Source of the DNA: Prostheceraeus crozeri
Taxonomy: Eukaryota > Platyhelminthes > Polycladida > Euryleptidae
DNA length: 64,000 bases
Direction: 5' to 3'
NCBI GenBank assembly: GCA_907163375.1
Contig: CAJQUW010010404.1
Coordinates: 62,001 to 126,000, forward strand
In this document: positions 1 to 64,000 of the stretch, in pieces
Layout of the letters: each line of letters begins with the position of its first letter
Numbering within the stretch: position 1 is the first letter of the stretch
The notes under the pieces: generated by a model
The model's database searches: none
What the model was told of the DNA's origin: nothing
The model's input: only the letters and a program-made list of their open reading frames with translations
Position numbers and translations under genes: made by a program

Positions 1-562
1 TCCCATGCTACAACTCCCATCAAACTGAGGTGACCGACTTTTCATAGAAATAAAGAAGAGAATCTATTCATAAGCATGATGACTTCCTCTCTAAATAAGC
101 ATGCATGGACCAAATGTAATGACAAATCTAATGTCACCGCCACCACAGAATATTAATTATCTATGAAGCTTGAATCCATGGTCCACAATTTTTGAAACTA
201 TTTTATTTATGTATTAAAATTAAAATTCATATTTGAATTTAAATACAAACATGACAAATCACCCTAATGAGCTTAACCTCTTTCGTTTCATCTGATGCGG
301 TTTTAGTAGGTGAAAGCATAGGAGCATAAATCTTATCAAAAATAGCATTGCTTTTAATTCTAAAATTCTACCAGTACCACAAGATGCTTACAAAAAGTTA
401 GAAATGACAATAACTTTACATACTTGCACCTTGAATACGCGCATACATACATGCATGGAAACCAATATAATGTTCCATAAAGTTTCATTCTACCTACTTA
501 TTGTCAAAAGCGCGTTTCGTCTGCTCTAAGTAGGTGTGACACGCAGAATGAATCAAACTGAT

Positions 563-985
563 AGTAGTGATCCCCTGACAAAAGGAAGTGCAAAATATGC
601 AACAATGAGTCATCATGCTGACTCAGCCCCCCCCTCTGGAAGGAAGGAAGTAGGAGCTCTCCTGTTAGGCAAGGGTAGGAATCTCTGTAAAACGACCGAG
701 TTAGAAAAATGTAGGTTTTGGACGTTTTGGGGTGAGAAAGGTCGTATTTCGGGCAGACGGAGGGCTCGGATGGACAAGCGGAGGCAGATTCGGACTCAAC
801 GTGAAATTTTGGGTTGGGTAGGTTGTTTCCAGCTCAATCGGAGAGAAACAGTTCCGACCACCGCTCTGGACGAGACTTCGATCTTGGCTTGTAGGAATGG
901 TAGAGAGTCGTGCGATGGCTCGTTTGAAAGCTAAGAGTGAGAAAAATGCAGTGGAAAGCATAATATGTCAACGTTTTCCTGGGTT
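563..985 (+). repeat. Element C left inverted terminal repeat
   Basis: This pairs in reverse complement with about 3430-3929. It contains polyC/polyG tracts and the family core GTCGTGCGATGGCTCGTTTG (908-927), followed by AAAGCTAAGAGTGAG. Further diverged copies of the core lie inside at about 1245 and 1788, so the terminal region is built from tandem modules. Open frames across it (536-934, 1098-1658) are not conserved between copies and are not called as genes. Confidence 0.75.
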
Positions 986-2069
986 TAGAGTGGAAAATGA
1001 CTTGAAAATGGCAGGAATCTCTGAAAAATGACAGAGTTAGGAAAAGGTAGGTTTTGGACGTTTTGGGAGAGGAAAGGTCCTATTTCGGGCTAAAGGAGTG
1101 TCCGGATGGACAAACGGAGGGCAGATTCGGATTCTACGTGCAATTTTGCATCGGTATGGTGATTTCCAGCTCAATCGGAGAGAAAAAGTTCTGACCCCCC
1201 CCCTCTGGACGAGACTTCGATCTTGGCTTGTAGGAATGGTAGAAAATCGTGCGATAGCTCGTTGGAAAGCTAAGAGTGAGAAAAATTCAATGGACGAAAC
1301 GGCGCGTCTCTACATACGTTCGTTGAGGTGTGAGAGTGACTTTAAGATTTTTGACCATCACCGAAAAAACGACAGAGTTAGAATTTTTAGGAAAATTTCT
1401 CTAGCGGGTGAACGAAGCCTCGGATGGGAAAACAGAGGCCAGATTCGGATTCTACGTGCAATTTTGCATCTAGAGAGTGAGTTTCAAGTGAATCGGAGAG
1501 AAAAAGTCGAAAATTTTCTTCACACTGGGTCTCAACACTTGGGATCTTTTCGTGAAAATGTTAAATTGTGGCCTACTTTGATGACGACTCACTCAGGAAT
1601 GGAAGTGAATGAAGAGCTCGGGTTTCTTTTAGGGGCAAGACCGCACTTTGTTCTCTAGGATCCTATCTTTTCAGATGTGTGAAAGGTTTCGTTTCCAAAT
1701 GATAGCTTGTTTAAAATAGAATTTTTGCGCATTTTCCAAGATTTTGGATATTTTGAAAAAACGACTCGGCTTCTGGTAATCGTAGAGAGTCGAGGGATGG
1801 CTTAGATGAAAGGTGAGAGCAAGAGCAAGAAAACGTGACTGTAAAAAGTTGAAGTCAGTCGGAGCACTAGAACCGGAGATAGAAGTGTTTAAAGTTTTGG
1901 ATGATTGAGATTACGTCATAAACTGATCGCCACAAACTATGTAAGCTAGGAAGCGAATGAGAAATTTCATTAAGACGAGAGAGATTGTCAGAGGTAGGTC
2001 GTCTCTCCGGAGCTCCGATGATGGCATCGAAAATTCCAAATTTAGAAAATTTCATTGCTGATATCAGCT

Positions 2070-2535
2070 AAGGCGTCAGACTTATAGGTTAGCCAGGAGA
2101 TGACCTTAGTCTCCAGGCCATAAAAGACTCCAAAACTTTAAAGGCTTGTAACTTTGCTTCTACAAGTCCTTTTGACTTGATTCAAAAAAGATTCGATCGC
2201 TATTGATCAGACCTATACTTACAGATTACTTATAAATTTCATTAGTAGTGCTAAATGCCGAAAAATTTAAATTCGCTATTTTTGGTGATTTTTCGGGGTT
2301 TTCAAACCTTCTGATTTCAATAAAGGCCTTTATAAAGTTGTCAGAGGCGAGCTTCGGCTCGAGACTTGCTTCCTGACGTAAATAACTCCACAGGTTTTCA
2401 TGTCAAAATCGGGGTCCGAATACCAACACAGTGATATGACGCACGCTCTGTCCGGGGAGGTTGGATTTGAGGGCCGAGGCCTTGGAGTCGGGATAAGATC
2501 CCCTCTGAGTGATGCCTGTAACGGATTCATCAGCC
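2070..2535. repeat. Subterminal block conserved in elements A, B and C
   Basis: Two sub-blocks recur in reverse complement in the other elements. Bases 2070-2190 match about 58905-59020 in B and partly 40810-40875 in A. Bases 2340-2530 match 40495-40650 in A and 58250-58410 in B. No conserved reading frame is visible. Conservation in three copies suggests a cis-acting role such as replication or regulation. Confidence 0.7.
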
Positions 2536-2743
2536 TAGCTTAACTATCCTCATTGACATACTAGTTGAATTTTAAAAATGATGGTCAATGGAAGTTTTAA
2601 CACCTAAACGCTTGCTATCAAGTCGCAATGGCTTCTGCTATCAGGCCTTTGTGAAATCTCGTCTAGCCTCAGCAAATCAGGGTTGGGAACGTCGATCGTT
2701 TGTCATTGTAACTTGGTAAAAATGAGAGGGTTACTGCAGGCAT

Positions 2744-2916
2744 TGACGTCAAAACTTCTCGCGTCATAGGGTAACCAGTCTTTGTGTTGGGAGTTGGTTA
2801 CTGAAAGCATGATGACTGCCGATGCCCATATTTGGTAAAACCGCTGTTGTCATGTCAAACGCATGGCCAAATAAGGAAGGTCTGAATCATGGCTTTGTGC
2901 TCACTGAGTATATAAA
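2744..2916 (+). promoter_or_regulatory. CRE + two CArG boxes + TATA promoter module
   Basis: The full CRE palindrome TGACGTCA lies at 2744-2751. CArG boxes (CC, six A/T, GG) lie at 2826-2835 (CCATATTTGG) and 2867-2876 (CCAAATAAGG), 41 bp apart. TATATAAA is at 2909-2916, about 40 bp before the ATG at 2954. The same arrangement, inverted, occurs at 57791-58107 in element B. CArG boxes bind SRF/MADS factors and CRE binds CREB/ATF factors in animals. The use as an inducible early promoter is inference. Confidence 0.75.
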
Positions 2917-2953
2917 CCATTGCCTCTCTTTCATTTTCATTTCATACTCCATC

Positions 2954-3226
2954 ATGCAGACACCAAACGCGCTAGTCAGCTCTCCTGACAAGCTTTGGTT
3001 AAAGCTGAGAAATTTATTTAAAGAGTTTTCGCAGTTGGAAGAGCAAGAGAGATTGCGGAACAATCTTGCTCGAATTGGTTCATCAGCTGCCGATGATGAT
3101 ACCGATTCAACAGAGTGGGGTATATACCGCCCTCTGACAGTGGGATGGTAGTAGAGGAGGTCGATGCCGCTGACATAGAGAGATTAAGAGTCTCTCAGCG
3201 GGATCGGCCAGTCCCACCCAAGTTAG
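2954..3226 (+). pseudogene. Small acidic protein of unknown function, element C copy
   Basis: The ATG at 2954 follows the TATA box by about 40 bp. The product starts MQTPNALVSSPD and contains LARIGSSAADDD and TEWG. It matches the gene at 38754-39018 in element A (MKTPKTTVSSPD, LARIGSSVTDDD, TEWG, VEEVDAAD.ERL). Relative to that copy there is an indel near 3120 and another near 3190, so the frame is broken; the ancestral stop would be near 3226. I recognise no domain. An acidic DDD stretch and charged helices are visible. It was probably an early gene, judging from its promoter. Confidence 0.6.
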
Positions 3227-3309
3227 ATGTTTGTCTCTTTTATAAACATAAAATCAACTTTCATACATACAACACATTCTTTCATCACCCTTCGTCGGGA
3301 ACGCCCATG

Positions 3310-3325
3310 AGCCCTCTTAAGAGCT
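3310..3325 (+). terminator. Histone-type 3' stem-loop
   Basis: AGCCCT-CTTA-AGAGCT forms a 6-bp stem (one mismatch) with a 4-nt loop, followed directly by ACC, as in metazoan replication-dependent histone mRNAs. It lies about 85 nt after the inferred stop of the gene at 2954. The downstream stretch TTCTAATGCAGCTAAAGCGG recurs after the matching site in element B. Confidence 0.55.
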
Positions 3326-3429
3326 ACCTTCTAATGCAGCTAAAGCGGTTCCAAGCCCGCCACATATCTTCCGAGATGGAATGCAGAGGGGAAGATAAAT
3401 GATGAAGTGGAATGAATTGGAAGGGACAT

Positions 3430-3929
3430 TCATGCGCCACACGCAACCACAAGCGTTGACATATTATGCTTTCCACTGCATTTTTCTCATTCTTAGCTTT
3501 CCAACGAGCTATCGCACGATTTTCTACCATTCCTACAAGTCAAGATCAAAGTCTCGTCCAGAGGGGGGGTTAGCACGTTTTCTCTCCGATTGAGCTGGAA
3601 ATCACCATACTGATGCAGAATTGCACGTAGAGTCCGAATCTGCCCTCAGTTTGTCCATCCGGACACTCCTTCAGCCCGAAATAGGACCTTTCCTCTCCCC
3701 AAAACGTCCAAAACCTACATTTTTCTAACTCTGTCGTTTTTCAGAGATTCCTACCCTTGCCTCACAGGAGAGCTCCTCCTTCCTTCCTTCCAGAGGGGGG
3801 AACGGTTTCCTCCGCTCGGACCCATCCTTCTATCACATCTTTGGCCACTTCCTTCCAGAGGGGGGCTGAGTCAGCATGATGACTCATTGTTGCACATTTT
3901 GCACTTCCTTTTGTCAGGGGATCACTACT
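3430..3929 (-). repeat. Element C right inverted terminal repeat
   Basis: Reverse complement of the left ITR, ending CACTACT at 3929 next to the TSD ACTGAT. The ITR core AGCTTTCCAACGAGCTATCG is at 3496-3515. Confidence 0.75.
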
Positions 3930-4869
3930 ACTGATTGAAACATGATTCCTGCTAGAATATCGATCAAGCAATGGACAGTCACTGGACAAGCAATCACGAA
4001 ATGAATAAGTAGTAGCTAAAAAGTACATATACAAGAAAATTACTAGTAGGAGAAGAAGTGCATCGACAACTTGAATAAAAGGAAAGGACCATTGTTTGAT
4101 CGATATTCTAGCAGGAATCATGTTTCAATCAGTTTGATTCATTCTTCGTGTCACACCTACTGAGAGCCGACGAAACGCGGTTGTGACAATGAACAAGTAA
4201 AATGAAACTTCTGGCGATATTTTTCATCTGCAAGATGACAGCGGGGCGCAATTGCTTTATTATACTATAATCCTATATGAATAACATAAATCTCCAACAC
4301 AAGAAGCATAGCAATTATCAAATATTCTTCAATTGTAATATTTTGCATCATTTTTCATTTAAATGAAGTTTATCTGCCTATATACATAACGTCTATGTTC
4401 TATCATCAACTTATCATTTATCGCATATTTATCATTTATTTCCTGTTTGTTGCAGATCAACTCCTACTACATTTCCCAATAGAAGAGAAAAAATATGGAG
4501 AATGATTTCTGAGAAACTTTTCATAGAAGCAAGTGTTCAAAAGACTAAAAAAGAGAAGATGATAAACATCATTGGCTGTTTTTTGAATAAATGGCGTTTT
4601 GTGAATGATCATGAAATTAGTTAAAAAATAATGCTCCATAGTGTGATAGATTCTCAAACCAATTTTTTTGAAATCTGGGCAGGACTTTCACTGACATGTC
4701 AAGGGGATCGAAAGTTAAAAGTGCAAATACCTCATGCATGTTGTTGTCTTTATATTGACATTATCACAATTGCTAAACTAAACCGATTATTCTTTACAAT
4801 CATGATCACAGAAAGCGTCAGTATGTCGCGGAAAGGGTTAGACACGCTGTAGCATTAGGAGATGCCATA

Positions 4870-5060
4870 AACACTGAATTTCCCAAAATTCTATGGAACA
4901 GGATTTCCAGAAGATCGATAGGATTGGATTTCCAGAAATTCGATAGGACAGGATTTCCCACAAGTCTATGGGACAAATTAGCCCAATAGGCAATAGGATC
5001 AAAGTTCCCCAAAATTCAATGGGACAAAACTTTCCAACAGTGCCATAGAATAGAGCTCCA
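4870..5060. repeat. Degenerate short tandem repeats
   Basis: A unit of roughly 30 bp built on TTTCCAGAA-TCGATAGGA or CAA-TCTATGGGACA is repeated about six times with heavy drift. No gene is recognised in 4213-6280. The rest of that interval is AT-rich unique-looking sequence. Confidence 0.55.
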
Positions 5061-6282
5061 TAGCAATAGCACTACCCGCGATAGGAAAATTACAATAATT
5101 CCGTAGGACGCTTCCTATAGGAGTGTCATAGATTTTGGTTAACCTTGACTGCTAATGACTAGGCATTCTAGTCATGGCTTGTGTCATCCTGTGTGCGGCT
5201 CTAAAATGGTCACTTTAACCGCTTGTGTGCTGGAGATGTTGTCAACAGATTACAAGAATGATTCCCATCGTGATAATTACCTTCAAACAATGTCAATATT
5301 TACTAATTCGATGTCTGAGCTAATTTGGTTACATAATGACAGCTTTGCCTAGTCGGCTCTGCTGGTGAATGGTATAGATAACATCTTTCATAAATTAGAA
5401 GCGGATAAAGAGTAACGCATAAGAATTGTGAATCCTCGCTTGGGCATGAATTTCTTTATAGCCATTGATGTTTATAGGAAAGACCGGGATATGACTATGA
5501 GACGTAATTGCTCTTCGCTGTTTCAACAAAATTTCCCTTGCCCGAATTGTGTGCGTTATTACAAAGCGTCGAGAATTGCGTATCGATAGCAAAGCAGCTA
5601 GACCTGGCCAAACTAATTACTAGATGTTCTTTAGATTAAAAACCCATTTTCCAATTTTACATTACTTTGCTATTGATGACGTTAACTAATTAGATGTATA
5701 CCAACGATATTGAAATATATAGTTTCAAAATAAATGTAAAATGAAATATCGCTTTTATTCTATTTTTATTACTTAGTATTGCAATTTAGAAATGACAAAT
5801 TATCCAAATCCACTGTACTCTTTCTCATAGGCCCTATTTCTTTTCTCTTGTTTCAATTTAACTTTTTCTTAGTTAAATTTAATCAACGATTTACTGTTAT
5901 GTTGATAATTGCTTTCTAATATTCTGTTATCGTAACCTGATTATCATTAATTTTTCTTATCAAATTAAAACTTTCCAGAGAGACCTCCGTGCTTTTCAAC
6001 ACAAAATATGATATATGATTGACCGGCCAATGAAATTTGTATTATAACCGAATACGTGTAGGGATTTTTAAGTAATAGATCCCATTCCAAGTATAACTTC
6101 AATAATAAAACGTCAACATTTCGCTTCTGTACGTATATTCAAATGAGCATATCATTAGAAAGCAAACTAGAAATCCCATTCTAAATTTGTATACTGTATT
6201 TTACATTGAATATAATAGCATTATTGTTCGACGTATTTACAACTACCCAAACTAGCATACAAATTTGACATAATGTGTATGT

Positions 6283-8050
6283 TTATTTTGCGTGAAACTT
6301 TTTAAAACAATCTGTGATGCACAGACCAGGTTCACCTGGACACGTTTCACATACATACAATTGTGGAAAATTTCTTGCGACCTTCACGGTAGCACACACG
6401 ACATCTTTTAGTCGGGTATCTATTCTCTCCTCGCGCTGACAATTTTTTTGGATAGTGACAGACACTCACATCAATGGATTGAGGTAAATGTACCTCTAAT
6501 CGTCCATCACCTGTACCTAACAAAAGTTTCTTTGTACATGAAATCAAAAACTGTTCAAAACGTTCTTTACCACCATATTTGCGGTACACAACATGCGTAT
6601 TTAGACAGAGTCTTTGTATCAAATGAACGCCTATCTTGACAAACCATCTGTAAGATTTCCTTGCAGCATCATATGGGTGCAATATTTGATCTGATCGATC
6701 GACGCCACCCATATTTCTATTGTAGGAAATCATACTTTCACTTTTTTGAAAATCGATTTGTTTGCTTTGTTCTGTCACACAAGATACATCATACATATTT
6801 GCAACAATAAAAGTATCGATAATGTAAACAATTTTCAGTCCGCTCGATTTTTTATCACAAAATTTCGACAAAAGTATGCTACCTGATCTTACAAAGGAAG
6901 TTGATCGAGTAGCAACAGTTCCTGATTTCAACACTACAGGAACACCTCTGTTTGGACGAATAGTCCCAATCAAAAAAGTTCTTCTGTTCAAAAGAAAATT
7001 TGCGAGGCGCACACTGTTGAACCAATTATCGGCATATATTTTATGTCCCAAGTCCAAGTATCGATCGCATAAGTAAACGACAATGCGTTCAGATACACTG
7101 AGGCTTGAAGCGAATGACGCGAACTTGTCGTGTTCAGCAAAATATCGTGTGGTATGAAAGGAAAATTTAATAGTGTAACCTGTATCACTTTCACACAAAA
7201 CGTAATTTTTTATATCGAAACGTCGCCTTTTTGATGGTATATATTGTTTGAAGTGAAGTCTCCCCTTGAAGAGAAGGAGAGATTCATCAACAGTCAGACT
7301 TTCGCCGGGTTTGTATGATAGAACTATATCCTTCACTAGGAAACAAATGGTAGAATATTCTGTAGGGGATTTGGATCTTCATCAAACTTGGAATAGTCTG
7401 CGAATCGAATAAAATGCAATAGCAGTAAAAAACGATCCCGAGATAACGAACACTTTGAATGAAATATCGGTGTTGTAACAAAAGGATCCGTAGACCAATA
7501 ATCCGAGAACATTGGCTTCTTGATGACTCCCATTAGCAGAAGTAGTCCAATGAATTTCTTCATCTCTTGATTATTTGTGTTATTCCACGCTTGAAATCTT
7601 GAATGCGGTTTGAGATTTTCAGACTCTTGTGGTAGAAGAAGTTCCGCTCTGACATTTGTGAATCTGACAAGCATGTCAATCAACTTATCAGAGAAGCAGA
7701 TCCATACATTTAGTGATCAAATCCTCATGTCCAGAAGACCTCATGTTCATGTCTATAGTTTCGCTCACAAGCCGCCAACTTTCCTCGCTTTGTGTAGAAG
7801 ATTCATGTAGAACCAGGGTTGTTGACGTCGATGACGTGGCTGAAGCCGATGGCAAGGTGAAAGACGATGTTGATCGACATGGATTTCGCGTTGGCACTCT
7901 TGGAAAGGAAGTTTCTAAAAAATCCATATTAATGTCTGAATCCCCATCGCTGTCAAAGCTGTTGTCAGAGTCTGAAATCTCAAGTTCATCCTCGTCGTCA
8001 GATAAACAAATCATTTCAGCGATTTGATCTATCGTGAGTTCATGGATTAT
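6283..8050 (-). pseudogene. piggyBac-type transposase (DDE_Tnp_1_7), frameshifted
   Basis: Pieces at 7688-8040, 7336-7683, 6347-7336 and 6283-6400 line up as one piggyBac transposase read on the minus strand. The N-terminal part is acidic (ICLSDDEDELEISDSDNSFD). The catalytic Asp positions sit in TVDESLLLFKG, YADNWFNS and NMGGVDRSDQ, and a Cys-rich tail (CRVCYREG, CETCPGEPGLC) closes the protein. Junctions at about 7685, 7336 and 6360 need frame changes, so this copy is inactive. It abuts the Crypton-containing duplication at about 8045, with no clear TTAA at that junction. Confidence 0.85.
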
Positions 8051-8300
8051 GAAACTCAGGATCTTTGAATAAGTAAAAGTCTCAGTTATAGGGAGCACGA
8101 TTGAAATTGTAAAAAATTATGGCGGCAAGCTCTTTCAGAGTTGCTGGTGGATATTTAATCCTATCACCTTTCCTCACGTCTGAAAAAAATACTTCAGACA
8201 ATATTTCGCATCAGATTTATTGAACTCATCAATATCTTTTAGAACTTTGAGTGGGACATTCAATTGCACTTTCCATTGAGCGAACCAGCGTTGGAAAAGT
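8045..8300 (-). pseudogene. Crypton-like recombinase fragment, empty-site copy
   Basis: The minus strand encodes DEFNKSDAKYCLKYFFQT and, after a frame change, YPPATLKELAA. This matches the pieces split by element A at 15952-16184 and 42072 onward. The continuity here shows that those two pieces were once one gene. The pattern (FNK..A..CLK.FF, YPPATL.EL) resembles the N-terminal region of animal Crypton/DUF3504 proteins; the assignment is from memory. Confidence 0.6.
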
Positions 8301-9084
8301 TTCATAGTCACATTCTGGTGTGTAAACCAACGTTGGGAGTGGGGCTTCATTTGGAAAGTACGGTGAGGAATGTAGGCCAACATCCCTATCTGAAGCCACT
8401 AAATTGGAAAATTACACAATTTATTGCTGTATTCCAATATCATCTTTGATTAGCTTTCATGCATGTCATACGTTCCATGCTATGTTGCTTTTTAATGACA
8501 CAGTGGACTACATTCATGCAAATGACGTATTGCTTTTACGCTTTATCTTTAGTTGACGCTTCGCACCTGCGTATGCACGCATGCACTTCATTAGCAATCC
8601 TGGAATGTCAGGTAAAATAATGCATAAACATTACATTAATACTCTCAAAAAAGAAGTCCATTAAGAAATGCAACCCTGGAAATCTATTGGAGAGCACACG
8701 ATACATGCATCAATGCTATGTTATTCAAAGCTTAATTCATCCAAGCTTTCTATTTGTTGAACGTTCAATAAATTAATAATCAATATTCAAAACCCACATT
8801 AAATTTGTTTTCATCTGGACTAACAATGTTCATTTTGAAATACAAATTGCGGCACATTGTAATAAACCCGAAGTTAGAGAGAAGCCATCTGATAAAAGTG
8901 AATTTGCAAAATGTGCTTCAATTGAAGTTTAAAAAAGCGCTTGACAAATTCCTTCTGGTATGTTCGACTCAATAGATTCGCTATTTTTATCTATGTCCCG
9001 TAATCGCTCTGCTTCAATTGTAATTTTACCCCAAATTAAAATGATTGTGCTAAATCGTTTATCATCATAAGAAAATGTTGTGAA

Positions 9085-9283
9085 GTTATTTAAAATATAA
9101 TTAAATAATAATATCAATAATAATAATAATATTAAATAATTAATATTAAATTATAATATTAATATTTAATATATATATAATAAATATATAATACTATATA
9201 TTTATTTTATAATATTAATATTATTAAATATTAAATAATAATAATTAATAATATAATATAATATATTACTTACATAATACTCA
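9085..9283. repeat. AT-rich low-complexity expansion
   Basis: Almost pure A/T (TAATAATAATATTA patterns) lies between sequences that are contiguous in the other arm (about 14560-14580). It was therefore gained after the duplication. Confidence 0.75.
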
Positions 9284-9612
9284 AAATGTATTCTTTATGA
9301 CTTTAAGATTGTCCATGCACCCTTCTTGCAAAAAAGAATGTCCGATAGTTAAATTTATTCTCAGTTTGTTCCGAGTGTATCCTGAGAAGATCAAGAGGGA
9401 CTGAAAGCAGCTCTCAAACGACCTGGTCTATGGGTCCATTCAAAGTATTTCTGATGAGTTTCCGGTATCTCATTATGCATCAGATCATCAACAATAGTGC
9501 AATTGCATGCAATTCAATGAGGACGCAACACATTTTCATCTCAGCAGTGCTGGGAACTACTAAATATTCAGATGAAATGTTGACAATAGCTATGAGATAA
9601 ACTTTCTGATTT

Positions 9613-10032
9613 TCAATGCCTGCGGGAATTTAAAGTCCTTTTACTGATCAATTTTAAGCGCCAGTCAATTTCAATCTTATCAAGGGGCCTCAATGAAACT
9701 TCTCGGTCCTGTCCTTTGTCTCTTGGATACAACAGATTTCCTTCATTGATCTTCCAAATTTTGTTGTGGACCGGTCTGTGTGGCATAATTTTTACGTTGA
9801 CTTCAGTTCTACGATCACGGTGGATTCTCGAAAAACTGCAGTTTCCAGCGCTACACATATAGATCTCTCCAGTGAATGTAAATGTTGATGCATAATCAGA
9901 GTAACTGAACTTGGGGTGAAAGCGGGCAGACCTAGATATTTGGAAACACGACCGGACCTGGCCCGCGCCGCGAGCTTTTAATACTATTTTCCTACACGAC
10001 ATCTTGAATTTGTTCTCTCGTATATTAGACAT
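9613..10032 (-). CDS. Hypothetical protein, 139 aa
   Basis: An open frame with balanced composition, including FSYSDYASTFTFTGEIYMC, CSFSRIHRDRR and KIWKINEGNLLYPRDK. I recognise no family. It lies just inside the inverted duplication. It could be part of a decayed transposon gene. There is no promoter or poly(A) evidence. Confidence 0.3.
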   Translation of the reverse strand: MSNIRENKFKMSCRKIVLKARGAGQVRSCFQISRSARFHPKFSYSDYASTFTFTGEIYMCSAGNCSFSRIHRDRRTEVNVKIMPHRPVHNKIWKINEGNLLYPRDKGQDREVSLRPLDKIEIDWRLKLISKRTLNSRRH

Positions 10033-11178
10033 TTATGATTAGGATGTCTTCTGACATACACGCATAATCTTCACTCTATTTATGACTTAATCAATGGATC
10101 TAAAGACCAGTGATTTTCGCAGACAAAGTCATGAAAAATGATTTCTGCGAAATATGACGTTATTTTCACAGCACTTTATTGGCAGGAGAAGTTATTGATA
10201 GCATGGTGGGAGCCAGTCATAATTGCGGTTTGAAAAGCAAGCACACGTCTGCACATTTCGAATTATGAATAAGTATATTTGCAAATGTGGATACACACAC
10301 TTTACTATACACCACCATACATCAGAAAATGAATTTAGTGGTTATGTGTAATGGCTGTCGATGCTCATATGATCTTGAGTGAATTTTCAAATTCATTGTT
10401 CAAGCATGATTTGCAACTGTATTCAAATGGTTATCAACTACAACAAAACGGACTGCGATTTATATAATATATCACCGATCACAAGCATCATGATAACATG
10501 ACACACGTAATCCGAAATGACTTGAATTTGACAGTCAAATCTCATTGTTTTATAAAAGTTTTGCGACTGCAAATCTTTGACAAAAATAATATGATACATG
10601 CCTCTATAGCGGATTTAAATGGTCAGAATGCCCGACTGGCGAAGCCACGAGGACATTTGACCATTTGGATCCGATAGCGATGCATTTATAACATATTTAA
10701 AGCACTGCCATGGACTCCTAAATATAGATTGCCATGGACGCGTCACGGGAATTCCTTCATTTACCAAAGAAGGCAGATGATCTTATTATCGTAGGTGAAA
10801 ATGATCAGGATTGATATAAATACCATTATTTCTCTTAAAATGACTTTATTTGTCTACTTCTTGCTTTCATTAACCCACAGATTATAATCAAAGCAATCTG
10901 TGATGAATAAGTCTCTTATTCTCATGATATTATGAATAATTCTCTTATAAGTCAGAAATCAAATGAAATATGAGAAATAAGACGAAGATCATTTTGAGGA
11001 CATTTCTTCAATTTTCGTTTTTGCCGTCAAATCTTTCATCATTTTAGCTTTCACTTTGCTACATATAAAGTATTTTTTGCCATGCAATTGAAAAACTGGA
11101 ATGAAATCATCTTCATCAATAGTGGGATTGAATGAACGCAATCAGTTTCAATTCGGAACAGCAATGGACATTCGACGC
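10033..11178. other. No gene recognised
   Basis: AT-rich sequence with stops in all frames. I see no repeat shared with the rest of the window and no RNA gene. Confidence 0.5.
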
Positions 11179-11445
11179 TTATTTTTCGTCAAGTATTTCA
11201 ATGAAAACATTACGAGAGCTCCTCATACCCATAGAAGATGGAAGAATATTTTCGCAACAGAACTTATAAAATATTGAAAAGCAAACAGTTGATACAGAAA
11301 AGACAACATCAGAGGGTCTTGTCAACCCACCACGATTTACTATATCAATAAATGTTGTATAATCGCGCTTATTACTATCATGAAATACTGGTTCTGGCAA
11401 ACATTTACTGCTACGCAAAATTTCCGAACAATTTCTACAATTCAT
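11179..11445 (-). pseudogene. Possible P-element/THAP-type transposase C-terminus
   Basis: The frame contains MNCRNCSEILRSSKCLPEP, then FIDIVNRGGLTRPSDVVF. A Cys pair followed by a GGL-PS motif is reminiscent of the C-terminal part of P-element/THAP9-like transposases. No catalytic core is visible nearby, so this is at best a remnant. Confidence 0.3.
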
Positions 11446-11714
11446 TCTTTATGCTATTGAATTTGCAATATAAACAGATACATAAATTATCACATTTAAG
11501 TCGGTCAATTCGATGTTGTAAAATATTTAAGAGTCGTTTATATTATCATAAAGAAATTCTTGATTTTCATATTCTGATTCTTTGCGGAAGAAGGAAAATC
11601 ACCGACTGAGATGTTACTAAATTTAAGTAGCGATAGAATCCGAACATTTCTTCGTTCTCAAGAACTTGGCGAACCTGGGCAAAAAGATTTCCGCCTGATA
11701 ACTGTCTATACCAG

Positions 11715-12256
11715 TCAAGACGACTCTATTGGATCGGACTGGAAATTTCCGGTTAGAAGGTAGCGATAGCCACGAGACCAAAGATATTGAACTAGTTCAC
11801 ATACTGCTCGACAGGTTTGATTCCGGACATCAATCAACGAAAGTTGCTCAGTTAAATAATTCAGTTTCATGTGGTCGTCTTCGGAATCAAGAACATCACC
11901 ATACAACTCTATGGTAGTCATTGCCTTCTCAAATATGTCATTGATGAGATTCGTCTCAAAAGAAGCTAAGCTTGCCATGACATTGACCACTTGCGAACAA
12001 CATTGAAACATGGTGATTTCATGTCTTAAATTCGGTAATGAAGGACAATTTTATCAGCAGTGCTAGCAACGAAACTCACATCTTCTTCCTCTGTCAGCGA
12101 GCACACTACTTTCGGTATGTGATCACTTAATTGGAGTTTGATAAAAATCAGACGATTTTGATCTTTTAGCACATGATATCTCGTCGGAATAACATAATTT
12201 TGTAATTTGTCATACAAAAAAACTGTATAAACTGGACAGACTGTCTGTCTGATCAT
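11715..12256 (-). CDS. Hypothetical protein pieces
   Basis: Two adjacent minus-strand frames (12026-12256 and 11715-12011) could be parts of one gene, perhaps continuing into 11179-11445. They contain KVVCSLTEEEDVSFVASTAD and MASLASFETNLINDIFEKAM. No family is recognised. A split or intron between them cannot be resolved. Confidence 0.25.
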
Positions 12257-12843
12257 CTTTGAAATATTTGTTCACTTTTATCGTACCTAAGCATGTCAGT
12301 TTCACGGCATTGATTTGGAAGGGAGTTTGAAGATCACGTAATCTTTTCCTTTGGTGACATATAGGACAGATGATTTGGAAAAATGCTATGAATTGCCGTA
12401 GAAGTAAGAATCACCCACTTCAGTTGTCCTCGTGATTCTTTCCTGTCTCGATTGGCATCTGTTCTATCTTTCGGGAAATCAGAGCTGTGGAAATGAACAG
12501 GACAAACTCTTGAAAATCTTGTTGGTTCTTGGTATCTTTCTTAGCCACTCTCGCTCGGCGCAAATTTTCATTAGTTGGAATCCGATGGAAGGAAACATTT
12601 CGTTGACATTTATTATACACATCAGCATGAGCATTGCGGAATACATTACTTGTATGGCATGACTTTATTGTAGAATGAAAAGTTGACTGAATATTTGAAT
12701 TCTACACTATCAATCTACAGTGATGATCATAAAAAATGGACCACCTAAATTTTGTCAGTTACAGATTCAAATTTGGCAGAGAAATGAAAATAGCCGTTGA
12801 AACAAAATTTTCTTTGCTGCTCAGTGGCTCTGTAGAGCCAGTT

Positions 12844-12859
12844 GGCTCTTAAAAGGGCC
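12844..12859. other. Perfect 6-bp hairpin with 4-nt loop
   Basis: GGCTCT-TAAA-AGGGCC on the plus strand (GGCCCT-TTTA-AGAGCC on the minus strand) matches the histone stem-loop geometry but is followed by AAC or CAT rather than ACC. It lies just past the Tc1 stop on the minus strand. It could be chance or transposon-derived. Confidence 0.35.
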
Positions 12860-12882
12860 CATGGTACGCTAGCTGGTGGTCA

Positions 12883-13720
12883 CTAATATTTTGTAACCTC
12901 ACCAGAAAGTTCAATCACTTGTCGAATCCGGGAAGGCATGCTTTTGATCAGGCGGTTGATTATTTCTTGATCTAAACTCTCCCACGTTTGCCTTAGCAAA
13001 GTTTCAAGTCGAGGAAGACCATCTCCAGGAAGAATTGATCGCCTCACATCGCGCTCCTGTAAACTCCAGACATTTTCAATTGGATTGAGGTCTGATGAGC
13101 AAGCGGGCCATTTCAAAGTTTGTATGCCGGCTTGAGCTTTGAATGAATTAGTTACACAACTCCTGTGACAAGTGGCATTGTCGTCCATGTAAAACCAGTT
13201 GGAGGAAGGATCACCCAATTGGGTAGACAATGGAAGAATGTGCCTTTGCAAAATATTCACATGTCTATCGGAATTCATGTTATCCCTTTGGAAATGGAGT
13301 TCAGTTTGGCCATTCATCCATATCGCAGCCCAAATCAGCAGTCTTCCACCTCCTTGATTCATAAGAAATGTCAAATGATCAGGAATTGCATCACCTGACT
13401 TCATCCAAACTCTCAAACGGCCATCGCGACCTCAGAGACAGACAGAAGCTTCATCACTCCAAACAACTCGATTCCATTGAGAATGCCAGTGCCAATGTTG
13501 CATCGCCCACTTCAGTCTCAAACTCTTGTGGTTGGTGGTCAACTCGATCCCTGATGGTCTCTTACGGCTTTTGAAGTGTTCACTTTTCAGACGACGTCTC
13601 GCTGTTACGGCAGAAGCCGTCGGCTGTCGAAGTGAACTCCTCAACTCGGCTGAAGACAAAGAAGGATAGTTTCTTACCAAGCGAATAATCATCCGATCAG
13701 TTCGAAAACGTGTCTTTCTT
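12883..13720 (-). pseudogene. Tc1/mariner transposase (DD34E), frameshifted
   Basis: The N-terminal helix-turn-helix part is at 13432-13692 (RLVRNYPSLSSAELRSSL, WAMQHWHWH, VVWSDEASVCL, which carries the first catalytic Asp). After a frame change, 12883-13416 carries WFYMDDNATCHRS (second Asp) and SSDLNPIENVW (Glu). The order and spacing are those of Tc1 DD34E transposases. The frame change near 13420 inactivates it. Confidence 0.85.
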
Positions 13721-13800
13721 TTCCGACCGGATCCAACTTTTCTGGAAAGGGAGAAAAAAATAGTTTTCCACCATGGACGGTGGTCTTTGGGACGCCTACT

Positions 13801-14273
13801 TTTCGGCTAACTAGGGTTAATGATTTTTTACTATATAGCCAAAATAAATAACATCACGACAAAAAGAACACATCGAGCCAAAACTTCCACAAACCTTTGT
13901 GGAAAATGCAATAGAGCCAAACTTAAGCTCTACACTACCTCACTCATCTTCAAGTAAAGTTTCATCTAAATCCATCCAATACTCTGTCCTACACAGCCTT
14001 CACAAACTGTCCTTCTGACAAAAGAGCAGAAACATTGCCCTTCAAAAATACCTTCGCATGCTTCGAATCAGTCATCATGACATACGATGAATTCAAAATC
14101 GAATGGAAATTTTGTTTACAACTTATCTGGGTCAACACTTTGATCTGACTATGCAGACGTCTAGACATCATAGATATTCAATGTCTGAAAATGTCAAAAA
14201 TCAATTCATAGACAACTAGATGAATATGAATTACATTAGTCAGGGAAATCTTAGATATGGACATTCATCTGAA
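13801..14273. other. No gene recognised
   Basis: AT-rich sequence between the Tc1 remnant and the right arm of the inverted duplication. Only a short frame (13989-14171 on the minus strand) is open, and nothing is recognisable in it. Confidence 0.5.
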
Positions 14274-15269
14274 TATTTAGTAGTTCCCAGCACTGCTGAG
14301 ATGAAAATGTGTTGCGTCCTCATTGAATTGCATGCAATTGCACTATTGTTGATGATCTGATGCATAATGAGATACCGGAAACTCATCAGAAATACTTTGA
14401 ATGGACCCATAGACCAGGTCGTTTGAGAGCTGCTTTCAGTCCCTCTTGATCTTCTCAGGATACACTCGGAACAAACTGAGAATAAATTTAACTATCGGAC
14501 ATTCTTTTTTGCAAGAAGGGTGTATGGACAATCTTAAAGTCATAAAGAATACATTTTGAGTTCATCAACTTCACAACATTTTCTTATGATGATAAACGAT
14601 TTAGCACAATCATTTTAATTTGGGGTAAAATTACAATTGAAGCAGAGCGATTACGGGACATAGATAAAAATAGCGAATCTATTGAGTCGAACATACCAGA
14701 AGGAATTTGTCAAGCGCTTTTTTAAACTTCAATTGAAGCACATTTTGCAAATTCACTTTTATCAGATGGCTTCTCTCTAACTTCGGGTTTATTACAATGT
14801 GCCGCATTTTGTATTTCAAAATGAACATTGTTAGTCCAGATGATAACAAATTTAATGTGGGTTTTGAATATTGATTATTAATTTATTGAACGTTCAACAA
14901 ATAGAAAGCTTGGATGAATTAAGCTTTGAATAACATAGCATTGATGCATGTATCGTGTGCTCTCCAATAGATTTCCAGGGTTGCATTTCTTAATGGACTT
15001 CTTTTTTGAGAGGGCCTGTATTAATGTAGTGTTTATGCATTATTTTACCTGACATTCCAGGATTGCTAATGAAGTGCATGCGTGCATACGCAGGTGCGAA
15101 GCGTCAACTAAAGATAAAGCGTAAAAGCAATACGTCATTTGCATGAATGTAGTCCACTGTGTCATTAAAAAGCAACATAGCATGGAACGTATGACATACA
15201 TGAAAGCTAATCAAAGATGATATTGGAATACAGCAATAAATTGTGTAATTTTCCAATTTAGTGGCTTCA

Positions 15270-15890
15270 GATAGGGATGTTGGCCTACATTCCTCACCGT
15301 ACTTTCCAAATGAAGCCCCACTTCCAACCTTGGTTTACACCAGAATGTGCAGCTGCAACCTGCCAGCGTGACCACTTTTTCCATAAGTATAAGCGGGAGA
15401 GTACTGCTGGCAATCTTGAATTGTACAAAACCGCACGTAGAAATTGCAAGGAAACCATGCATCAGGCCAAAAGCCGTTACGCTTTGTATGTACGGAAGTC
15501 CATTGCTATACGAAAGCTTGACTCTGAGGACTTCTGGAGGATTTACAACACCGTCACCAATAGGAACAAATCCTCCATCCCAGCACCTCGTCATGCCGAA
15601 GTTAGTACTTATATGGCGACAACCTCAGCAGACATAGTCGAGCTTCTTTGCAGGGAGTTTGCGAAGAATTCATCATTAGACGATGGAGGTAGAATTCCAC
15701 CTCCAATTCCCACGCGCACTGATGAGACAGTTAGTCCTCCTTCAGTCACAGTCCGAAACCTCAAAAAGATCATTGCAGGTCTCGATAGCTCTAAGTCCAG
15801 TGGACCAGATGGCATCCCGGTTTCGGTCTTCAAGCATCTCTCACCTGAGCTTTCTCCACTTTTATCCAAACTGTTCAGTTGATATAGATA
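15270..15890 (+). pseudogene. Non-LTR retrotransposon (LINE) ORF2 fragment
   Basis: The frame carries HRTFQMKPHFQPWFTPECAA, then RNCKETMHQAKSRYALYVRK and DFWRIYNTVTNRNKSSIP. It ends at the start of the reverse transcriptase domain with IIAGLDSSKSSGPDGIPVSV and LSPELSPLLSKLFS. This linker plus RT motif pattern is typical of Jockey/CR1-like LINE ORF2 proteins. It is cut off after RT motif 1, with no catalytic YADD-type box. Confidence 0.85.
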
Positions 15891-15951
15891 TCTTAGTAGT
15901 CCCTGCATTAGTCAAGCAGTTTTATGCTACACTGACAACTTCTGAACGAGC

Positions 15952-16184
15952 ATGGCAACATCTAGTATATTTTCGTTCACAACCGATGCTGAAATTGCAA
16001 GAAATATGCAGGAAGTTATTCGAAAACATACGATTCAAGAAGCCAAATGGACTATGAAACTTTTCCAACTCTGGTTCACTCAATGGAAAGTGCAATTGAA
16101 TGACCCACTCAAAGTTCTAAAAGATATTGATGAGTTCAATAAATCTGATGCGAAATATTGTCTGAAGTATTTTTTTCAGACGTG
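15952..16184 (+). pseudogene. Crypton-like tyrosine recombinase, N-terminal part
   Basis: Begins MATSSIFSFTTDAEIARNMQ and includes KWTMKLFQLWFTQWKVQLND and DEFNKSDAKYCLKYFFQT. The K(W/A)...F..W..Q pattern followed by the CLK.FF helix is like the N-terminal region of Crypton/DUF3504 proteins. The gene is cut by element A; the remainder resumes at 42072. The uninterrupted paralogue is at 8045-8300. Confidence 0.6.
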
Positions 16185-16836
16185 AGTAGTAAGGAATCCT
16201 TCCAACTTCGCACAGCGCCCCCGTCTCTGGAGCGCGAGTTGGATTGGTGTGGTTCTGGGTCGACCGGCCGGGTGTGTCTTGGTCGACCGTCGTTGTTGTT
16301 CGTGGCTGCCGGTCTTTGTTTTTCGTGTGTAGGATTGGTTATAGGGTTATTTTGTGTTTAGATTTGGTTTCCTGATGAAATTCTGCATCGACATGTTGTG
16401 TTTCTTGGGTGTAGGTGTGGTCTAGCTGTGTTTTTGCGTGTTTTTGAGTGAGAAACTGGCTGTAGCGGCTAAACGAAGCCTCGTACGTGGAAATGGACGT
16501 CCGATTTGGACTTTTTGGCCAATTTTGGGTTTAGGAGAGTTGTTTCCAGCGTCATAGGGCTAAAAATGAAGAACTTCGATCCCCCCTCGGCAGCGTTCTT
16601 CCAACTTTGGTTCTAGAGATCGTAGAAAGTCGTACAATAGCTCGTTTGAAAGCTAAGAGTGCCACAAATTCATTGGAAAGCACAGTTTGACCCTATCTTT
16701 CTTTGCTGAGGCTTCAGAGTGACATTGAGACTTTTGGCCATGTTAGAGAGCCATTAGAGGGTTTTTGAGTTCTGTTTTTGGCTCCAGCGGGCGAACGAAG
16801 CATCGGACGAGAAAACTCAGACCAGATTTGGAATCA
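16185..16836 (+). repeat. Element A left ITR
   Basis: Matches 41110-42065 in reverse complement. It includes the family core (GTAGAAAGTCGTACAATAGC at 16630, then TCGTTTGAAAGCTAAGAGTG) and GCGGCTAAACGAAGCCTCG. The right ITR carries a tandem duplication of about 330 bp, so it is longer. Confidence 0.9.
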
Positions 16837-16890
16837 GCTTGATGTCATTGGCCAATGAGGAGCACATCCAATGAGAATCCAGCAATTCTT

Positions 16891-16898
16891 TATAAATA
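16891..16898 (+). promoter_or_regulatory. TATA box of the first element A gene
   Basis: TATAAATA at 16891-16898 lies about 100 bp before the ATG at 16995, just inside the left ITR. Confidence 0.5.
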
Positions 16899-16994
16899 AT
16901 GAGGTTTTCAGAGTGACAATCATTCTATCTTTGAGTCGCACAGGTGTCGGACGCACGTTCTCCCTCTACATTCCTATTATATTATCCATCTGAA

Positions 16995-17776
16995 ATGGTG
17001 AGTCGGGACCTTCCTCTCCTCTCCTTCCTTGAGTGCTAACTTAATAGCATCTCTTTTATTTTCAGGCACCTACTACATCTACTACATTTACAGGACAAGA
17101 TAGTGCTCAGACGTTACAAGGATCTCTACAATCAGATCGTCTTATGTTGAGGCCAGTAGAAGAGACAACAAAGGTACATAATCCCACCCCACTACAGCGT
17201 AAATTTAGACAAGCCATACGTTATTACGATCATGGTATAGTATTGTAAACGGGAATGATTCCTTCCACTGAAGTGAAGATATTGAACAATCAGTATGGGG
17301 ACTACGTAGTCATTCCTGTGAATCCATGCATTCGTCGCCAACTCGATATTATTGAAGAGTTTGCAACATTAAATATGGACATCCGCACTCCCCTTAGCAA
17401 GGAATGGAAGGCGAGAGACGACAATGATACTCCATATAGAAAGATTTAAAATTTTAGTGGTAAAAAGATTTCTATACCACTATCGCATTGGTGCTCACAC
17501 TATAAAAAGGAAGGAGATGAAGTGACACCCATCAGATGTGAAGACCTCGCAGAAGGCACTTGGAATATTGGTTTTGCTATCAGTGGAATATATTATGGCT
17601 ATCACCAGAACAACAAATTAGCCTCTATATCGATGCATGCTCAATCCATCCTATATATACCAAAGCAACAAGACGTTCATGACATTATTGATCAAATCCT
17701 CAACGAGAGCGGTACAAAGCCCAAGTCAGAGAAGAATGCTTCCGCTAAACGCAAGCTAAAGAAGGAGAATCAGTAG
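16995..17776 (+). pseudogene. famY protein (unknown, conserved in A and B), spliced, broken
   Basis: Exon 1 ends with the start codon (ATG 16995-16997). The intron 16998-17065 (68 nt, GTGAGT...TTTTCAG, CTAAC branch-like motif) is followed by exon 2 beginning with an Ala codon. The coding sequence is interrupted by a stop near 17246 and a break at 17449-17522. Conserved pieces: IPVNPCIRRQLDIIEEF, and GTWNIGFAISGIYYGYHQN followed by LASISM. Paralogues at 47996-48663 and 50352-50987 share IP.D.W.R.Q.., L-GKGFYSFEI and Y.GP. All three are about 200-230 aa. No domain is recognised. It always lies near the exonuclease, so a role in DNA replication or repair is a guess. Confidence 0.6.
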
Positions 17777-17810
17777 TCTTTACCTATCTCTACCGTATGA
17801 CAATTCGTTC

Positions 17811-17936
17811 ATGTGCTTTGAGTGTCGTAGACGTGGACTTATCAGATATATTTTACTTCTTCGCTGCCATCACGTTATTCGTGTATTTTGTCGTGAACAG
17901 CATCAATGTACTTCATCATTTTGTAATATGTTGTAG
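17811..17936 (+). CDS. Small zinc-finger protein (41 aa or part of a larger exon)
   Basis: The frame reads MCFECRRRGLIRYI, then RCHHVIRVFC and HQC: CxxC, CHH and C-x6-C spacing that could bind two zinc ions. The same pattern occurs in element B (VCSECGKRGLVRYI, HCNHVVCIFC, HMC; 48641-48829), in both cases between famY and the exonuclease. Such a short C4/C3H finger may be a RING-like or treble-clef fold. It may be spliced to neighbours, since both downstream exonuclease frames begin after an acceptor-like TTTAG or TGTAG. Confidence 0.55.
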   Translation: MCFECRRRGLIRYILLLRCHHVIRVFCREQHQCTSSFCNML

Positions 17937-17985
17937 GACTCTTCATCAGATAAGTAAACATTTGTAATTTCCTTTTTAGTCATCT

Positions 17986-18472
17986 ATCATCATTTTTATG
18001 GATTGTGAGGGTGAACCTGCACAGGAGCTCAGTGCTATTGCTATGGACAATTGGTCGTATCAAGTTGTTAGTGTCTACCATCAACATGCCAACTGTGATC
18101 CCAACGCTGATAGCTGGGCGAGAAAACACATCCATGGACTTAATCAGCAATAATTGCAAGACTATGGCTTTTCTAATGAATGTGCTCTTCTTATTGTGCT
18201 TTTAACGTTGTATGTATCTTTTGCAATGATCCTACTAAGGAGAAGAAACTATTTCCAAATCTAATCATCAATGATATTCTACTTCCACCTTGGGATAGTA
18301 GAGTTAATCAACACTATCATGAAGTCACTAAACGTTTTAAGGAATTGAGTGTTCCTATTTTAAATGTTCGTTGTAGTCGCTACATTCATAATCAATGCTT
18401 TTTTCCCCCATATCTCAACACTGCTAGAGTAATGCTTGGTCATCATTGTTCTTTATATGATAGCTACCAACT
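17986..18472 (+). pseudogene. DEDDh-type exonuclease, 5' part, split by LTR element
   Basis: The frame opens IIFMDCEGEPAQELSAI, with Asp-x-Glu as exonuclease motif I. It continues through SVYHQHANCDPNADSWARKH and IHGLN, a stop near 18153, then after frame changes a conserved NDPTKE (candidate motif II) and LPPWDSRVNQHYH. It ends with HHCSLYD, fitting the His-x4-Asp motif III. The homologue in element B (48848-49415) has IFIDSEGTPIQEL, GNDSE and WHFSLYD. At 18472 the LTR retrotransposon interrupts the gene; coding similarity resumes at about 21557. The family was inferred from motifs only. Confidence 0.6.
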
Positions 18473-18792
18473 TGCTTTAGCCCACAACTGAGTATTGAAA
18501 ACAAGTTTTAATACTCTCACACGTCCGTGCTGTTTATTTGTCAAACGACAGCTTATATAGCTCTGGATGAGCCAAGTTAACAAAAATCAGCATTGATGCA
18601 TTTTAACTAACAGAACAATAGCAATGTCCACAACGCGCACTTTGAATTTCACTTTCGATTCTGCATATCCACGCTTTGAGGTGAGTGTGCTTTGATCGCG
18701 GCAAAGGCGCATCGGGCTCGGAGATTCCACACGCTCGCTAGACAGCAGATGTAGTAGAACGCGATAGGAGATTTGAGCAGATAGCTGTCACA
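18473..18792 (-). repeat. 3' LTR
   Basis: Same 320 bp as 21221-21540. The shared sequence continues 14 bp further (GATTCCTCCCCGTT) on the high-coordinate side of both copies, which is unusual for the flank of a 5' LTR. Confidence 0.9.
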
Positions 18793-18816
18793 GATTCCTC
18801 CCCGTTGAGAAATCGC

Positions 18817-19242
18817 TTAACCACCGAGGAGCAGTTCGCACTCCTGAGCTTCGGCGGAGAGGCTGCTGTTGGGGTGTGTTTGTGTAAGGTGCAGAGGTGT
18901 GTGTTGTAGTGTTCTGTGAGTTGGTGCAAGAGGAACAGAGACGTCTGTTTGTGTAGAGGGACTAGATTCGGATGTCGGCAATTCAAGAGGCAGAGGGGAA
19001 AGCGGCGGAGCTGCAGACGATGAAGACTGTGTCCGTGCGGTGCCAGGTGTAAGTTGAGGATGAGGAGGTGCAGGTGACGTAGGTAGTGCAGGTGACGTAG
19101 GTAGTACAGGTACAGACTGAGACACGTTGGAAGACTCTCCTTCAGCCGTTGATGCAGTTGGTGAAGTTGGTGCGTTAATATTGATCTGATCTATGTGCCG
19201 CCGATGTAAGGTGCCATCGCTCAAGTCAATGACGTGAAACAT
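18817..19242 (-). CDS. Pol C-terminal region (after integrase), Pro/Ser-rich
   Basis: Begins FHVIDLSDGTLHRRHIDQI, the usual C-terminal integrase/GPY-like segment of gypsy Pol, followed by a long Pro/Ser/Thr-rich tail (PTSPALPTSPAPPHP). It is separated from the Gag-integrase frame by about 200 bp and a frame change, so it was probably once the end of the same polyprotein. Confidence 0.65.
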   Translation of the reverse strand: MFHVIDLSDGTLHRRHIDQININAPTSPTASTAEGESSNVSQSVPVLPTSPALPTSPAPPHPQLTPGTARTQSSSSAAPPLSPLPLELPTSESSPSTQTDVSVPLAPTHRTLQHTPLHLTQTHPNSSLSAEAQECELLLGG

Positions 19243-19445
19243 TTACTGACCCATTGAATTTAAGAGGAGACCACTAGAAGGCCGATTGTTGTTGCCTCTA
19301 TAGAAAGTCACATCGGTAGAGTCGAGATTCGCCGTGGTTCTGGCTCAAGAACTGACGGGCTTTTACCGGTACTCGCATGAGTGGAATTCCTGTATTGAAT
19401 TAGAAAGGCGTCGATGCTTTCCCACAGATCGTCTAAAGTTTGTGG

Positions 19446-20870
19446 CTATTGAGCGAAGATGGCGGTCTTGAGCGCTTTCACAAAATTCTCAGCCAATCCG
19501 TTAGACTGACGATGTCTCGGGGCGGTGAAGACTGACCGGCAGCCGATTGATTGCAGCCAAGCGTGTTGCGATTCAGCTGTGAATTGCGAGCCGTTATCGC
19601 TTACCAAAGCTTGTGGCACTCCCTCCCTCGCAAAACATCGTCTGAGAGCCCACTTAGTGAAGTCTGCATTAGCGGTAGCTGTTAGGAATACATCTGGGTA
19701 CTTGGAGAAGGAGTCTTCAATGATCCATGCGTAGTACTTTTGCAAAAACGGGCCGCAGAAGTCAACATGAACTCGCTGCATGGGCTTGTAAGTGACTGGC
19801 CACGGGTTCCAATGAGGATAAGTTCGTGGTTTCCGACAACACTCTTCGCATTGCTGCAGATAGTTGCTAATGTCGTTGTTGATCGTGGGCCACCAGCACA
19901 GCATTCTAGCTAGAGATTTCATCTTATCTCTCCCCAGGTGCCCGAGATACAAGTGCTTAAGCATGGCATCTCGACAAGTGGGTGGTATTAGGATGCAGTC
20001 GTTGTACGCAATAATGCCATCTATTTGAATGCGTAGGTCGGTTCTTTTGGCGTGGAGTTCTGGGAATCGTTTGCGTGCTGTTAGAGACCATCCGTTTCTA
20101 AGACCAGCGAGAACAGGTCCATAGGCCAATTTGGTTTCGTGGATAAGACGGTTGCGGTCAATCGGAAGCGGATTAACAATGTAGGAATCCACTTGCTGAG
20201 GAGAATCACTCTCTGCGTACCTCGACAGAAAATCGGCGTGGGGAATTTGCTTTCCAGGCTTATGCATGATGACGTAATCGTGATGTTGTGAAGTTGAGCG
20301 GGAAGTTCCATGATTTGACGTTGACGTAATGTGAACCTCTGAAACTTGACTAGAGATAGCGGTGTTCACATCGTCCCAGGTCTCTAAGAGTGCTTTAGCC
20401 TTTCTATAGGTTAGAGACGGTTCCCTGAGTAAGCGTTTCTGTATCTCCGGTTCATTGACTCCGGCTACTATTCGGTCACGTAGCTGGGTTTCGAGTCCTG
20501 ACCCAAAATTGCACTTCGCCGACTGCTTTCGAATGCGCAGTAAAAACTGTCGCAAGTTCTCATCTCCCCGGCGGACGATGTTGTGAAAGCGGGCACGCTC
20601 CGATGTCTCGAAATGTACTGGTCGCAGATGCTTCATGAGTAAACCCTCCAGGGCGGGTTCCGTCATCGAGCCGATGTTGTCCGGATGAGCGAGATCCTTG
20701 AGTAGATCGTAGGCCTCATCGCCTATCATGGTGAGGTAGAAGGCAATCTCGTTGGACTTGTCGATTATGGGATTCGTTCTGACGTAGAATGCAAACCGCT
20801 CGTGCCAGTTTGGGAACCCGGCCGGTTTGTTGATGTCGATCTTCTCCAAACAGCGTTCCATACTTACCAC
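19446..20870 (-). CDS. Gag-integrase fusion of gypsy-like element (474 aa)
   Basis: Residues 1-190 are a Ty3/gypsy Gag-like capsid domain (AGFPNWHERFAFYVRT, ENLRQFLLRIRKQSAKC). Near residue 200 it joins the very end of RNase H (HKPGKQIPHADFLSRY). Residues 290-470 are the integrase, with the HHCC zinc finger (HLYLGHLG, CEEC) and a D,D35E core (HVDFCGPF, LVSDNGSQF, SNGLAENFVKAL). The frame stays open although roughly 2 kb encoding protease, RT and RNase H is absent. Any mobility would need enzymes in trans. Confidence 0.85.
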   Translation of the reverse strand: MVSMERCLEKIDINKPAGFPNWHERFAFYVRTNPIIDKSNEIAFYLTMIGDEAYDLLKDLAHPDNIGSMTEPALEGLLMKHLRPVHFETSERARFHNIVRRGDENLRQFLLRIRKQSAKCNFGSGLETQLRDRIVAGVNEPEIQKRLLREPSLTYRKAKALLETWDDVNTAISSQVSEVHITSTSNHGTSRSTSQHHDYVIMHKPGKQIPHADFLSRYAESDSPQQVDSYIVNPLPIDRNRLIHETKLAYGPVLAGLRNGWSLTARKRFPELHAKRTDLRIQIDGIIAYNDCILIPPTCRDAMLKHLYLGHLGRDKMKSLARMLCWWPTINNDISNYLQQCEECCRKPRTYPHWNPWPVTYKPMQRVHVDFCGPFLQKYYAWIIEDSFSKYPDVFLTATANADFTKWALRRCFAREGVPQALVSDNGSQFTAESQHAWLQSIGCRSVFTAPRHRQSNGLAENFVKALKTAIFAQ

Positions 20871-21220
20871 CTAATCCGAACTTAATCCCTACGAGAAATA
20901 GGAGGACAAGTGAAAGCAGTAGAAGACAACAAAAGAAATAGATGAAACCTATTTATGTGAAGGACTGGGTTTTTCGAAGAACTGACGGCTCTCAGGCGAG
21001 CTGTGCGTCAGTATGAAGTCGAAGAGGATGAGTGGAAATTACTTCTGAACCACTGAAGTTTCAATACGCTCTAACCGAACGTATTGGGCCACCACACGAC
21101 TGTCTACCTGCTTAACCACCAGGGTTAAACAAAAAAACACTCTACCCGAGCGTTTTAGTCCAACTGTGCACTTGCAGTGAGTGCAGTAATAGTAAGCAAA
21201 GGCTGCTGCGCGACGCCAAT

Positions 21221-21540
21221 TGCTTTAGCCCACAACTGAGTATTGAAAACAAGTTTTAATACTCTCACACGTCCGTGCTGTTTATTTGTCAAACGACAGC
21301 TTATATAGCTCTGGATGAGCCAAGTTAACAAAAATCAGCATTGATGCATTTTAACTAACAGAACAATAGCAATGTCCACAACGCGCACTTTGAATTTCAC
21401 TTTCGATTCTGCATATCCACGCTTTGAGGTGAGTGTGCTTTGATCGCGGCAAAGGCGCATCGGGCTCGGAGATTCCACACGCTCGCTAGACAGCAGATGT
21501 AGTAGAACGCGATAGGAGATTTGAGCAGATAGCTGTCACA
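21221..21540 (-). repeat. 5' LTR
   Basis: 320 bp, apparently identical to 18473-18792. The PBS-like TGGCGTCGCG follows it on the minus strand. Confidence 0.9.
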
Positions 21541-21554
21541 GATTCCTCCCCGTT

Positions 21555-21600
21555 TAGATAGTTGTATCTATTTTATCTGCTTCAAACCCAAAATTTGTAA
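21555..21600 (+). pseudogene. 3' end of the DEDDh-type exonuclease
   Basis: Just after the LTR element the frame YLFYLLQTQNL then stop aligns with the end of the element B exonuclease (YLYYCQQHGC). AATAAA at about 21623 follows as poly(A) signal. Confidence 0.5.
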
Positions 21601-21680
21601 TGCATGCCTGTTAAAGTCGTTTAATAAATGCTTTATGAAGAGATTTGTTATTTTCATGCAACCGGTGGGATAGATGAAGG

Positions 21681-22097
21681 ATGATAATGTCTTTCTCAAA
21701 TGATTGTGGAACACTAAGTTTTCATAGACAAAGCTTAATAGGAACTATTCAAGATTATGTGATAACTTTTCATAAAGATGAGATCAACATCAAATCAGTT
21801 ATTGGTGATACTAGCACTCTATTTTTGAAGTTAATGGACACGTTTTCTAATAGAATTGTAATGGCGAGATTAGTTGCAAAAATTCATTTCAGCCATTTTG
21901 GGAAAGAAGAGGTAGAAGCTCCTTTCTTCCACTTTGCTTCTTATTCGATGGAAGTTGTAGATAATCCCGAAGAATTTTTTGAAAGACATATGGGAAAAAT
22001 TGCTCAACGTCTTAATGCATTTAACCGTCATGGTATCAGTTTAGTGATTGAAGCGATTTCACATATTCACATTCAACTTTGTATAAAAGAAACTTAA
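21681..22097 (+). CDS. famX protein (unknown, conserved in A and B)
   Basis: An intact 138-aa frame. Key conserved stretches are SFHRQSLIGTIQDYVITFHK, FHFASYSMEVVDNPEEFFER with HM.K, and IEAISHIHIQL. Two paralogues in element B (46051-46473 and 49574-50002) share FHR.., (H/R)F(A/G)SY(S/C), FY.RHM.K and a final I..I-H.QL strand. I recognise no domain. The alternating hydrophobic pattern suggests a small alpha/beta protein. It lies between the exonuclease and the RING gene, and overlaps the latter by 19 bp. Confidence 0.7.
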   Translation: MIMSFSNDCGTLSFHRQSLIGTIQDYVITFHKDEINIKSVIGDTSTLFLKLMDTFSNRIVMARLVAKIHFSHFGKEEVEAPFFHFASYSMEVVDNPEEFFERHMGKIAQRLNAFNRHGISLVIEAISHIHIQLCIKET

Positions 22098-22456
22098 AGA
22101 TGCAATGGTACTTGATCGTAGCACAATTGGTTTTCGAGTTGTGTATGCTTACTCTCGAAGTATATTCTTTCTGCACATGTGTCTATTATTTAGAAAAGAC
22201 TATCAAGTTCATGTTTTCAAAAAGACTTGCTTTAGAAGTTGTTAGCAAGAGTGAAAATATGTGCGATGTATGTAAGCGAAAGGATGGAGGTGAAAAACGC
22301 ATCTTTAAGAGATGTAAGCATACTTTTTGCCAGCGCTGTTTCATACGATACTGTATTCAACTTCGTCAATGCAGTCACATTGATATAGCTCATTTTGAGT
22401 GTCACTTCTGTCATTGCAGTTGGCACCTATGCAAATGTGGAAAAATCAAGTTGTAA
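22079..22456 (+). CDS. Membrane-anchored RING-type zinc-finger protein
   Basis: The first 45 residues contain one or two hydrophobic segments (WYLIVAQLVFELCMLTLEVY). The C-terminal half has CDVCKRK, then FKRCKHTFCQRCF and CHFCHCSW, matching C-x2-C...C-x-H-x2-C-x2-C...C-x2-C of RING fingers. A membrane-bound E3 ubiquitin ligase is the best reading; E3 activity is inference. The start overlaps the famX stop; an alternative ATG is at 22100. A pX-like gene follows 17 bp downstream. Confidence 0.7.
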   Translation: MYKRNLKMQWYLIVAQLVFELCMLTLEVYSFCTCVYYLEKTIKFMFSKRLALEVVSKSENMCDVCKRKDGGEKRIFKRCKHTFCQRCFIRYCIQLRQCSHIDIAHFECHFCHCSWHLCKCGKIKL

Positions 22457-22473
22457 CAATGGTTAAATGAGAA

Positions 22474-22824
22474 ATGGCGAAACGCAAAAGTCGAAAGTCT
22501 TCAAAATTTTCTGAGGCCATTCGAGCTCTCCGACGAATGAAAGGAAATCATCGATATAATGCTATACGACATGCTAATGATAAATTTATTCGAGAAATTG
22601 TTTCTCCTGTGAGAAGTTTGAGGACAAAGAAATTATCACCACAACAACGAAAGTTACTTAAGCGACATACTACAAAATTGAGATTCATCTCCAATCCTAA
22701 AGTTACCCTTCAAAGAAAGAGGAAAACTCTAACACAAAAGAGTGGTTTCCTTTCAGCAATACTTCCAATGTTAGCTCCTGTAGTGGGCAACGTATTGGGT
22801 AATATCTTTGGCTTTAGGCGTTAA
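22474..22824 (+). CDS. Basic pX-like virion core/minor capsid protein
   Basis: 116 aa, very Lys/Arg-rich N-terminal two thirds (MAKRKSRKSSKFSEAIRALR, KLSPQQRKLLKRHTTKL), then a hydrophobic Gly-rich C-terminus (SAILPMLAPVVGNVLGNIFG). This layout resembles the small basic core proteins or membrane-lytic proteins of adenoviruses and adintoviruses. It lies directly upstream of the packaging ATPase in a tight cluster. DNA binding inside the virion or membrane disruption are possible roles by analogy. Confidence 0.65.
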   Translation: MAKRKSRKSSKFSEAIRALRRMKGNHRYNAIRHANDKFIREIVSPVRSLRTKKLSPQQRKLLKRHTTKLRFISNPKVTLQRKRKTLTQKSGFLSAILPMLAPVVGNVLGNIFGFRR

Positions 22825-22855
22825 TTGTGCAAATGTTGAGTCTCAAAGTATTAAA

Positions 22856-23461
22856 ATGGATTTCAGACTTCAATGTGATAAAGTTCTGACTGTATCAGGT
22901 CCATCCCATGCAGGTAAAACTGTTTTCACGCTGAATTTGCTAGACAAAAGAAAAGAATTGTTTAGGGAACCTATCAATCGAATTATTTGGTGTTATGGTA
23001 TTTATCAGCCGTCACTCTTTCAGGAACTGCAACGTCGTAACTTTATTCGAAATGAAGGAATTATTCGAGCTGATAAGATAGAGTCCAACGATGTCGTTGT
23101 ATTGGATGATCCATTGAAGGAAATCAAGAATTCTAAAGACGTTACAGATATGTTCACTCGCGTAGCACATCACAAAAGGTGCTTTATAATCTATATCACG
23201 CAAAATTTGTCTCCTGATGGGAAAGAATCCCGCACACGAAACCTGAATACGCACTATTACGCTATCTTTAAGAATCCACGAGATAGAAGTCAATTTGAAA
23301 TTTTAGCGCGACAAGTTTCGCCAACAGGTTCAAAAGCCTCAATTGAAATTTTTCATTTTTCACACGGTTACTTATTTATTGATTTTACACAAGAGTGTCC
23401 GGAAGAATTTAGATTTCGAAGTGATATTTTGAAAAAGCCTATGATTATCTACAAACTATGA
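22856..23461 (+). CDS. FtsK/HerA (A32-like) DNA packaging ATPase
   Basis: About 200 aa. The Walker A sequence SGPSHAGKTVFTLNLL is near residues 15-30, and Walker B DVVVLDDP is about residues 80-87, followed by a sensor-like IIYITQN. This is the genome packaging ATPase family of Polintons, adintoviruses and large DNA viruses. It pumps element DNA into the capsid. I chose the ATG at 22856 because the upstream in-frame region overlaps the pX-like gene and lacks homology. The stop overlaps the next start by 4 bp (ATGA). Confidence 0.9.
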   Translation: MDFRLQCDKVLTVSGPSHAGKTVFTLNLLDKRKELFREPINRIIWCYGIYQPSLFQELQRRNFIRNEGIIRADKIESNDVVVLDDPLKEIKNSKDVTDMFTRVAHHKRCFIIYITQNLSPDGKESRTRNLNTHYYAIFKNPRDRSQFEILARQVSPTGSKASIEIFHFSHGYLFIDFTQECPEEFRFRSDILKKPMIIYKL

Positions 23462-24022
23462 GCTCCTATTCTCGCATGAATGTTATTCCTCAGGATGAAT
23501 ATGTGCAATTGACTGCTTTACAGCAAGTAAGGCAACCTCTAGCAAATCAAAGTTATAAGAATGAATTAAATTATCAGCCAAATGCGCAGATCAAAGATCC
23601 ACATCGCGCAGTTTTATTGCAATCGGAAACTGTTGAAGAATTGAAAAGTTTGAAGAATAAGATGCTTGACTCTGTTCCGACTGCTACACTTTTAGCATCT
23701 CGTGCACATGCAATAGCTCTTTTCAACAGCATTGAACCATATCTCAATGTGAATGATAGAAGTGAAATAATTTCAGATGATAATGAAATTATTGGCGCTT
23801 CACGTTATGAAGACTTGATTCAGTATGCAACACGCAGAAAGCGCCGTCAAGGCTATGTCCCACCTGGTTGGTCTTACTTTCTTAAACTATTGAAAAAGCA
23901 CAATGTTCCAAAATTTGCTTTGAATAATGAAACATTGAAAGAACTTGATTCTATTTCAGGAGTTGATGCTACTTCATCTATTTCACCGGTTAAGAGTAAA
24001 ATGAAAATGCCAAGGAATTGGT
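23458..24022 (+). CDS. Polinton-type structural/accessory protein, 5' part (cut by piggyBac)
   Basis: Starts at the ATGA overlap with the ATPase. The frame runs about 190 residues with a repeated helix pattern (LLQSETVEELKSLKNKMLDS, ASRAHAIALFNSIEPYLNV) and GYVPPGWSYFLKLLKKHNVP before the piggyBac TTAA at 24023. The frame continues 70 bp into the transposon, giving a false C-terminus. The native C-terminal codons lie at 26562-26664 on the far side. The gene sits in the virion cluster. I believe related Polinton proteins exist but cannot name the role. Confidence 0.7.
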
Positions 24023-26561
24023 TTAACCCATTTTTTCCCACTGTTCCCGTAGTGGGAACAAATAAAGAAACTTGTCTAGATCAATTATAAATCATCATGG
24101 GAACAATATTGACGCTGTATATTGTCGATGTAAGGAACCTTTATCATAATGTGCATGTATTTGTTTCTACAGTTGATTATAAATATCAATTTGATCGACG
24201 CGAAATTTGAATATTTGACTCATTATATTTTTCAAGATGGTTCGTCGAAAAACGTGAGTATTGTGACATTCTTTATATTGCGTAGAAAGTAACTAAATGA
24301 TAAATCTACATCAGGATGCAATGGGTATTCGCTCTAATTTGTAATAATTGTATTTTAGAAATACCATTTTCCAAAAAATGCAACTGAATATTTTTGTTCC
24401 CGCAGCGGGAACAGTGGGCAAGGATACCCACATGGTTTTTGACATATCTCAAATTACTTATCTGATTGGGAGCGCTGTTAACATGGACTGTAGTACTCAC
24501 AGAATGTACAACAATCATCTTCATTATATAAAAAAACCACAAAGAATAGACAGAACCAACAAGTGGAGTCAAAACAATACGCGTGAATTGCATTTGAACC
24601 CGGGAGCTTCAGACTCAACACCGTTGACGAAATTGTGTCATTAGTGGAACATGACGATGACATTCACGCTGCATCGGTAGCCATACTTCCACCATCTGAT
24701 GGCGAGGAGTCGCAGGGAGACAGTGGTGATGAAGATGTGATCGGATGTCATAACCTGGAAAATCTGACCGGACGCCAACTTCATGCCGAGGCTGATGCCA
24801 TTGTCAGGGAAAGGTCCGGAACCAGTCGCTCTCTTAGCGATAATCTGCGTGATGAGGACGATGACGACGGAGAACCGGTGGCACCTCCCCCGAAAAGAAG
24901 AAAGATTGAAAGGAAGTGGGTGAAGTTCGACATAAGCAACCCCTTGAATGATTTCTGCTTTGATCAAAGCGAACTTTCTACTGGTGATGAGGGCTTATGT
25001 CGATACCTAGCTGACATGACTATGAATTATGCTCGCAGTAAAGGCGATCATGATTTTTTTGTAAATTATGAGGACATCCGCACTTTCATTGCGATTCTGG
25101 TGTTATCATTATTCTATGTCAGCATTCCACGATGGCGGCTGTTTTGGCAGAATCCAAGGGGAACGTACAATGCATTTGTTGCTGAAGCTATGTCAAGAAA
25201 TACCTTCGAAACCATAAAGAAGTATTTAACATTGCTGTGACAATGCATGCTTGGATCAGGATGACAAATATGCTGAGCTTAGACCATACTTCGCAATGCA
25301 GAATGAGCGCTTCCTGACTTATAGCAAGATTTTGCTTCAAGAAAGTTTGTCTGTGGATGAAAGTATGGTGCCATACTTCGGAAAATACGGATGTAAGCAG
25401 TACATCAAGGGGAAGCCGGTGAAGTTCGGCTATAAGATATGGTGTCTCTGCACTTCGCTGGGATATCTCATACAGTTTGAGCCATATCACCCGAGGCCAC
25501 ATCCATTGAATGGATTACCAATTGGTGCAAGTATTGTGATTGATCAGCTGTCAGAGCTTCCGCCGATCCCCTACAAGATCTACGCAGATCGATACTTCAG
25601 TGGACTGCAACTTGCCGAAATTCTTCTGGAGAAAGGCTACACCGGCACAATAATGGCAAACAGGATTGAAAAATGCCCATTGAAACCTATGAAAAAGGAA
25701 CCACTTGGCTCCATTGATTACAGGAAGGACCAAGGACCGAAGCACCAACGTACTTTGTGCAGAGTGGCAAGATAACACCACAGTCACAATGGTTAGCACT
25801 GTTGACGGGATAGAACCCATAACAAATGCTACACGATGGGACAACTCGGCTAAGAAGAAAATCAGTGTTCCTCAGCCGTCACTGATCAAGAAATACAACG
25901 AGAATATGGGTGGAGTTGACCGGCTCGATCAAAACGTGTCATATTATCGGGTTGGAATTAGATCAAAAAAGTAGTACTTTCAGTTGATTGCCTTCGGCAT
26001 TGATGCTGCAGTTCAAAACTCATGGCAGCTCTACAGAAAAGAGCCAGGAAATAAAGAGGATGGTCTGGGCTTCAGACGAAATATAGTGCAAGCATATCTT
26101 TTGGCAGCGAAAACCAGACAACAATACAAAACGTGAAGGAATCCGAAAAAGATCGCCAGTCGTGTTCCTGAGACAATTCACTATGATAACAGGAATCACC
26201 ACATAACTCATGCAGCGAATCAATCTCTCTGTGCTGTATGCAAGCGAAACTCGAGGAGCAAGTGCGCCAAATGTGACATGAATCTACATAATGCATGCTG
26301 GAAAGACTTCCACGGCATTCTGTAACTCTTTGTGAATTTCTGTAACCAACATTTTATAATGCGTTGTCAGTAAACCACATAGTCCCCTTCGTGCCCACTG
26401 TTCCCACTGTTCCCACTGTGGGAACATTGCATATTTTCTAATATACTGGTTGAAAATTCAATATGAGACGTTTTTCTTATTATTGGACCCTTCCAGAAGT
26501 CATGATATGAATTTAGGAGTCAGGCATGCTTTATTTCATATACCGGGCAAAAATGGGTTAA
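24023..26561 (+). mobile_element. piggyBac element inside element A, TTAA duplication
   Basis: TTAA at 24023-24026 and 26558-26561 flank inverted tips: left CCCATTTTTTCCCACTGTTC, and right, read inward on the minus strand, CCCATTTTTGCCCGG. Subterminal GTTCCC-GGGAAC palindromes recur at about 24048, 24400 and 26400-26425. The insertion splits the gene at 23458-26664. Confidence 0.9.
24635..26325 (+). pseudogene. piggyBac transposase (PGBD-like), frameshifted
   Basis: The acidic N-terminus (DGEESQGDSGDEDV) is followed by the PGBD-like core: FVNYEDIRTFIAILVLS, RWRLFWQNPRGTYNAFVAEA, and after a frame change at about 25240 LSVDESMVPYFGKYGCKQYI (first Asp), YADRYFSGLQLAEILLEKGY (second Asp) and NMGGVDRLDQN (third Asp). 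The Cys-rich end CAVCKRNSRSKCAKCDMNLH closes the protein. Stops or frame changes near 25240, 25770 and 25973 make it inactive. It is a different lineage from the copy at 6283-8050. Confidence 0.85.
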
Positions 26562-26664
26562 GAGATCACCTTCTAAATGCCCTCCCACCCCCATTAAGCA
26601 AACAAGGAGAAGAGAACGACGTAGAAGAACTCCTCCAAAGAAATACATGTTCTCAGACTATTAA
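26562..26664 (+). pseudogene. Severed 3' end of the gene starting at 23458
   Basis: Directly after the right TTAA the same frame as the upstream piece continues as a short, very basic, Pro/Arg-rich tail ending at TAA 26662-26664. The next ATG is 2 bp later. Basic tails are common in virion proteins that touch DNA. Frame agreement across the two TTAA sites supports a clean insertion. Confidence 0.65.
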
Positions 26665-26665
26665 T

Positions 26666-26869
26666 ATGAAGCAGATGTGTTGCTTACCATGTAATGAGCC
26701 GCCGGCAGTAAATGTATCTGTAACTTGTACTTGCTGTGCCAGCTCTCACAATGAGACTCCTAAGCAATGTAAACGTAAATCTCATAAATCCTGTGGTTGC
26801 TGTAAATGCAAAAAGGTAAGAAAGCAAAAACATGAGAAGAAGGAGGAAGAGTCAGTCGTCATCGGATGA
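26666..26869 (+). CDS. Small Cys-rich protein (67 aa)
   Basis: Begins MKQMCCLPCNEPPA and has clustered cysteines (CTCCASSH, CGCCKCKK) then a Lys/Glu-rich end. It starts 2 bp after the preceding stop and overlaps the protease gene by 38 bp. It could bind zinc or be a disulfide-rich virion component. No family is recognised. A longer in-frame reading from 26450 begins inside the piggyBac and is artificial. Confidence 0.6.
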   Translation: MKQMCCLPCNEPPAVNVSVTCTCCASSHNETPKQCKRKSHKSCGCCKCKKVRKQKHEKKEEESVVIG

Positions 26870-27452
26870 GCTTTTAAAGTCAATATATTATGATGTAAAA
26901 CATCCAGCAGGATTTGCATCTATAAAGAAATTGTCAAAAGCGAGTGGTCTTTTGCAATCACAAGTTAAACAGTGGTTAAAGGGTCAAGCTACAAGTTGGT
27001 TGAATGCTGACGATGTTAAAGCTAAAGTACAGCGTATTGCAGATGAAGCTACGTTGAAAGCTTTTGAAAATGTCTATTCGCTAGATACCTTACCGACTAC
27101 TGTAAAACAGTATCCCATCTTTATCGTATTGAACACTCATTCACAGAATTTAGAAGGTGAGCATTGGAAAACTATCTTTTTTGGAAAAGACAGACGTGGT
27201 GAACCATTTGACTCTCTTGCTCAACCTCCGAATATACCAACACAGCAGTGGTTGAGAAAACATACTCGTCAATATCAACGAAATGAGCGCATACTGCAGC
27301 ATTCACTTTCATCAACTTGTGGTGCTTTCGTATTGTACTTCATTTTAAAACGTTTGCATGTAGGTCGATTTAAATCTGTCATTCAAGAGTTTTCATGTAA
27401 TCCATCTTCTAATGAAAAGATGATTTGTATGTTCTATAATGATTTGAAATAA
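26832..27452 (+). CDS. Adenain-type cysteine protease (virion maturation)
   Basis: 206 aa. The catalytic His is in LEGEHWKTIFFG (about residue 110), the acidic partner is in GEPFDSLAQPP, and the nucleophile Cys is in SSTCGAFVLYF (about residue 162), with a Gln upstream in RILQHS. This is the adenovirus/Polinton protease fold (C5/C48-like) that processes capsid precursors. The N-terminal 50 residues (IYYDVKHPAGFASIKKLSKA, VKQWLKGQ) carry a motif I know from Polinton-type proteases and integrases. AATAAA overlaps the stop and recurs 20 bp later. Confidence 0.9.
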   Translation: MRRRRKSQSSSDELLKSIYYDVKHPAGFASIKKLSKASGLLQSQVKQWLKGQATSWLNADDVKAKVQRIADEATLKAFENVYSLDTLPTTVKQYPIFIVLNTHSQNLEGEHWKTIFFGKDRRGEPFDSLAQPPNIPTQQWLRKHTRQYQRNERILQHSLSSTCGAFVLYFILKRLHVGRFKSVIQEFSCNPSSNEKMICMFYNDLK

Positions 27453-27481
27453 AAAGCATCATGTTGGAATAAAAATTGTTT

Positions 27482-28027
27482 TTATTTTACAATCCGTTGG
27501 TTATGTACATACTCGATTAGATAGTCTAGGATCGTATCTGCTTGCATTTCAGATTTCAGTCCAGTAATGATAACTTTACTATTATGAAAGATTGCAACAT
27601 GTACAGGTAACCAGCAAATAATGAGAGCCGCGGAAAAAAGTTCTGCTTCATAACACAAATTGAAACTGCTGCTATGAATATTAAAAAACGATGCATCTTC
27701 ACTCAATTGAGTCGAGATCACCATATTGTTCACAGTCAGATTCGACATCACACACTTATCCCTCTTCCATATCCGTCGTAGTAGTTTCTGCAGCTCTAAG
27801 CGCACTAACCGCGCTGATGAATGAGAAAGGGCGCCAAGAATCTGAACAGCTCCATTTAGAAAGAGTTGAACATTCCGTAAATTGCTCATCTTCACCACTA
27901 ACATTTGCGGTCGACCCGGATAATACTTGCTGTTTGGAATTTGTTGATGTAATGTTGTGAGATCGATTTTGGTATAGAGTCTGATGCATCGGAGAATGTT
28001 GACGATGGTGTAACGATGACGTCTCAT
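27482..28027 (-). CDS. Divergent TATA-binding-protein-like protein (TBP fold)
   Basis: 181 aa with two TBP-like repeats. Repeat 1, about residues 38-95: RPQMLVVKMSNLRNVQLF, then NGAVQILGA and a helix RLVRLELQKLLRRI. Repeat 2, about residues 120-178: LCYEAELFSAALI, PVHVAIFHNSKVIITGLKSE, then a helix ADTILDYLIEYV. Cellular TBP has YEPELFPGLIY followed by a strand, SGKVVLTGAK and a helix in the same order. The element B homologue (51439-51979) is closer in YETELFPTALI. It is convergent with the protease, with AATAAA overlapping its stop, and is transcribed from a TATAAAAGG box. I infer a transcription factor for the element's own genes. Confidence 0.75.
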   Translation of the reverse strand: MRRHRYTIVNILRCIRLYTKIDLTTLHQQIPNSKYYPGRPQMLVVKMSNLRNVQLFLNGAVQILGALSHSSARLVRLELQKLLRRIWKRDKCVMSNLTVNNMVISTQLSEDASFFNIHSSSFNLCYEAELFSAALIICWLPVHVAIFHNSKVIITGLKSEMQADTILDYLIEYVHNQRIVK

Positions 28028-28061
28028 GATGAAGAAATGAGTAAATAGAGCGATTTATCTT

Positions 28062-28070
28062 CCTTTTATA
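28062..28070 (-). promoter_or_regulatory. TATA box of the TBP-like gene (A)
   Basis: TATAAAAGG on the minus strand, about 35 bp before the ATG at 28025-28027. GGGAAAAGTATAAAAGG is shared with the TBP-like gene of element B (51391-51405). Confidence 0.7.
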
Positions 28071-28080
28071 CTTTTCCCAA

Positions 28081-28367
28081 CTACCTTGATGAAATGTGAA
28101 GCAGATAGAAAGTTAGGAATGATAGATTTATATTCGTTGCTTTTTTAGTCGCAACCATATGCGATTTCCTATGCGCTAATGTCTTTTCACATAGAAGTAT
28201 CTCAAGTCCTTCATAATATGATTTAGGCATTGAAAATGTCGATATGATAAAGCAAATACTCTTCTTACATTTCCAGTATAATCTTTGAAACATACGTTTC
28301 GTTCATGATCAATCTCAACATATTGTAGGATATCCAATTTCCAAGTCTTCAGGATGGAGTGTGACAT
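28081..28367 (-). pseudogene. PC4-like small protein, copy 1 (frameshifted)
   Basis: The minus-strand frame starts at 28367 with KTWKLDILQYVEIDHERNV and continues CFKDYTGNVRRVFALSYRHF then LNHIMKDLRYF. A frame change near 28180 breaks the C-terminal half. It is a tandem duplicate of 28389-28757. The strand-turn-strand pattern followed by -LS/TxxQ/Hxx.LN.IM.D(L) resembles the PC4/p15 single-stranded-DNA-binding coactivator core (GISL...QW..L...I..ID). It lies directly upstream of the TBP-like gene. Confidence 0.5.
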
Positions 28368-28388
28368 TGTGTTGAAGATGGTGTATGA

Positions 28389-28757
28389 TTAAGATTTGCG
28401 TAGCAATGCGATGAACTCGCGTCGAATGAATGACATAATGGAGCGATGTACACATCTTTTATATTTTTCCCAATTACATTTGCGAAATGAGAAATAGATG
28501 GAAAGATGAGAATGATAGATTTGAATTTCATTTCTGTGATGTTGAAGCCAATCTTGATTACCCAAGGAGATGAATTTCAACGTTTTGAAATATTCCAAAT
28601 CCCTCATGATGTCATTAAGATTGAAAAATTGTCGCCATGTTAATGTAATTCCTTTCGATGTATTTCCATAAGAATTCTTGAAATGAACGTTTCCATCGCG
28701 ATCAACTTTACTATATTGTAGAGAGTCCAAAATCCAAGTCTTCATGATGTTATGCAA
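28389..28757 (-). CDS. PC4-like small protein, copy 2
   Basis: 122 aa. Residues 1-60 carry LQYSKVDRDGNVHFKN and GITLTWRQFFNLNDIMRDLE, similar to the PC4 motif in which a GISL strand runs into a QW-containing helix. The rest is a basic/aromatic region not found in cellular PC4 (NWEKYKRCVHRSIMSFIRRE). The start is 25 bp from the divergent gene at 28782, so the two share a promoter region. The PC4 assignment is inference from pattern only. Confidence 0.5.
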   Translation of the reverse strand: MHNIMKTWILDSLQYSKVDRDGNVHFKNSYGNTSKGITLTWRQFFNLNDIMRDLEYFKTLKFISLGNQDWLQHHRNEIQIYHSHLSIYFSFRKCNWEKYKRCVHRSIMSFIRREFIALLRKS

Positions 28758-28781
28758 ATTGGTAATGTATAGATTACCGAA

Positions 28782-30183
28782 ATGAAAATTTCATTCTATC
28801 ATGTTTTGCTTAGCAATGTGGCAACAAATAGATTTGTTGGCAATCGAGCTGCTATCTTTTCTACTCCCACTGATAATACACAACAGCTGAATGGGAAGTG
28901 GGAAGTAGGCGTCACCCAAGTTGTTCACAGTGACTATGTCTATACCTTTGATCATGAAGTGATGACTATTAATATGAGACGCACAGCTGCCTATCAGTGT
29001 GAAGAGGGATGTCGAGTTTACATTCCGAAATGGCCGAAGAAAGATTTCTCAACATGTAAAAAATTCGTATTTGATTTCCTGAATAAAGCATGTAGACACA
29101 TTGTCGAGTTTACTCCCCACAATGGTGAATATGATCATATGTATGATGCAGTTGATAAAGATTGGATTGCTGCTTTGAGTCCTAGTTTAAGAAATGATTT
29201 AGGTTACTTTGCTAGCGCCTTGACAAGCTATGATAATTATAAAGCTAATTACTATCCAAGAGGTTGCAAAAATTTAATTTATAAAGAGAAAGCCTATTAT
29301 GTGGATCTTATTCCGAAAATTGAAGACGTTGGTGAAGACGATTGTGATTAAGGCAAGAAAGACGAACATGACTCCTGAAGCATTATTGAAGAAATCTAAT
29401 TATCTCCTTCGAGTAGATGGTGAACAAGTGGCAACATCAACTTATAACAAAGGGTCTAATAATATCGTAATCAATAAACTAAAGGATGATGATATAGTAT
29501 TGGTTTGTTCAGAAGATTTTCATCAGTTCTTTCGACATCGTTCTGCAGCTCTTCATGGAAAATTCAAAATGCGCTATCTGAGACATAATAGTTAAAATCA
29601 ATTTGATACAGAATGGTCGGTATCTTTATACAGAAAGTGTATAGATCCTTTAGATGGTATCTTGCATAAAACAAGAGTGTTGATACCTCGCATTATCACT
29701 TCAGTGAAATTGGCTATAAATTATTTGAATGAAGTGATTAATGAACAGCATCTTTCTTTTTCTGAAAAAGAGGGTGTTCTGTCTCTTTGTGTAAGTGAGA
29801 AAAATATTGATCTGATTATGGACAATACCCTAATGGACATTCTGGGATTTGATCAAAATACTTTTAAAAGTGGTACTGTAACAAAAGCTAGCGCGAGCAT
29901 ATCGTTATCGCGTCGTATTAACTATTTTCAGATATATTCCAATATTTGTGAAGATGTACGTGTGGGAGATGTTGAAGCTCCACTTCTAGCAATGATACCC
30001 TACCAACCAAAAAGCAATAGTACTCTATCTGAGCATACTTTTCAGAAAGTGCATTATACAAAATTAAAATCAAACTATATGCCACAAATTGATATTGCAA
30101 TTTATGACGATGCTGGTGCGTTGATTCCTATTCATAAAGATGCTGTGACAAGTGTCACACTCCATTTTCGAATGAAGAATTAA
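28782..30183 (+). pseudogene. Candidate virion protein 1, WEVG family (about 465 aa, broken)
   Basis: Pieces 28782-29351, 29299-29595 and 29662-30183 form one gene with a frame change near 29320 and breaks near 29595-29660. The N-terminus has FYHVLLSNVATNRFVGN, then LNGKWEVGVTQVVHSDYVYT. The same opening (LPSN.S...FPNN...LEG.WEVG) occurs in the next gene and in many Polinton-associated proteins of invertebrates. The beta-rich pattern and position in the virion cluster suggest a capsid or vertex protein; I cannot say which. A shared divergent start region with the PC4-like gene is likely. Confidence 0.55.
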
Positions 30184-30221
30184 TGCAAAATTGTGGAAAT
30201 ATATATTTCCAATGTAAATGA

Positions 30222-31740
30222 TATGGAAAGTGAAAATAAGGATTCGTTTCTAATTTACTTACCCAGCAATGCTTCTATGAATAAATTTCCCAATAATAAA
30301 CCATCGGACTATCGAGCAGAATTAAATCGTCCATTACTTCTAGAAGGTGAATGAGAAGTAGGTGTTTCCTGCATTTGTTATGATAGTAATATTCAGAATG
30401 TGAATGAATTGGAAGAAATGATATTGACTCCTCGTACCCATGATGGAATACCGATGAATTATGCATTCAAGTTTCCATACAATTTAACATCAATTGGAAA
30501 GTGGAATTATGAATGGAATCAGCTAGAATCAGATTATTATGGATCATCAGATGAAGATAGAATCATCAAGACATTCAATAGTGGCAATGCTTCTATTATG
30601 AAAAATAAGGGTCAGAAAGTTTATGAGTTTACTATCTATGAATTGCACGAGAGACACTTCTATTGTTTTCACTCTTTTACTAAAGGTCCTACATTGGGGT
30701 TGGATAATGAATTCCATCCACATGTCGGTTTTGGACACAGTCTGCATCTGACATCATTGGCTATTGCAGATGTTACAAAAATCTATTCAAACCGAATAAA
30801 CAAATTTCATTATAAATTCAAAATATGTGATGAAGATGTTGTAGAATGTGAAGAACGCATCATTTTGAAAAAGCGTGATGTCAAGCCTTTGACACTTATT
30901 GAGTTAGTAAAACGATGGAATGAGACTGTGGGTAAGAAGTATGGAGAGAAAGTCATGGCTCGGAAGGATAAGTTGGTTATTTAGAAATATAATGACAAAC
31001 TTGCAGTTTATTTCTCTCCAACCTTGCGTCATTTTGTAAGACATGCATCGGCTATTATTGCAAGCGGTTTGGTTTATGCTTCTCATGAATATCACACTAT
31101 AGCTGATTCAGTTAATGATGAATGGTGGGTGGACATCTATGGTGATCGCATCAAGAAAATTTACCAATGTTATCAAGAAACTAAAGTTAGTATCAATGCA
31201 ATGCCGCGTCTATACAATACAGTTGAAAACTTTATTCGTGTCAAAAATCCATACATACAACAGAAGTTGAAGCAAGTGTTGAAAAGTAGATATGATGCAA
31301 AGGCACATCAAATTTCGTTTTCAGTTAAAAATCAAAGTGCTGTTCTGAAGCTGGGTGATCACATTCAATGTCAATTGAGTAACATATTGAAAAACTCTTT
31401 GGCTTTTCATTGCTACAAGATAAGTTTGCTACTTCATACAATATTGCTGTACGAATACCAATGACACTTGATAAACATGAACAACATCTCTACATTCAAA
31501 GTGATCTGATTTCACCTATTTCTGTTGGTGAGAAAAAAATACATTTTACATAATTTCATTCATGATAAAGACGCTTCCTATGGAATCGTTGAAAAGATGT
31601 TTGAGCCTATTTTCTACCATCCTGTTATCAAGCAAACTATAGGATCTATTTCTATCAAAATTACAAATGGTTTACATGAGTGCATCCATGTGAAAGATAC
31701 TAAATCCCTCATAACTTTAGTGTTTCGGAAAACAAAGTAA
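30222..31740 (+). pseudogene. Candidate virion protein 2, WEVG family (about 500 aa, broken)
   Basis: Starts at ATG 30222 with FLIYLPSNASMNKFPNNK and LNRPLLLEGE, then a TGA at the position of the conserved Trp of the WEVG motif (about 30354). The frame resumes (30400-30984), passes a stop at about 30983, continues 31024-31464 and ends in 31525-31740. It shares the N-terminal domain with the preceding gene, so they are paralogues. The size fits a jelly-roll capsid protein, but no capsid signature can be proved by eye. Confidence 0.55.
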
Positions 31741-31955
31741 CGTCATGGTAAAATTTTATTGAAATAAAAAGATACATATGAAAAAGTGTTTTGAAGAAGT
31801 GTTGACAAAGTGGGAAAGTCTTTTCACAGATATAGTGCGAATGAAGTGACTGTAGGCATATATTCTCAAGAAAGTGCAATCTAAAGCGATACATAAAGCA
31901 ATAATGAATATCAACAAAAAACATCATCAAAATACTGATTTAAGAATGAATCTAT

Positions 31956-34900
31956 TTACACATCTCCTGAATGTGGTAGTGTGAGTTTAATTCTTTTGGG
32001 TGGTGATATGTTTGTGCCGGGATGTCCATGTGGAAGAGATATGTTATGTCCTATCCAACACCTCTTATCCTCCCACACTGAAAGTGCTCGCTTCCCAAAT
32101 GTATGAATTTTTACCTCATGTGTCTTTAATTTTAAGATGGTCATGTTGACAAACGTTATGTTCTTGTTTATGTAGGCCTTCTTTTAGACCCTATGTTTCA
32201 TATTTACAACAATCGATTTAGATATGCCTTTTGCGCGCTTAATACTGTCACTGGAGTCTTTTGGGTTCATAGAATACATTTTATGACGAAGAAGAATCAT
32301 TTCCTTAATCTCCTTGCCTGCCATTTCACCTTTAAAGCATCCTAATTTTGCTTTATTTTTAATAGAGTATAGTGGGTGATCTGTAGGATAATTTGATGTC
32401 TCAAAATATTTTTCCTACTTCATTGAAATTTAACTCTTTCTGAGCAGCGATACTTAAAAAGAAACTGTCGGTATCACCGCCCAGCAAACGCACGTCTTTA
32501 ATTAGAGGGGATGGTTTTAATATTCTGTAGAATAGTTGATACATTTCAAGCTTGGAATAATCTAACACAGCTTGTCCAAGGTAGATGGGCTTGCACAACT
32601 CTACTTCTGATTCTATCATTTTAACACCAACCAACTCATCATCTGTAATATCTCTATCAATAAAGAGAGGTGATGTCGCTAACTTTTGAAATTTATCATT
32701 ATGACTCACACGTTTATAGTCAATACGCTTTCTAACTTTCTCCATCGTCTTGCCAAAAAGACTATTATTCTTATATTTATAGAAATCCTTTTCAAACTTA
32801 TTTTCGGCTAGTGCACGTTTCTGGCTGTTACTATCAATGTAAGGTTTCAAAAAGGCCCTCTGGCTAAATTTGATAATGCGGTGAACTGTCTTTAAAATCA
32901 TCCCCATTTCTAGATAAAATTTCAAGATGGAAAAGTGGACTAGATAATTTTCTTTATCAAACTGAGTAAGCAAAAGTTTGCGACAAGGCTTATACTTGGG
33001 GTGTCCACTCCCTTCTAAATATTTTTGAAATTGTTTCATAAAGTCCGAAAACATATCTTCAGTCACTTCACCTGATTCGGGCGCAAGGGGAAAATCCACA
33101 GTTTCATTTTTAGTACTATTTGGATAGATAAGATCTACCTCAAAATAATATCCCCAATCACCATTATCTGGAATAGCTAGTATGTTTGAAGGGTTGGAGA
33201 AATGCTGAATTTCATTATCACCCAACCAGCCAAACTCAGAGTGAGGTAGAGGTCTGGACAGCGAACTACCATATAAATTATTCTGGTCATAGTACTTAAG
33301 ATGAATCTGATCATCTGCTATTTTTGATTTTATTTGATGCCTATTTACAAATGTAAGATTCCTCGTTCAAATAAATTATACATCTCTGGATCTTGCAAAA
33401 GATGGATGCTCTCTCCAGTCAGTTTAAAAGCAGACTGGAATGACATGGCTGGAAGACTGACAAAGTGGATAGGGTCTAATTTATCTTCTTCTAATGCCAC
33501 TCGTCGAAACGCCTGAAATACATCAGCCAGAAAAAATACATCTAATTTTAGATAGGCGGTCATATAATTGCTAATCGTTTGACAGTCTAATTTTATCCAT
33601 GCATCTTGAGCATGATTGCAATCTTCTACCTTGCATTCTACACCAGTCAAATCATTTTTAAATTTGCCTATTGATGGAAGAGAACTCTCACTACGTTTAG
33701 AAATGTTGTCAAAGTATGCATATGGAGACACTCCTTTGCGTGTGATGACTTCATCCGTCAAGTTACAAATTTTGAGTTAGTGGAAGAGACTTAAGATTTT
33801 GAACGAGATGCTAGTGATGAAGCCATGAATTGATAGGAATCTGAAAATTTTATATCAAAATAGACTGTCTTATTTTCTTTAGTTTTGTCAACTACTACTT
33901 TTGCTGTCATGGCCATGAACTTTTCTCTCGTTTGAGCTATTACACTTAACTTCCACTCTTCCATTTTTCCTAACCCCCTTTTATTATCATATGAATGTCA
34001 TAACCTTTGAAGTTATAAAAGATAACGGGTAGAGTACGCCGTTTCAGTCTCAGTGAAAAATTACATCTTGTACATAGCGCGTTTCTAAATTCACCAGTGA
34101 TGTGATCATGGTCGCACACTTTCTTGATTTTACCTTCATCAAACGTTTTATTACATTTTGGGCAGACTTTACAACTTTCAAATTTTACTTGATCATATGC
34201 TGACATATTCAATGATCTGCGTTGTAGTTCACTATCATATTTTTGCTGAAATTTGGTAGCGCTTTCGAGGAATTGTAGGAATTTATGTATACAATCCTCA
34301 CCTTGCCAGACGTGCATTTAATTATTTTTATTTTTGAAGTAATCACGCCATACCTCATAACATGATATGGCTGCCGCTTTATGAGTGCTATCATCAATAT
34401 GGCATTCGATGTCAGCATAGATGACACGAAGAGGACTTAATTCATCACCTTTCTCTCTATATGAAAACTCTTTATCTTTGGGCACGCATTCTATTTGCAG
34501 TTTACCTCGCTTACACCATTCATAATGTGTTTCAAATTTATATTTTGACCAGATGGGACGCATACAACGGTCACATATGAAATAATCTCCTCTTCTAGAT
34601 GTTAAGTGGGAATATAGTCGAGTCATTTTAGGAATACCAAAGCAATGCCAATTTTCACTATCATTTTGATATACTTGCAGGAGACTGACTACCCGATCAT
34701 AAGTTGATGAACGGTTTTTGTAGCGCACACCCTTAAGCCCCTGTTGCCAGATGTGAACAACTATTTTAATTTCATTTGGTTTTTCAAATTTCTCTATATC
34801 TTTAAACTTCATGTCTTCGCTATTGCAGTCATCAAACTTCAATTCATGCTCCCATTCATGATATTTGCTTCTACGGAAACGGTTGTTCTGTACATCATGA

Positions 34901-35196
34901 TAGTGGAGAATGGACAATACCGCATACTTAAAACACTGTGATTCACAATCAACAGAAATGACTGCATTCTTAGCGCTCAACCTTTTTGGAAGATTGAAGG
35001 AGCCTCGACCGCGGTAATTTTCTAATAGAGTAATTTCAAACTTGGCAGATTCTGTGCCATCAAAAATTAGACCACTATCACGCTCGTTAAATTTATGAAT
35101 ATTTGATTTTAATCCTTGGATGTGAAAATTTAACCATGCTACTTTATCGACTACCTCTGTAGCAGGAGAGGAGGGTACCGGTATGTAAAACACCAA
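31956..35196 (-). pseudogene. Protein-primed family B DNA polymerase (Polinton type), broken
   Basis: Collinear minus-strand pieces: N-terminal VDCESQCFKYAVLSILHY; exonuclease motif I VIYADIECHIDD; a zinc-binding VCPKCNKTF and CDHDHITGEFRNALCTRC insert; FKGYDIHMII; YLKLDVFFLADVFQ; HFVSLPAMSFQSAFKLT; palm motif B KNNSLFGKTMEKVRKR; motif C GGDTDSFFLS; and a C-terminal tail ending near 31956. Breaks occur at about 34318, 33970, 33770, 33345-33225, 32400 and 32180. This is the replicase that initiates from a terminal protein in Polintons and adenoviruses. The tail frame (VWEDKRCW) is part of PolB, not a separate gene. Confidence 0.9.
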
Positions 35197-35235
35197 CCTC
35201 TACTATTTCACCAGTATTAACGGCGTCATACGGGA

Positions 35236-35866
35236 GGTGATTTTTCACTTTCATGATTGGAAATAGGCTCTCCCTGCTTTTTTGAGACACTTTATTGAAA
35301 TTAAAAAATATGATCGTTAAAAACCCAACGTTTCGTCCGTCACGGACTTAATCATGGGCAACAAAGTCCAGCCATTAATACCATGAGTTTATATACATCT
35401 AGTGACAGCTCGTCAGTTCATGTTTCCGATTGAGTATCGGACCATACGATTTAATATACTTCGCTTCAGCGATCCTGGTAAGAACAGGGTCGTGCTGAAC
35501 ATCGTAGAAGCGTTTCAAATGGAGATAATAAGAGTGCCATCTCAGATCATATTGTCCAATTTCATAGTAATTTGACCCTTAGGTTAGAAGATTTTATTAT
35601 TGAGTTTATTAATCGCTTCAACGACCCTGTTCTTACCAGGATCGCTGAAGCGAACTGTATTAAATCGTATGGTCCGATACTCAATCGGAAACATGAACTG
35701 ACGAGCTGTCACTAGTTGTATATAAACTCATGGTATTAATGGCTGGACTTCGTTGCCCATGATTAAGTCCGTGACGGACGAAACGTTGGGTTTTTAACGA
35801 TCATATTTTTTAATTTCAATAAAGTGTCTCAAAAAAGCAGGGAGAGCCTATTTCTAATCATGAAAG
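35236..35866. repeat. Foldback element near the 5' end of PolB
   Basis: Arms of about 265 bp (35236-35505 and 35600-35866) are reverse complements. Each holds GTCCGTGACGGACGAAACGT and a CAATAAAGTG sequence pointing outward. The ACGAAACGTTGGGTTTT signature reminds me of Penelope-like terminal sequences, but no coding part is present. It lies between PolB and the zinc-finger gene. Confidence 0.8.
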
Positions 35867-35869
35867 TAT

Positions 35870-36464
35870 CATGAGAGCATCTATCAATGTTGAATTTTGA
35901 TGGAACCACTCCGGAAAATCAGCAATAGTTTCTGAGGATTCCATATGGTAATTTCTCACTACATTATTGAGTGATACTTCAGTTAGTCGAATAGAGGAGG
36001 TGTTGTTGCTATAACTGTCATTTGTGTGTGTGTGGTGAAGTCTGTGTGAAGATAATTCAAAACCTGTTTCAAAAGATTGGAAACAAAAGTCACAAGTAAA
36101 GGAGATATGTTGAATAGAATCATCCATACCTCGGGAGATTGATGATGGTTTGGGTCGACACACACGTTGTCTGATGTGTCGGGTGAGATCGCGCTTCCTC
36201 GTAAAAATGCCCACAATCAGCACATGTTTTGGATGCTTCGCGTGACTGCGCACTTGAGTTGGAACTGTCATCATCTAAAGGAGAAATCATTCTGTCATCT
36301 CTATTGAAGTCATAGTTTATTTTTACAACCTACCTTCACTCAACAGTTGTAAAGCTTCCTGGAGAAGGGAGCGCTTTGATGATGAAGTAGATGCCTGAAA
36401 TTGAGAAAGATGCTATTAACCTAAAGTTTAAGGGAGATGAGTGATGAAATCCTTAACTTACCAT
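35870..36464 (-). pseudogene. C2H2 zinc-finger protein, three exons, frameshifted
   Basis: Exon 1 ends with the ATG (36462-36464). Intron 1 is 36395-36461 (67 nt), exon 2 is 36334-36394, intron 2 is 36275-36333 (59 nt), both GT-AG. Exon 3 holds the zinc fingers: one starts KTCADCGHF and one reads FTCDFCFQSFETGFELSSHR (C-x2-C-x12-H-x4-H). A single indel between CADCG and RKRDLTRHIRQ breaks the first finger. TATA (ATATAAAAGG) is at 36631-36640. A DNA-binding regulator is the likely role. The start-codon-adjacent intron matches the famY gene at 16995. Confidence 0.65.
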
Positions 36465-36738
36465 TTCAACGAAATTAAGTCAAAATCTCATACTTTGATA
36501 GTCAGAATGTAGTAATTGACTCAAACCAAAATAGGATACGTCAGCAACGTTAGATTATATTTGAGTGGAGAAAAAGGCTCAATTAGTGTTAATATATCTC
36601 AAATATGGAATGAAATCTAGTCTATTTTTCCCTTTTATATACTCCCATACTCAACATTCATTGGCTATTCATTTTGATTGATTGCTTGCTTATACTTAAG
36701 GACTCAGAAATCAAGTTTATGGCATACATTTCAAAGTC

Positions 36739-37146
36739 ATGGATTCACCATCAACTCAATCACCAGTGTCTGCGTCAAGCATGCCAACTTGCCCACCCGC
36801 TCCCAAAAAGGCAACGGTGGCGAAGCAGAGAAGGCTGGATGATATTCCAAAGTTGGAATTACCAGATCTAACGGAGCAAGAAGAGTTAGAAATGATTTAT
36901 GTGCGATGGAAATACCTGATCTACAATCAGGAAGATGTAAAAACTGAAACTGACATTAACCTTCTTCATGATTTACGGAGATGGTACAGTCCATCATCCC
37001 AACCCCGGAATGAAGTGGAATGGAATTATATCCATGGTGTGTTGGTCGCGGTAGAGGAACGATTAAGGCAGTTGGTGTGCAACTGCAGTGGTTGTGAGAA
37101 TTCATGGGACAATGTGACTTCCGGGGAATTTTTGAATTTTTTGTAA
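36739..37146 (+). CDS. Hypothetical protein of element A, 135 aa
   Basis: Intact frame: MDSPSTQSPVSASSMPTCPP (Pro/Ser-rich N-terminus), a basic patch KKATVAKQRRL, then a predicted helical part (LTEQEELEMIYVRWKYLIYN, EVEWNYIHGVLVAVEERLRQ) and a final CNCSGC. It is divergent from the zinc-finger gene across a 275-bp gap carrying a TATA box for the latter. AATAAATG follows the stop. No family is recognised. Confidence 0.6.
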   Translation: MDSPSTQSPVSASSMPTCPPAPKKATVAKQRRLDDIPKLELPDLTEQEELEMIYVRWKYLIYNQEDVKTETDINLLHDLRRWYSPSSQPRNEVEWNYIHGVLVAVEERLRQLVCNCSGCENSWDNVTSGEFLNFL

Positions 37147-37382
37147 ATTTCTTAATAAATGTTTATTTGCTTCATGTGCCTGTTTTCACTTATTTCTGGG
37201 TAATGTAGCATGCATAATCATTAACATCATAGTGAAAATCTGATCATTTGGCAGCTCAGTATAAATCATACCAGTTGATGATAGATACAATCATTTTTTC
37301 CTAAGTACTACGTCTATCACTGAGGATAAATGATAAAGGGATTGAATATCAAAAACAGAAACATGTAGTTCTTTAGATTTAT

Positions 37383-37640
37383 TTACAATTGAAGCACATA
37401 TACTTTATGGCAAGGAAAGTCAAGCGGAAGAACCTTTGCGTCATGGTAGACTTTGTAGCACCTTGGACGTTTAGGGGCATCGGGCGCTCTTCTCACGCGC
37501 GTTGTTTTCGGCGTCCACTCTTCATCCATCCAGACAATTCTTACAGTCTTGCCTTTTTCTCAAGTCTCCTTCTGACCACACTTGTCTTCATCACACCACC
37601 CATTGACGATCACAAAATTACATGGTGTTTCTGAGTTCAT
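37383..37640 (-). pseudogene. Paralogue of 37808-38059 in inverted orientation
   Basis: The minus strand encodes PKTTRVRRAPDAPKRPRCYK as in its partner, with CDEDKCGQKET before it and an in-frame stop after that segment. The two copies are head to head, about 170 bp apart. The inverted match covers about 37383-37520 and 37960-38090, including the flank TTTATTTACAATTGAAGCAC. Confidence 0.55.
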
Positions 37641-37761
37641 CATCTTGGCGTGCTAGTTCGTATGATGTGAATAAGAGTGCTTCAATCTTCCAACTTACGT
37701 AGTCTTCATCTAAATTAGAATCATTCTGATTGGTTGTTGAGGAATTCATTGTTGAAAAACA

Positions 37762-37769
37762 TATAAAAG
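37762..37769 (+). promoter_or_regulatory. TATA box for gene 37808
   Basis: TATAAAAG lies about 40 bp before the ATG. A CCAAT-type GATTGG (37719-37724) lies about 40 bp further upstream. Confidence 0.55.
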
Positions 37770-37807
37770 TTCAGAAAATTGAAACACTTCTCATTCTCAT
37801 CTATCTC

Positions 37808-38059
37808 ATGATGGAAGGTACATCTCCCGCCTCAGAGATCTTCAACAAAATCTTTGGAGTGGTCGACGAGTTGGATGAAGAGTGCGATCAGAAGGAGACT
37901 TGTGATAAAGGCAAGATTGCGCAAGTTGTGTGTAGTAATGGTGATTTTACACCAAAAACAACGCGCGTGAGAAGAGCGCCCGATGCCCCAAAACGACCAA
38001 GGTGCTACAAAGTCTACAATGGCTTAAAGGTTATTACACTTGACTTTTCCTCGCTATAA
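37808..38059 (+). CDS. Small basic protein (83 aa), duplicated head to head
   Basis: Acidic first half (MMEGTSPASEIFNKIFGVVD, DELDEECDQKETC), then a basic stretch TRVRRAPDAPKRPRCYKVYN. The TATA box is about 40 bp upstream and AATAAA about 25 bp after the stop. Function unknown; the basic stretch could be a nuclear localisation or DNA contact segment. Confidence 0.55.
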   Translation: MMEGTSPASEIFNKIFGVVDELDEECDQKETCDKGKIAQVVCSNGDFTPKTTRVRRAPDAPKRPRCYKVYNGLKVITLDFSSL

Positions 38060-38394
38060 AGTATATGTGCTTCAATTGTAAATAAACCTACATACCACAT
38101 GTCTTTGTTTTGCAACGTATTTATCTAGAAATGGAAACAAATGGAGGAATTTAGATATGGAGTTAGTTAACACATATATTATCGGTCTACTTTTCTATCA
38201 AAAGAGATCCCACCATTAGAGAAGATAGAAAGTGATTTTGTATACGTGTGGCGTAAGAGTGACCTCTCATTTGATCCCTTCATCATTTAGCCGGAATGAT
38301 AGAGACAGTTCTTAAAAGAACTCACAGCTCATTCTCAGATGACGTTGGCAATGGAGAATATAAAAAGTAACCTATGGCAGATGGCTAAGACTCA

Positions 38395-38540
38395 ACCGAT
38401 TGGCGTTCAAAGTGCTGCGTTGAGAACTGTGTCAAATGCCCAACATGAGTTGCCCCAGAGGTTTCGGTCTAAAATATGACACACTCCCTTGCCACACTTA
38501 TCACTACGATATCATCCGCTGTCTCAAGAGAGATCGCCCA
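38395..38540. repeat. Noncoding block shared with element B
   Basis: Matches 58503-58640 in the same orientation (AACATGAGTTGCCCCAGAGG and ACACACTCCCTTGCCACACT). No shared reading frame. In A it follows the small acidic gene; in B it is subterminal. It may be a structural or regulatory element. Confidence 0.7.
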
Positions 38541-38708
38541 CCAACAGGAAGAATTATACCGAAATCCTCCTTAACATGCAACGTTTAAGTTGACTGATAG
38601 CAGATACAACTTTGTGATTTTATTTTTTATTTGTATGATAGATTCAGTCAGACCGAAGTCTGTCCAGAGCAAACCACGTGGAGGTACTATCATATTTTGC
38701 CCCATGGT

Positions 38709-38724
38709 GGTCTTTAAAAAGACT
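38709..38724 (-). terminator. Histone-type 3' stem-loop
   Basis: Minus strand AGTCTT-TTTA-AAGACC followed by ACC, 30 nt after the stop of the gene at 38754-39018. Five of six stem pairs form, with a 4-nt loop as in histone mRNAs. No AATAAA is seen in this interval. Confidence 0.6.
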
Positions 38725-38753
38725 ATTGGTTCGTTCTCGGGAAATGAATAGAC

Positions 38754-39018
38754 TTAGGTTTGGTCGATTCCGCTGAGAGAGACTTTTAATCTCTCTTTAT
38801 CAGCGGCATCGACCTCCTCTACTTCCATCCGACTGTCAAAGGGCGGAATATATCCCCACTCTGTTGAATCGTCATCATCGGTAACCGATGAGCCGATTCG
38901 AGCAAGATTGTTATAGACTCGCTGTCGCTCCTCCATCTCTAGAAACTCAATAAATAAATTTCTCGGTCTAAGCCGAGGCTTGTCAGGAGAGCTGACTGTC
39001 GTCTTAGGTGTTTTCATG
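38754..39018 (-). CDS. Small acidic protein of unknown function, element A copy
   Basis: The likely start is the ATG at 39016-39018 (MKTPKTTVSSPDK); an upstream Met in frame lies before the TATA region. About 87 aa with LARIGSSVTDDDDSTEWG and VEEVDAADKERL. Homologous to the broken copy at 2954-3226. TATATAAA is at about 39054-39061 on the minus strand. The transcript probably ends at the stem-loop 30 nt downstream. It lies directly downstream of the coiled-coil gene. Function unknown. Confidence 0.65.
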
Positions 39019-39170
39019 ATGGAGTATAGAATGAAAATGAAAGAGCGGCAATGGTTTATATACCCCTCTGATACAAGGACATGACTCAATTTTTCTAATT
39101 ATGTGATAGATTCAGACCGAAGTCTGTCCAGAGCAAACCACGAGGAGGTACTATCACTCTTGCTCCGTGT

Positions 39171-39186
39171 GGCTCTTAAAAGAGAC
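39171..39186 (-). terminator. Histone-type 3' stem-loop
   Basis: Minus strand GTCTCT-TTTA-AGAGCC followed by ACA, 30 nt after the spliced stop of the coiled-coil gene. GCAAGAG lies a few nt downstream, weakly like the purine-rich histone downstream element. Confidence 0.6.
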
Positions 39187-39215
39187 GTTTGGGGCGTTCT
39201 CGGGATCAAAAGATC

Positions 39216-40290
39216 CTACGACTGATGTAAAAACTCTGGAAGGAAGAGAATGGGAGATTGGATGCGGTAAGGAAATGATCATGTTGAAGTAACTTACTGG
39301 GAACTTTCTTCCGGACTTTTCGGACGACGAAGTCCTCAAGCTCGCCGATGATGTCCATGTTCATGTGGAGACATGGGACTCCGTCGTCCTCGTAGCATTG
39401 CTGCGTCCGATTGGGGTCAGTACTGATCGTTGGGGCGTCGCACACATTATTTTCGAAGAGGGGAAGATAGACTTCATACACTCTTCTTTTTCTACACTTC
39501 TCACGCTCATGCAATCGCCCTATTTCAGTCACCAACCTCTTGTTCACGCCCTTCACTTCCTCTGTTTCCTTCACCACGCTTCGCATCCGATCTATCTCAT
39601 CATCCTTCCTCAACAAATTCGCCTGCAGACTACTCACCAAACTTGCTTTCTTTATCAGCTCACTCCTTTCCACCATCCACTCTTTCTACTTCTGCCTCAT
39701 ACCTTCCAACTCTTCTCTCGTCACCTTATACCCTTCGGCCTTCGCAGTCAACTTCTCATTCCGCATCACTAATACTTTATTCTTCTCCTCAGCCGCCCTC
39801 AATCGATCTTTCATCCTCACATATTCATCCTTCGTGTTCCCTTCCTCCCTCCTAGGCGATGATGCCGCCAACGGCTTACCCACTTCCTTTCCTTCATCCT
39901 TCCCCTTCTCCTCAAGATCACCAATGTTCCCAAACAATTCCTCCAACACGTCATCCAAATCAACATCAATATCAGGCTTCTTGATATCCCCTCTCAACTC
40001 CACTTCTTCCTCACTCAAACCCTCATCAGTCGCCTTGGTTACACCTTTCTTCCCCACCGCACCCTCAATCGTTGCCACTGCCACTCTTTACCTCTTCCAT
40101 ATCTAACAAAGCTCCCTCAAACCACGACTTAAACCCCTGCATAGTAATATTGCCACTAGGGCACTGGCTATGGTTCCTAATGAACTCTACATCACTCCCA
40201 TCCTAACATACTACCCTATGATGCACACACACCCTCAACATTATTTTCCTCACATGCTCTCCCACCGTCCCCTCTTAGATGTGCTTTTTT
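39216..40290 (-). pseudogene. Coiled-coil nuclear-type protein, element A copy (spliced, broken)
   Basis: The conserved N-terminal region (HVRK...VCVHHRVVC, SQCPSGNI) is at about 40240-40120 with a stop. An acidic linker follows (DLDDVLEELFGNIGDLEEKG), then AASSPRRE and a long heptad-rich helix (RMKDRLRAAEEKNKVLVMRN, ELIKKASLVSSLQANLLRKD). The C-terminal domain has YEVYLPLFENNVCDAPT, CYEDDGVPCLHM and LEDFVVRKVRKK. Intron 39236-39297 (62 nt, GT-AG) leads to a 20-nt last exon ending at TAG 39216. There is a stop near 39685. The element B homologue is at 56447-57480. It resembles no family I know; a scaffold or regulator is possible. Confidence 0.6.
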
Positions 40291-40494
40291 GAGCTCTCTG
40301 CCTCTGGCAATGCGGCCACAGCTACACTTGCTGATGAGCATTCGTGCATTGATCATTTTAGTCATAGTGACGATTCTGTAAAGATAGAATAAAAATTTGC
40401 AAGTGTTTACAGGATACTACTTGCTGATATGCATCAAAAGACTAAGTCCAAAAACATTTGATAGCAGTTGTCTAGGCGTTAGGCTCTTGAATCC

Positions 40495-40650
40495 GTTACA
40501 GGCATTACTCAGAGGGGATGTTATCCTAGCTCTAAGGCCTCGACCCACAAATCCAACCTCGGGCGGACATAGCGTGCGTCATGTCACTGTGTTGGCATCC
40601 GGGCCCCGATATTGACATGAAAGCCGGTGGAGTTATTTACAAGAGGAAGC
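40495..40650. repeat. Conserved noncoding block (A copy)
   Basis: Matches 58250-58410 (B) directly and 2340-2530 (C) inverted: AAGGCCTCGACCCACAAATC, GCGTGCGTCATGTCACTGTG, GGAGTTATTTACAAGAGGA. It is one of the best conserved noncoding stretches of the family. Confidence 0.75.
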
Positions 40651-41109
40651 GTCCCAAGTCGCAGAGACTCATAAACGACTGCTTTTTATTCAAAAATTTT
40701 ATTCATCATCATTAAATACGAATCTAAATTTTTCAGTATTTTAGTACTACTTATAAAACGTTTATCAGTAGTCTGTCAACTACAAAAAATCATGAGCTGT
40801 CAAATGTTTTTTGAATCAAGTCTAAAGGACTTGTAGAAGCAAAGTTATAGCCGTTTGAAGATTTCGGCCTACTATCATCAAATGGTCAGTCATACTATGG
40901 TGACTAACCTATTAGTCTGACTTCTTGGCTGATATCAGCAATGAAAAGTCAGAAGTCCGATATCGGACCTCAAGAGAAACGACTTACCTGTAGTCAGTTT
41001 CTCAACTTAGAGAGATTCCTCTCCCGAACTCGTACTTATATATACTTATATATCCTGTGAACATGCAATCGATAAGGGGGGCTAGACATTGGTTATCCAA
41101 AATTTGTGA

Positions 41110-42065
41110 ATCCAAATCTGGTCTTAGTTTTCTCGTCCAATGCTTCGTTCGCCCACTGGAGCCCAAAACACAAGACTCAACCTCTGACGGCTCTCTAACA
41201 TGGTCAAAAGTCTCAATGTCGCTCTCAAGCCTCAGCAAAGGAAGATAGGGTCAAACTGTGCTTTCCAATCAATTTGTGGCACTCTTAGCTTTCAAACGAG
41301 CTATTGCACGACTCTCTACCATTTCTAGAACCAAAGTTGGAAGATCGCTGCCGAAGGGGGGGTTGAAGTTCTTCGTTCTTTGGCCTACGACTTTGAAAAC
41401 AAGTCCCCTAGATCCAAAATTGGCCAAAAAGTCCAAATCAGCCGTCCATTTTCACGTACGAGGCTTCATTTAGCCGCTACAGCCAGTTTCTCACTCAAAG
41501 ACCCTCTGACGGCGCTCTAACATGGCCAAAAGTCTCAATGTCACTCTCAAGCCTCAGCAAAGGAAGATAGGGCCAAACTGTGCCTTCCAATAAATTTGTG
41601 GCACTCTTAGCTTTCAAACGAGCTATTGCACGACTCTCTACGATCTCTAGAACCAAAGTTGGAAGAACGCTGCCGAGGGGGGATCGAAGTTCTTCATTTT
41701 TAGCCCTATGACGATGAAAACAACTCTCCTAAGCCCAAAATTGGTCACAAAGTCCAAATCGGACGTCCATTTTTACGTACGAGGCTTCGTTTAGCCGCTA
41801 CAGCCAGTTTCTCACTCAAAAACACGCAAAAACACAGCTAGACCACACCTACACCCAAGAAACACAACATGTCGACGCAGAATTTCATCAGGAAACCAAA
41901 TCTAAACACAAAATAACCCTACACACCAAAAGCAAAGACCGGCGCCCAAGAACAACCACGACGATCGACCAAGACACACCCGGCCGGTCAACCCAGAGCC
42001 ACACCAACCCAAGTCGCGCTCCAGAGAGGGGGTGCTGTGCGCAGTTGGGAGGATTCCTTACTACT
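41110..42065 (-). repeat. Element A right ITR with internal tandem duplication
   Basis: Reverse complement of the left ITR. A module of about 330 bp (core at about 41285 and again at about 41620) is present twice. It ends CCTTACTACT at 42065, followed by the TSD GACGTG. Confidence 0.9.
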
Positions 42066-42700
42066 GACGTGAGGAAAAGTGATAGGAGTAAATATCCACC
42101 AGCAACTCTGAAAGAGCTTGGCGCCATGATTTAGTACAATTTCAATCATGCTCCCTATGACTCGGACTTTTACCTATTCAAAGATCATGAGTTTGCTAGC
42201 TCTCGATCAGTTTTGGATACAGAAATGAAATTAGCGGCTGAAGGAAGTTTGTAAAACCTAACAAAAGAGCTGAAAGCATTGGCATCGAAGCAGAAGAATT
42301 ATGGAAAAAGGGTGTACTTGGAAAGTCTAAATTCTCCCAAAAATAGTTCTCGTAGGGTATTCACAGCATTCAGAAAGCGACGAAAAATTTGTTTTGTGTC
42401 TCATCTTTGATTGAGAACTATGTAACGAATACTAGCTTGAGACACGCGGCTAAAAGCAAGCTTGCATCAGCTGGAATCCCTGATGAAATTGCAAGAAAAA
42501 AGACAGGTCGAATATGTGACTCTGCTGATTCTGCATAGAAAACTACGTAAACTATTCGAGAAGCGAATGAGTAATGCAATTTACTGCAAATATGATTCGT
42601 CGGGGGGAAAAGGTTAGGATTAGGCATGAAACTCAGAGTGATGCAAGATTATGCTTTCAAAATTGCTCTGTAAATATCACGATAAAGGAGTTGAAACATC
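42066..42700 (+). pseudogene. Crypton-like tyrosine recombinase, C-terminal part
   Basis: Resumes the gene cut at 16184: YPPATLKELGA, FKDHEFASSRSVLDTEMKLA, LWKKGVLGKSKF, then TNTSLRHAASK and ASAGIPDEIARKKTGRICDS after frame changes. The SLR-x-AA...GIP-x-x-I-x-KTG pattern resembles the C-terminal catalytic region of tyrosine recombinases of Crypton/DUF3504 type (R of box II, TGH-like TGR). Many stops; inactive. Confidence 0.55.
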
Positions 42701-43530
42701 CAGATGCAAAATTGTAGAGTGTTGAAAATTTTTCTCATGTTACATGTGCATGTTTTCCTCATATTATGGCGGTGCAAGCACTGGCACTTACACTGAGTTA
42801 AGTACTTACACTGGTGTAAGTACTCGTTTCAATACAGTGATATCGTAAAGCATAGTATTTTCTTAAAAAGTAAAGGTACTTCAAAAGACATTCGGAGATT
42901 TCGTTGACACTGCTTTAAATGCAGATATTAAGGTGTATTCTCATTTCTCAACTGAGGATGCAGCTCAATCTTTAATTATTCCTTTTACATTGTGTTTGCA
43001 GAAAGCAGGATTTATTAATTATTGCAGGCGCACTAACATAGGCGATTAAACAGCAGTGTGTTTAAAGTAATATTCATTGAATGTCCGTCGAAATTTCACT
43101 AACTGGCTAGTTGCAATCTCATTATTGTAAATAACTTCAGTCTGCTGCATATTCCAATTTCCCTTGATTCTGTTGACAGGAAGAGGAACCGAATAGAACT
43201 TGGCAGACACGCAGATTCGTAGTAGTAATAGGGCGTACATTATTCTGCAGGCGTCTGAGTTTCGGCTGGTTCCCTGTAGAAACTCGTGCTGGTAGCCGGA
43301 CAATAATCTGGCGATGCCCTCACCTGTCCATTCCCGTTGATACTTCCGAAACGTCCCAAATATTGCCATAGAGTCAATAAATATTCTTCATTTGATGAAT
43401 CAATCAGCATTGTAAAATTTAGGATAACAATGTAAATAAGTATGGCGAACCATAACATCGATTTGAAATATTCAGTCACCTCTTTACCATGTTTCATTTT
43501 AATTTTGATATTTCTAAGTCTCAATAATTA
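42700..43530. other. No gene recognised
   Basis: Only short frames (43046-43369, 43240-43524 on the minus strand) without recognisable motifs. No repeats shared with other parts of the window. Confidence 0.45.
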
Positions 43531-43531
43531 A

Positions 43532-44017
43532 ATGTTTTGTTTTGTATGTACGTACGTATATCATCATCATCTGCTTTCAGCATTTCAATCAGAATTAGAA
43601 TGGGTGCAGGAGAATCTGAACACACTCAATGGAGATATTTTCCTCGTCTCTAGAAATTTCAGTAATTTAGAAAATATTCAGGACGACTTGTTAATTTTGC
43701 AACAATATTTCGATTTGACTGATGACGGTGAAATTCAGAAGGAGGATTTGGTATTTCCAAGTTTGACGTCAAAGATCGTTAACACTGTCAGTGCTGACCA
43801 CACTGTTTATTCGAGCATCAAATGGGGAACTGGAAAAGGCATTTGCAAACAAATACCTGAACATGTCGACTACCTTCATGAATTTACAACCCATTTAAAT
43901 TCACAGATTTCAGGAGTGATTGAGTTAAAGCTTCTCAATAGGAAAACTTATCGCTTCAAGCCACCATTGAATAGTAAGTTTGTGATGCATGGATGTATTG
44001 CATGCTACCGTAACTAA
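43532..44017 (+). CDS. Hypothetical protein (161 aa), part of an inverted repeat family
   Basis: The frame includes NFSNLENIQDDLLILQQYFD and PEHVDYLHEFTTHLNSQISG. Downstream, 44018-44100 (YNCTRGRMTFSVGELRRAV in another frame) matches 60530-60610 in inverted orientation. It may be a fragment of a multi-copy gene or transposon. Family unknown. Confidence 0.35.
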   Translation: MFCFVCTYVYHHHLLSAFQSELEWVQENLNTLNGDIFLVSRNFSNLENIQDDLLILQQYFDLTDDGEIQKEDLVFPSLTSKIVNTVSADHTVYSSIKWGTGKGICKQIPEHVDYLHEFTTHLNSQISGVIELKLLNRKTYRFKPPLNSKFVMHGCIACYRN

Positions 44018-44119
44018 GGAGATCTATATATCTATAATTGTACAAGAGGCAGAATGACGTTTTCTGTGGGAGAGCTTCGAAGGGCTGTTACAGAGATAGG
44101 AGCATATGATAACACTGAA

Positions 44120-45194
44120 TGAATTATCAATATTTTGCAAGTTTTCTCGAATTTTTGTGTGACCTCTGAATTATCTGCTCTCTTTCACTGTCATTGAATC
44201 GAATGTGAAGATCGGGAGATATTTCATTCAAAATTTTTCTCATTCGAAAATAGGGAACCAGTGAATTCCGCAAAAATTCAGAAATTCCGCAGCGACTACT
44301 TTTTCTGTGAATACGTTGGGCACTTAAGGCAAATTTCTTCGTTGGATGCTCGATGGAAAACATGCCAAAAAAGTCAAAACAGCTATTTTGACAACACGTT
44401 TTGTATCCTCTTGCAATTGACAATGTCTCACTATGCACGTGCGATTTTGCGTTTACACCCTAAGAATATCAGAGTCAATTTTTGTGACATTCTGTGATCC
44501 GATTGTTGCATTATGTTCTTCATCAGATATTTCGGATGAAAGAGAAGGTATAATTAAACATCCGTTGGATGCCTAATTTTCCACGATGAATTCGGATCAC
44601 AAGGAAGATTTTCATATCATAATATTTATAATTTCCGAGTTGTGGCATGGCAATCACATTCAAAGCTTTCTCTCGTCCCCACATTCTGAAATAACTTTTA
44701 TCAAAGCTATCAGTTGAGTGTAAGAATTCAGCCTTCAAGATAAAAAACAGTCATTAGTCTTGCTGTTGAAGACTTTACTCCAATCAAGTGACTTACTATG
44801 AGAAAGGATTGCCCCGGCTGACTTGATCGTCTTCCGAATACCTCTATGGGAAAGCCCGATCAGATCGTTTTCACACAAACGTATTGAATGTCTCGTCGAA
44901 TATGATTACCCAATCTTTTCACATGTCATGCAACTCAGAGGAGATGACAAGCATCTCACGAACGTCATCGGTAGACCCAAACCCAGAGAGATCAAATCTT
45001 TTTTTCAAACTATCGGGATGCGGAAGATGTAGGTGTTGTCTTTCTGTTGAATGCCTTGCACGATAACAAGAAATAACTGAGTTGCAATCGTCATAGCAGA
45101 AGAATATCGATTACTATTGAATGACAAATTTGATAACTGTGAATTAGGATATACATTTGATCAATTTGGAGGTTCTTATGCTGAAGAGCAATAT
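44120..45194. other. No gene recognised
   Basis: AT-rich DNA with short overlapping frames on both strands. Left flank of element B. Confidence 0.45.
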
Positions 45195-45200
45195 GCTTAG

Positions 45201-45850
45201 AGTAGCAAGCCCGTGACAAATTGAAGGCCAAAATGTGCAGCGATGACTCATTCCCCTCCTCCCCTCCTGTCAGACTTCCAACTTGGGTGGGAGTGATTGT
45301 AGAAAGTCGTGCGATAGCTCGTTTGAAAGCTGGGAGTGAGACCAATGCAGTGGAAAGCATCATTTGTGTAAGTCTTCCTTGGTTTAGGTGTGAGAGTGGA
45401 AAGTGACTTGAAAATGTCAGGAATCTCCGAAAACGACAGAGCTGGGAAAGGGCAGGTTTTGGACGTTTTATGATGAGAAAGGCCATATTTCGGGGTGAAG
45501 GAGTGTTCGGATGGACAAACGGAGGCTACGTGCAATTTTACATCGGTAAGGTGATTTCCGGCTCAATCGGAAGAAAAAGTGCTGACCCCCCCCTCTTGTC
45601 AGACTTCCAACTTGGGTGGGAGTGATCGTAGAAAGTCGTGCGATAGCTCATGTGAAAGCTAAGAGTGAGACCAATGCAGTGAAAAGCATCATTTGTGTAA
45701 GTTTTCCTTGGTTTAGAGTGGAAAGTGACTTGAAAATGTCAGGGATCTCCGAAAAACGACAGAGTTAGAATTTTATGAAAATGTCTCTAACTTTTGAACG
45801 CGGCATCGTATGAGAGAACTGAGAACAGATTTGAAATCAGCGTGACATTT
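45201..45850 (+). repeat. Element B left ITR
   Basis: Contains two tandem modules (core at about 45305 and 45635: GTCGTGCGATAGCTCGTTTG or GTCGTGCGATAGCTCATGTG). The first about 400-500 bp match the right ITR at 59280-59773 with indels. Confidence 0.85.
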
Positions 45851-46050
45851 TACACCTGAATTGATGGGTTTTGAGGGTCGTGGGAGTGACATAAACACGC
45901 AAACATTTACATCTTCGATAGCAAACAATCTTTTCTCATGAAAATACGAGACAAACGTTCAACATTAGATAGTGTTTCATTCCAAACGACTGAAAAATCT
46001 TGTTAGAACTGTGTCATTCCATGCTATGTCTCAGATGTGATAGGAAGAAA

Positions 46051-46473
46051 GATGACAGATGCAGTAGAATTTACGAATGAATTTTGTTCATTACGTTTTC
46101 ATCGACAAAATCTTCGAGATGTGATTATGGACTACATCATCTCATTTCATCATGAAAAGGCAGACTTAGAAGTTGCCATCGCCAAAGGTTACTTCGTTTT
46201 CCAACAGCTCATGGACAGTTTGATAAATAAAGATGTGAAAGGTGATTAGTTGCAGAGATCGAATTTGAGAAAGTGACTGATGAACATGCGGGCAAACGTG
46301 TAGTGTTTCATTTTGCATCCTATTCTGCAGAGACGATACATGATCCTAAAGATTTCTATCAGCGACACATGGCGAAAATTTCATCTCGACCAGATTCATT
46401 TCATGAGCATGGATCCAACTTGCTCTTATGTCGCATAAAACACATTCATTTTCAGCTCAATGTGCTAAACTAG
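46051..46473 (+). pseudogene. famX protein, element B copy 1 (frameshifted)
   Basis: MTDAVEFTNEFCSLRFHRQN opens the frame, with LRDVIMDYIISFHHEKADLE next. A frame change near 46247 separates it from VFHFASYSAETIHDPKDFYQ, RHMAKI and IKHIHFQLNVLN. It is collinear with the intact protein at 21681-22097. Confidence 0.65.
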
Positions 46474-46488
46474 ATTTGACTACAAGAT

Positions 46489-46856
46489 TTGGGAAAAGCA
46501 ATCATGAGTCATTTTCTCTTCATCTCATCCTCTTGGCTTGAAAGCGTGTGTGACTTGCTCAAGCCATTCTCCGTCTCAATTTTGTCTGATTTCATCCTGT
46601 TTCCAAATTTCCAAGTGAGTGTCATGACTATGTGGCCTAAACCGTGCCAACATTTTAGAAGAGAAGCGCGGGAGAGTGTGTGGCCGATGATTGTACAAGC
46701 CTATTTTGTTGAACCATCGCCACCACCGCCTCCACCACCTAGACGCTTTACCTTCAAGTCCTTTAAGGAATTGAAACTTAATTCGGGTCCTAAGGCCAAG
46801 ACATTTAATTTATTGGACGATGACGAAGAGTTAGACTTTGGTGATAAGCCTCAAAT
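46489..46856 (+). pseudogene. Pro-rich acidic-tailed protein, split by MITE
   Basis: The frame contains PSPPPPPPPRRFTFKSFKEL and the acidic NLLDDDEELDFGDKPQI. A 1,010-bp MITE interrupts it two codons before the original stop (TGA 47879-47881 beyond the MITE). A histone-type stem-loop follows 12 nt after that stop. No family is recognised. The true start may be downstream of 46489 or spliced. Confidence 0.5.
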
Positions 46857-47866
46857 TAGAGTTCGGTTCGAATATTTGAATATATTCAAGTACCTCTCGT
46901 GGACGAATATTCGAATACGAAAATGAAAATTCGAATATTAACGAATATTCGAATATCAAATGCCATTCGAATACTATACAAAATGACTGAAGTCATAATC
47001 TGATTTTTAGAATAATTAGCCTTGTACGGAAAATACAGTATATCGATACCACGGATATAATATTGAACTTTTATCATTTAGTGTCATCCATTAGACACAT
47101 TTCAGGTGTTGAATTGTAATAAGGACTACATAGAAAAGTTTCTCCTATTCAATTATCCTACCGAGATACCGAAGTGGCGTCATTCGACTTGTGTAATATT
47201 GTGTAATCCAACTGCCAGATTCCTGCTTTATATTAAAATTTAGATCTCCTATTACAATTCTTCAGATGCTATAGTTATGAGACTGGCTGTTGGCATGAGG
47301 TGGATATGTCCTCTAATTAACAGATGAGTGGACAGAAAAACATCCAGCTCTATGGGAACGCGGTAACTGAGTGCTTCACTGCTTTTGGCTATTGAGTTGT
47401 GACAGCATCGAATAGCATCAAACGCGGTAATTCAGTGAAAGCTTCACTCATAGATATGGCTTCACTGCTATTGGCTATTATGAGTTGTGACAGCATGTTA
47501 AGTGGACTTGAGAAAATCCCATTATTCGCAACACAAGTCACTACCTTCTTGACTTCATTCAACGTCATTCAATTAATTTTGCTCATGTTTCTCATATTCA
47601 GACACATAGCTTCGAAGCTTTTTGAAATAAACTAAGCTACAGGTAGGCCTAATTATGAGTTGCAATCCACGTGCATGTATGAAATGATGAAAATAAGTTA
47701 AAGTAAGCTTTTGAGAACAGTTTACATTGAGCCATCATCCTGATCAATAGTCAGGAGTGATGACACACAAATATAGGCTAAATGCAATTTTCCAAATAAT
47801 TCGAATATTCGTTCGTCGAAATGACGAATATTCGAATACCAAATTTCGCACGAATACCGAACACTA
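46857..47866. mobile_element. hAT-like MITE with TTCGAATATTCG ends
   Basis: Tips TAGAGTTCGG and, inverted, TAGTGTTCGG. 8-bp flanks CCTCAAAT (46849-46856) and CTTTAAAT (47867-47874) match in six positions. Both ends carry ATTCGAATATTCG arrays. 8-bp duplications and A/TAG.GTTCGG tips fit hAT elements. No transposase was recognised inside. A truncated copy is at 56187-56345. Confidence 0.7.
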
Positions 47867-47892
47867 CTTTAAATCATGTGAACGCAGCAAAA

Positions 47893-47908
47893 GGTCCTCT
47901 TAAGGGCC
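47893..47908 (+). terminator. Histone-type 3' stem-loop
   Basis: GGTCCT-CTTA-AGGGCC followed by ACC: six pairs including one G-U, 4-nt loop, 12 nt after the stop of the Pro-rich gene. The best match of the series to the histone geometry. Confidence 0.65.
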
Positions 47909-47995
47909 ACCTCTTATGTCACTGCTAAGCTATGGGTTTTCTGTTCTCTGATGATTGTGAATGTACTTAGTGGTATTCTTTCGTTACAGACTGCC

Positions 47996-48663
47996 ATGGC
48001 CATGAATCCTACTCCTACTGCTGCATCACTCAATCCTCATCATCTCGAGCTGTGGAATCCGAAAATTGAAAAGGTAATCCCACCTTCAAACAACAAGTGC
48101 TCTACAACGGTGTTCGACTTTATCTTCAAACGTCGGCGGTATACTTACCAAAAGTGGATACGCAAGTAAATCGCTGCGGTCAAAACCTGAGTATCCCTAT
48201 TGATAATTGGTTGCGTCAACAGCTTGACATTTTGGAAGACGTTGTGAGGCAAAACGCTCTTATTCCCACTGAACTGTTGCAGTTGTGGCCAGAAAAGAAA
48301 ACTTCTTATTATAAACCATTGTATCGCGGCACTCGCTGCTTCATTTTACAAAGCAAGTATTGTAAAGTCACTTCAGGAGTGACAGTTGAACAGTTAGTTG
48401 AAACAGAATTGTCAACGCTAGGTGCAGGCTTTTATTCCTTTCATATTGAGGTGCCTGCTGTTTATGTGGGACCTCATCAATCTGATGGTAATTTGATTTC
48501 TCTCAATTTACGCATTGCCCAAATTCATCATCAAACTGAGTTAACAGGTCTTGATCACATTGAGAAACTCATTGATTCTTGTATCAAAGAGTGTCATGGA
48601 CCTGTCACCAAACATAAACGTCGTCGCGCATCAAAGAAAGATGGTGTCACCACCAAAGAGTAA
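47996..48663 (+). pseudogene. famY protein, element B copy 1
   Basis: An acceptor-like TTCGTTACAG (ends 47989) precedes ATG 47996. A frame change near 48100 leads into the long frame with LSIPIDNWLRQQLDILEDVV, LGAGFYSFHIEVPAVYVGPH and LISLNLRIAQIH, and a basic tail KHKRRRASKK. It aligns over its length with 50352-50987 and 16995-17776. Unknown function; the basic tail may aid nuclear entry. Confidence 0.65.
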
Positions 48664-48829
48664 TCTTAAGTATTCTAATCAGCTAGTTTGTAGTGAATGT
48701 GGAAAACGCGGTCTTGTGCGTTATATTCAATTAAAACATTGTAATCATGTTGTATGCATCTTTTGTTATGTAAAGGACAGACACATGTGCCTTGTAAAGT
48801 TCCTGCTCAATGTATTATCTTGCAATTAA
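48641..48829 (+). CDS. Small zinc-finger protein, element B copy
   Basis: About 62 aa if started at the ATG at 48641, overlapping the famY end. VCSECGKRGLVRYIQLKHCN, HVVCIFC and HMC give the same Cys/His spacing as 17811-17936. It is followed at 48838-48847 by an acceptor-like TTGATATTGTAG and the exonuclease frame. Confidence 0.55.
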   Translation: MVSPPKSNLKYSNQLVCSECGKRGLVRYIQLKHCNHVVCIFCYVKDRHMCLVKFLLNVLSCN

Positions 48830-48847
48830 GTCTCTTTGATATTGTAG

Positions 48848-49415
48848 GCTATCATCTTCATAGACAGTGAGGGGACACCAATACAGGAGTTGACTGCTAT
48901 TGATTGCAATGAGGGAAAGTGATCAAACTGTTGCTAGTGTGTATCATAGATTTGCCTACTGTCCTCCACACAAAGACGAATGGTCACGACGTCATGTGCA
49001 TGGACTTGATCCTTCTCTTTTGATTCATATTGGATTTGTAAATGAAACGTATTTGATAAGTGATTTCAAACGATGGCTGTCAGGTTTTCATATTGTTAAA
49101 ATATTAGGAAATGATTCTGAACGAGAAACAGCAACACTTCAGTTGCACATTCATAATTTATATTTACCATGATGGGTAGATCGTGTAAGACAAGACTATC
49201 ATATGCATTGTGATCAAAAGAAGTTTAGAGATGAAATGATTTTTGATATGGCTGTATGTTTCGGTGAGAGACATCACCTTTACAGACCACCATCACATTG
49301 TAATACTAGAAATAAAACCACCTACATTGCAAAACTCTCTTCACGCTGGCATTTTAGTCTCTATGATGTTCATGAACTGTATCTATATTATTGTCAACAG
49401 CATGGATGTAGATAG
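48848..49415 (+). pseudogene. DEDDh-type exonuclease, element B copy
   Basis: Opens AIIFIDSEGTPIQELTAIDC (Asp-x-Glu motif I), shifts frame near 48912, then DEWSRRHVHGLDPSLL, KILGNDSERE (candidate motif II), LYLP-stop-WVDRVRQDYHMH, and WHFSLYDVHELYLYYCQQHG, whose His-x4-Asp fits motif III. About 190 aa. The order is the same as in element A. DEDDh enzymes degrade DNA or RNA 3' to 5'; a proofreading or end-trimming role for the element is possible. Broken by one frameshift and one stop. Confidence 0.6.
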
Positions 49416-49573
49416 AGCATGTTTTTGCTCCATGCGAATGAGTGATGATCTTTTCATGAATTGTATTTACCACCATCTGATTGCTTTGTGAATTTTGATT
49501 GATGTTGAATAAGCTCACAGTGGAACATGATTGTTATTTCTGTTTTATTCATGGTGGAAGTCATTGAAGTAAT

Positions 49574-50002
49574 ATGAAATCTATAGTCGCAACGTTTATG
49601 ATGACGCATCGTACCTTAAGTAACCACATGTGTCATTTAACTCTTGATCAACAAGGATTCGATGGACTTTTACAAGATTGGAAACTTACATTTAAAATGA
49701 AGATGAATGATATGAAAGTAGTGCTCACTGAACGCCTTCCTCTCTTCAAAAGATTGATAGAGAGTTTTCAACCTCAAGATGTGAAGGGTAGACTCGTTGC
49801 TTATATTGAGTTGAAAGATTCGCAAAAACCACTTCGTTTTGGATCCTATTGCTCAGAATGGATTACTCTTAGTGATCAATTTTATGCGCGACATATGGAG
49901 AAATTATGGAGAAAATGGTAGAGACGATGGAAGGAAATGCCTACGTTGTTAAACATATCATGATTCAACCTGAGTGTGTCTACATCCACGACTTTGTTTG
50001 AT
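49574..50002 (+). pseudogene. famX protein, element B copy 2
   Basis: TFMMTHRTLSNHMCHLTLDQ then FKRLIESFQPQDVKGRLVAY, RFGSYCSEWITLSDQFYARH. A frame change near 49917 leads into a last segment with VKHIMIQPECVYIHDFV that aligns with the end of the intact copy at 21681. Confidence 0.6.
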
Positions 50003-50351
50003 AGTCAACATGTGTAAATGAAACAAGAACTAGTTCAATGAATCATTCGTTTTATTAACTTTTGTCAATGTGGGTGGGCACTAGAGTAAATGAGGCATTC
50101 TGCTTGGTGTTGGAGATGAATAGGTGTCTTTGTACGGTAAAACGGGCGTGTTGTAACATGAGTCATTCTGGTTTGTTGCTTTTAGGTCTTTCTTCACTAA
50201 AGGGGGCGTGTCACTAAAGTCTTTGTGAGGACTAGAACTACGTTGTATATAAATAGGGAACGCTTCCACCCACGAGGTGAAAAGTTCACGTATGATGACT
50301 CTTTGTCATGTAACAAAGACAAGGAAAACGTGAAAAGGGAAACGCATGTAA

Positions 50352-50987
50352 TTGGAGCAAGGTCTGGTTATAAAACGGACGACTGAGCTCATAGCAATCA
50401 TTTCCGTCCTTGCGCTAACCATGCAGTTGCTCGAAGCCATCAACTCCTCTGCTCTCGCACTTGGTACACTGAAGTCCCTTACTTTAGCATCGGGTAAAAA
50501 TGCTTTCAATCAAAAGATAACTCATCACGGAAAAGACGTTGCCATAAAAACACCAAGTCATCGGATGGATTATCTAGAGGTTATCTCAACACAGTATGGA
50601 CTCGCTGTATGTGTACCGTTAGACTATTGGACACGGTTACAATTCAATAGTCTTGAAACATTCCTGAAAGAAAATCTCACCATTCCCAAAGAAATTGTTC
50701 GACACAATGGGAAGCGGCAACAAGTTCCCATCATGGAAAAAAGATACATGTATGTTCATATGGATAGACACTGCCTCATCATCCATGAAAAGGAGGGCAG
50801 CGAATTCGACTTACTCAATTGCAGACCTCTCCCCATTTTGGGAAAAGGATTCTACTCCTTCGAAATTAAAATTCAAACCATCTACATGGGTCCGCGCAGG
50901 GACGGAAGGTTGTTTACGTTGAATCCTTATCTTGTCTCCATGACCTTCAAAAATGATGTCCATGTTGATGATGATCAGCCACAGTAG
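50352..50987 (+). CDS. famY protein, element B copy 2 (211 aa)
   Basis: Longest intact member. A hydrophobic N-terminus (TELIAIISVLALTMQLLEAI) may be untranslated or an intron remnant, since a CATGCAG acceptor-like site ends at about 50425. The core is AVCVPLDYWTRLQFNSLETF, PILGKGFYSFEIKIQTIYMG and LFTLNPYLVSMTFKNDVHVD. A TATAAA-like TTATAAAAC is at 50369. No domain is recognised. Present in two copies in B and one in A. Confidence 0.65.
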   Translation: MEQGLVIKRTTELIAIISVLALTMQLLEAINSSALALGTLKSLTLASGKNAFNQKITHHGKDVAIKTPSHRMDYLEVISTQYGLAVCVPLDYWTRLQFNSLETFLKENLTIPKEIVRHNGKRQQVPIMEKRYMYVHMDRHCLIIHEKEGSEFDLLNCRPLPILGKGFYSFEIKIQTIYMGPRRDGRLFTLNPYLVSMTFKNDVHVDDDQPQ

Positions 50988-51144
50988 CACTCTCCACACA
51001 CTGAGAACGACCATCGGTCTTTATGAGACCAAAGCCTAACGGCCACCTTATCAAGAAAGAATATATACACTCACCATGCCACACATGAACACCACTCTCT
51101 CTCCTTCTTTCTTAGGCATTACACTCTTCACTTAGGTTTGAATC

Positions 51145-51387
51145 ATGATCATGTGGAAATTATCAGCCTGCCTCTATGTGTCATGGAAAAGTCAGTGTGT
51201 TACATTTCATGATACGAAACGTCAACTTCAGATAACTCTAGAAAGCTTTCAACTACGAAGGTTGCATCGCGCCATCATGTCCAACTCTTGTCGTGTGATT
51301 AGTTTAGGAGAAGGCATTGTATTTATTCGCATTCAAGAGATAATTCTACATAATGATCACTGCTACATCGTGATTCCAAAACCCTGA
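51145..51387 (+). CDS. PC4-like small protein, element B copy (80 aa)
   Basis: LYVSWKSQCVTFHDTKRQLQ, then ITLESFQLRRLHRAIMSNSC. It aligns with 28389-28757 through the strand-turn-strand plus ITL..FQL..L..IM helix. Shorter than the A copies. It lies about 50 bp before the TBP-like gene, the same pairing as in A though in the opposite orientation relative to the element. Confidence 0.45.
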   Translation: MIMWKLSACLYVSWKSQCVTFHDTKRQLQITLESFQLRRLHRAIMSNSCRVISLGEGIVFIRIQEIILHNDHCYIVIPKP

Positions 51388-51396
51388 TGGGAAAAG

Positions 51397-51405
51397 TATA
51401 AAAGG
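51397..51405 (+). promoter_or_regulatory. TATA box of the TBP-like gene (B)
   Basis: TATAAAAGG in GGGAAAAGTATAAAAGGGAA, the same context as in element A. Confidence 0.7.
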
Positions 51406-51438
51406 GAAGTTCACTCAACGCTCATGTCTTTTGTGAAT

Positions 51439-51979
51439 CATGCTTCCCATCCGTATCATCAACGCCATGCGCGAAATGAATCTCGGAAGAGACATCGATT
51501 AACAACAGTTGCATACCCATCTTCCCGATTTAGTGTATCATCGCAGTCGTCCACAAATGTTGGTCATTCGCATGAGCAACGGTCGAAATCTTCAAATCTT
51601 TCGCTGCGGAAAGATCCAAGTCCTAGGAAACCTTTATCATTTCGTGATGCAGTCCATGTGTTACGAAGTCGTAAAGAAAATGCAAACACTCATGCCTCAT
51701 CTACGTCTCAGTGCCCTGACATTGAAGAATATAGTATTGTCTGCTCAATTGAAGATGTTAGTGAATCTAGCAAACATTAAAACCAGTAATCATTGTATAT
51801 TTTATGAAACTGAACTCTTTCCCACTGCTCTGATTCGGAAGTGGCATCCCGTACATATTGCAGTGTTTCACAACGGACATTGTATCATGACTGGTTTACG
51901 TGATATCAGTAAAGTAGCTGACATTGTAAAATCTTTAATGCGTTATCTGTATGAGTCACAGTTAATAGAATCGTGTTAA
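51439..51979 (+). pseudogene. TBP-like protein, element B copy (one frameshift)
   Basis: ATG 51439 starts a short frame that shifts near 51500. The rest is open: RPQMLVIRMSNGRNLQIF, CGKIQVLGN (repeat 1), then FYETELFPTALIRKWHPVHI, AVFHNGHCIMTGLRD and a C-terminal helix VADIVKSLMRYL (repeat 2). YETELFP followed by a strand, G-x-x-x-x-TGL/A and a helix is the TBP second-repeat pattern. About 175 aa, matching the TBP core length. The phenylalanines that kink DNA in cellular TBP cannot be placed with certainty. Confidence 0.7.
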
Positions 51980-52960
51980 TCACATGATGTGTTTTGAATG
52001 AGTCATCGCAATGAGCTATCGCCCCCACACAGTTGTCGATGAAAAGGTCATCAACAAGGTTGATCGCTTTATGATGAGTCAGCGCTATTTATAGACATGA
52101 AATGATGCCCACACACTTGTCGGTGAATAGGTCACGCTGTCTGACGTGAGGCACCATCGATGTTGAATAACACGTCCACACACTTGTCGGTGAAAAGTTT
52201 GAACAAGACTGATTAGATTGTTATCTAACTGAATGGCGCTTTGCCACTTCATGAGTCAGAGCTATTTATATACATGAGTCAGCAAAGTGTATGATGCTTT
52301 CTAAGCCGAAGAAATTTTCATGATGCTACATTCGTTGGAAACTTTGTTAGAAACGTGAGGATGTTAACTTTCTTTCTAGCTTTACAAACAGCAACTTTAT
52401 CTCTATCTTTACAATTACTGAAATGATTCTAACATTATTTTATGCTTTACCTATCTTACAAACTCTGAAATGATTCTAGCTTCATTTTATACTTCACCTA
52501 TCTTACAAACTTTACAAACGTTAACTTTACTTCTAATTTCACAAACTGTGAACTGATTCTAACTATATTTTATACTTTACCTATCTTAAAAACAGTGACA
52601 TGCATATGACATTATTACCAAGTCAGTCCCACCTATTTGAACCGCAACTTTATGTGAAAAGAAAACGACACAGCATGTACATGATATGTTATTCATCATC
52701 ACAGCCGATTTTCATGGCACCGCACATAGGTAATACTGATGGTAGCAGAAAACAAAGTTTTTATGGCTCACATCACCGAAGAAAACAAAGTCATTGAAGG
52801 AAACTGTACAGGGACAAAACAAAGTCAGGAAAACAAGTTGATATGCAAGTCATGATATGAAGTTATCAGAATATGAACGCTTGTTACAAGGCACTCACTC
52901 ACAACAACCCATAGAAAACGCCATGGAGAGAAAAGTAAAACATCAACCACAACAGAGAGG
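51980..52960. repeat. Repeat-rich intergenic region where virion genes would be
   Basis: Three copies of CACACACTTGTCGGTGAA-like units (about 52027, 52112 and 52172) and a tandem array at 52370-52590 built on TTTTATACTTTACCTATCTT and AAATGATTCTAAC. No gene is recognised. Confidence 0.6.
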
Positions 52961-52972
52961 AAGCATTCATCA

Positions 52973-55900
52973 TCATACATCGCCGGACGGAGGAGGAGAA
53001 AGTTTCTGTCTCTTGGGTGGAGGTAGATGAGTGTCTGGATGTCCGTACGGTAATGAGTGGTTAGGACTCATCCAGCATCGCTTGTCTTCCCAAGCTGAGA
53101 GACCTCGTTTCCTAAACGTCGTTGTTCTGACTTGATGCGACTGTGATTTTAAAATGATCATTTCTACTTTTTAATTTTGAGTGAATCTAAGGCATCTCGA
53201 TAGTCCCCATGTGTCATACTCCCAACGATTGACTTCGAGATGCCTTTCGCCCGTTTAATAGAAAGCTCTGAGGATTTTAGCTTCATGGAGTACATCTTGG
53301 GGCGAAGCAAGATCATCTCCTCTATGTGTTTGCCGGCACACTCATCCTTGAAGCAGCCAAGCTTCGCTTTACTTGTGGTAGAGTAAAGCGGATGGTCAGT
53401 GGGATGATTAGAACTATCAAACTTGGGTGCTAAATTTGTTAAAATGTCTACCTGCTTGACTTGGCTAGTGGTTGTCAAAGCTAGGAAGAAGCTATCTGTA
53501 TCGCCTCCTACTAATTCCACATGTTGGAGCAGTGGGAAAGTCTTAGAGGTGTGGTAGAACAGCTTGTGCATTTCTAATTTGGAGTGATCCAAGACAGCTT
53601 GACCGACATAAATAGGTTTACAGAGTTCTACTTTGGATTTTAACATTTTATAGCCAGTGATGTCTTCGGAAATGACATCATGGTGACAAAACAACGGTGA
53701 ACGGCATAGCTTGATACTCGTTTCCGGATCAGTCACGATACGATAGTCCATGCGCTTTCTTACATCCTCCATGGTTTTACCAAAGAGGGCATTATTCTTA
53801 AATTTGAAGAAGTCCTTTTCGAAAGTATTCTTGGATTCAGCCCGTTTCTTACTATTAAATTCTATATACGGTTTTAGAAAGGGCTTCTGCCTAAACTGGA
53901 TAGCGCGATGGATTTTGTTAAGTTGCATCCCCATACCTAGATAGAATTTGAGAATGGAATAGTGTACGATATAATGCTTCTTGTTCAATTGGGTGAGCAA
54001 CAACTTCCTAGTGGGTTTATAGTTTAAGTCATTTTCCGCCTCATATTTCTGATTGTGTTCTTCAATAAAGGGGAGAACATATCTGGACTTACTATGCCAG
54101 ATTCAAGTACGAGAGAAAAATCAACTGTCTTATTCTTAATGCATTCTGGATAGATGAGGTCGACTTCAAATAAATAACCTATGTCGGCCTCATCTCCCAG
54201 TGCCATGATGTGTGCTGGATTGGAGAAGTGTTCAATGTCATGGGGTTCTACCCATTGGAAGTCGGACTGTGGCAAAGGCTTGGATAATGCACTCCCATAT
54301 AAATTATTTTGGTCTATGTACATAAAATGCGTGGTCAATCCTATGTCTTGGGTGCTCTTTACAACATGTTTGTTAGCAAACGTTAAGCCACCCCTAATAC
54401 CACGTTCAAATAACGTGTACATTTCTGCATCTTGCAGTACATGTATGCTCTCTTTCGTCATCTTGAAGGCTGACTGATAGGACAGACCCGGCAGACTAAC
54501 AAAATGGACGGGGTTTAAGGCGTCCTGCTCTAATGTGACTTTCCTAAAAGTCTCAAACACGTCAGCCAACAGATAGAAGTCTAATTTTAAGTAGGCAAGC
54601 ATGTAGTCACCAAAAATGCGACACCTAAATTCCAACCATGCTTGCTCTGCATGCCTATAGTCATCCGGCGGACAGTCCTCACCCGTCAAATCATTTTTAA
54701 ATTTATCGATGGACGGAAGTAATGTCTCCTTTAATGTCTCTATTAAACTAAAATAACTATAAGGAAACACCCCTTTCCGTCGCATGAGACTTTCACTTAT
54801 GTTGGGATAGTCTTTCTTTAAATGTTGCGTGAGGGGAAGTGTTTCTAAATTATTAGCCAACGCGGCTAAGGAAGAAGACATAAATTGAAAACTGTCTATA
54901 AACTTTTTGTCATAGAAGACAGGCTTCCCCTCCTTCGTCTTATCGACTTGGACTTTAGTAGTGATGCACATAAATTTTTCCTTACTTTGTGCAATCACTT
55001 TGGATGACCAGGACTTCATTTTACCGAATCCATGGCGAATGATGATGCGAACATCATAACATTTAAAGTTATGGAGGATGACGGGGAGCGTTTGCCTTTT
55101 GAACCTAAGTTTCATATTACATTTACTCATAAGGCAGACCTAAATTTACCACTGAGATGGCAATGGTCCCTCACTTTCTTATGTTGCTGATCATCAAAGG
55201 ATGAACAGGAGCGGGGACATTCTGTGGTCTCATCAAATTTGAGTTCATCGGCTTCTGTGAAGCACATGGGTTTTCTAGTCAGCTCTGTTTAATGCCGTTG
55301 ATGAAAACGGGCTTTCCTATCTAAAAAGTTGAGGAAGTTTTCAACGCACTCCTCGCTTTGCCATGCATGCATTTTATTTTGGTTCCTATAATATGGATGC
55401 CAAACTTCATAACAGGCAACGGCTGCTGGCTCATGACTTAGGTCTTCTTGTTCAATGTAACATTCAATGTCCGCATAGATGGTACATATGGGACATATGG
55501 GACTGAGCTCATTGCCGTTTTCCTCATACCTATAAAATTTATCTTTGGGCATGACTTCCATTTGAAGTTTACCCCGTGAGCACCACTCGTAATGCTGTTC
55601 GAAAAATGGTTTTGACCTAAAGCGCCGTGTGCAGCGATCACAGCAATAATACTTGTCGTCACTACTTTGTTGGTAGCGATACAACTTTGAAATTTTAGGA
55701 ATGCCACAATAATGCCATTCTGGGTGGCTGTTTCTATAAACTAGGAGGAGGTTGACAACCCGGTCGAAGTTACTTTGGCGGTTGTTATACCTAACGCCCT
55801 TCAGACCTTTTTCCCAGAGATGGACGACTATCTCAATTTCATTTACTTTTTCAAATTGGGTGATGTCCCTAAAATCTAATGTGTTGACATCTAACCCGTC

Positions 55901-56186
55901 AAACTTAAGCTCATCCTCCCATTCACGATAGTGAGTGACTCTTTGACGATGCATTCTTATATCATCATAGTGTAGAATGGAGAGGACGGCATACTTGATA
56001 CACTGGAACTGACAATCAACATTGACGACAGCCTTTTTGCTCGCCAATGCTTTGGGGAGGGTGAAACAACCGCTCCCTTGCAAATTTTCTAAAAGATTGA
56101 TTTTAATGTCTACTTTCTCTATCCCATCAAAAACGAAACCGCTATCTCTTTCATTAAATTTATTTAAGTTGCTGACGAGATAGGAT
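52973..56186 (-). pseudogene. Protein-primed family B DNA polymerase, element B copy
   Basis: Better preserved than in A. N-terminal SGFVFDG and VDCQFQCIKYAVLSILHYDD; exo I IYADIECYIEQ; YLKLDFYLLADVFETF; FERGIRGGLTFANK; palm motif A YIDQNNLYGSALSKPLPQSD; motif B KNNALFGKTMEDVRKRM; motif C LVGGDTDSFFLAL; IKRAKGISKSIV. Frame changes at about 55140-55290, 54010-54025 and 53162 split it; the last separates the C-terminal WEDKRCW tail. The N-terminus is cut at about 56186 by a MITE fragment. Catalytic Asp residues of motifs A and C are visible. Confidence 0.92.
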
Positions 56187-56345
56187 AATTATTCTAAAAA
56201 TCAGATTATGACTTCAGTCATTTTGTATAGTATTCGAATGGCATTATACTCGAATATTCGTTAATATTCGAATATTCATTTTCGTATTCGAATATTCGTC
56301 CCTGAGAGGTACTCGAATATATTCGAATATTCGAACCGAACTCTT
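56187..56345 (-). mobile_element. Truncated copy of the hAT-like MITE
   Basis: Reverse complement of 46857-47020 (ATTCGAATATTCG tracts, TAATCTGATTTTTAGAATAA). It separates PolB from the coiled-coil gene end. Confidence 0.75.
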
Positions 56346-56383
56346 CTTGGGACCGCTTTAGCTGCATTAGAAGGTCTACCGGT

Positions 56384-56399
56384 CTACCTTAAGAGGGCT
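56384..56399 (-). terminator. Degenerate histone-type stem-loop
   Basis: Minus strand AGCCCT-CTTA-AGGTAG then ACC. Only the inner three pairs remain. It lies 47 nt after the spliced stop of the coiled-coil gene and is followed by TTCTAATGCAGCTAAAGCGG, as after the intact stem-loop in element C. Confidence 0.45.
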
Positions 56400-56446
56400 C
56401 ATGGAGCGTTCTCCGTCCACCGACACTACTACTGTCACTTTTACGA

Positions 56447-57480
56447 CTACTGCAAGAACTCTGAACAGAAAAGACAGTGAATGAGAGTCGATTTAGAGTA
56501 GATGACTTTAGAGGGACTTACTCGGCTTTTTCTTTATAACTTTCCGTACGACAAAGTCTTCCAAATCGCCATTCATTTTTATTGACAAATGTGGGCATCT
56601 AACACCTTCGCCTTCATAACAGCTTTGTGTTGTATTTAGATCGTCCGTGAGGGTCGGTACATCGCAAATATTGTTTTCAAAGAGGGGAAAGTGAACATCA
56701 TACACTCTCTTCCTCTTCACTCTTCTCTCAACCTCTCGGAACTTTTCCACTTCACTCCCCAACTGTCTGTTAATCACCTTCGTCTCTTCCACTTCCTTCA
56801 CCACACCTCGCATCCGCTCTACTTCAAACTTCTCACATCTCAACTCCGACTATAAGCGCTCAGCTGCTTTCACTCGCTTCATCATTCCACTCCTTTCCTT
56901 CAACCACTCCTGCTCCTTCACTCGCATCTCCTCCAACTCCTCTCTCATCACCTTCATTCCATCAACCTTAGCCTTCAGCTCTTCATTCTCCTTCAAAACT
57001 TTTCCATTCACACTCTCCATACCCATCATGCGATCCTTCAACCTCACAAACGCCTCTGTATCATGCGCCTCTTTCCTAGGCGATGATGCAGCTACAGGCT
57101 CACCCATCTCACCATCCAACTCTTCAGACCACTCACTCCCAAACAATGAGACCATCAACTTCTTAGTCTCATCACTCGCTCGCTCAATCACTCCTTCTAT
57201 CTCTACTTCCTCTTCACTCACCACTGCCTCCTGTTCCTTCGATACAGCACCCTCAATATTTTTAACTGCTGCATCCAACTCCTCCTTCGTCCTAATTATT
57301 TCACTCATCCACATGCGAAACGGTAACGCACCAATGTTTCCGGATGGGCAAGATTCATGCGCCTTCCGGAAACCCTCAACATCATCCTCATCACACACCA
57401 CCTTATGATGAACACAAACAATAAAAACATGCACTCTCTCATGTTGGTCCAGCGTCCCTTCTTTGATGTGTTTTCAATAT
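56447..57480 (-). pseudogene. Coiled-coil protein, element B copy (about 325 aa, one stop)
   Basis: N-terminal HERVHVFIVCVHHKVVC and HESCPSGNIGALPF form a Cys/His-bearing domain, then an acidic linker (VVSEEEVEIEGVIERASDE), AASSPRKE, a long heptad helix (RLKDRMMGMESVNGKVLKEN), a TAG near 56850, and VEETKVINRQLGSEVEKFRE. The C-terminal domain has VYDVHFPLFENNICDVPT, CYEGEGVRCPHLS and LEDFVVRKVIKK. Intron 56461-56521 (61 nt, GTAAGT...TTCAG) leads to a 14-nt last exon ending at TAG 56447. The same gene in A has the intron at the same place. The start is not certain; Met 57303 (SEIIRTKEE region) or an upstream exon is possible. Confidence 0.65.
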
Positions 57481-57790
57481 TCGCTGCCCCTAGTCGATCT
57501 GCCACAGGAGCATTGCGTGATGATGAATCGTGGAGTTTTAGTCATTGTAAAGATTCTGTAAAGATGGGGTAAAATTTGATAGCAAGTGTTTATAGGATAC
57601 TACTTGCTGATATGCATTGAAAGACTAAGTCACCAAACATTTGATAGCAAGCGTTGGAATAAAATCGTCAACAAAATTTAGAGGGTATGATTCCTAGCTT
57701 TATCCTAAAACCCAAAGTTTGATAGCAAACCTTGTCAGAGCACTCACCGTTCGTTAGAAAACTGGAGTGAAGACTAGAGAGATGCAACGG

Positions 57791-57881
57791 TTTATATGCC
57801 CTTCCAATACAAAGCCGTGATTCAGACCTTCCTTATTTGGCCATGCGTTTGACATGACAACAGCGGCTTTACCATATATGG
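57791..57881 (-). promoter_or_regulatory. CArG-CArG-TATA promoter (element B)
   Basis: Read on the minus strand: CCATATATGG (57872-57881), CCAAATAAGG (57831-57840), then CATATAAA (57791-57798). Spacing matches the module at 2826-2916. The small acidic gene that follows it in element C is absent here. A GGTGAGTG donor-like site lies downstream at about 57745, so it may drive a spliced leader into the coiled-coil gene. Confidence 0.65.
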
Positions 57882-57958
57882 GCATCGGCAATCACCGTGC
57901 TTTCAGTAACCAACTCCCAACACAGACTGCTACATGTACGTCTGTTGCCCAAGGCTGT

Positions 57959-58190
57959 CACAAAGGCGAACGATTGACGTCAAGAGGCGAGTTACCAACT
58001 CCTATGACTGTTACCCAGTGTTATCACAAAGGCAAACGATTGACGTCAAGAGGCGTTCTCCTATGACTGTTGACCAGTGCTATCACAAAGGCAAACGATT
58101 GACGTCAATAGGCGTTCTCCTATTACTGTTACCCAGTGCTATCACAAAGGCAAACGATTGATGACAAGAAGCGCTCTCCTTCGACCAAGA
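57959..58190 (-). repeat. CRE-bearing tandem repeat (enhancer-like)
   Basis: Four units of 59-66 bp, each with CACAAAGGCAAACGATTGACG-type sequence. Perfect TGACGTCA palindromes lie at 57975-57982, 58041-58048 and 58100-58107; the fourth unit has decayed to TGATGACA. The array lies upstream of the CArG/TATA promoter on the minus strand. Element C has a single CRE at the equivalent place. Confidence 0.75.
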
Positions 58191-58249
58191 CTGACCATTT
58201 GATCGGCCTGATAGCAAGCCAGCAACCCTTTAGGTGTTAAGCTCTTGAA

Positions 58250-58640
58250 TCCGTTACAGGCATTGCTCAGAGGGGATCTTATCCCAGCTCCAAGGCCTCG
58301 ACCCACAAATCCAACCTCTCGCGGACAGAGCGTGCGTCATATCACTGTGTTGGTATCCGGGCCCCGATTTTGACATGAAAACCGGTGGAGTTATTTACAA
58401 GAGGAAACATCCCAATCCGTTGCTTTGATCAGCTTGATAGCAAGCCGTGATTCACAAGCGTTTTGCAATGGAGATATTTAGTAGCCACTCATGACAAGAT
58501 AGCTAAGACTCAACCGATTGGCGTTCAAAGTGTTACGTTCAGAACTGCGTCAAATGCTCAACATGAGTTGCCCCAGAGGTTTCGGTCTAAAATATGACAC
58601 ACTCCCTTGCCACACTTATCACTACGGCATCATCCGCCGT
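58250..58640. repeat. Conserved subterminal noncoding blocks (B copies)
   Basis: Bases 58250-58410 match 40495-40650 (A) and 2340-2530 (C, inverted). Bases 58503-58640 match 38395-38540 (A). Farther right, 58905-59020 matches 2070-2190 (C, inverted). No coding frame is shared. Confidence 0.7.
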
Positions 58641-59279
58641 CCCGAAGGAACATCCTGTCATTGGAATATTGCAGCGAAACTCCCCCTACCATGATCCCTT
58701 TCAGTGAAAAGCCGCTTGTATCATGTAAAGACATGAGAAGACTGGCTCAGACATCATTACAAATCCTATAGTTGACTTCAGCAGGGTCAAAACCCCCAGA
58801 AAACCTCCAAAAATATCGAATTAAAAATTTTCAACTTTTTAGCACTACTTATGAAATTTTGTAAGTAGTCTATGACTTAACCTCAATTAAGTCACCTATG
58901 AACCTTTTTTGAATCAAGTCAAAAGGACTTGTAGAAGCAAAGTTACAAACCTTTAAAGCCTTGGAGTCTTTTATGGCCTGGAGACTAGGCCATCTCCTGG
59001 CTCTCCACTCACTCTGACACCTTAGGTGAGTGCGGCAATCGAAAAATCTGCCTTGGTTTCCTCAGGAAACCCGGTTTTTAGAGATTTCAAATGCTAGCAT
59101 CGGAGCTCCGTAGTTCACCTACCCGTACCTCGACTGACGATTGAACTGATTCCCACAAGTGGAGACTCCACTTAGATAGTCGAGAGAAGTCGGTCGAGAA
59201 ATATCACAAGTCCTTCCAGTCCTACCTCCCAGTCGACTTTCCTCCTGTTTCCCAAAACCTTCCATCCAAGTCTGCCTGC

Positions 59280-59773
59280 TGGTGCCTGTCAGGAGGGGGG
59301 GTCAGCACTTTTTCTTCCGATTGAGCTGGAAATCACCTTACCGATGTAAAATTGCACGTAGAATCCGAATCTGCGCTCCGTTTGTCCATCCGGACACTCC
59401 TTCACCCCGAAATATGGCTTTTCTCATCCCAAAACGTCCAAAACCTACCCTTTTTTAACTCTGTCGTTTTCGGAGATTCCTGACATTTTCAAGGCACTTT
59501 CCACTCTCACACCTAAACCAAGGAAGACTTGGACAAATGATGCTTTCCACTGCATTGGTCTCACTCCTAGCTTTCTAGCGAGCTATCGCACGACTTTCTA
59601 CAATCACTTCCACTCAAGTTGGAAGTCTGACAGGAGGGGGGAGGGATCGGTTTCCTCCTCTCGGTCCAATCTTTTCCATCACATCCTTGGCCATGTCCTT
59701 CCAGACAGGAGGGGGGAGGGGGATGAGTCATCGCTGCACATTTTGGCCTTCTATTTGTCACGGGCCTACTACT
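59280..59773 (-). repeat. Element B right ITR
   Basis: Reverse complement of the left ITR with indels. The core CTAGCGAGCTATCGCACGAC is at 59575-59594, with polyG tracts at 59635 and 59712. It ends CCTACTACT at 59773. Confidence 0.85.
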
Positions 59774-59845
59774 GCTTGGTTTTATCGCTAGACGAGGTTA
59801 CATGATTTTTGCATGATTAGTTATTGCTTCGAGATGAAACCATCT

Positions 59846-60145
59846 TTAAAGATGATGTTGGAATCCGAGAAAATCACGAATATTTACAAAAACTCCGCAT
59901 GATTTCACAGTGACATTCATGAATTTATCAATTTTTGTAGAAAACTGTATAAAGTCATCACCAGTCAGCCGAAACATTTGGATGCATTCGTCGGATAATT
60001 TGATAAACAGCTCATCATTAAAAGAGCAGATGGCTTGAATAATTTGGATGAATTCCTTTATGCCATGGCGCTTATCGAATGTATCGAACTCGTCTGCACT
60101 GGATACTGCTAATTCAATTGAAAATTTCTCGTTCATGGATTTCAC
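59846..60145 (-). CDS. Hypothetical protein, possibly sliding-clamp-like
   Basis: 99 aa: FIQIIQAICSFNDELFIKLS, DECIQMFRLTGDDFIQFSTK, IDKFMNVTVKSC. The order helix, then strand (LFIKLSDECIQMFRL), then a second strand loosely resembles the first half of a PCNA/9-1-1 clamp domain. It lies outside element B, 73 bp from its right end. The family is not certain and it could be a fragment. Confidence 0.3.
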   Translation of the reverse strand: MKSMNEKFSIELAVSSADEFDTFDKRHGIKEFIQIIQAICSFNDELFIKLSDECIQMFRLTGDDFIQFSTKIDKFMNVTVKSCGVFVNIRDFLGFQHHL

Positions 60146-60422
60146 GTGATTTGTTATGTATTACTGCTTTATTACCATTGAATACACTTGGCGGATCTTT
60201 CAGTCTAAAAATCGTGCCTTCCCTATTATGGAAATTCCTCACGGCAAATTTTTCAGGCAATTTCGAATATTTTCTGTTAATGTGACAGCATTAGGAACAT
60301 AATCAATGCAACGCTTTCCATGAAGCGCTTTTCCTGGTACGTGCTATACTGAGATATAGGATATGCCATTCAATTTAATCATTTTTCAATTTTATTCAAT
60401 GTGTGAACACTGAATTTATTCA

Positions 60423-60668
60423 TTACCAGGAATGAATGAAGCAACATTGATCCTGCTTTGACCATGCAAGATAAATTCCAAAACTGTTTATTGCTTTAGC
60501 ATGCATAAGCAAGTAGAATTTGGAGTATCCTATCTCTGCAACAGGGCTTCGAAGCTCTCCCACAGAAAGCGTCATTCTACCTCCTGTACAATTATAGATA
60601 TCTAGACATCCTTGCCGTAACCATGGAATCCTAGATATATAACACCTGGACTGAAAGCTGAAATTCAT
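60423..60668 (-). CDS. Hypothetical fragment, inverted partner of 43532-44100
   Basis: CLDIYNCTGGRMTLSVGELR and VAEIGYSKFY match the region at 44035-44100 in opposite orientation. Family unknown. Confidence 0.3.
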   Translation of the reverse strand: MNFSFQSRCYISRIPWLRQGCLDIYNCTGGRMTLSVGELRSPVAEIGYSKFYLLMHAKAINSFGIYLAWSKQDQCCFIHSW

Positions 60669-60724
60669 TTATACACTAGACGTCCGAAATTGGAAAGATT
60701 CCTTGGCTATTGGTCATATTTTTT

Positions 60725-60930
60725 TTCTTTGAAAAGAGCCAAATTCTAGTGTTGGATTGATTTTTATTTACTTACGTTCGATTAATTTCAGCTATTATCA
60801 ATAGCTATCTTCAGGAATAGATAACCATAGATAGCTGTAGATAATAGCTGAAATTAATCGAACGCAAGAGAATAAAAATCAATCCAACACTAGAATTTGG
60901 CTCTTTTCAAAGAAAAAAAAACTAGACGAC
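60725..60930. repeat. Near-perfect 200-bp palindrome
   Basis: Arms of about 90 bp (CTTTGAAAAGAGCCAAATTC inward to AATTTCAGCTATTATC) face each other across about 25 bp. CTAGACG occurs just outside on both sides (about 60675 and 60934). It is probably a foldback MITE. Transcribed, it would form a long hairpin. Confidence 0.8.
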
Positions 60931-61054
60931 CGGTTTGACTCAATAGCTGTGGATGGTGGAAAGCAATTAGTCAAGTGAAAACGAAGTGTCTAAGGAAAAA
61001 TAAGTTGAAGTTTCTGGAAATTGGAAGAACATGGGGTTGCAACTAACTTATCAT

Positions 61055-61190
61055 CGTTATCACTGAATATGGAATATTGACTATATCAAATGAAGCAAAT
61101 GAATTAAAATGAACTTGACTATTGTCATCTCTTTTTAGTGGAAAGCTTTTTACTACTATATTCTTTTGGACAGTGAAAATACGAAATACT
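61055..61190. repeat. Inverted repeat arm paired with 63665-63800
   Basis: AGTGGAAAGCTTTTTACTAC and TTGGACAGTGAAAATACGAA recur in reverse complement at 63665-63800. The arms enclose retrotransposon remnants. Confidence 0.75.
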
Positions 61191-61194
61191 AACT

Positions 61195-62420
61195 AGTAAC
61201 ACTCATAAAATAGCCACGGTTGGTTTGATTTATCAAAGACAGGACAGACACCTTCCCATCTTGATTGCAAAAAATGCCGATGCATTTACAAAAGCAAAAT
61301 CACTTCCTGGAACATCTAATGAATGTATGAAGATTAGAATGAAAGGTGTAGTGATAGGAAGTGATGAATTCAAATCCTCATATGTTGATTCGAAGATCGA
61401 GACATGGGTAAAAGACATTGAATATCTCAGTGATATAGCGTCTGAAGATCCACAATCTGAAGGCACAAAAGGTCTCTGTCACAGGATGACCTTTATGCAA
61501 CAAGCAGTTGATAGCATCAGTAATAACTTTCAGAGGTTGGAAGAAGTTATATGTCAGAAATTCATCCTTTCAGAAATGCAGGTATGGAGGTCTGGGAAAT
61601 GCTGATCCTTATATAACTTCAAAACGCGAGTGTAAGGTGAAAATTACAGAATGTTTGACAACTGTAATTTATGACCAGGAAATCAATCTGCTGATAGATA
61701 GGCTTGACAGAACGGAAATAACAGGTGCATCGCACATGTGAAAAGAGAAGAAGAAACTTTTTCCAATGAATAATACATGACTATATCATGAATCTTGATG
61801 CCGATGAGATGAAGGCATTGACTTTTGCGAAAGAGAAAGGCTCTAGTTCATGAGTAACATCATTACCCATAGATGCATTGGGATATTCTCTAAACAAAAG
61901 GAAATTCCAAGATGCAATCAAATAGCGCTACAACTGGCCGATTATCTTTCGACGAATTGTGTTTGTGGTGAGAAAAATGATTTAAATCATACTCTTAGCT
62001 GCAAAATTGGTGGTTTTGCCAATCTTCGGCACAATGTTACTTTTGACACGGAGAGTCTTTTTTGAGTGATGTCTGTAAAGATGTTCGCGTTGAGCCCAAA
62101 TTATTACCAATTGAATCATATGACTTCATCAAAGGTGGTAATACTGACGACCAGGCGAGATTAGATAGTACTGCAAGAGGGGTGTTATAGAGAATGGGAC
62201 GTCATTTATTTATGCAGGAATAACATTCTCCCTGCAACATTGTATAAAGAACACGAGAATGAAAAGATGCGGCAGTAGGAAGAGAGAATTTTGGAAGTAG
62301 GGAAAGGGACATTCACGCCTCTCGTATATTTCACAAATGATTGATCAGGTCCGTTGGCTAATTTACTTCACGAAAGAATTGCCTCTTTAATTTCTGCAAG
62401 AGAAATAAAGAGAGGTATGA
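61195..62420 (+). pseudogene. Non-LTR retrotransposon C-terminal region with RLE-like endonuclease, decayed
   Basis: Frame 61225-61605: YVDSKIETWVKDIEYLSDIA, TKGLCHRMTFMQQAVDSISN, RLEEVICQKFI. After breaks, 61850-62180 has DYLSTNCVCGEKNDLNHTLS and CKIGGFANLRHN (CCHC knuckle), then VCKDVRVEPKLLPI and DDQARLDSTARG. The order CCHC, RH, EP, D resembles restriction-like endonucleases of early non-LTR retrotransposons. I know similar sequences from coral and sponge genomes. Multiple stops. Confidence 0.55.
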
Positions 62421-63664
62421 CCACAGAATTAGACAGGTCGTCTCTTCTTCCGTTTGACTAGAAGGGAAGCATTGGAACGTGCAACGTTATTGAAATGGCA
62501 CAATCTGCTGACTAAATACCATAGCAATCGAACAATGAGCAGCCAGTTCAGCATTAAACACGCCAAATTGTGCAAAGTTTCTGTGACTGTTATCAACCGG
62601 ATCACACAGCAAAGAGACACAGTCGATGTCAAGTTCTACAGAGAAGTTTGTGAACGTTTTTTCATGCGCCTGCTAACTTTTTTAAAAATGATCGGAGGTC
62701 CCAACATTATCGAGAAAACTTTTGCGCAATGATCTGAATTCTTCGAATCTGAAGGAGTCGTGGCGATCGGAGCATTTTGAAGGAATTTAGAACAATCCGC
62801 AAGCGACGCACGACTATTTTTCCTATCTCTGCAAGGTATTAAAAATTTCTTTTTGCCCACTTATTAAGTTCCTGCATGTGCCATTTGTTTGAATCAGTTT
62901 GCACTTCTAGCAAAGTGACACAGATAAACAATCTAATTCTGTGGGTATGACCGCATCATGGCTTGGTAATACTGTTATCTCTCGAAGAATTATATTTGAT
63001 TCGCTTTATGAGATGCACAACTCGCAGACTGGAATGACAACAGTAGCGGATCTTACAAAAAGTTCCAGGATGTGGGCCATACACGTATTAATCTGCTCGA
63101 TTACCATCATCTTTGAAGAAGCTTCAAATTTAACTTTTCTCAACATTTTAACTTGCTCGATTGAAGAGTTCAAGCACCCAAGCATCTGATCTAATCGATT
63201 TAATAATTTCATCATTTTCGGGCATATTTGCAACCTAACCTCATGACCAAGTGAATTCTTCGATTTAAACGGATATCTGACCTTCATTGTAAAGTATAAA
63301 AATGCGAAAATTACTGAATCAGGAACAATGTCACAATTGTTCAATTTTGTTAAGTTGCATCGTCGACGATTACCGAAATAGTGAATCATCAAATATGTCT
63401 TTATCCTTGGAATATTTGATTAGTGGTGAAGTATATAAGTTAACTTTTGCATCTTAAAATTTCACCAAAATTTCGATGGAACTCTTTTTATAGAATCATA
63501 CTCATTGATTTCTTATTATGATTCATAGAATCTATTCATTTGAATCGGCGTCTTTGAATTATGTCTACACCCAGATGTACCACGTTTTAGATGACCGATG
63601 TGGACTTTTTTAGCTGTTGTTGCTGAAACTTTTCTATAGACCACAAGCTTGCTCACTTCGTACT
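62421..63664. other. No clear gene
   Basis: Open frames at 62454-62732 (plus) and 63006-63392 (minus; IEQVKMLRKVKFEASSKMMV) have no motifs I recognise. The interval lies between the inverted arms at 61055 and 63665. Confidence 0.4.
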
Positions 63665-63789
63665 GTCCTACTGCTGTATTTCGTATTTTCACTGTCCAAA
63701 AGAATATAGTAGTAAAAAGCTTTCCACTAAAAAGCGATGACAATAGTCAAGTTCATTTTAATTCATTTACTTCATTTGATATAGTCAAT

Positions 63790-64000
63790 ATCCCATCGAT
63801 ATTGGAGCCTCAAGGACTGTGTCGAACTGACGGCAAAAGGCCAGATGGAGCAACGCTCATTCCTTGGGCCAAAGGACGCTCCCTTCTATGGGATTTTACT
63901 TGTACCGATACATTAGCGACGAGTAATCTTCCACTATCCCACCAAGAGCACGGTACTATCGCATCGAAGGCAGAGGAAAGGAAGAGAAAGAAATATGAAG
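63790..64000 (+). pseudogene. Retroelement-derived fragment running off the window
   Basis: The plus-strand frame reads EPQGLCRTDGKRPDGATLIP, then WAKGRSLLWDFTCTDTLATS and KAEERKRKKYE. The DGKRPDG-x-TLIPW-x-GR-x-LxWD-x-T pattern is a multi-copy retroelement-associated endonuclease-like region in invertebrates, as I recall it. Open to the window end. Confidence 0.55.

Follow-up and report, generated by a model that had tools for sequence, protein, structure and literature searches.

This study concerned the 3' ends of genes in Polinton-like elements of the polyclad flatworm Prostheceraeus crozeri, beginning with one stretch of 64,000 nucleotides (the window). Two unrelated genes of these elements are each followed by an RNA cassette in two parts, a stem-loop of histone type (or similar) and, after it, an HDV-like or a twister ribozyme unit. 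Both classes occur at the same place, and the cassette recurred in gene ends sampled from the host genome. We consider it probable, judging from sequence, that ribozyme cleavage makes stem-loop-ended mRNAs without poly(A) for some Polinton genes, bypassing both U7/CPSF73 and the poly(A) machinery. An earlier, sequence-only reading had recognised the stem-loops, missed the self-cleaving-ribozyme-like units directly 3' of them, and proposed processing like that of histone genes, which is probably wrong, as a ribozyme unit sits where the U7 snRNP would act.

The same reading had called the elements Polinton-like, and this is supported by terminal inverted repeats, a B-type polymerase (through homologues), an integrase, a C48 protease and a weakly matched packaging ATPase. 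The elements and the two genes lie in the window as follows.

16172-42078: Polinton 1, terminal inverted repeats 16172-16836 and 41107-42078 (self-BLAST, repeats 89-90%)
45254-59645: Polinton 2
480-1507 and 3451-4210: repeats of a short Polinton derivative that holds a p87-like gene
39206-39676, minus strand: coiled-coil ('coil') gene, last long ORF, at the right end of Polinton 1
38754-39017, minus strand: 87-aa acidic gene ('p87'), one ORF
39053-39064, minus strand: TATA box of p87 (from the sequence), 38 nt after the coil-gene ribozyme
2908-3240, plus strand: p87-like gene with a broken frame, in the short Polinton derivative

The polymerase was assigned through homologues with PF03175, the window's own polymerase ORFs giving no Pfam family. 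Copies fetched from elsewhere in the genome held an integrase (rve, 9.3e-12), a C48 protease (4.7e-5) and a weakly matching packaging ATPase, while their large ORFs, perhaps capsid proteins, had no Pfam match above the cut-off; the ATPase of Polinton 1 likewise gave a weak AAA_14 match. Despite the weak ATPase and the unmatched capsid ORFs, the elements were taken as Polinton/Maverick. Polinton 1 contains a nested LTR element (18467-21558) with an rve integrase ORF (19446-20870) and, by eye, a piggyBac-like ORF at about 25.3 kb. An intron of the coil gene was predicted by eye near its 3' end, before the hairpin (donor around 39286-39301, acceptor around 39222-39245), and the p87-like stretch 2908-3210 shares 82.7% DNA identity with 38761-39063 of the p87 region.

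Five 16-nt hairpins had been reported from the window, and all were confirmed at their places, as were their loop letters, CTTA or TTTA.

3310-3325, plus strand: stem-loop, CTTA loop then ACC, behind the broken p87-like gene
38709-38724, minus strand: stem-loop behind p87, TTTA loop then ACC (Histone3 11.4 bits, local scan only)
39171-39186, minus strand: histone-type stem-loop behind the coil gene, 5/6 pairs (Histone3 20.3 bits at 39146)
47893-47908, plus strand: histone-type stem-loop, 6/6 pairs, GAACG upstream (Histone3 22.1 bits at 47888)
56384-56399, minus strand: decayed stem-loop 3' of the Polinton 2 coil gene (from the sequence)

Some of the detail required correction. The ACC said usually to follow the hairpins is ACA at 39171, and the 6-bp stem is complete at 47893 only, with five of six pairs formed at 3310, 38709 and 39171. 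A spacing of 12-47 nt between stop codon and hairpin holds at 39171 (19 nt) and 38709 (29 nt), counted by coordinates from the nearest ORF stop, and fails in the 14 of 30 twister copies from the host genome whose ORF was open to there, where it is 82-83 nt. The Rfam model Histone3 (RF00032), which had been put forward as the check, gave an answer that depended on the copies scanned: 22.1, 20.3 and 19.0 bits in the window, with the 3310 hairpin not listed at E <= 10, and 32.2 bits (E 2.9e-6) in 16 of 20 host-genome copies picked by RNA, 18 of which scored at least 30 bits. The gathering cut-off of 34 bits was reached nowhere in the window or the copies, and Rfam at gathering threshold had 0 matches in the whole window.

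Six hairpins in the window fitted a loose pattern, against a mean of 1.87 and a maximum of 8 in 200 dinucleotide shuffles, and by itself this count is weak evidence. With GAACG within 18 nt upstream, a criterion chosen post hoc once the motif had been noticed, five of the six were retained and none occurred in the 200 shuffles; one of the five, at 45949 on the minus strand, is probably due to chance. Further sites combining GAACG and a hairpin were seen in or near Polinton 2, at 49119-49150 (plus strand) and 45960-45930 (minus strand), with no ribozyme recognised 3' of them, and none was found 3' of the 47893 hairpin by local scan or by eye (hammerhead by eye). Another histone-type 16-nt hairpin, at 12844-12859 on the minus strand (5/6 pairs; Histone3 19.0 bits at 12800, E 1.9), lies without GAACG soon after the stop of what by eye is a Tc1/mariner-like transposase ORF, and is probably a chance occurrence.

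The hairpins behind the coil gene and p87 of Polinton 1 are each followed by an HDV-like unit.

39103-39166, minus strand: HDV-like ribozyme behind the coil gene, with cleavage predicted at 39167/39166, 4 nt past the stem
38635-38703, minus strand: HDV-like ribozyme behind p87, with cleavage predicted at 38704/38703, 5 nt past the stem

They were identified by the plan of the class: a 7-bp P1 starting with G, P2, a 3-bp P3 whose loop, TCC[TA]CGT, has the L3 pyrimidines, P1.1 GG, a UUCG-capped P4 and the J4/2 C..A motif. P2 differs between the two units by a compensatory change, and the P4-J4/2 part of the 39103-39166 unit is a few nucleotides shorter than in most copies elsewhere. Part of this plan is given in PMC10879173, where J4/2 begins with the catalytic C.

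A strict descriptor of the plan matched twice in the window, both times at these hairpins, and had no match in 300 dinucleotide shuffles, in distant Polinton loci (93,961 bases), or in host loci fetched around twisters (156,210 bases); a looser, first descriptor had matched six additional places in the window. The Rfam models were less decisive. In scans confined to the local stretch, RF02682 placed its position 1 on the predicted cleavage base at both sites (12.1 bits at 39166, 18.4 bits at 38703), and RF01787 (drz-agam-1), with whose consensus the P3/L3 letters agree, gave 12.9 bits at the 38703 unit, but HDV models scored only 12.1-19.8 bits in the window and the copies, and their gathering cut-offs of 37-44 were not reached. 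At the 39103 unit mir-1827 outscored the HDV model in a local scan, and in 15 of 20 genome copies SNORA12 (17.8-21.2 bits, cut-off 45) was placed over the HDV-like stretch, where an HDV model appeared in one of the 20 at E <= 5. With scores so far under the cut-offs, and with other families scoring alike, Rfam alone cannot carry the HDV claim; the unit is identified by the descriptor. Folding energies, computed by single-strand folding without pseudoknots, were no better than those of shuffles (z -1.27 to +0.40).

Twister units stand behind two other hairpins of the window, one unit well kept and the other a relic.

3328-3394, plus strand: twister ribozyme of type P1, with cleavage predicted 3' of position 3332 (U-A step), 7 nt past the stem
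56346-56373, minus strand: truncated twister relic behind the decayed hairpin, broken by a AATATTCG-rich repeat

The first scored 39.3 bits (E 4.5e-5) with RF03160, and five host loci scanned with the same model yielded seven matches in four of them (41.3-48.4 bits, E 6.9e-8 to 8e-6); the gathering score of 67.2 was reached neither in the window nor in these loci. The blocks AA.GC.GC, CGGUxCCAAG and GAGGG and the U-A step are all present, and it is at a U-A step that twisters cut, according to PMC5408937. Divergent twisters occur in two of the host loci, L120 (minus strand 7715-7782 and plus strand 5561-5627) and L119 (minus strand 3854-3921). These stand behind coil and other Polinton ORFs, so hairpin and ribozyme are present on more gene ends than the window's two; the hairpins behind the other ORFs are AGTTCTTTTAAGAACT and AGCCT-TTACG-AGGCT. 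The AATATTCG-rich repeat looks like a short mobile repeat. It is 165 bp long, with copies at 46858-47022 and 56182-56344 that are 94.5% identical, the one upstream of the 47893 hairpin and the other adjoining the broken twister at 56346.

Copies of both cassettes were collected from the 2.05-Gb host assembly by their RNA, a choice that biases the samples towards intact units; all sampled copies were close relatives from the top of long lists. The twister cassette had 683 candidates, and the 40 that were scored were 93-100% identical. All 30 fetched copies had p87 upstream (tblastn pieces 50-81% identical). On contigs C393, C1539, C3390, C3601 and C11589 the scored twister places formed inverted pairs 8.6-14.5 kb apart, and in the pairs that were inspected each end has p87 with its hairpin and twister, both sets facing inwards and flanking Polinton genes (the integrase rve, the C48 protease and the weakly matched ATPase); on C4475 the two twisters run in the same direction. 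The HDV cassette had 1343 candidates, of which 40 were scored (38 of them matching over a few nucleotides more than the 39103-39166 copy) and 20 fetched. The coil gene was upstream in all 20, and in 18 the hairpin was GGCTCTTTTAAGAGCC, identical to the stem-loop in the consensus of Rfam Histone3.

In the 20 genome copies and the two units of the window, P2 (7/7), P3 (3/3), P1.1 GG and the J4/2 C..A were kept in 22 of 22, counts that are partly built in, as the motif of the script required some of these features. P1 was fully paired (7/7) in 20 of the 22, and the distance from stem to predicted cut was 4 nt in 21, the remaining one having 5 nt.

Gene ends were also picked by protein, which removes the bias of picking by RNA. 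A first search with the coil ORF gave 66 candidates, none at E <= 0.001. A coil protein search of the host genome gave 7296 candidates, 150 of which were scored, and 40 ends were fetched, 20 from near the top and 20 from near the bottom of the scored list, with places fetched before excluded. Every one of the 40 had the HDV-like unit, aligning with scores of 84-109 out of 118. The p87 search gave 6509 candidates, again with 150 scored, and the HDV-like unit with its hairpin was present in 19 of 20 fetched ends, the exception (L193) being interrupted by other DNA. Over both sets the alignment scores were 55-109 of 118, compared with a maximum of 22 in 180 letter-shuffles. The first-look candidates, 7296 for coil and 6509 for p87 with 150 of each scored, point to a very high copy number of Polintons in this one animal genome.

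A hairpin of at least five pairs stood directly 5' of the unit in 38 of the 40 coil ends by script (that of L170 being spurious on inspection) and in 19/19 p87 ends, as against 14% and 12%, respectively, with shuffled flanks. Fully paired hairpins numbered 29 of 40 (coil) and 17 of 19 (p87), compared with 2% and 1%. The claim that histone-type stem-loops lie at Polinton gene ends was thus sustained for the coil class. There, the 6-bp stem, 4-nt loop, A-rich 5' flank and ACC of the histone stem-loop were found, and 23 of the 40 hairpins were exactly the canonical GGCTCTTTTAAGAGCC, mostly with AAAC on the 5' side and ACA after, in addition to the 18 of 20 among RNA-picked copies. The full set of these features was lacking in 17 of the 19 p87 ends, whose hairpins had a non-canonical 15-nt form (13 being GGTCTTTAAGAGACC); the other two were canonical. 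In the window, three of the four well-kept hairpins had five of six pairs.

Both ribozyme classes occur behind both genes. An HDV-like unit follows p87 in 19 of 20 protein-picked ends and in the window, while a twister follows it in 30 of 30 fetched twister copies and at 3310. The coil gene, with its HDV-like unit in 40 of 40 protein-picked ends, has a twister in L120 (48.4 bits, E 6.9e-8) and a relic of one at 56346-56399. Two unrelated classes therefore share one place behind the same genes. This is the strongest argument that selection acts on a cut directly 3' of the hairpin. The hairpin families differ by paired, compensatory changes (GGCTCT/AGAGCC, AGCCCT/AGGGCT, AGTTCT/AGAACT, GGTCT/AGACC). 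HDV-like ribozymes are known from non-LTR retrotransposons, and the units could in principle derive from unrelated retroelements inserted nearby, or be chance folds. Such an origin is extremely improbable given the constant distance of 4-7 nt, the presence of two classes behind the same genes, and the inverted pairs of p87 cassettes at both element ends.

The same samples bear on the model of the earlier reading, that of true histone-type processing by U7 snRNP and SLBP, in which the conserved downstream unit would be incidental. The canonical stem-loop of many copies is what that model expects, but an HDV-like unit lies downstream in 40/40 and 19/20 protein-picked ends, and a twister behind p87 in all 30 fetched twister copies, which makes it very unlikely. 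A uniform role of SLBP is also disfavoured, as 17 of 19 sampled p87 hairpins have the 15-nt form.

The surroundings of the units raise another possibility, that the ribozymes are insulators which cut read-through RNA between close-packed genes, with the mature mRNAs still using poly(A) sites. The p87 TATA box lies just 38 nt past the coil-gene ribozyme. AATAAA is found a few nucleotides past the 38635 unit of the window and within 40 nt downstream of 3 of 19 p87 units, and the weaker AATATA in all 19. Against this, none of AATAAA, ATTAAA and AATATA occurs within 40 nt behind 39 coil units, and a cut upstream of a poly(A) site removes that site from the mRNA, so that insulation is an unlikely function for these units. 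As AATATA or AATAAA lies behind p87 units and neither behind the 39 coil units, a poly(A) back-up is conceivable for p87.

A comparison with phage-type twisters touched on the role of the hairpin. A twister pattern retrieved 43 IMG/VR loci (L001-L043) on contigs that look like phage DNA, with 45 sites where a cut could be placed, and at 31 of these a hairpin of at least six pairs ended 0-8 nt before the cut, compared with 7.9% when the flanks were shuffled. Phages, too, may commonly have hairpin ends trimmed by ribozymes. A narrower test for loosely histone-like hairpins flagged four IMG/VR sites, one of them (L041) directly before a twister. Other searches were less productive: the GAACG-hairpin pattern gave four IMG/VR loci, three identical in sequence, which are not the Polinton cassette, the HDV L3 pattern gave 18 loci, the combined hairpin and twister pattern none, and a single-protein polymerase scan of IMG/VR none that was confirmed. 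In the distant Polinton loci L066-L079 there was one hairpin, with no HDV-like or twister match. The strict HDV descriptor had five matches in 602,250 bases of loci that had largely been picked by ribozyme motifs; four (L048, L052, L056, L060) lie at the HDV L3 pattern by which the loci were fetched and one (L055, phage-type) elsewhere, and they are possibly theta-type ribozymes.

That a hairpin before a twister is wider than Polintons counts for a reading in which cleavage is real but the hairpin acts as a general barrier to exonucleases at the 3' end, resembles the histone stem-loop by convergence and is no SLBP site. The phage sites raised our estimate of this reading slightly, to not far short of an even chance, and slightly lowered that of the case, set out below, in which Polintons copy the host's stem-loop and obtain SLBP-bound mRNAs. 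The 15-nt hairpins of 17 of 19 sampled p87 ends, and the AGCCT-N5-AGGCT hairpins before the divergent twisters of L119 and L120, point the same way. The letter-for-letter GGCTCTTTTAAGAGCC of 23 of 40 coil hairpins, mostly with AAAC 5' and ACA 3', and the Histone3 E-value of 2.9e-6 in RNA-picked copies are harder to reconcile with convergence. A generic roadblock is compatible with the first half of our explanation, the making of the end by a ribozyme.

In that explanation, RNA polymerase II would read through the cassette, and the ribozyme would fold and cleave the RNA 4-7 nt 3' of the stem. On the upstream side this would leave a non-polyadenylated mRNA ending in the stem-loop and a short ACC-like tail, and the remainder would be discarded. 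The ribozyme would thereby stand in for U7 snRNP/CPSF73 and for the poly(A) machinery, while the stem-loop would protect the mRNA end and, where canonical, may bind SLBP. Reporters with ribozyme-made ends do yield mRNA in animal cells, without poly(A), in the experiments of PMC2680333. PMC12775136 describes histone mRNAs that in S phase keep their stem-loop with a 3-nt extension, and a rise of SLBP of about 20-fold in that phase; the canonical hairpins would therefore suit SLBP, and its binding to them is plausible. It is possible, if somewhat short of an even chance, that Polintons copy the host's histone stem-loop and make the end by an RNA catalyst of their own, the HDV-like and twister units having replaced each other, and so obtain, from the genes at the ends of the element, SLBP-bound, poly(A)-less mRNAs that would be stable during S phase and would need neither U7 nor histone locus bodies nor the poly(A) machinery.

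The resemblance to replication-dependent histone 3' ends (RF00032, SLBP, U7 snRNP, CPSF73) extends to the 16-nt stem-loop with its 6-bp stem and 4-nt loop, the CCAAA-like 5' flank and the ACC-like 3' tail. Histone mRNA is cut 4-5 nt after the stem, much like the predicted cut here. The differences are that cleavage would be by a ribozyme, and not by U7-guided protein, and that the mRNAs come from Polinton genes, for one of which an intron is predicted. A 2',3'-cyclic phosphate is expected from the HDV-like and twister classes, unlike at histone ends. Retrotransposon HDV-like ribozymes (drz-agam-1, RF01787; R2) share the nested double-pseudoknot plan and free the 5' end of the retroelement RNA, whereas here the upstream product would be an mRNA. 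The type-P1 twister (RF03160) agrees in its conserved loops and in the U-A step at which it cuts (PMC5408937), and phage-type members likewise often stand behind a hairpin (31/45), but those described here lie behind animal gene ends, are exchanged with an HDV-like unit and have a short P2-P3 part. The nearest known principle is that of the theta ribozymes of gut phages, which, according to PMC10879173, are also HDV-like, with the cleavage base abutting a folded RNA whose 3' end is thus defined; there the folded RNA is a phage tRNA, here an mRNA stem-loop in a DNA element of an animal. The engineered GFP-hammerhead and GFP-histone-SL reporters (PMC2680333) are man-made, and the passages on them do not combine the two kinds of end.

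Among the literature matches listed, subscription journals being mostly outside the search, none described natural self-cleaving ribozymes joined to histone-type mRNA ends or to Polintons, and the one paper that mentioned both an adintovirus and a ribozyme concerned ribozymes of another virus group. In our view the arrangement amounts to a novel type of 3' end for an mRNA, built of components of known kinds, though anyone who gives the components more weight might see a variant in it. To our knowledge, the natural self-cleaving ribozymes of animals mostly lack an assigned job, and in these elements it can be told from where they stand. If the proposed mechanism is true, a ribozyme-made mRNA 3' end would join the poly(A) and U7 routes as a third natural way of ending an mRNA in animals, a DNA element would have a histone-type end at its disposal without recourse to the machinery that cuts histone mRNAs, and there would be an explanation of how these mRNAs might evade control through poly(A).
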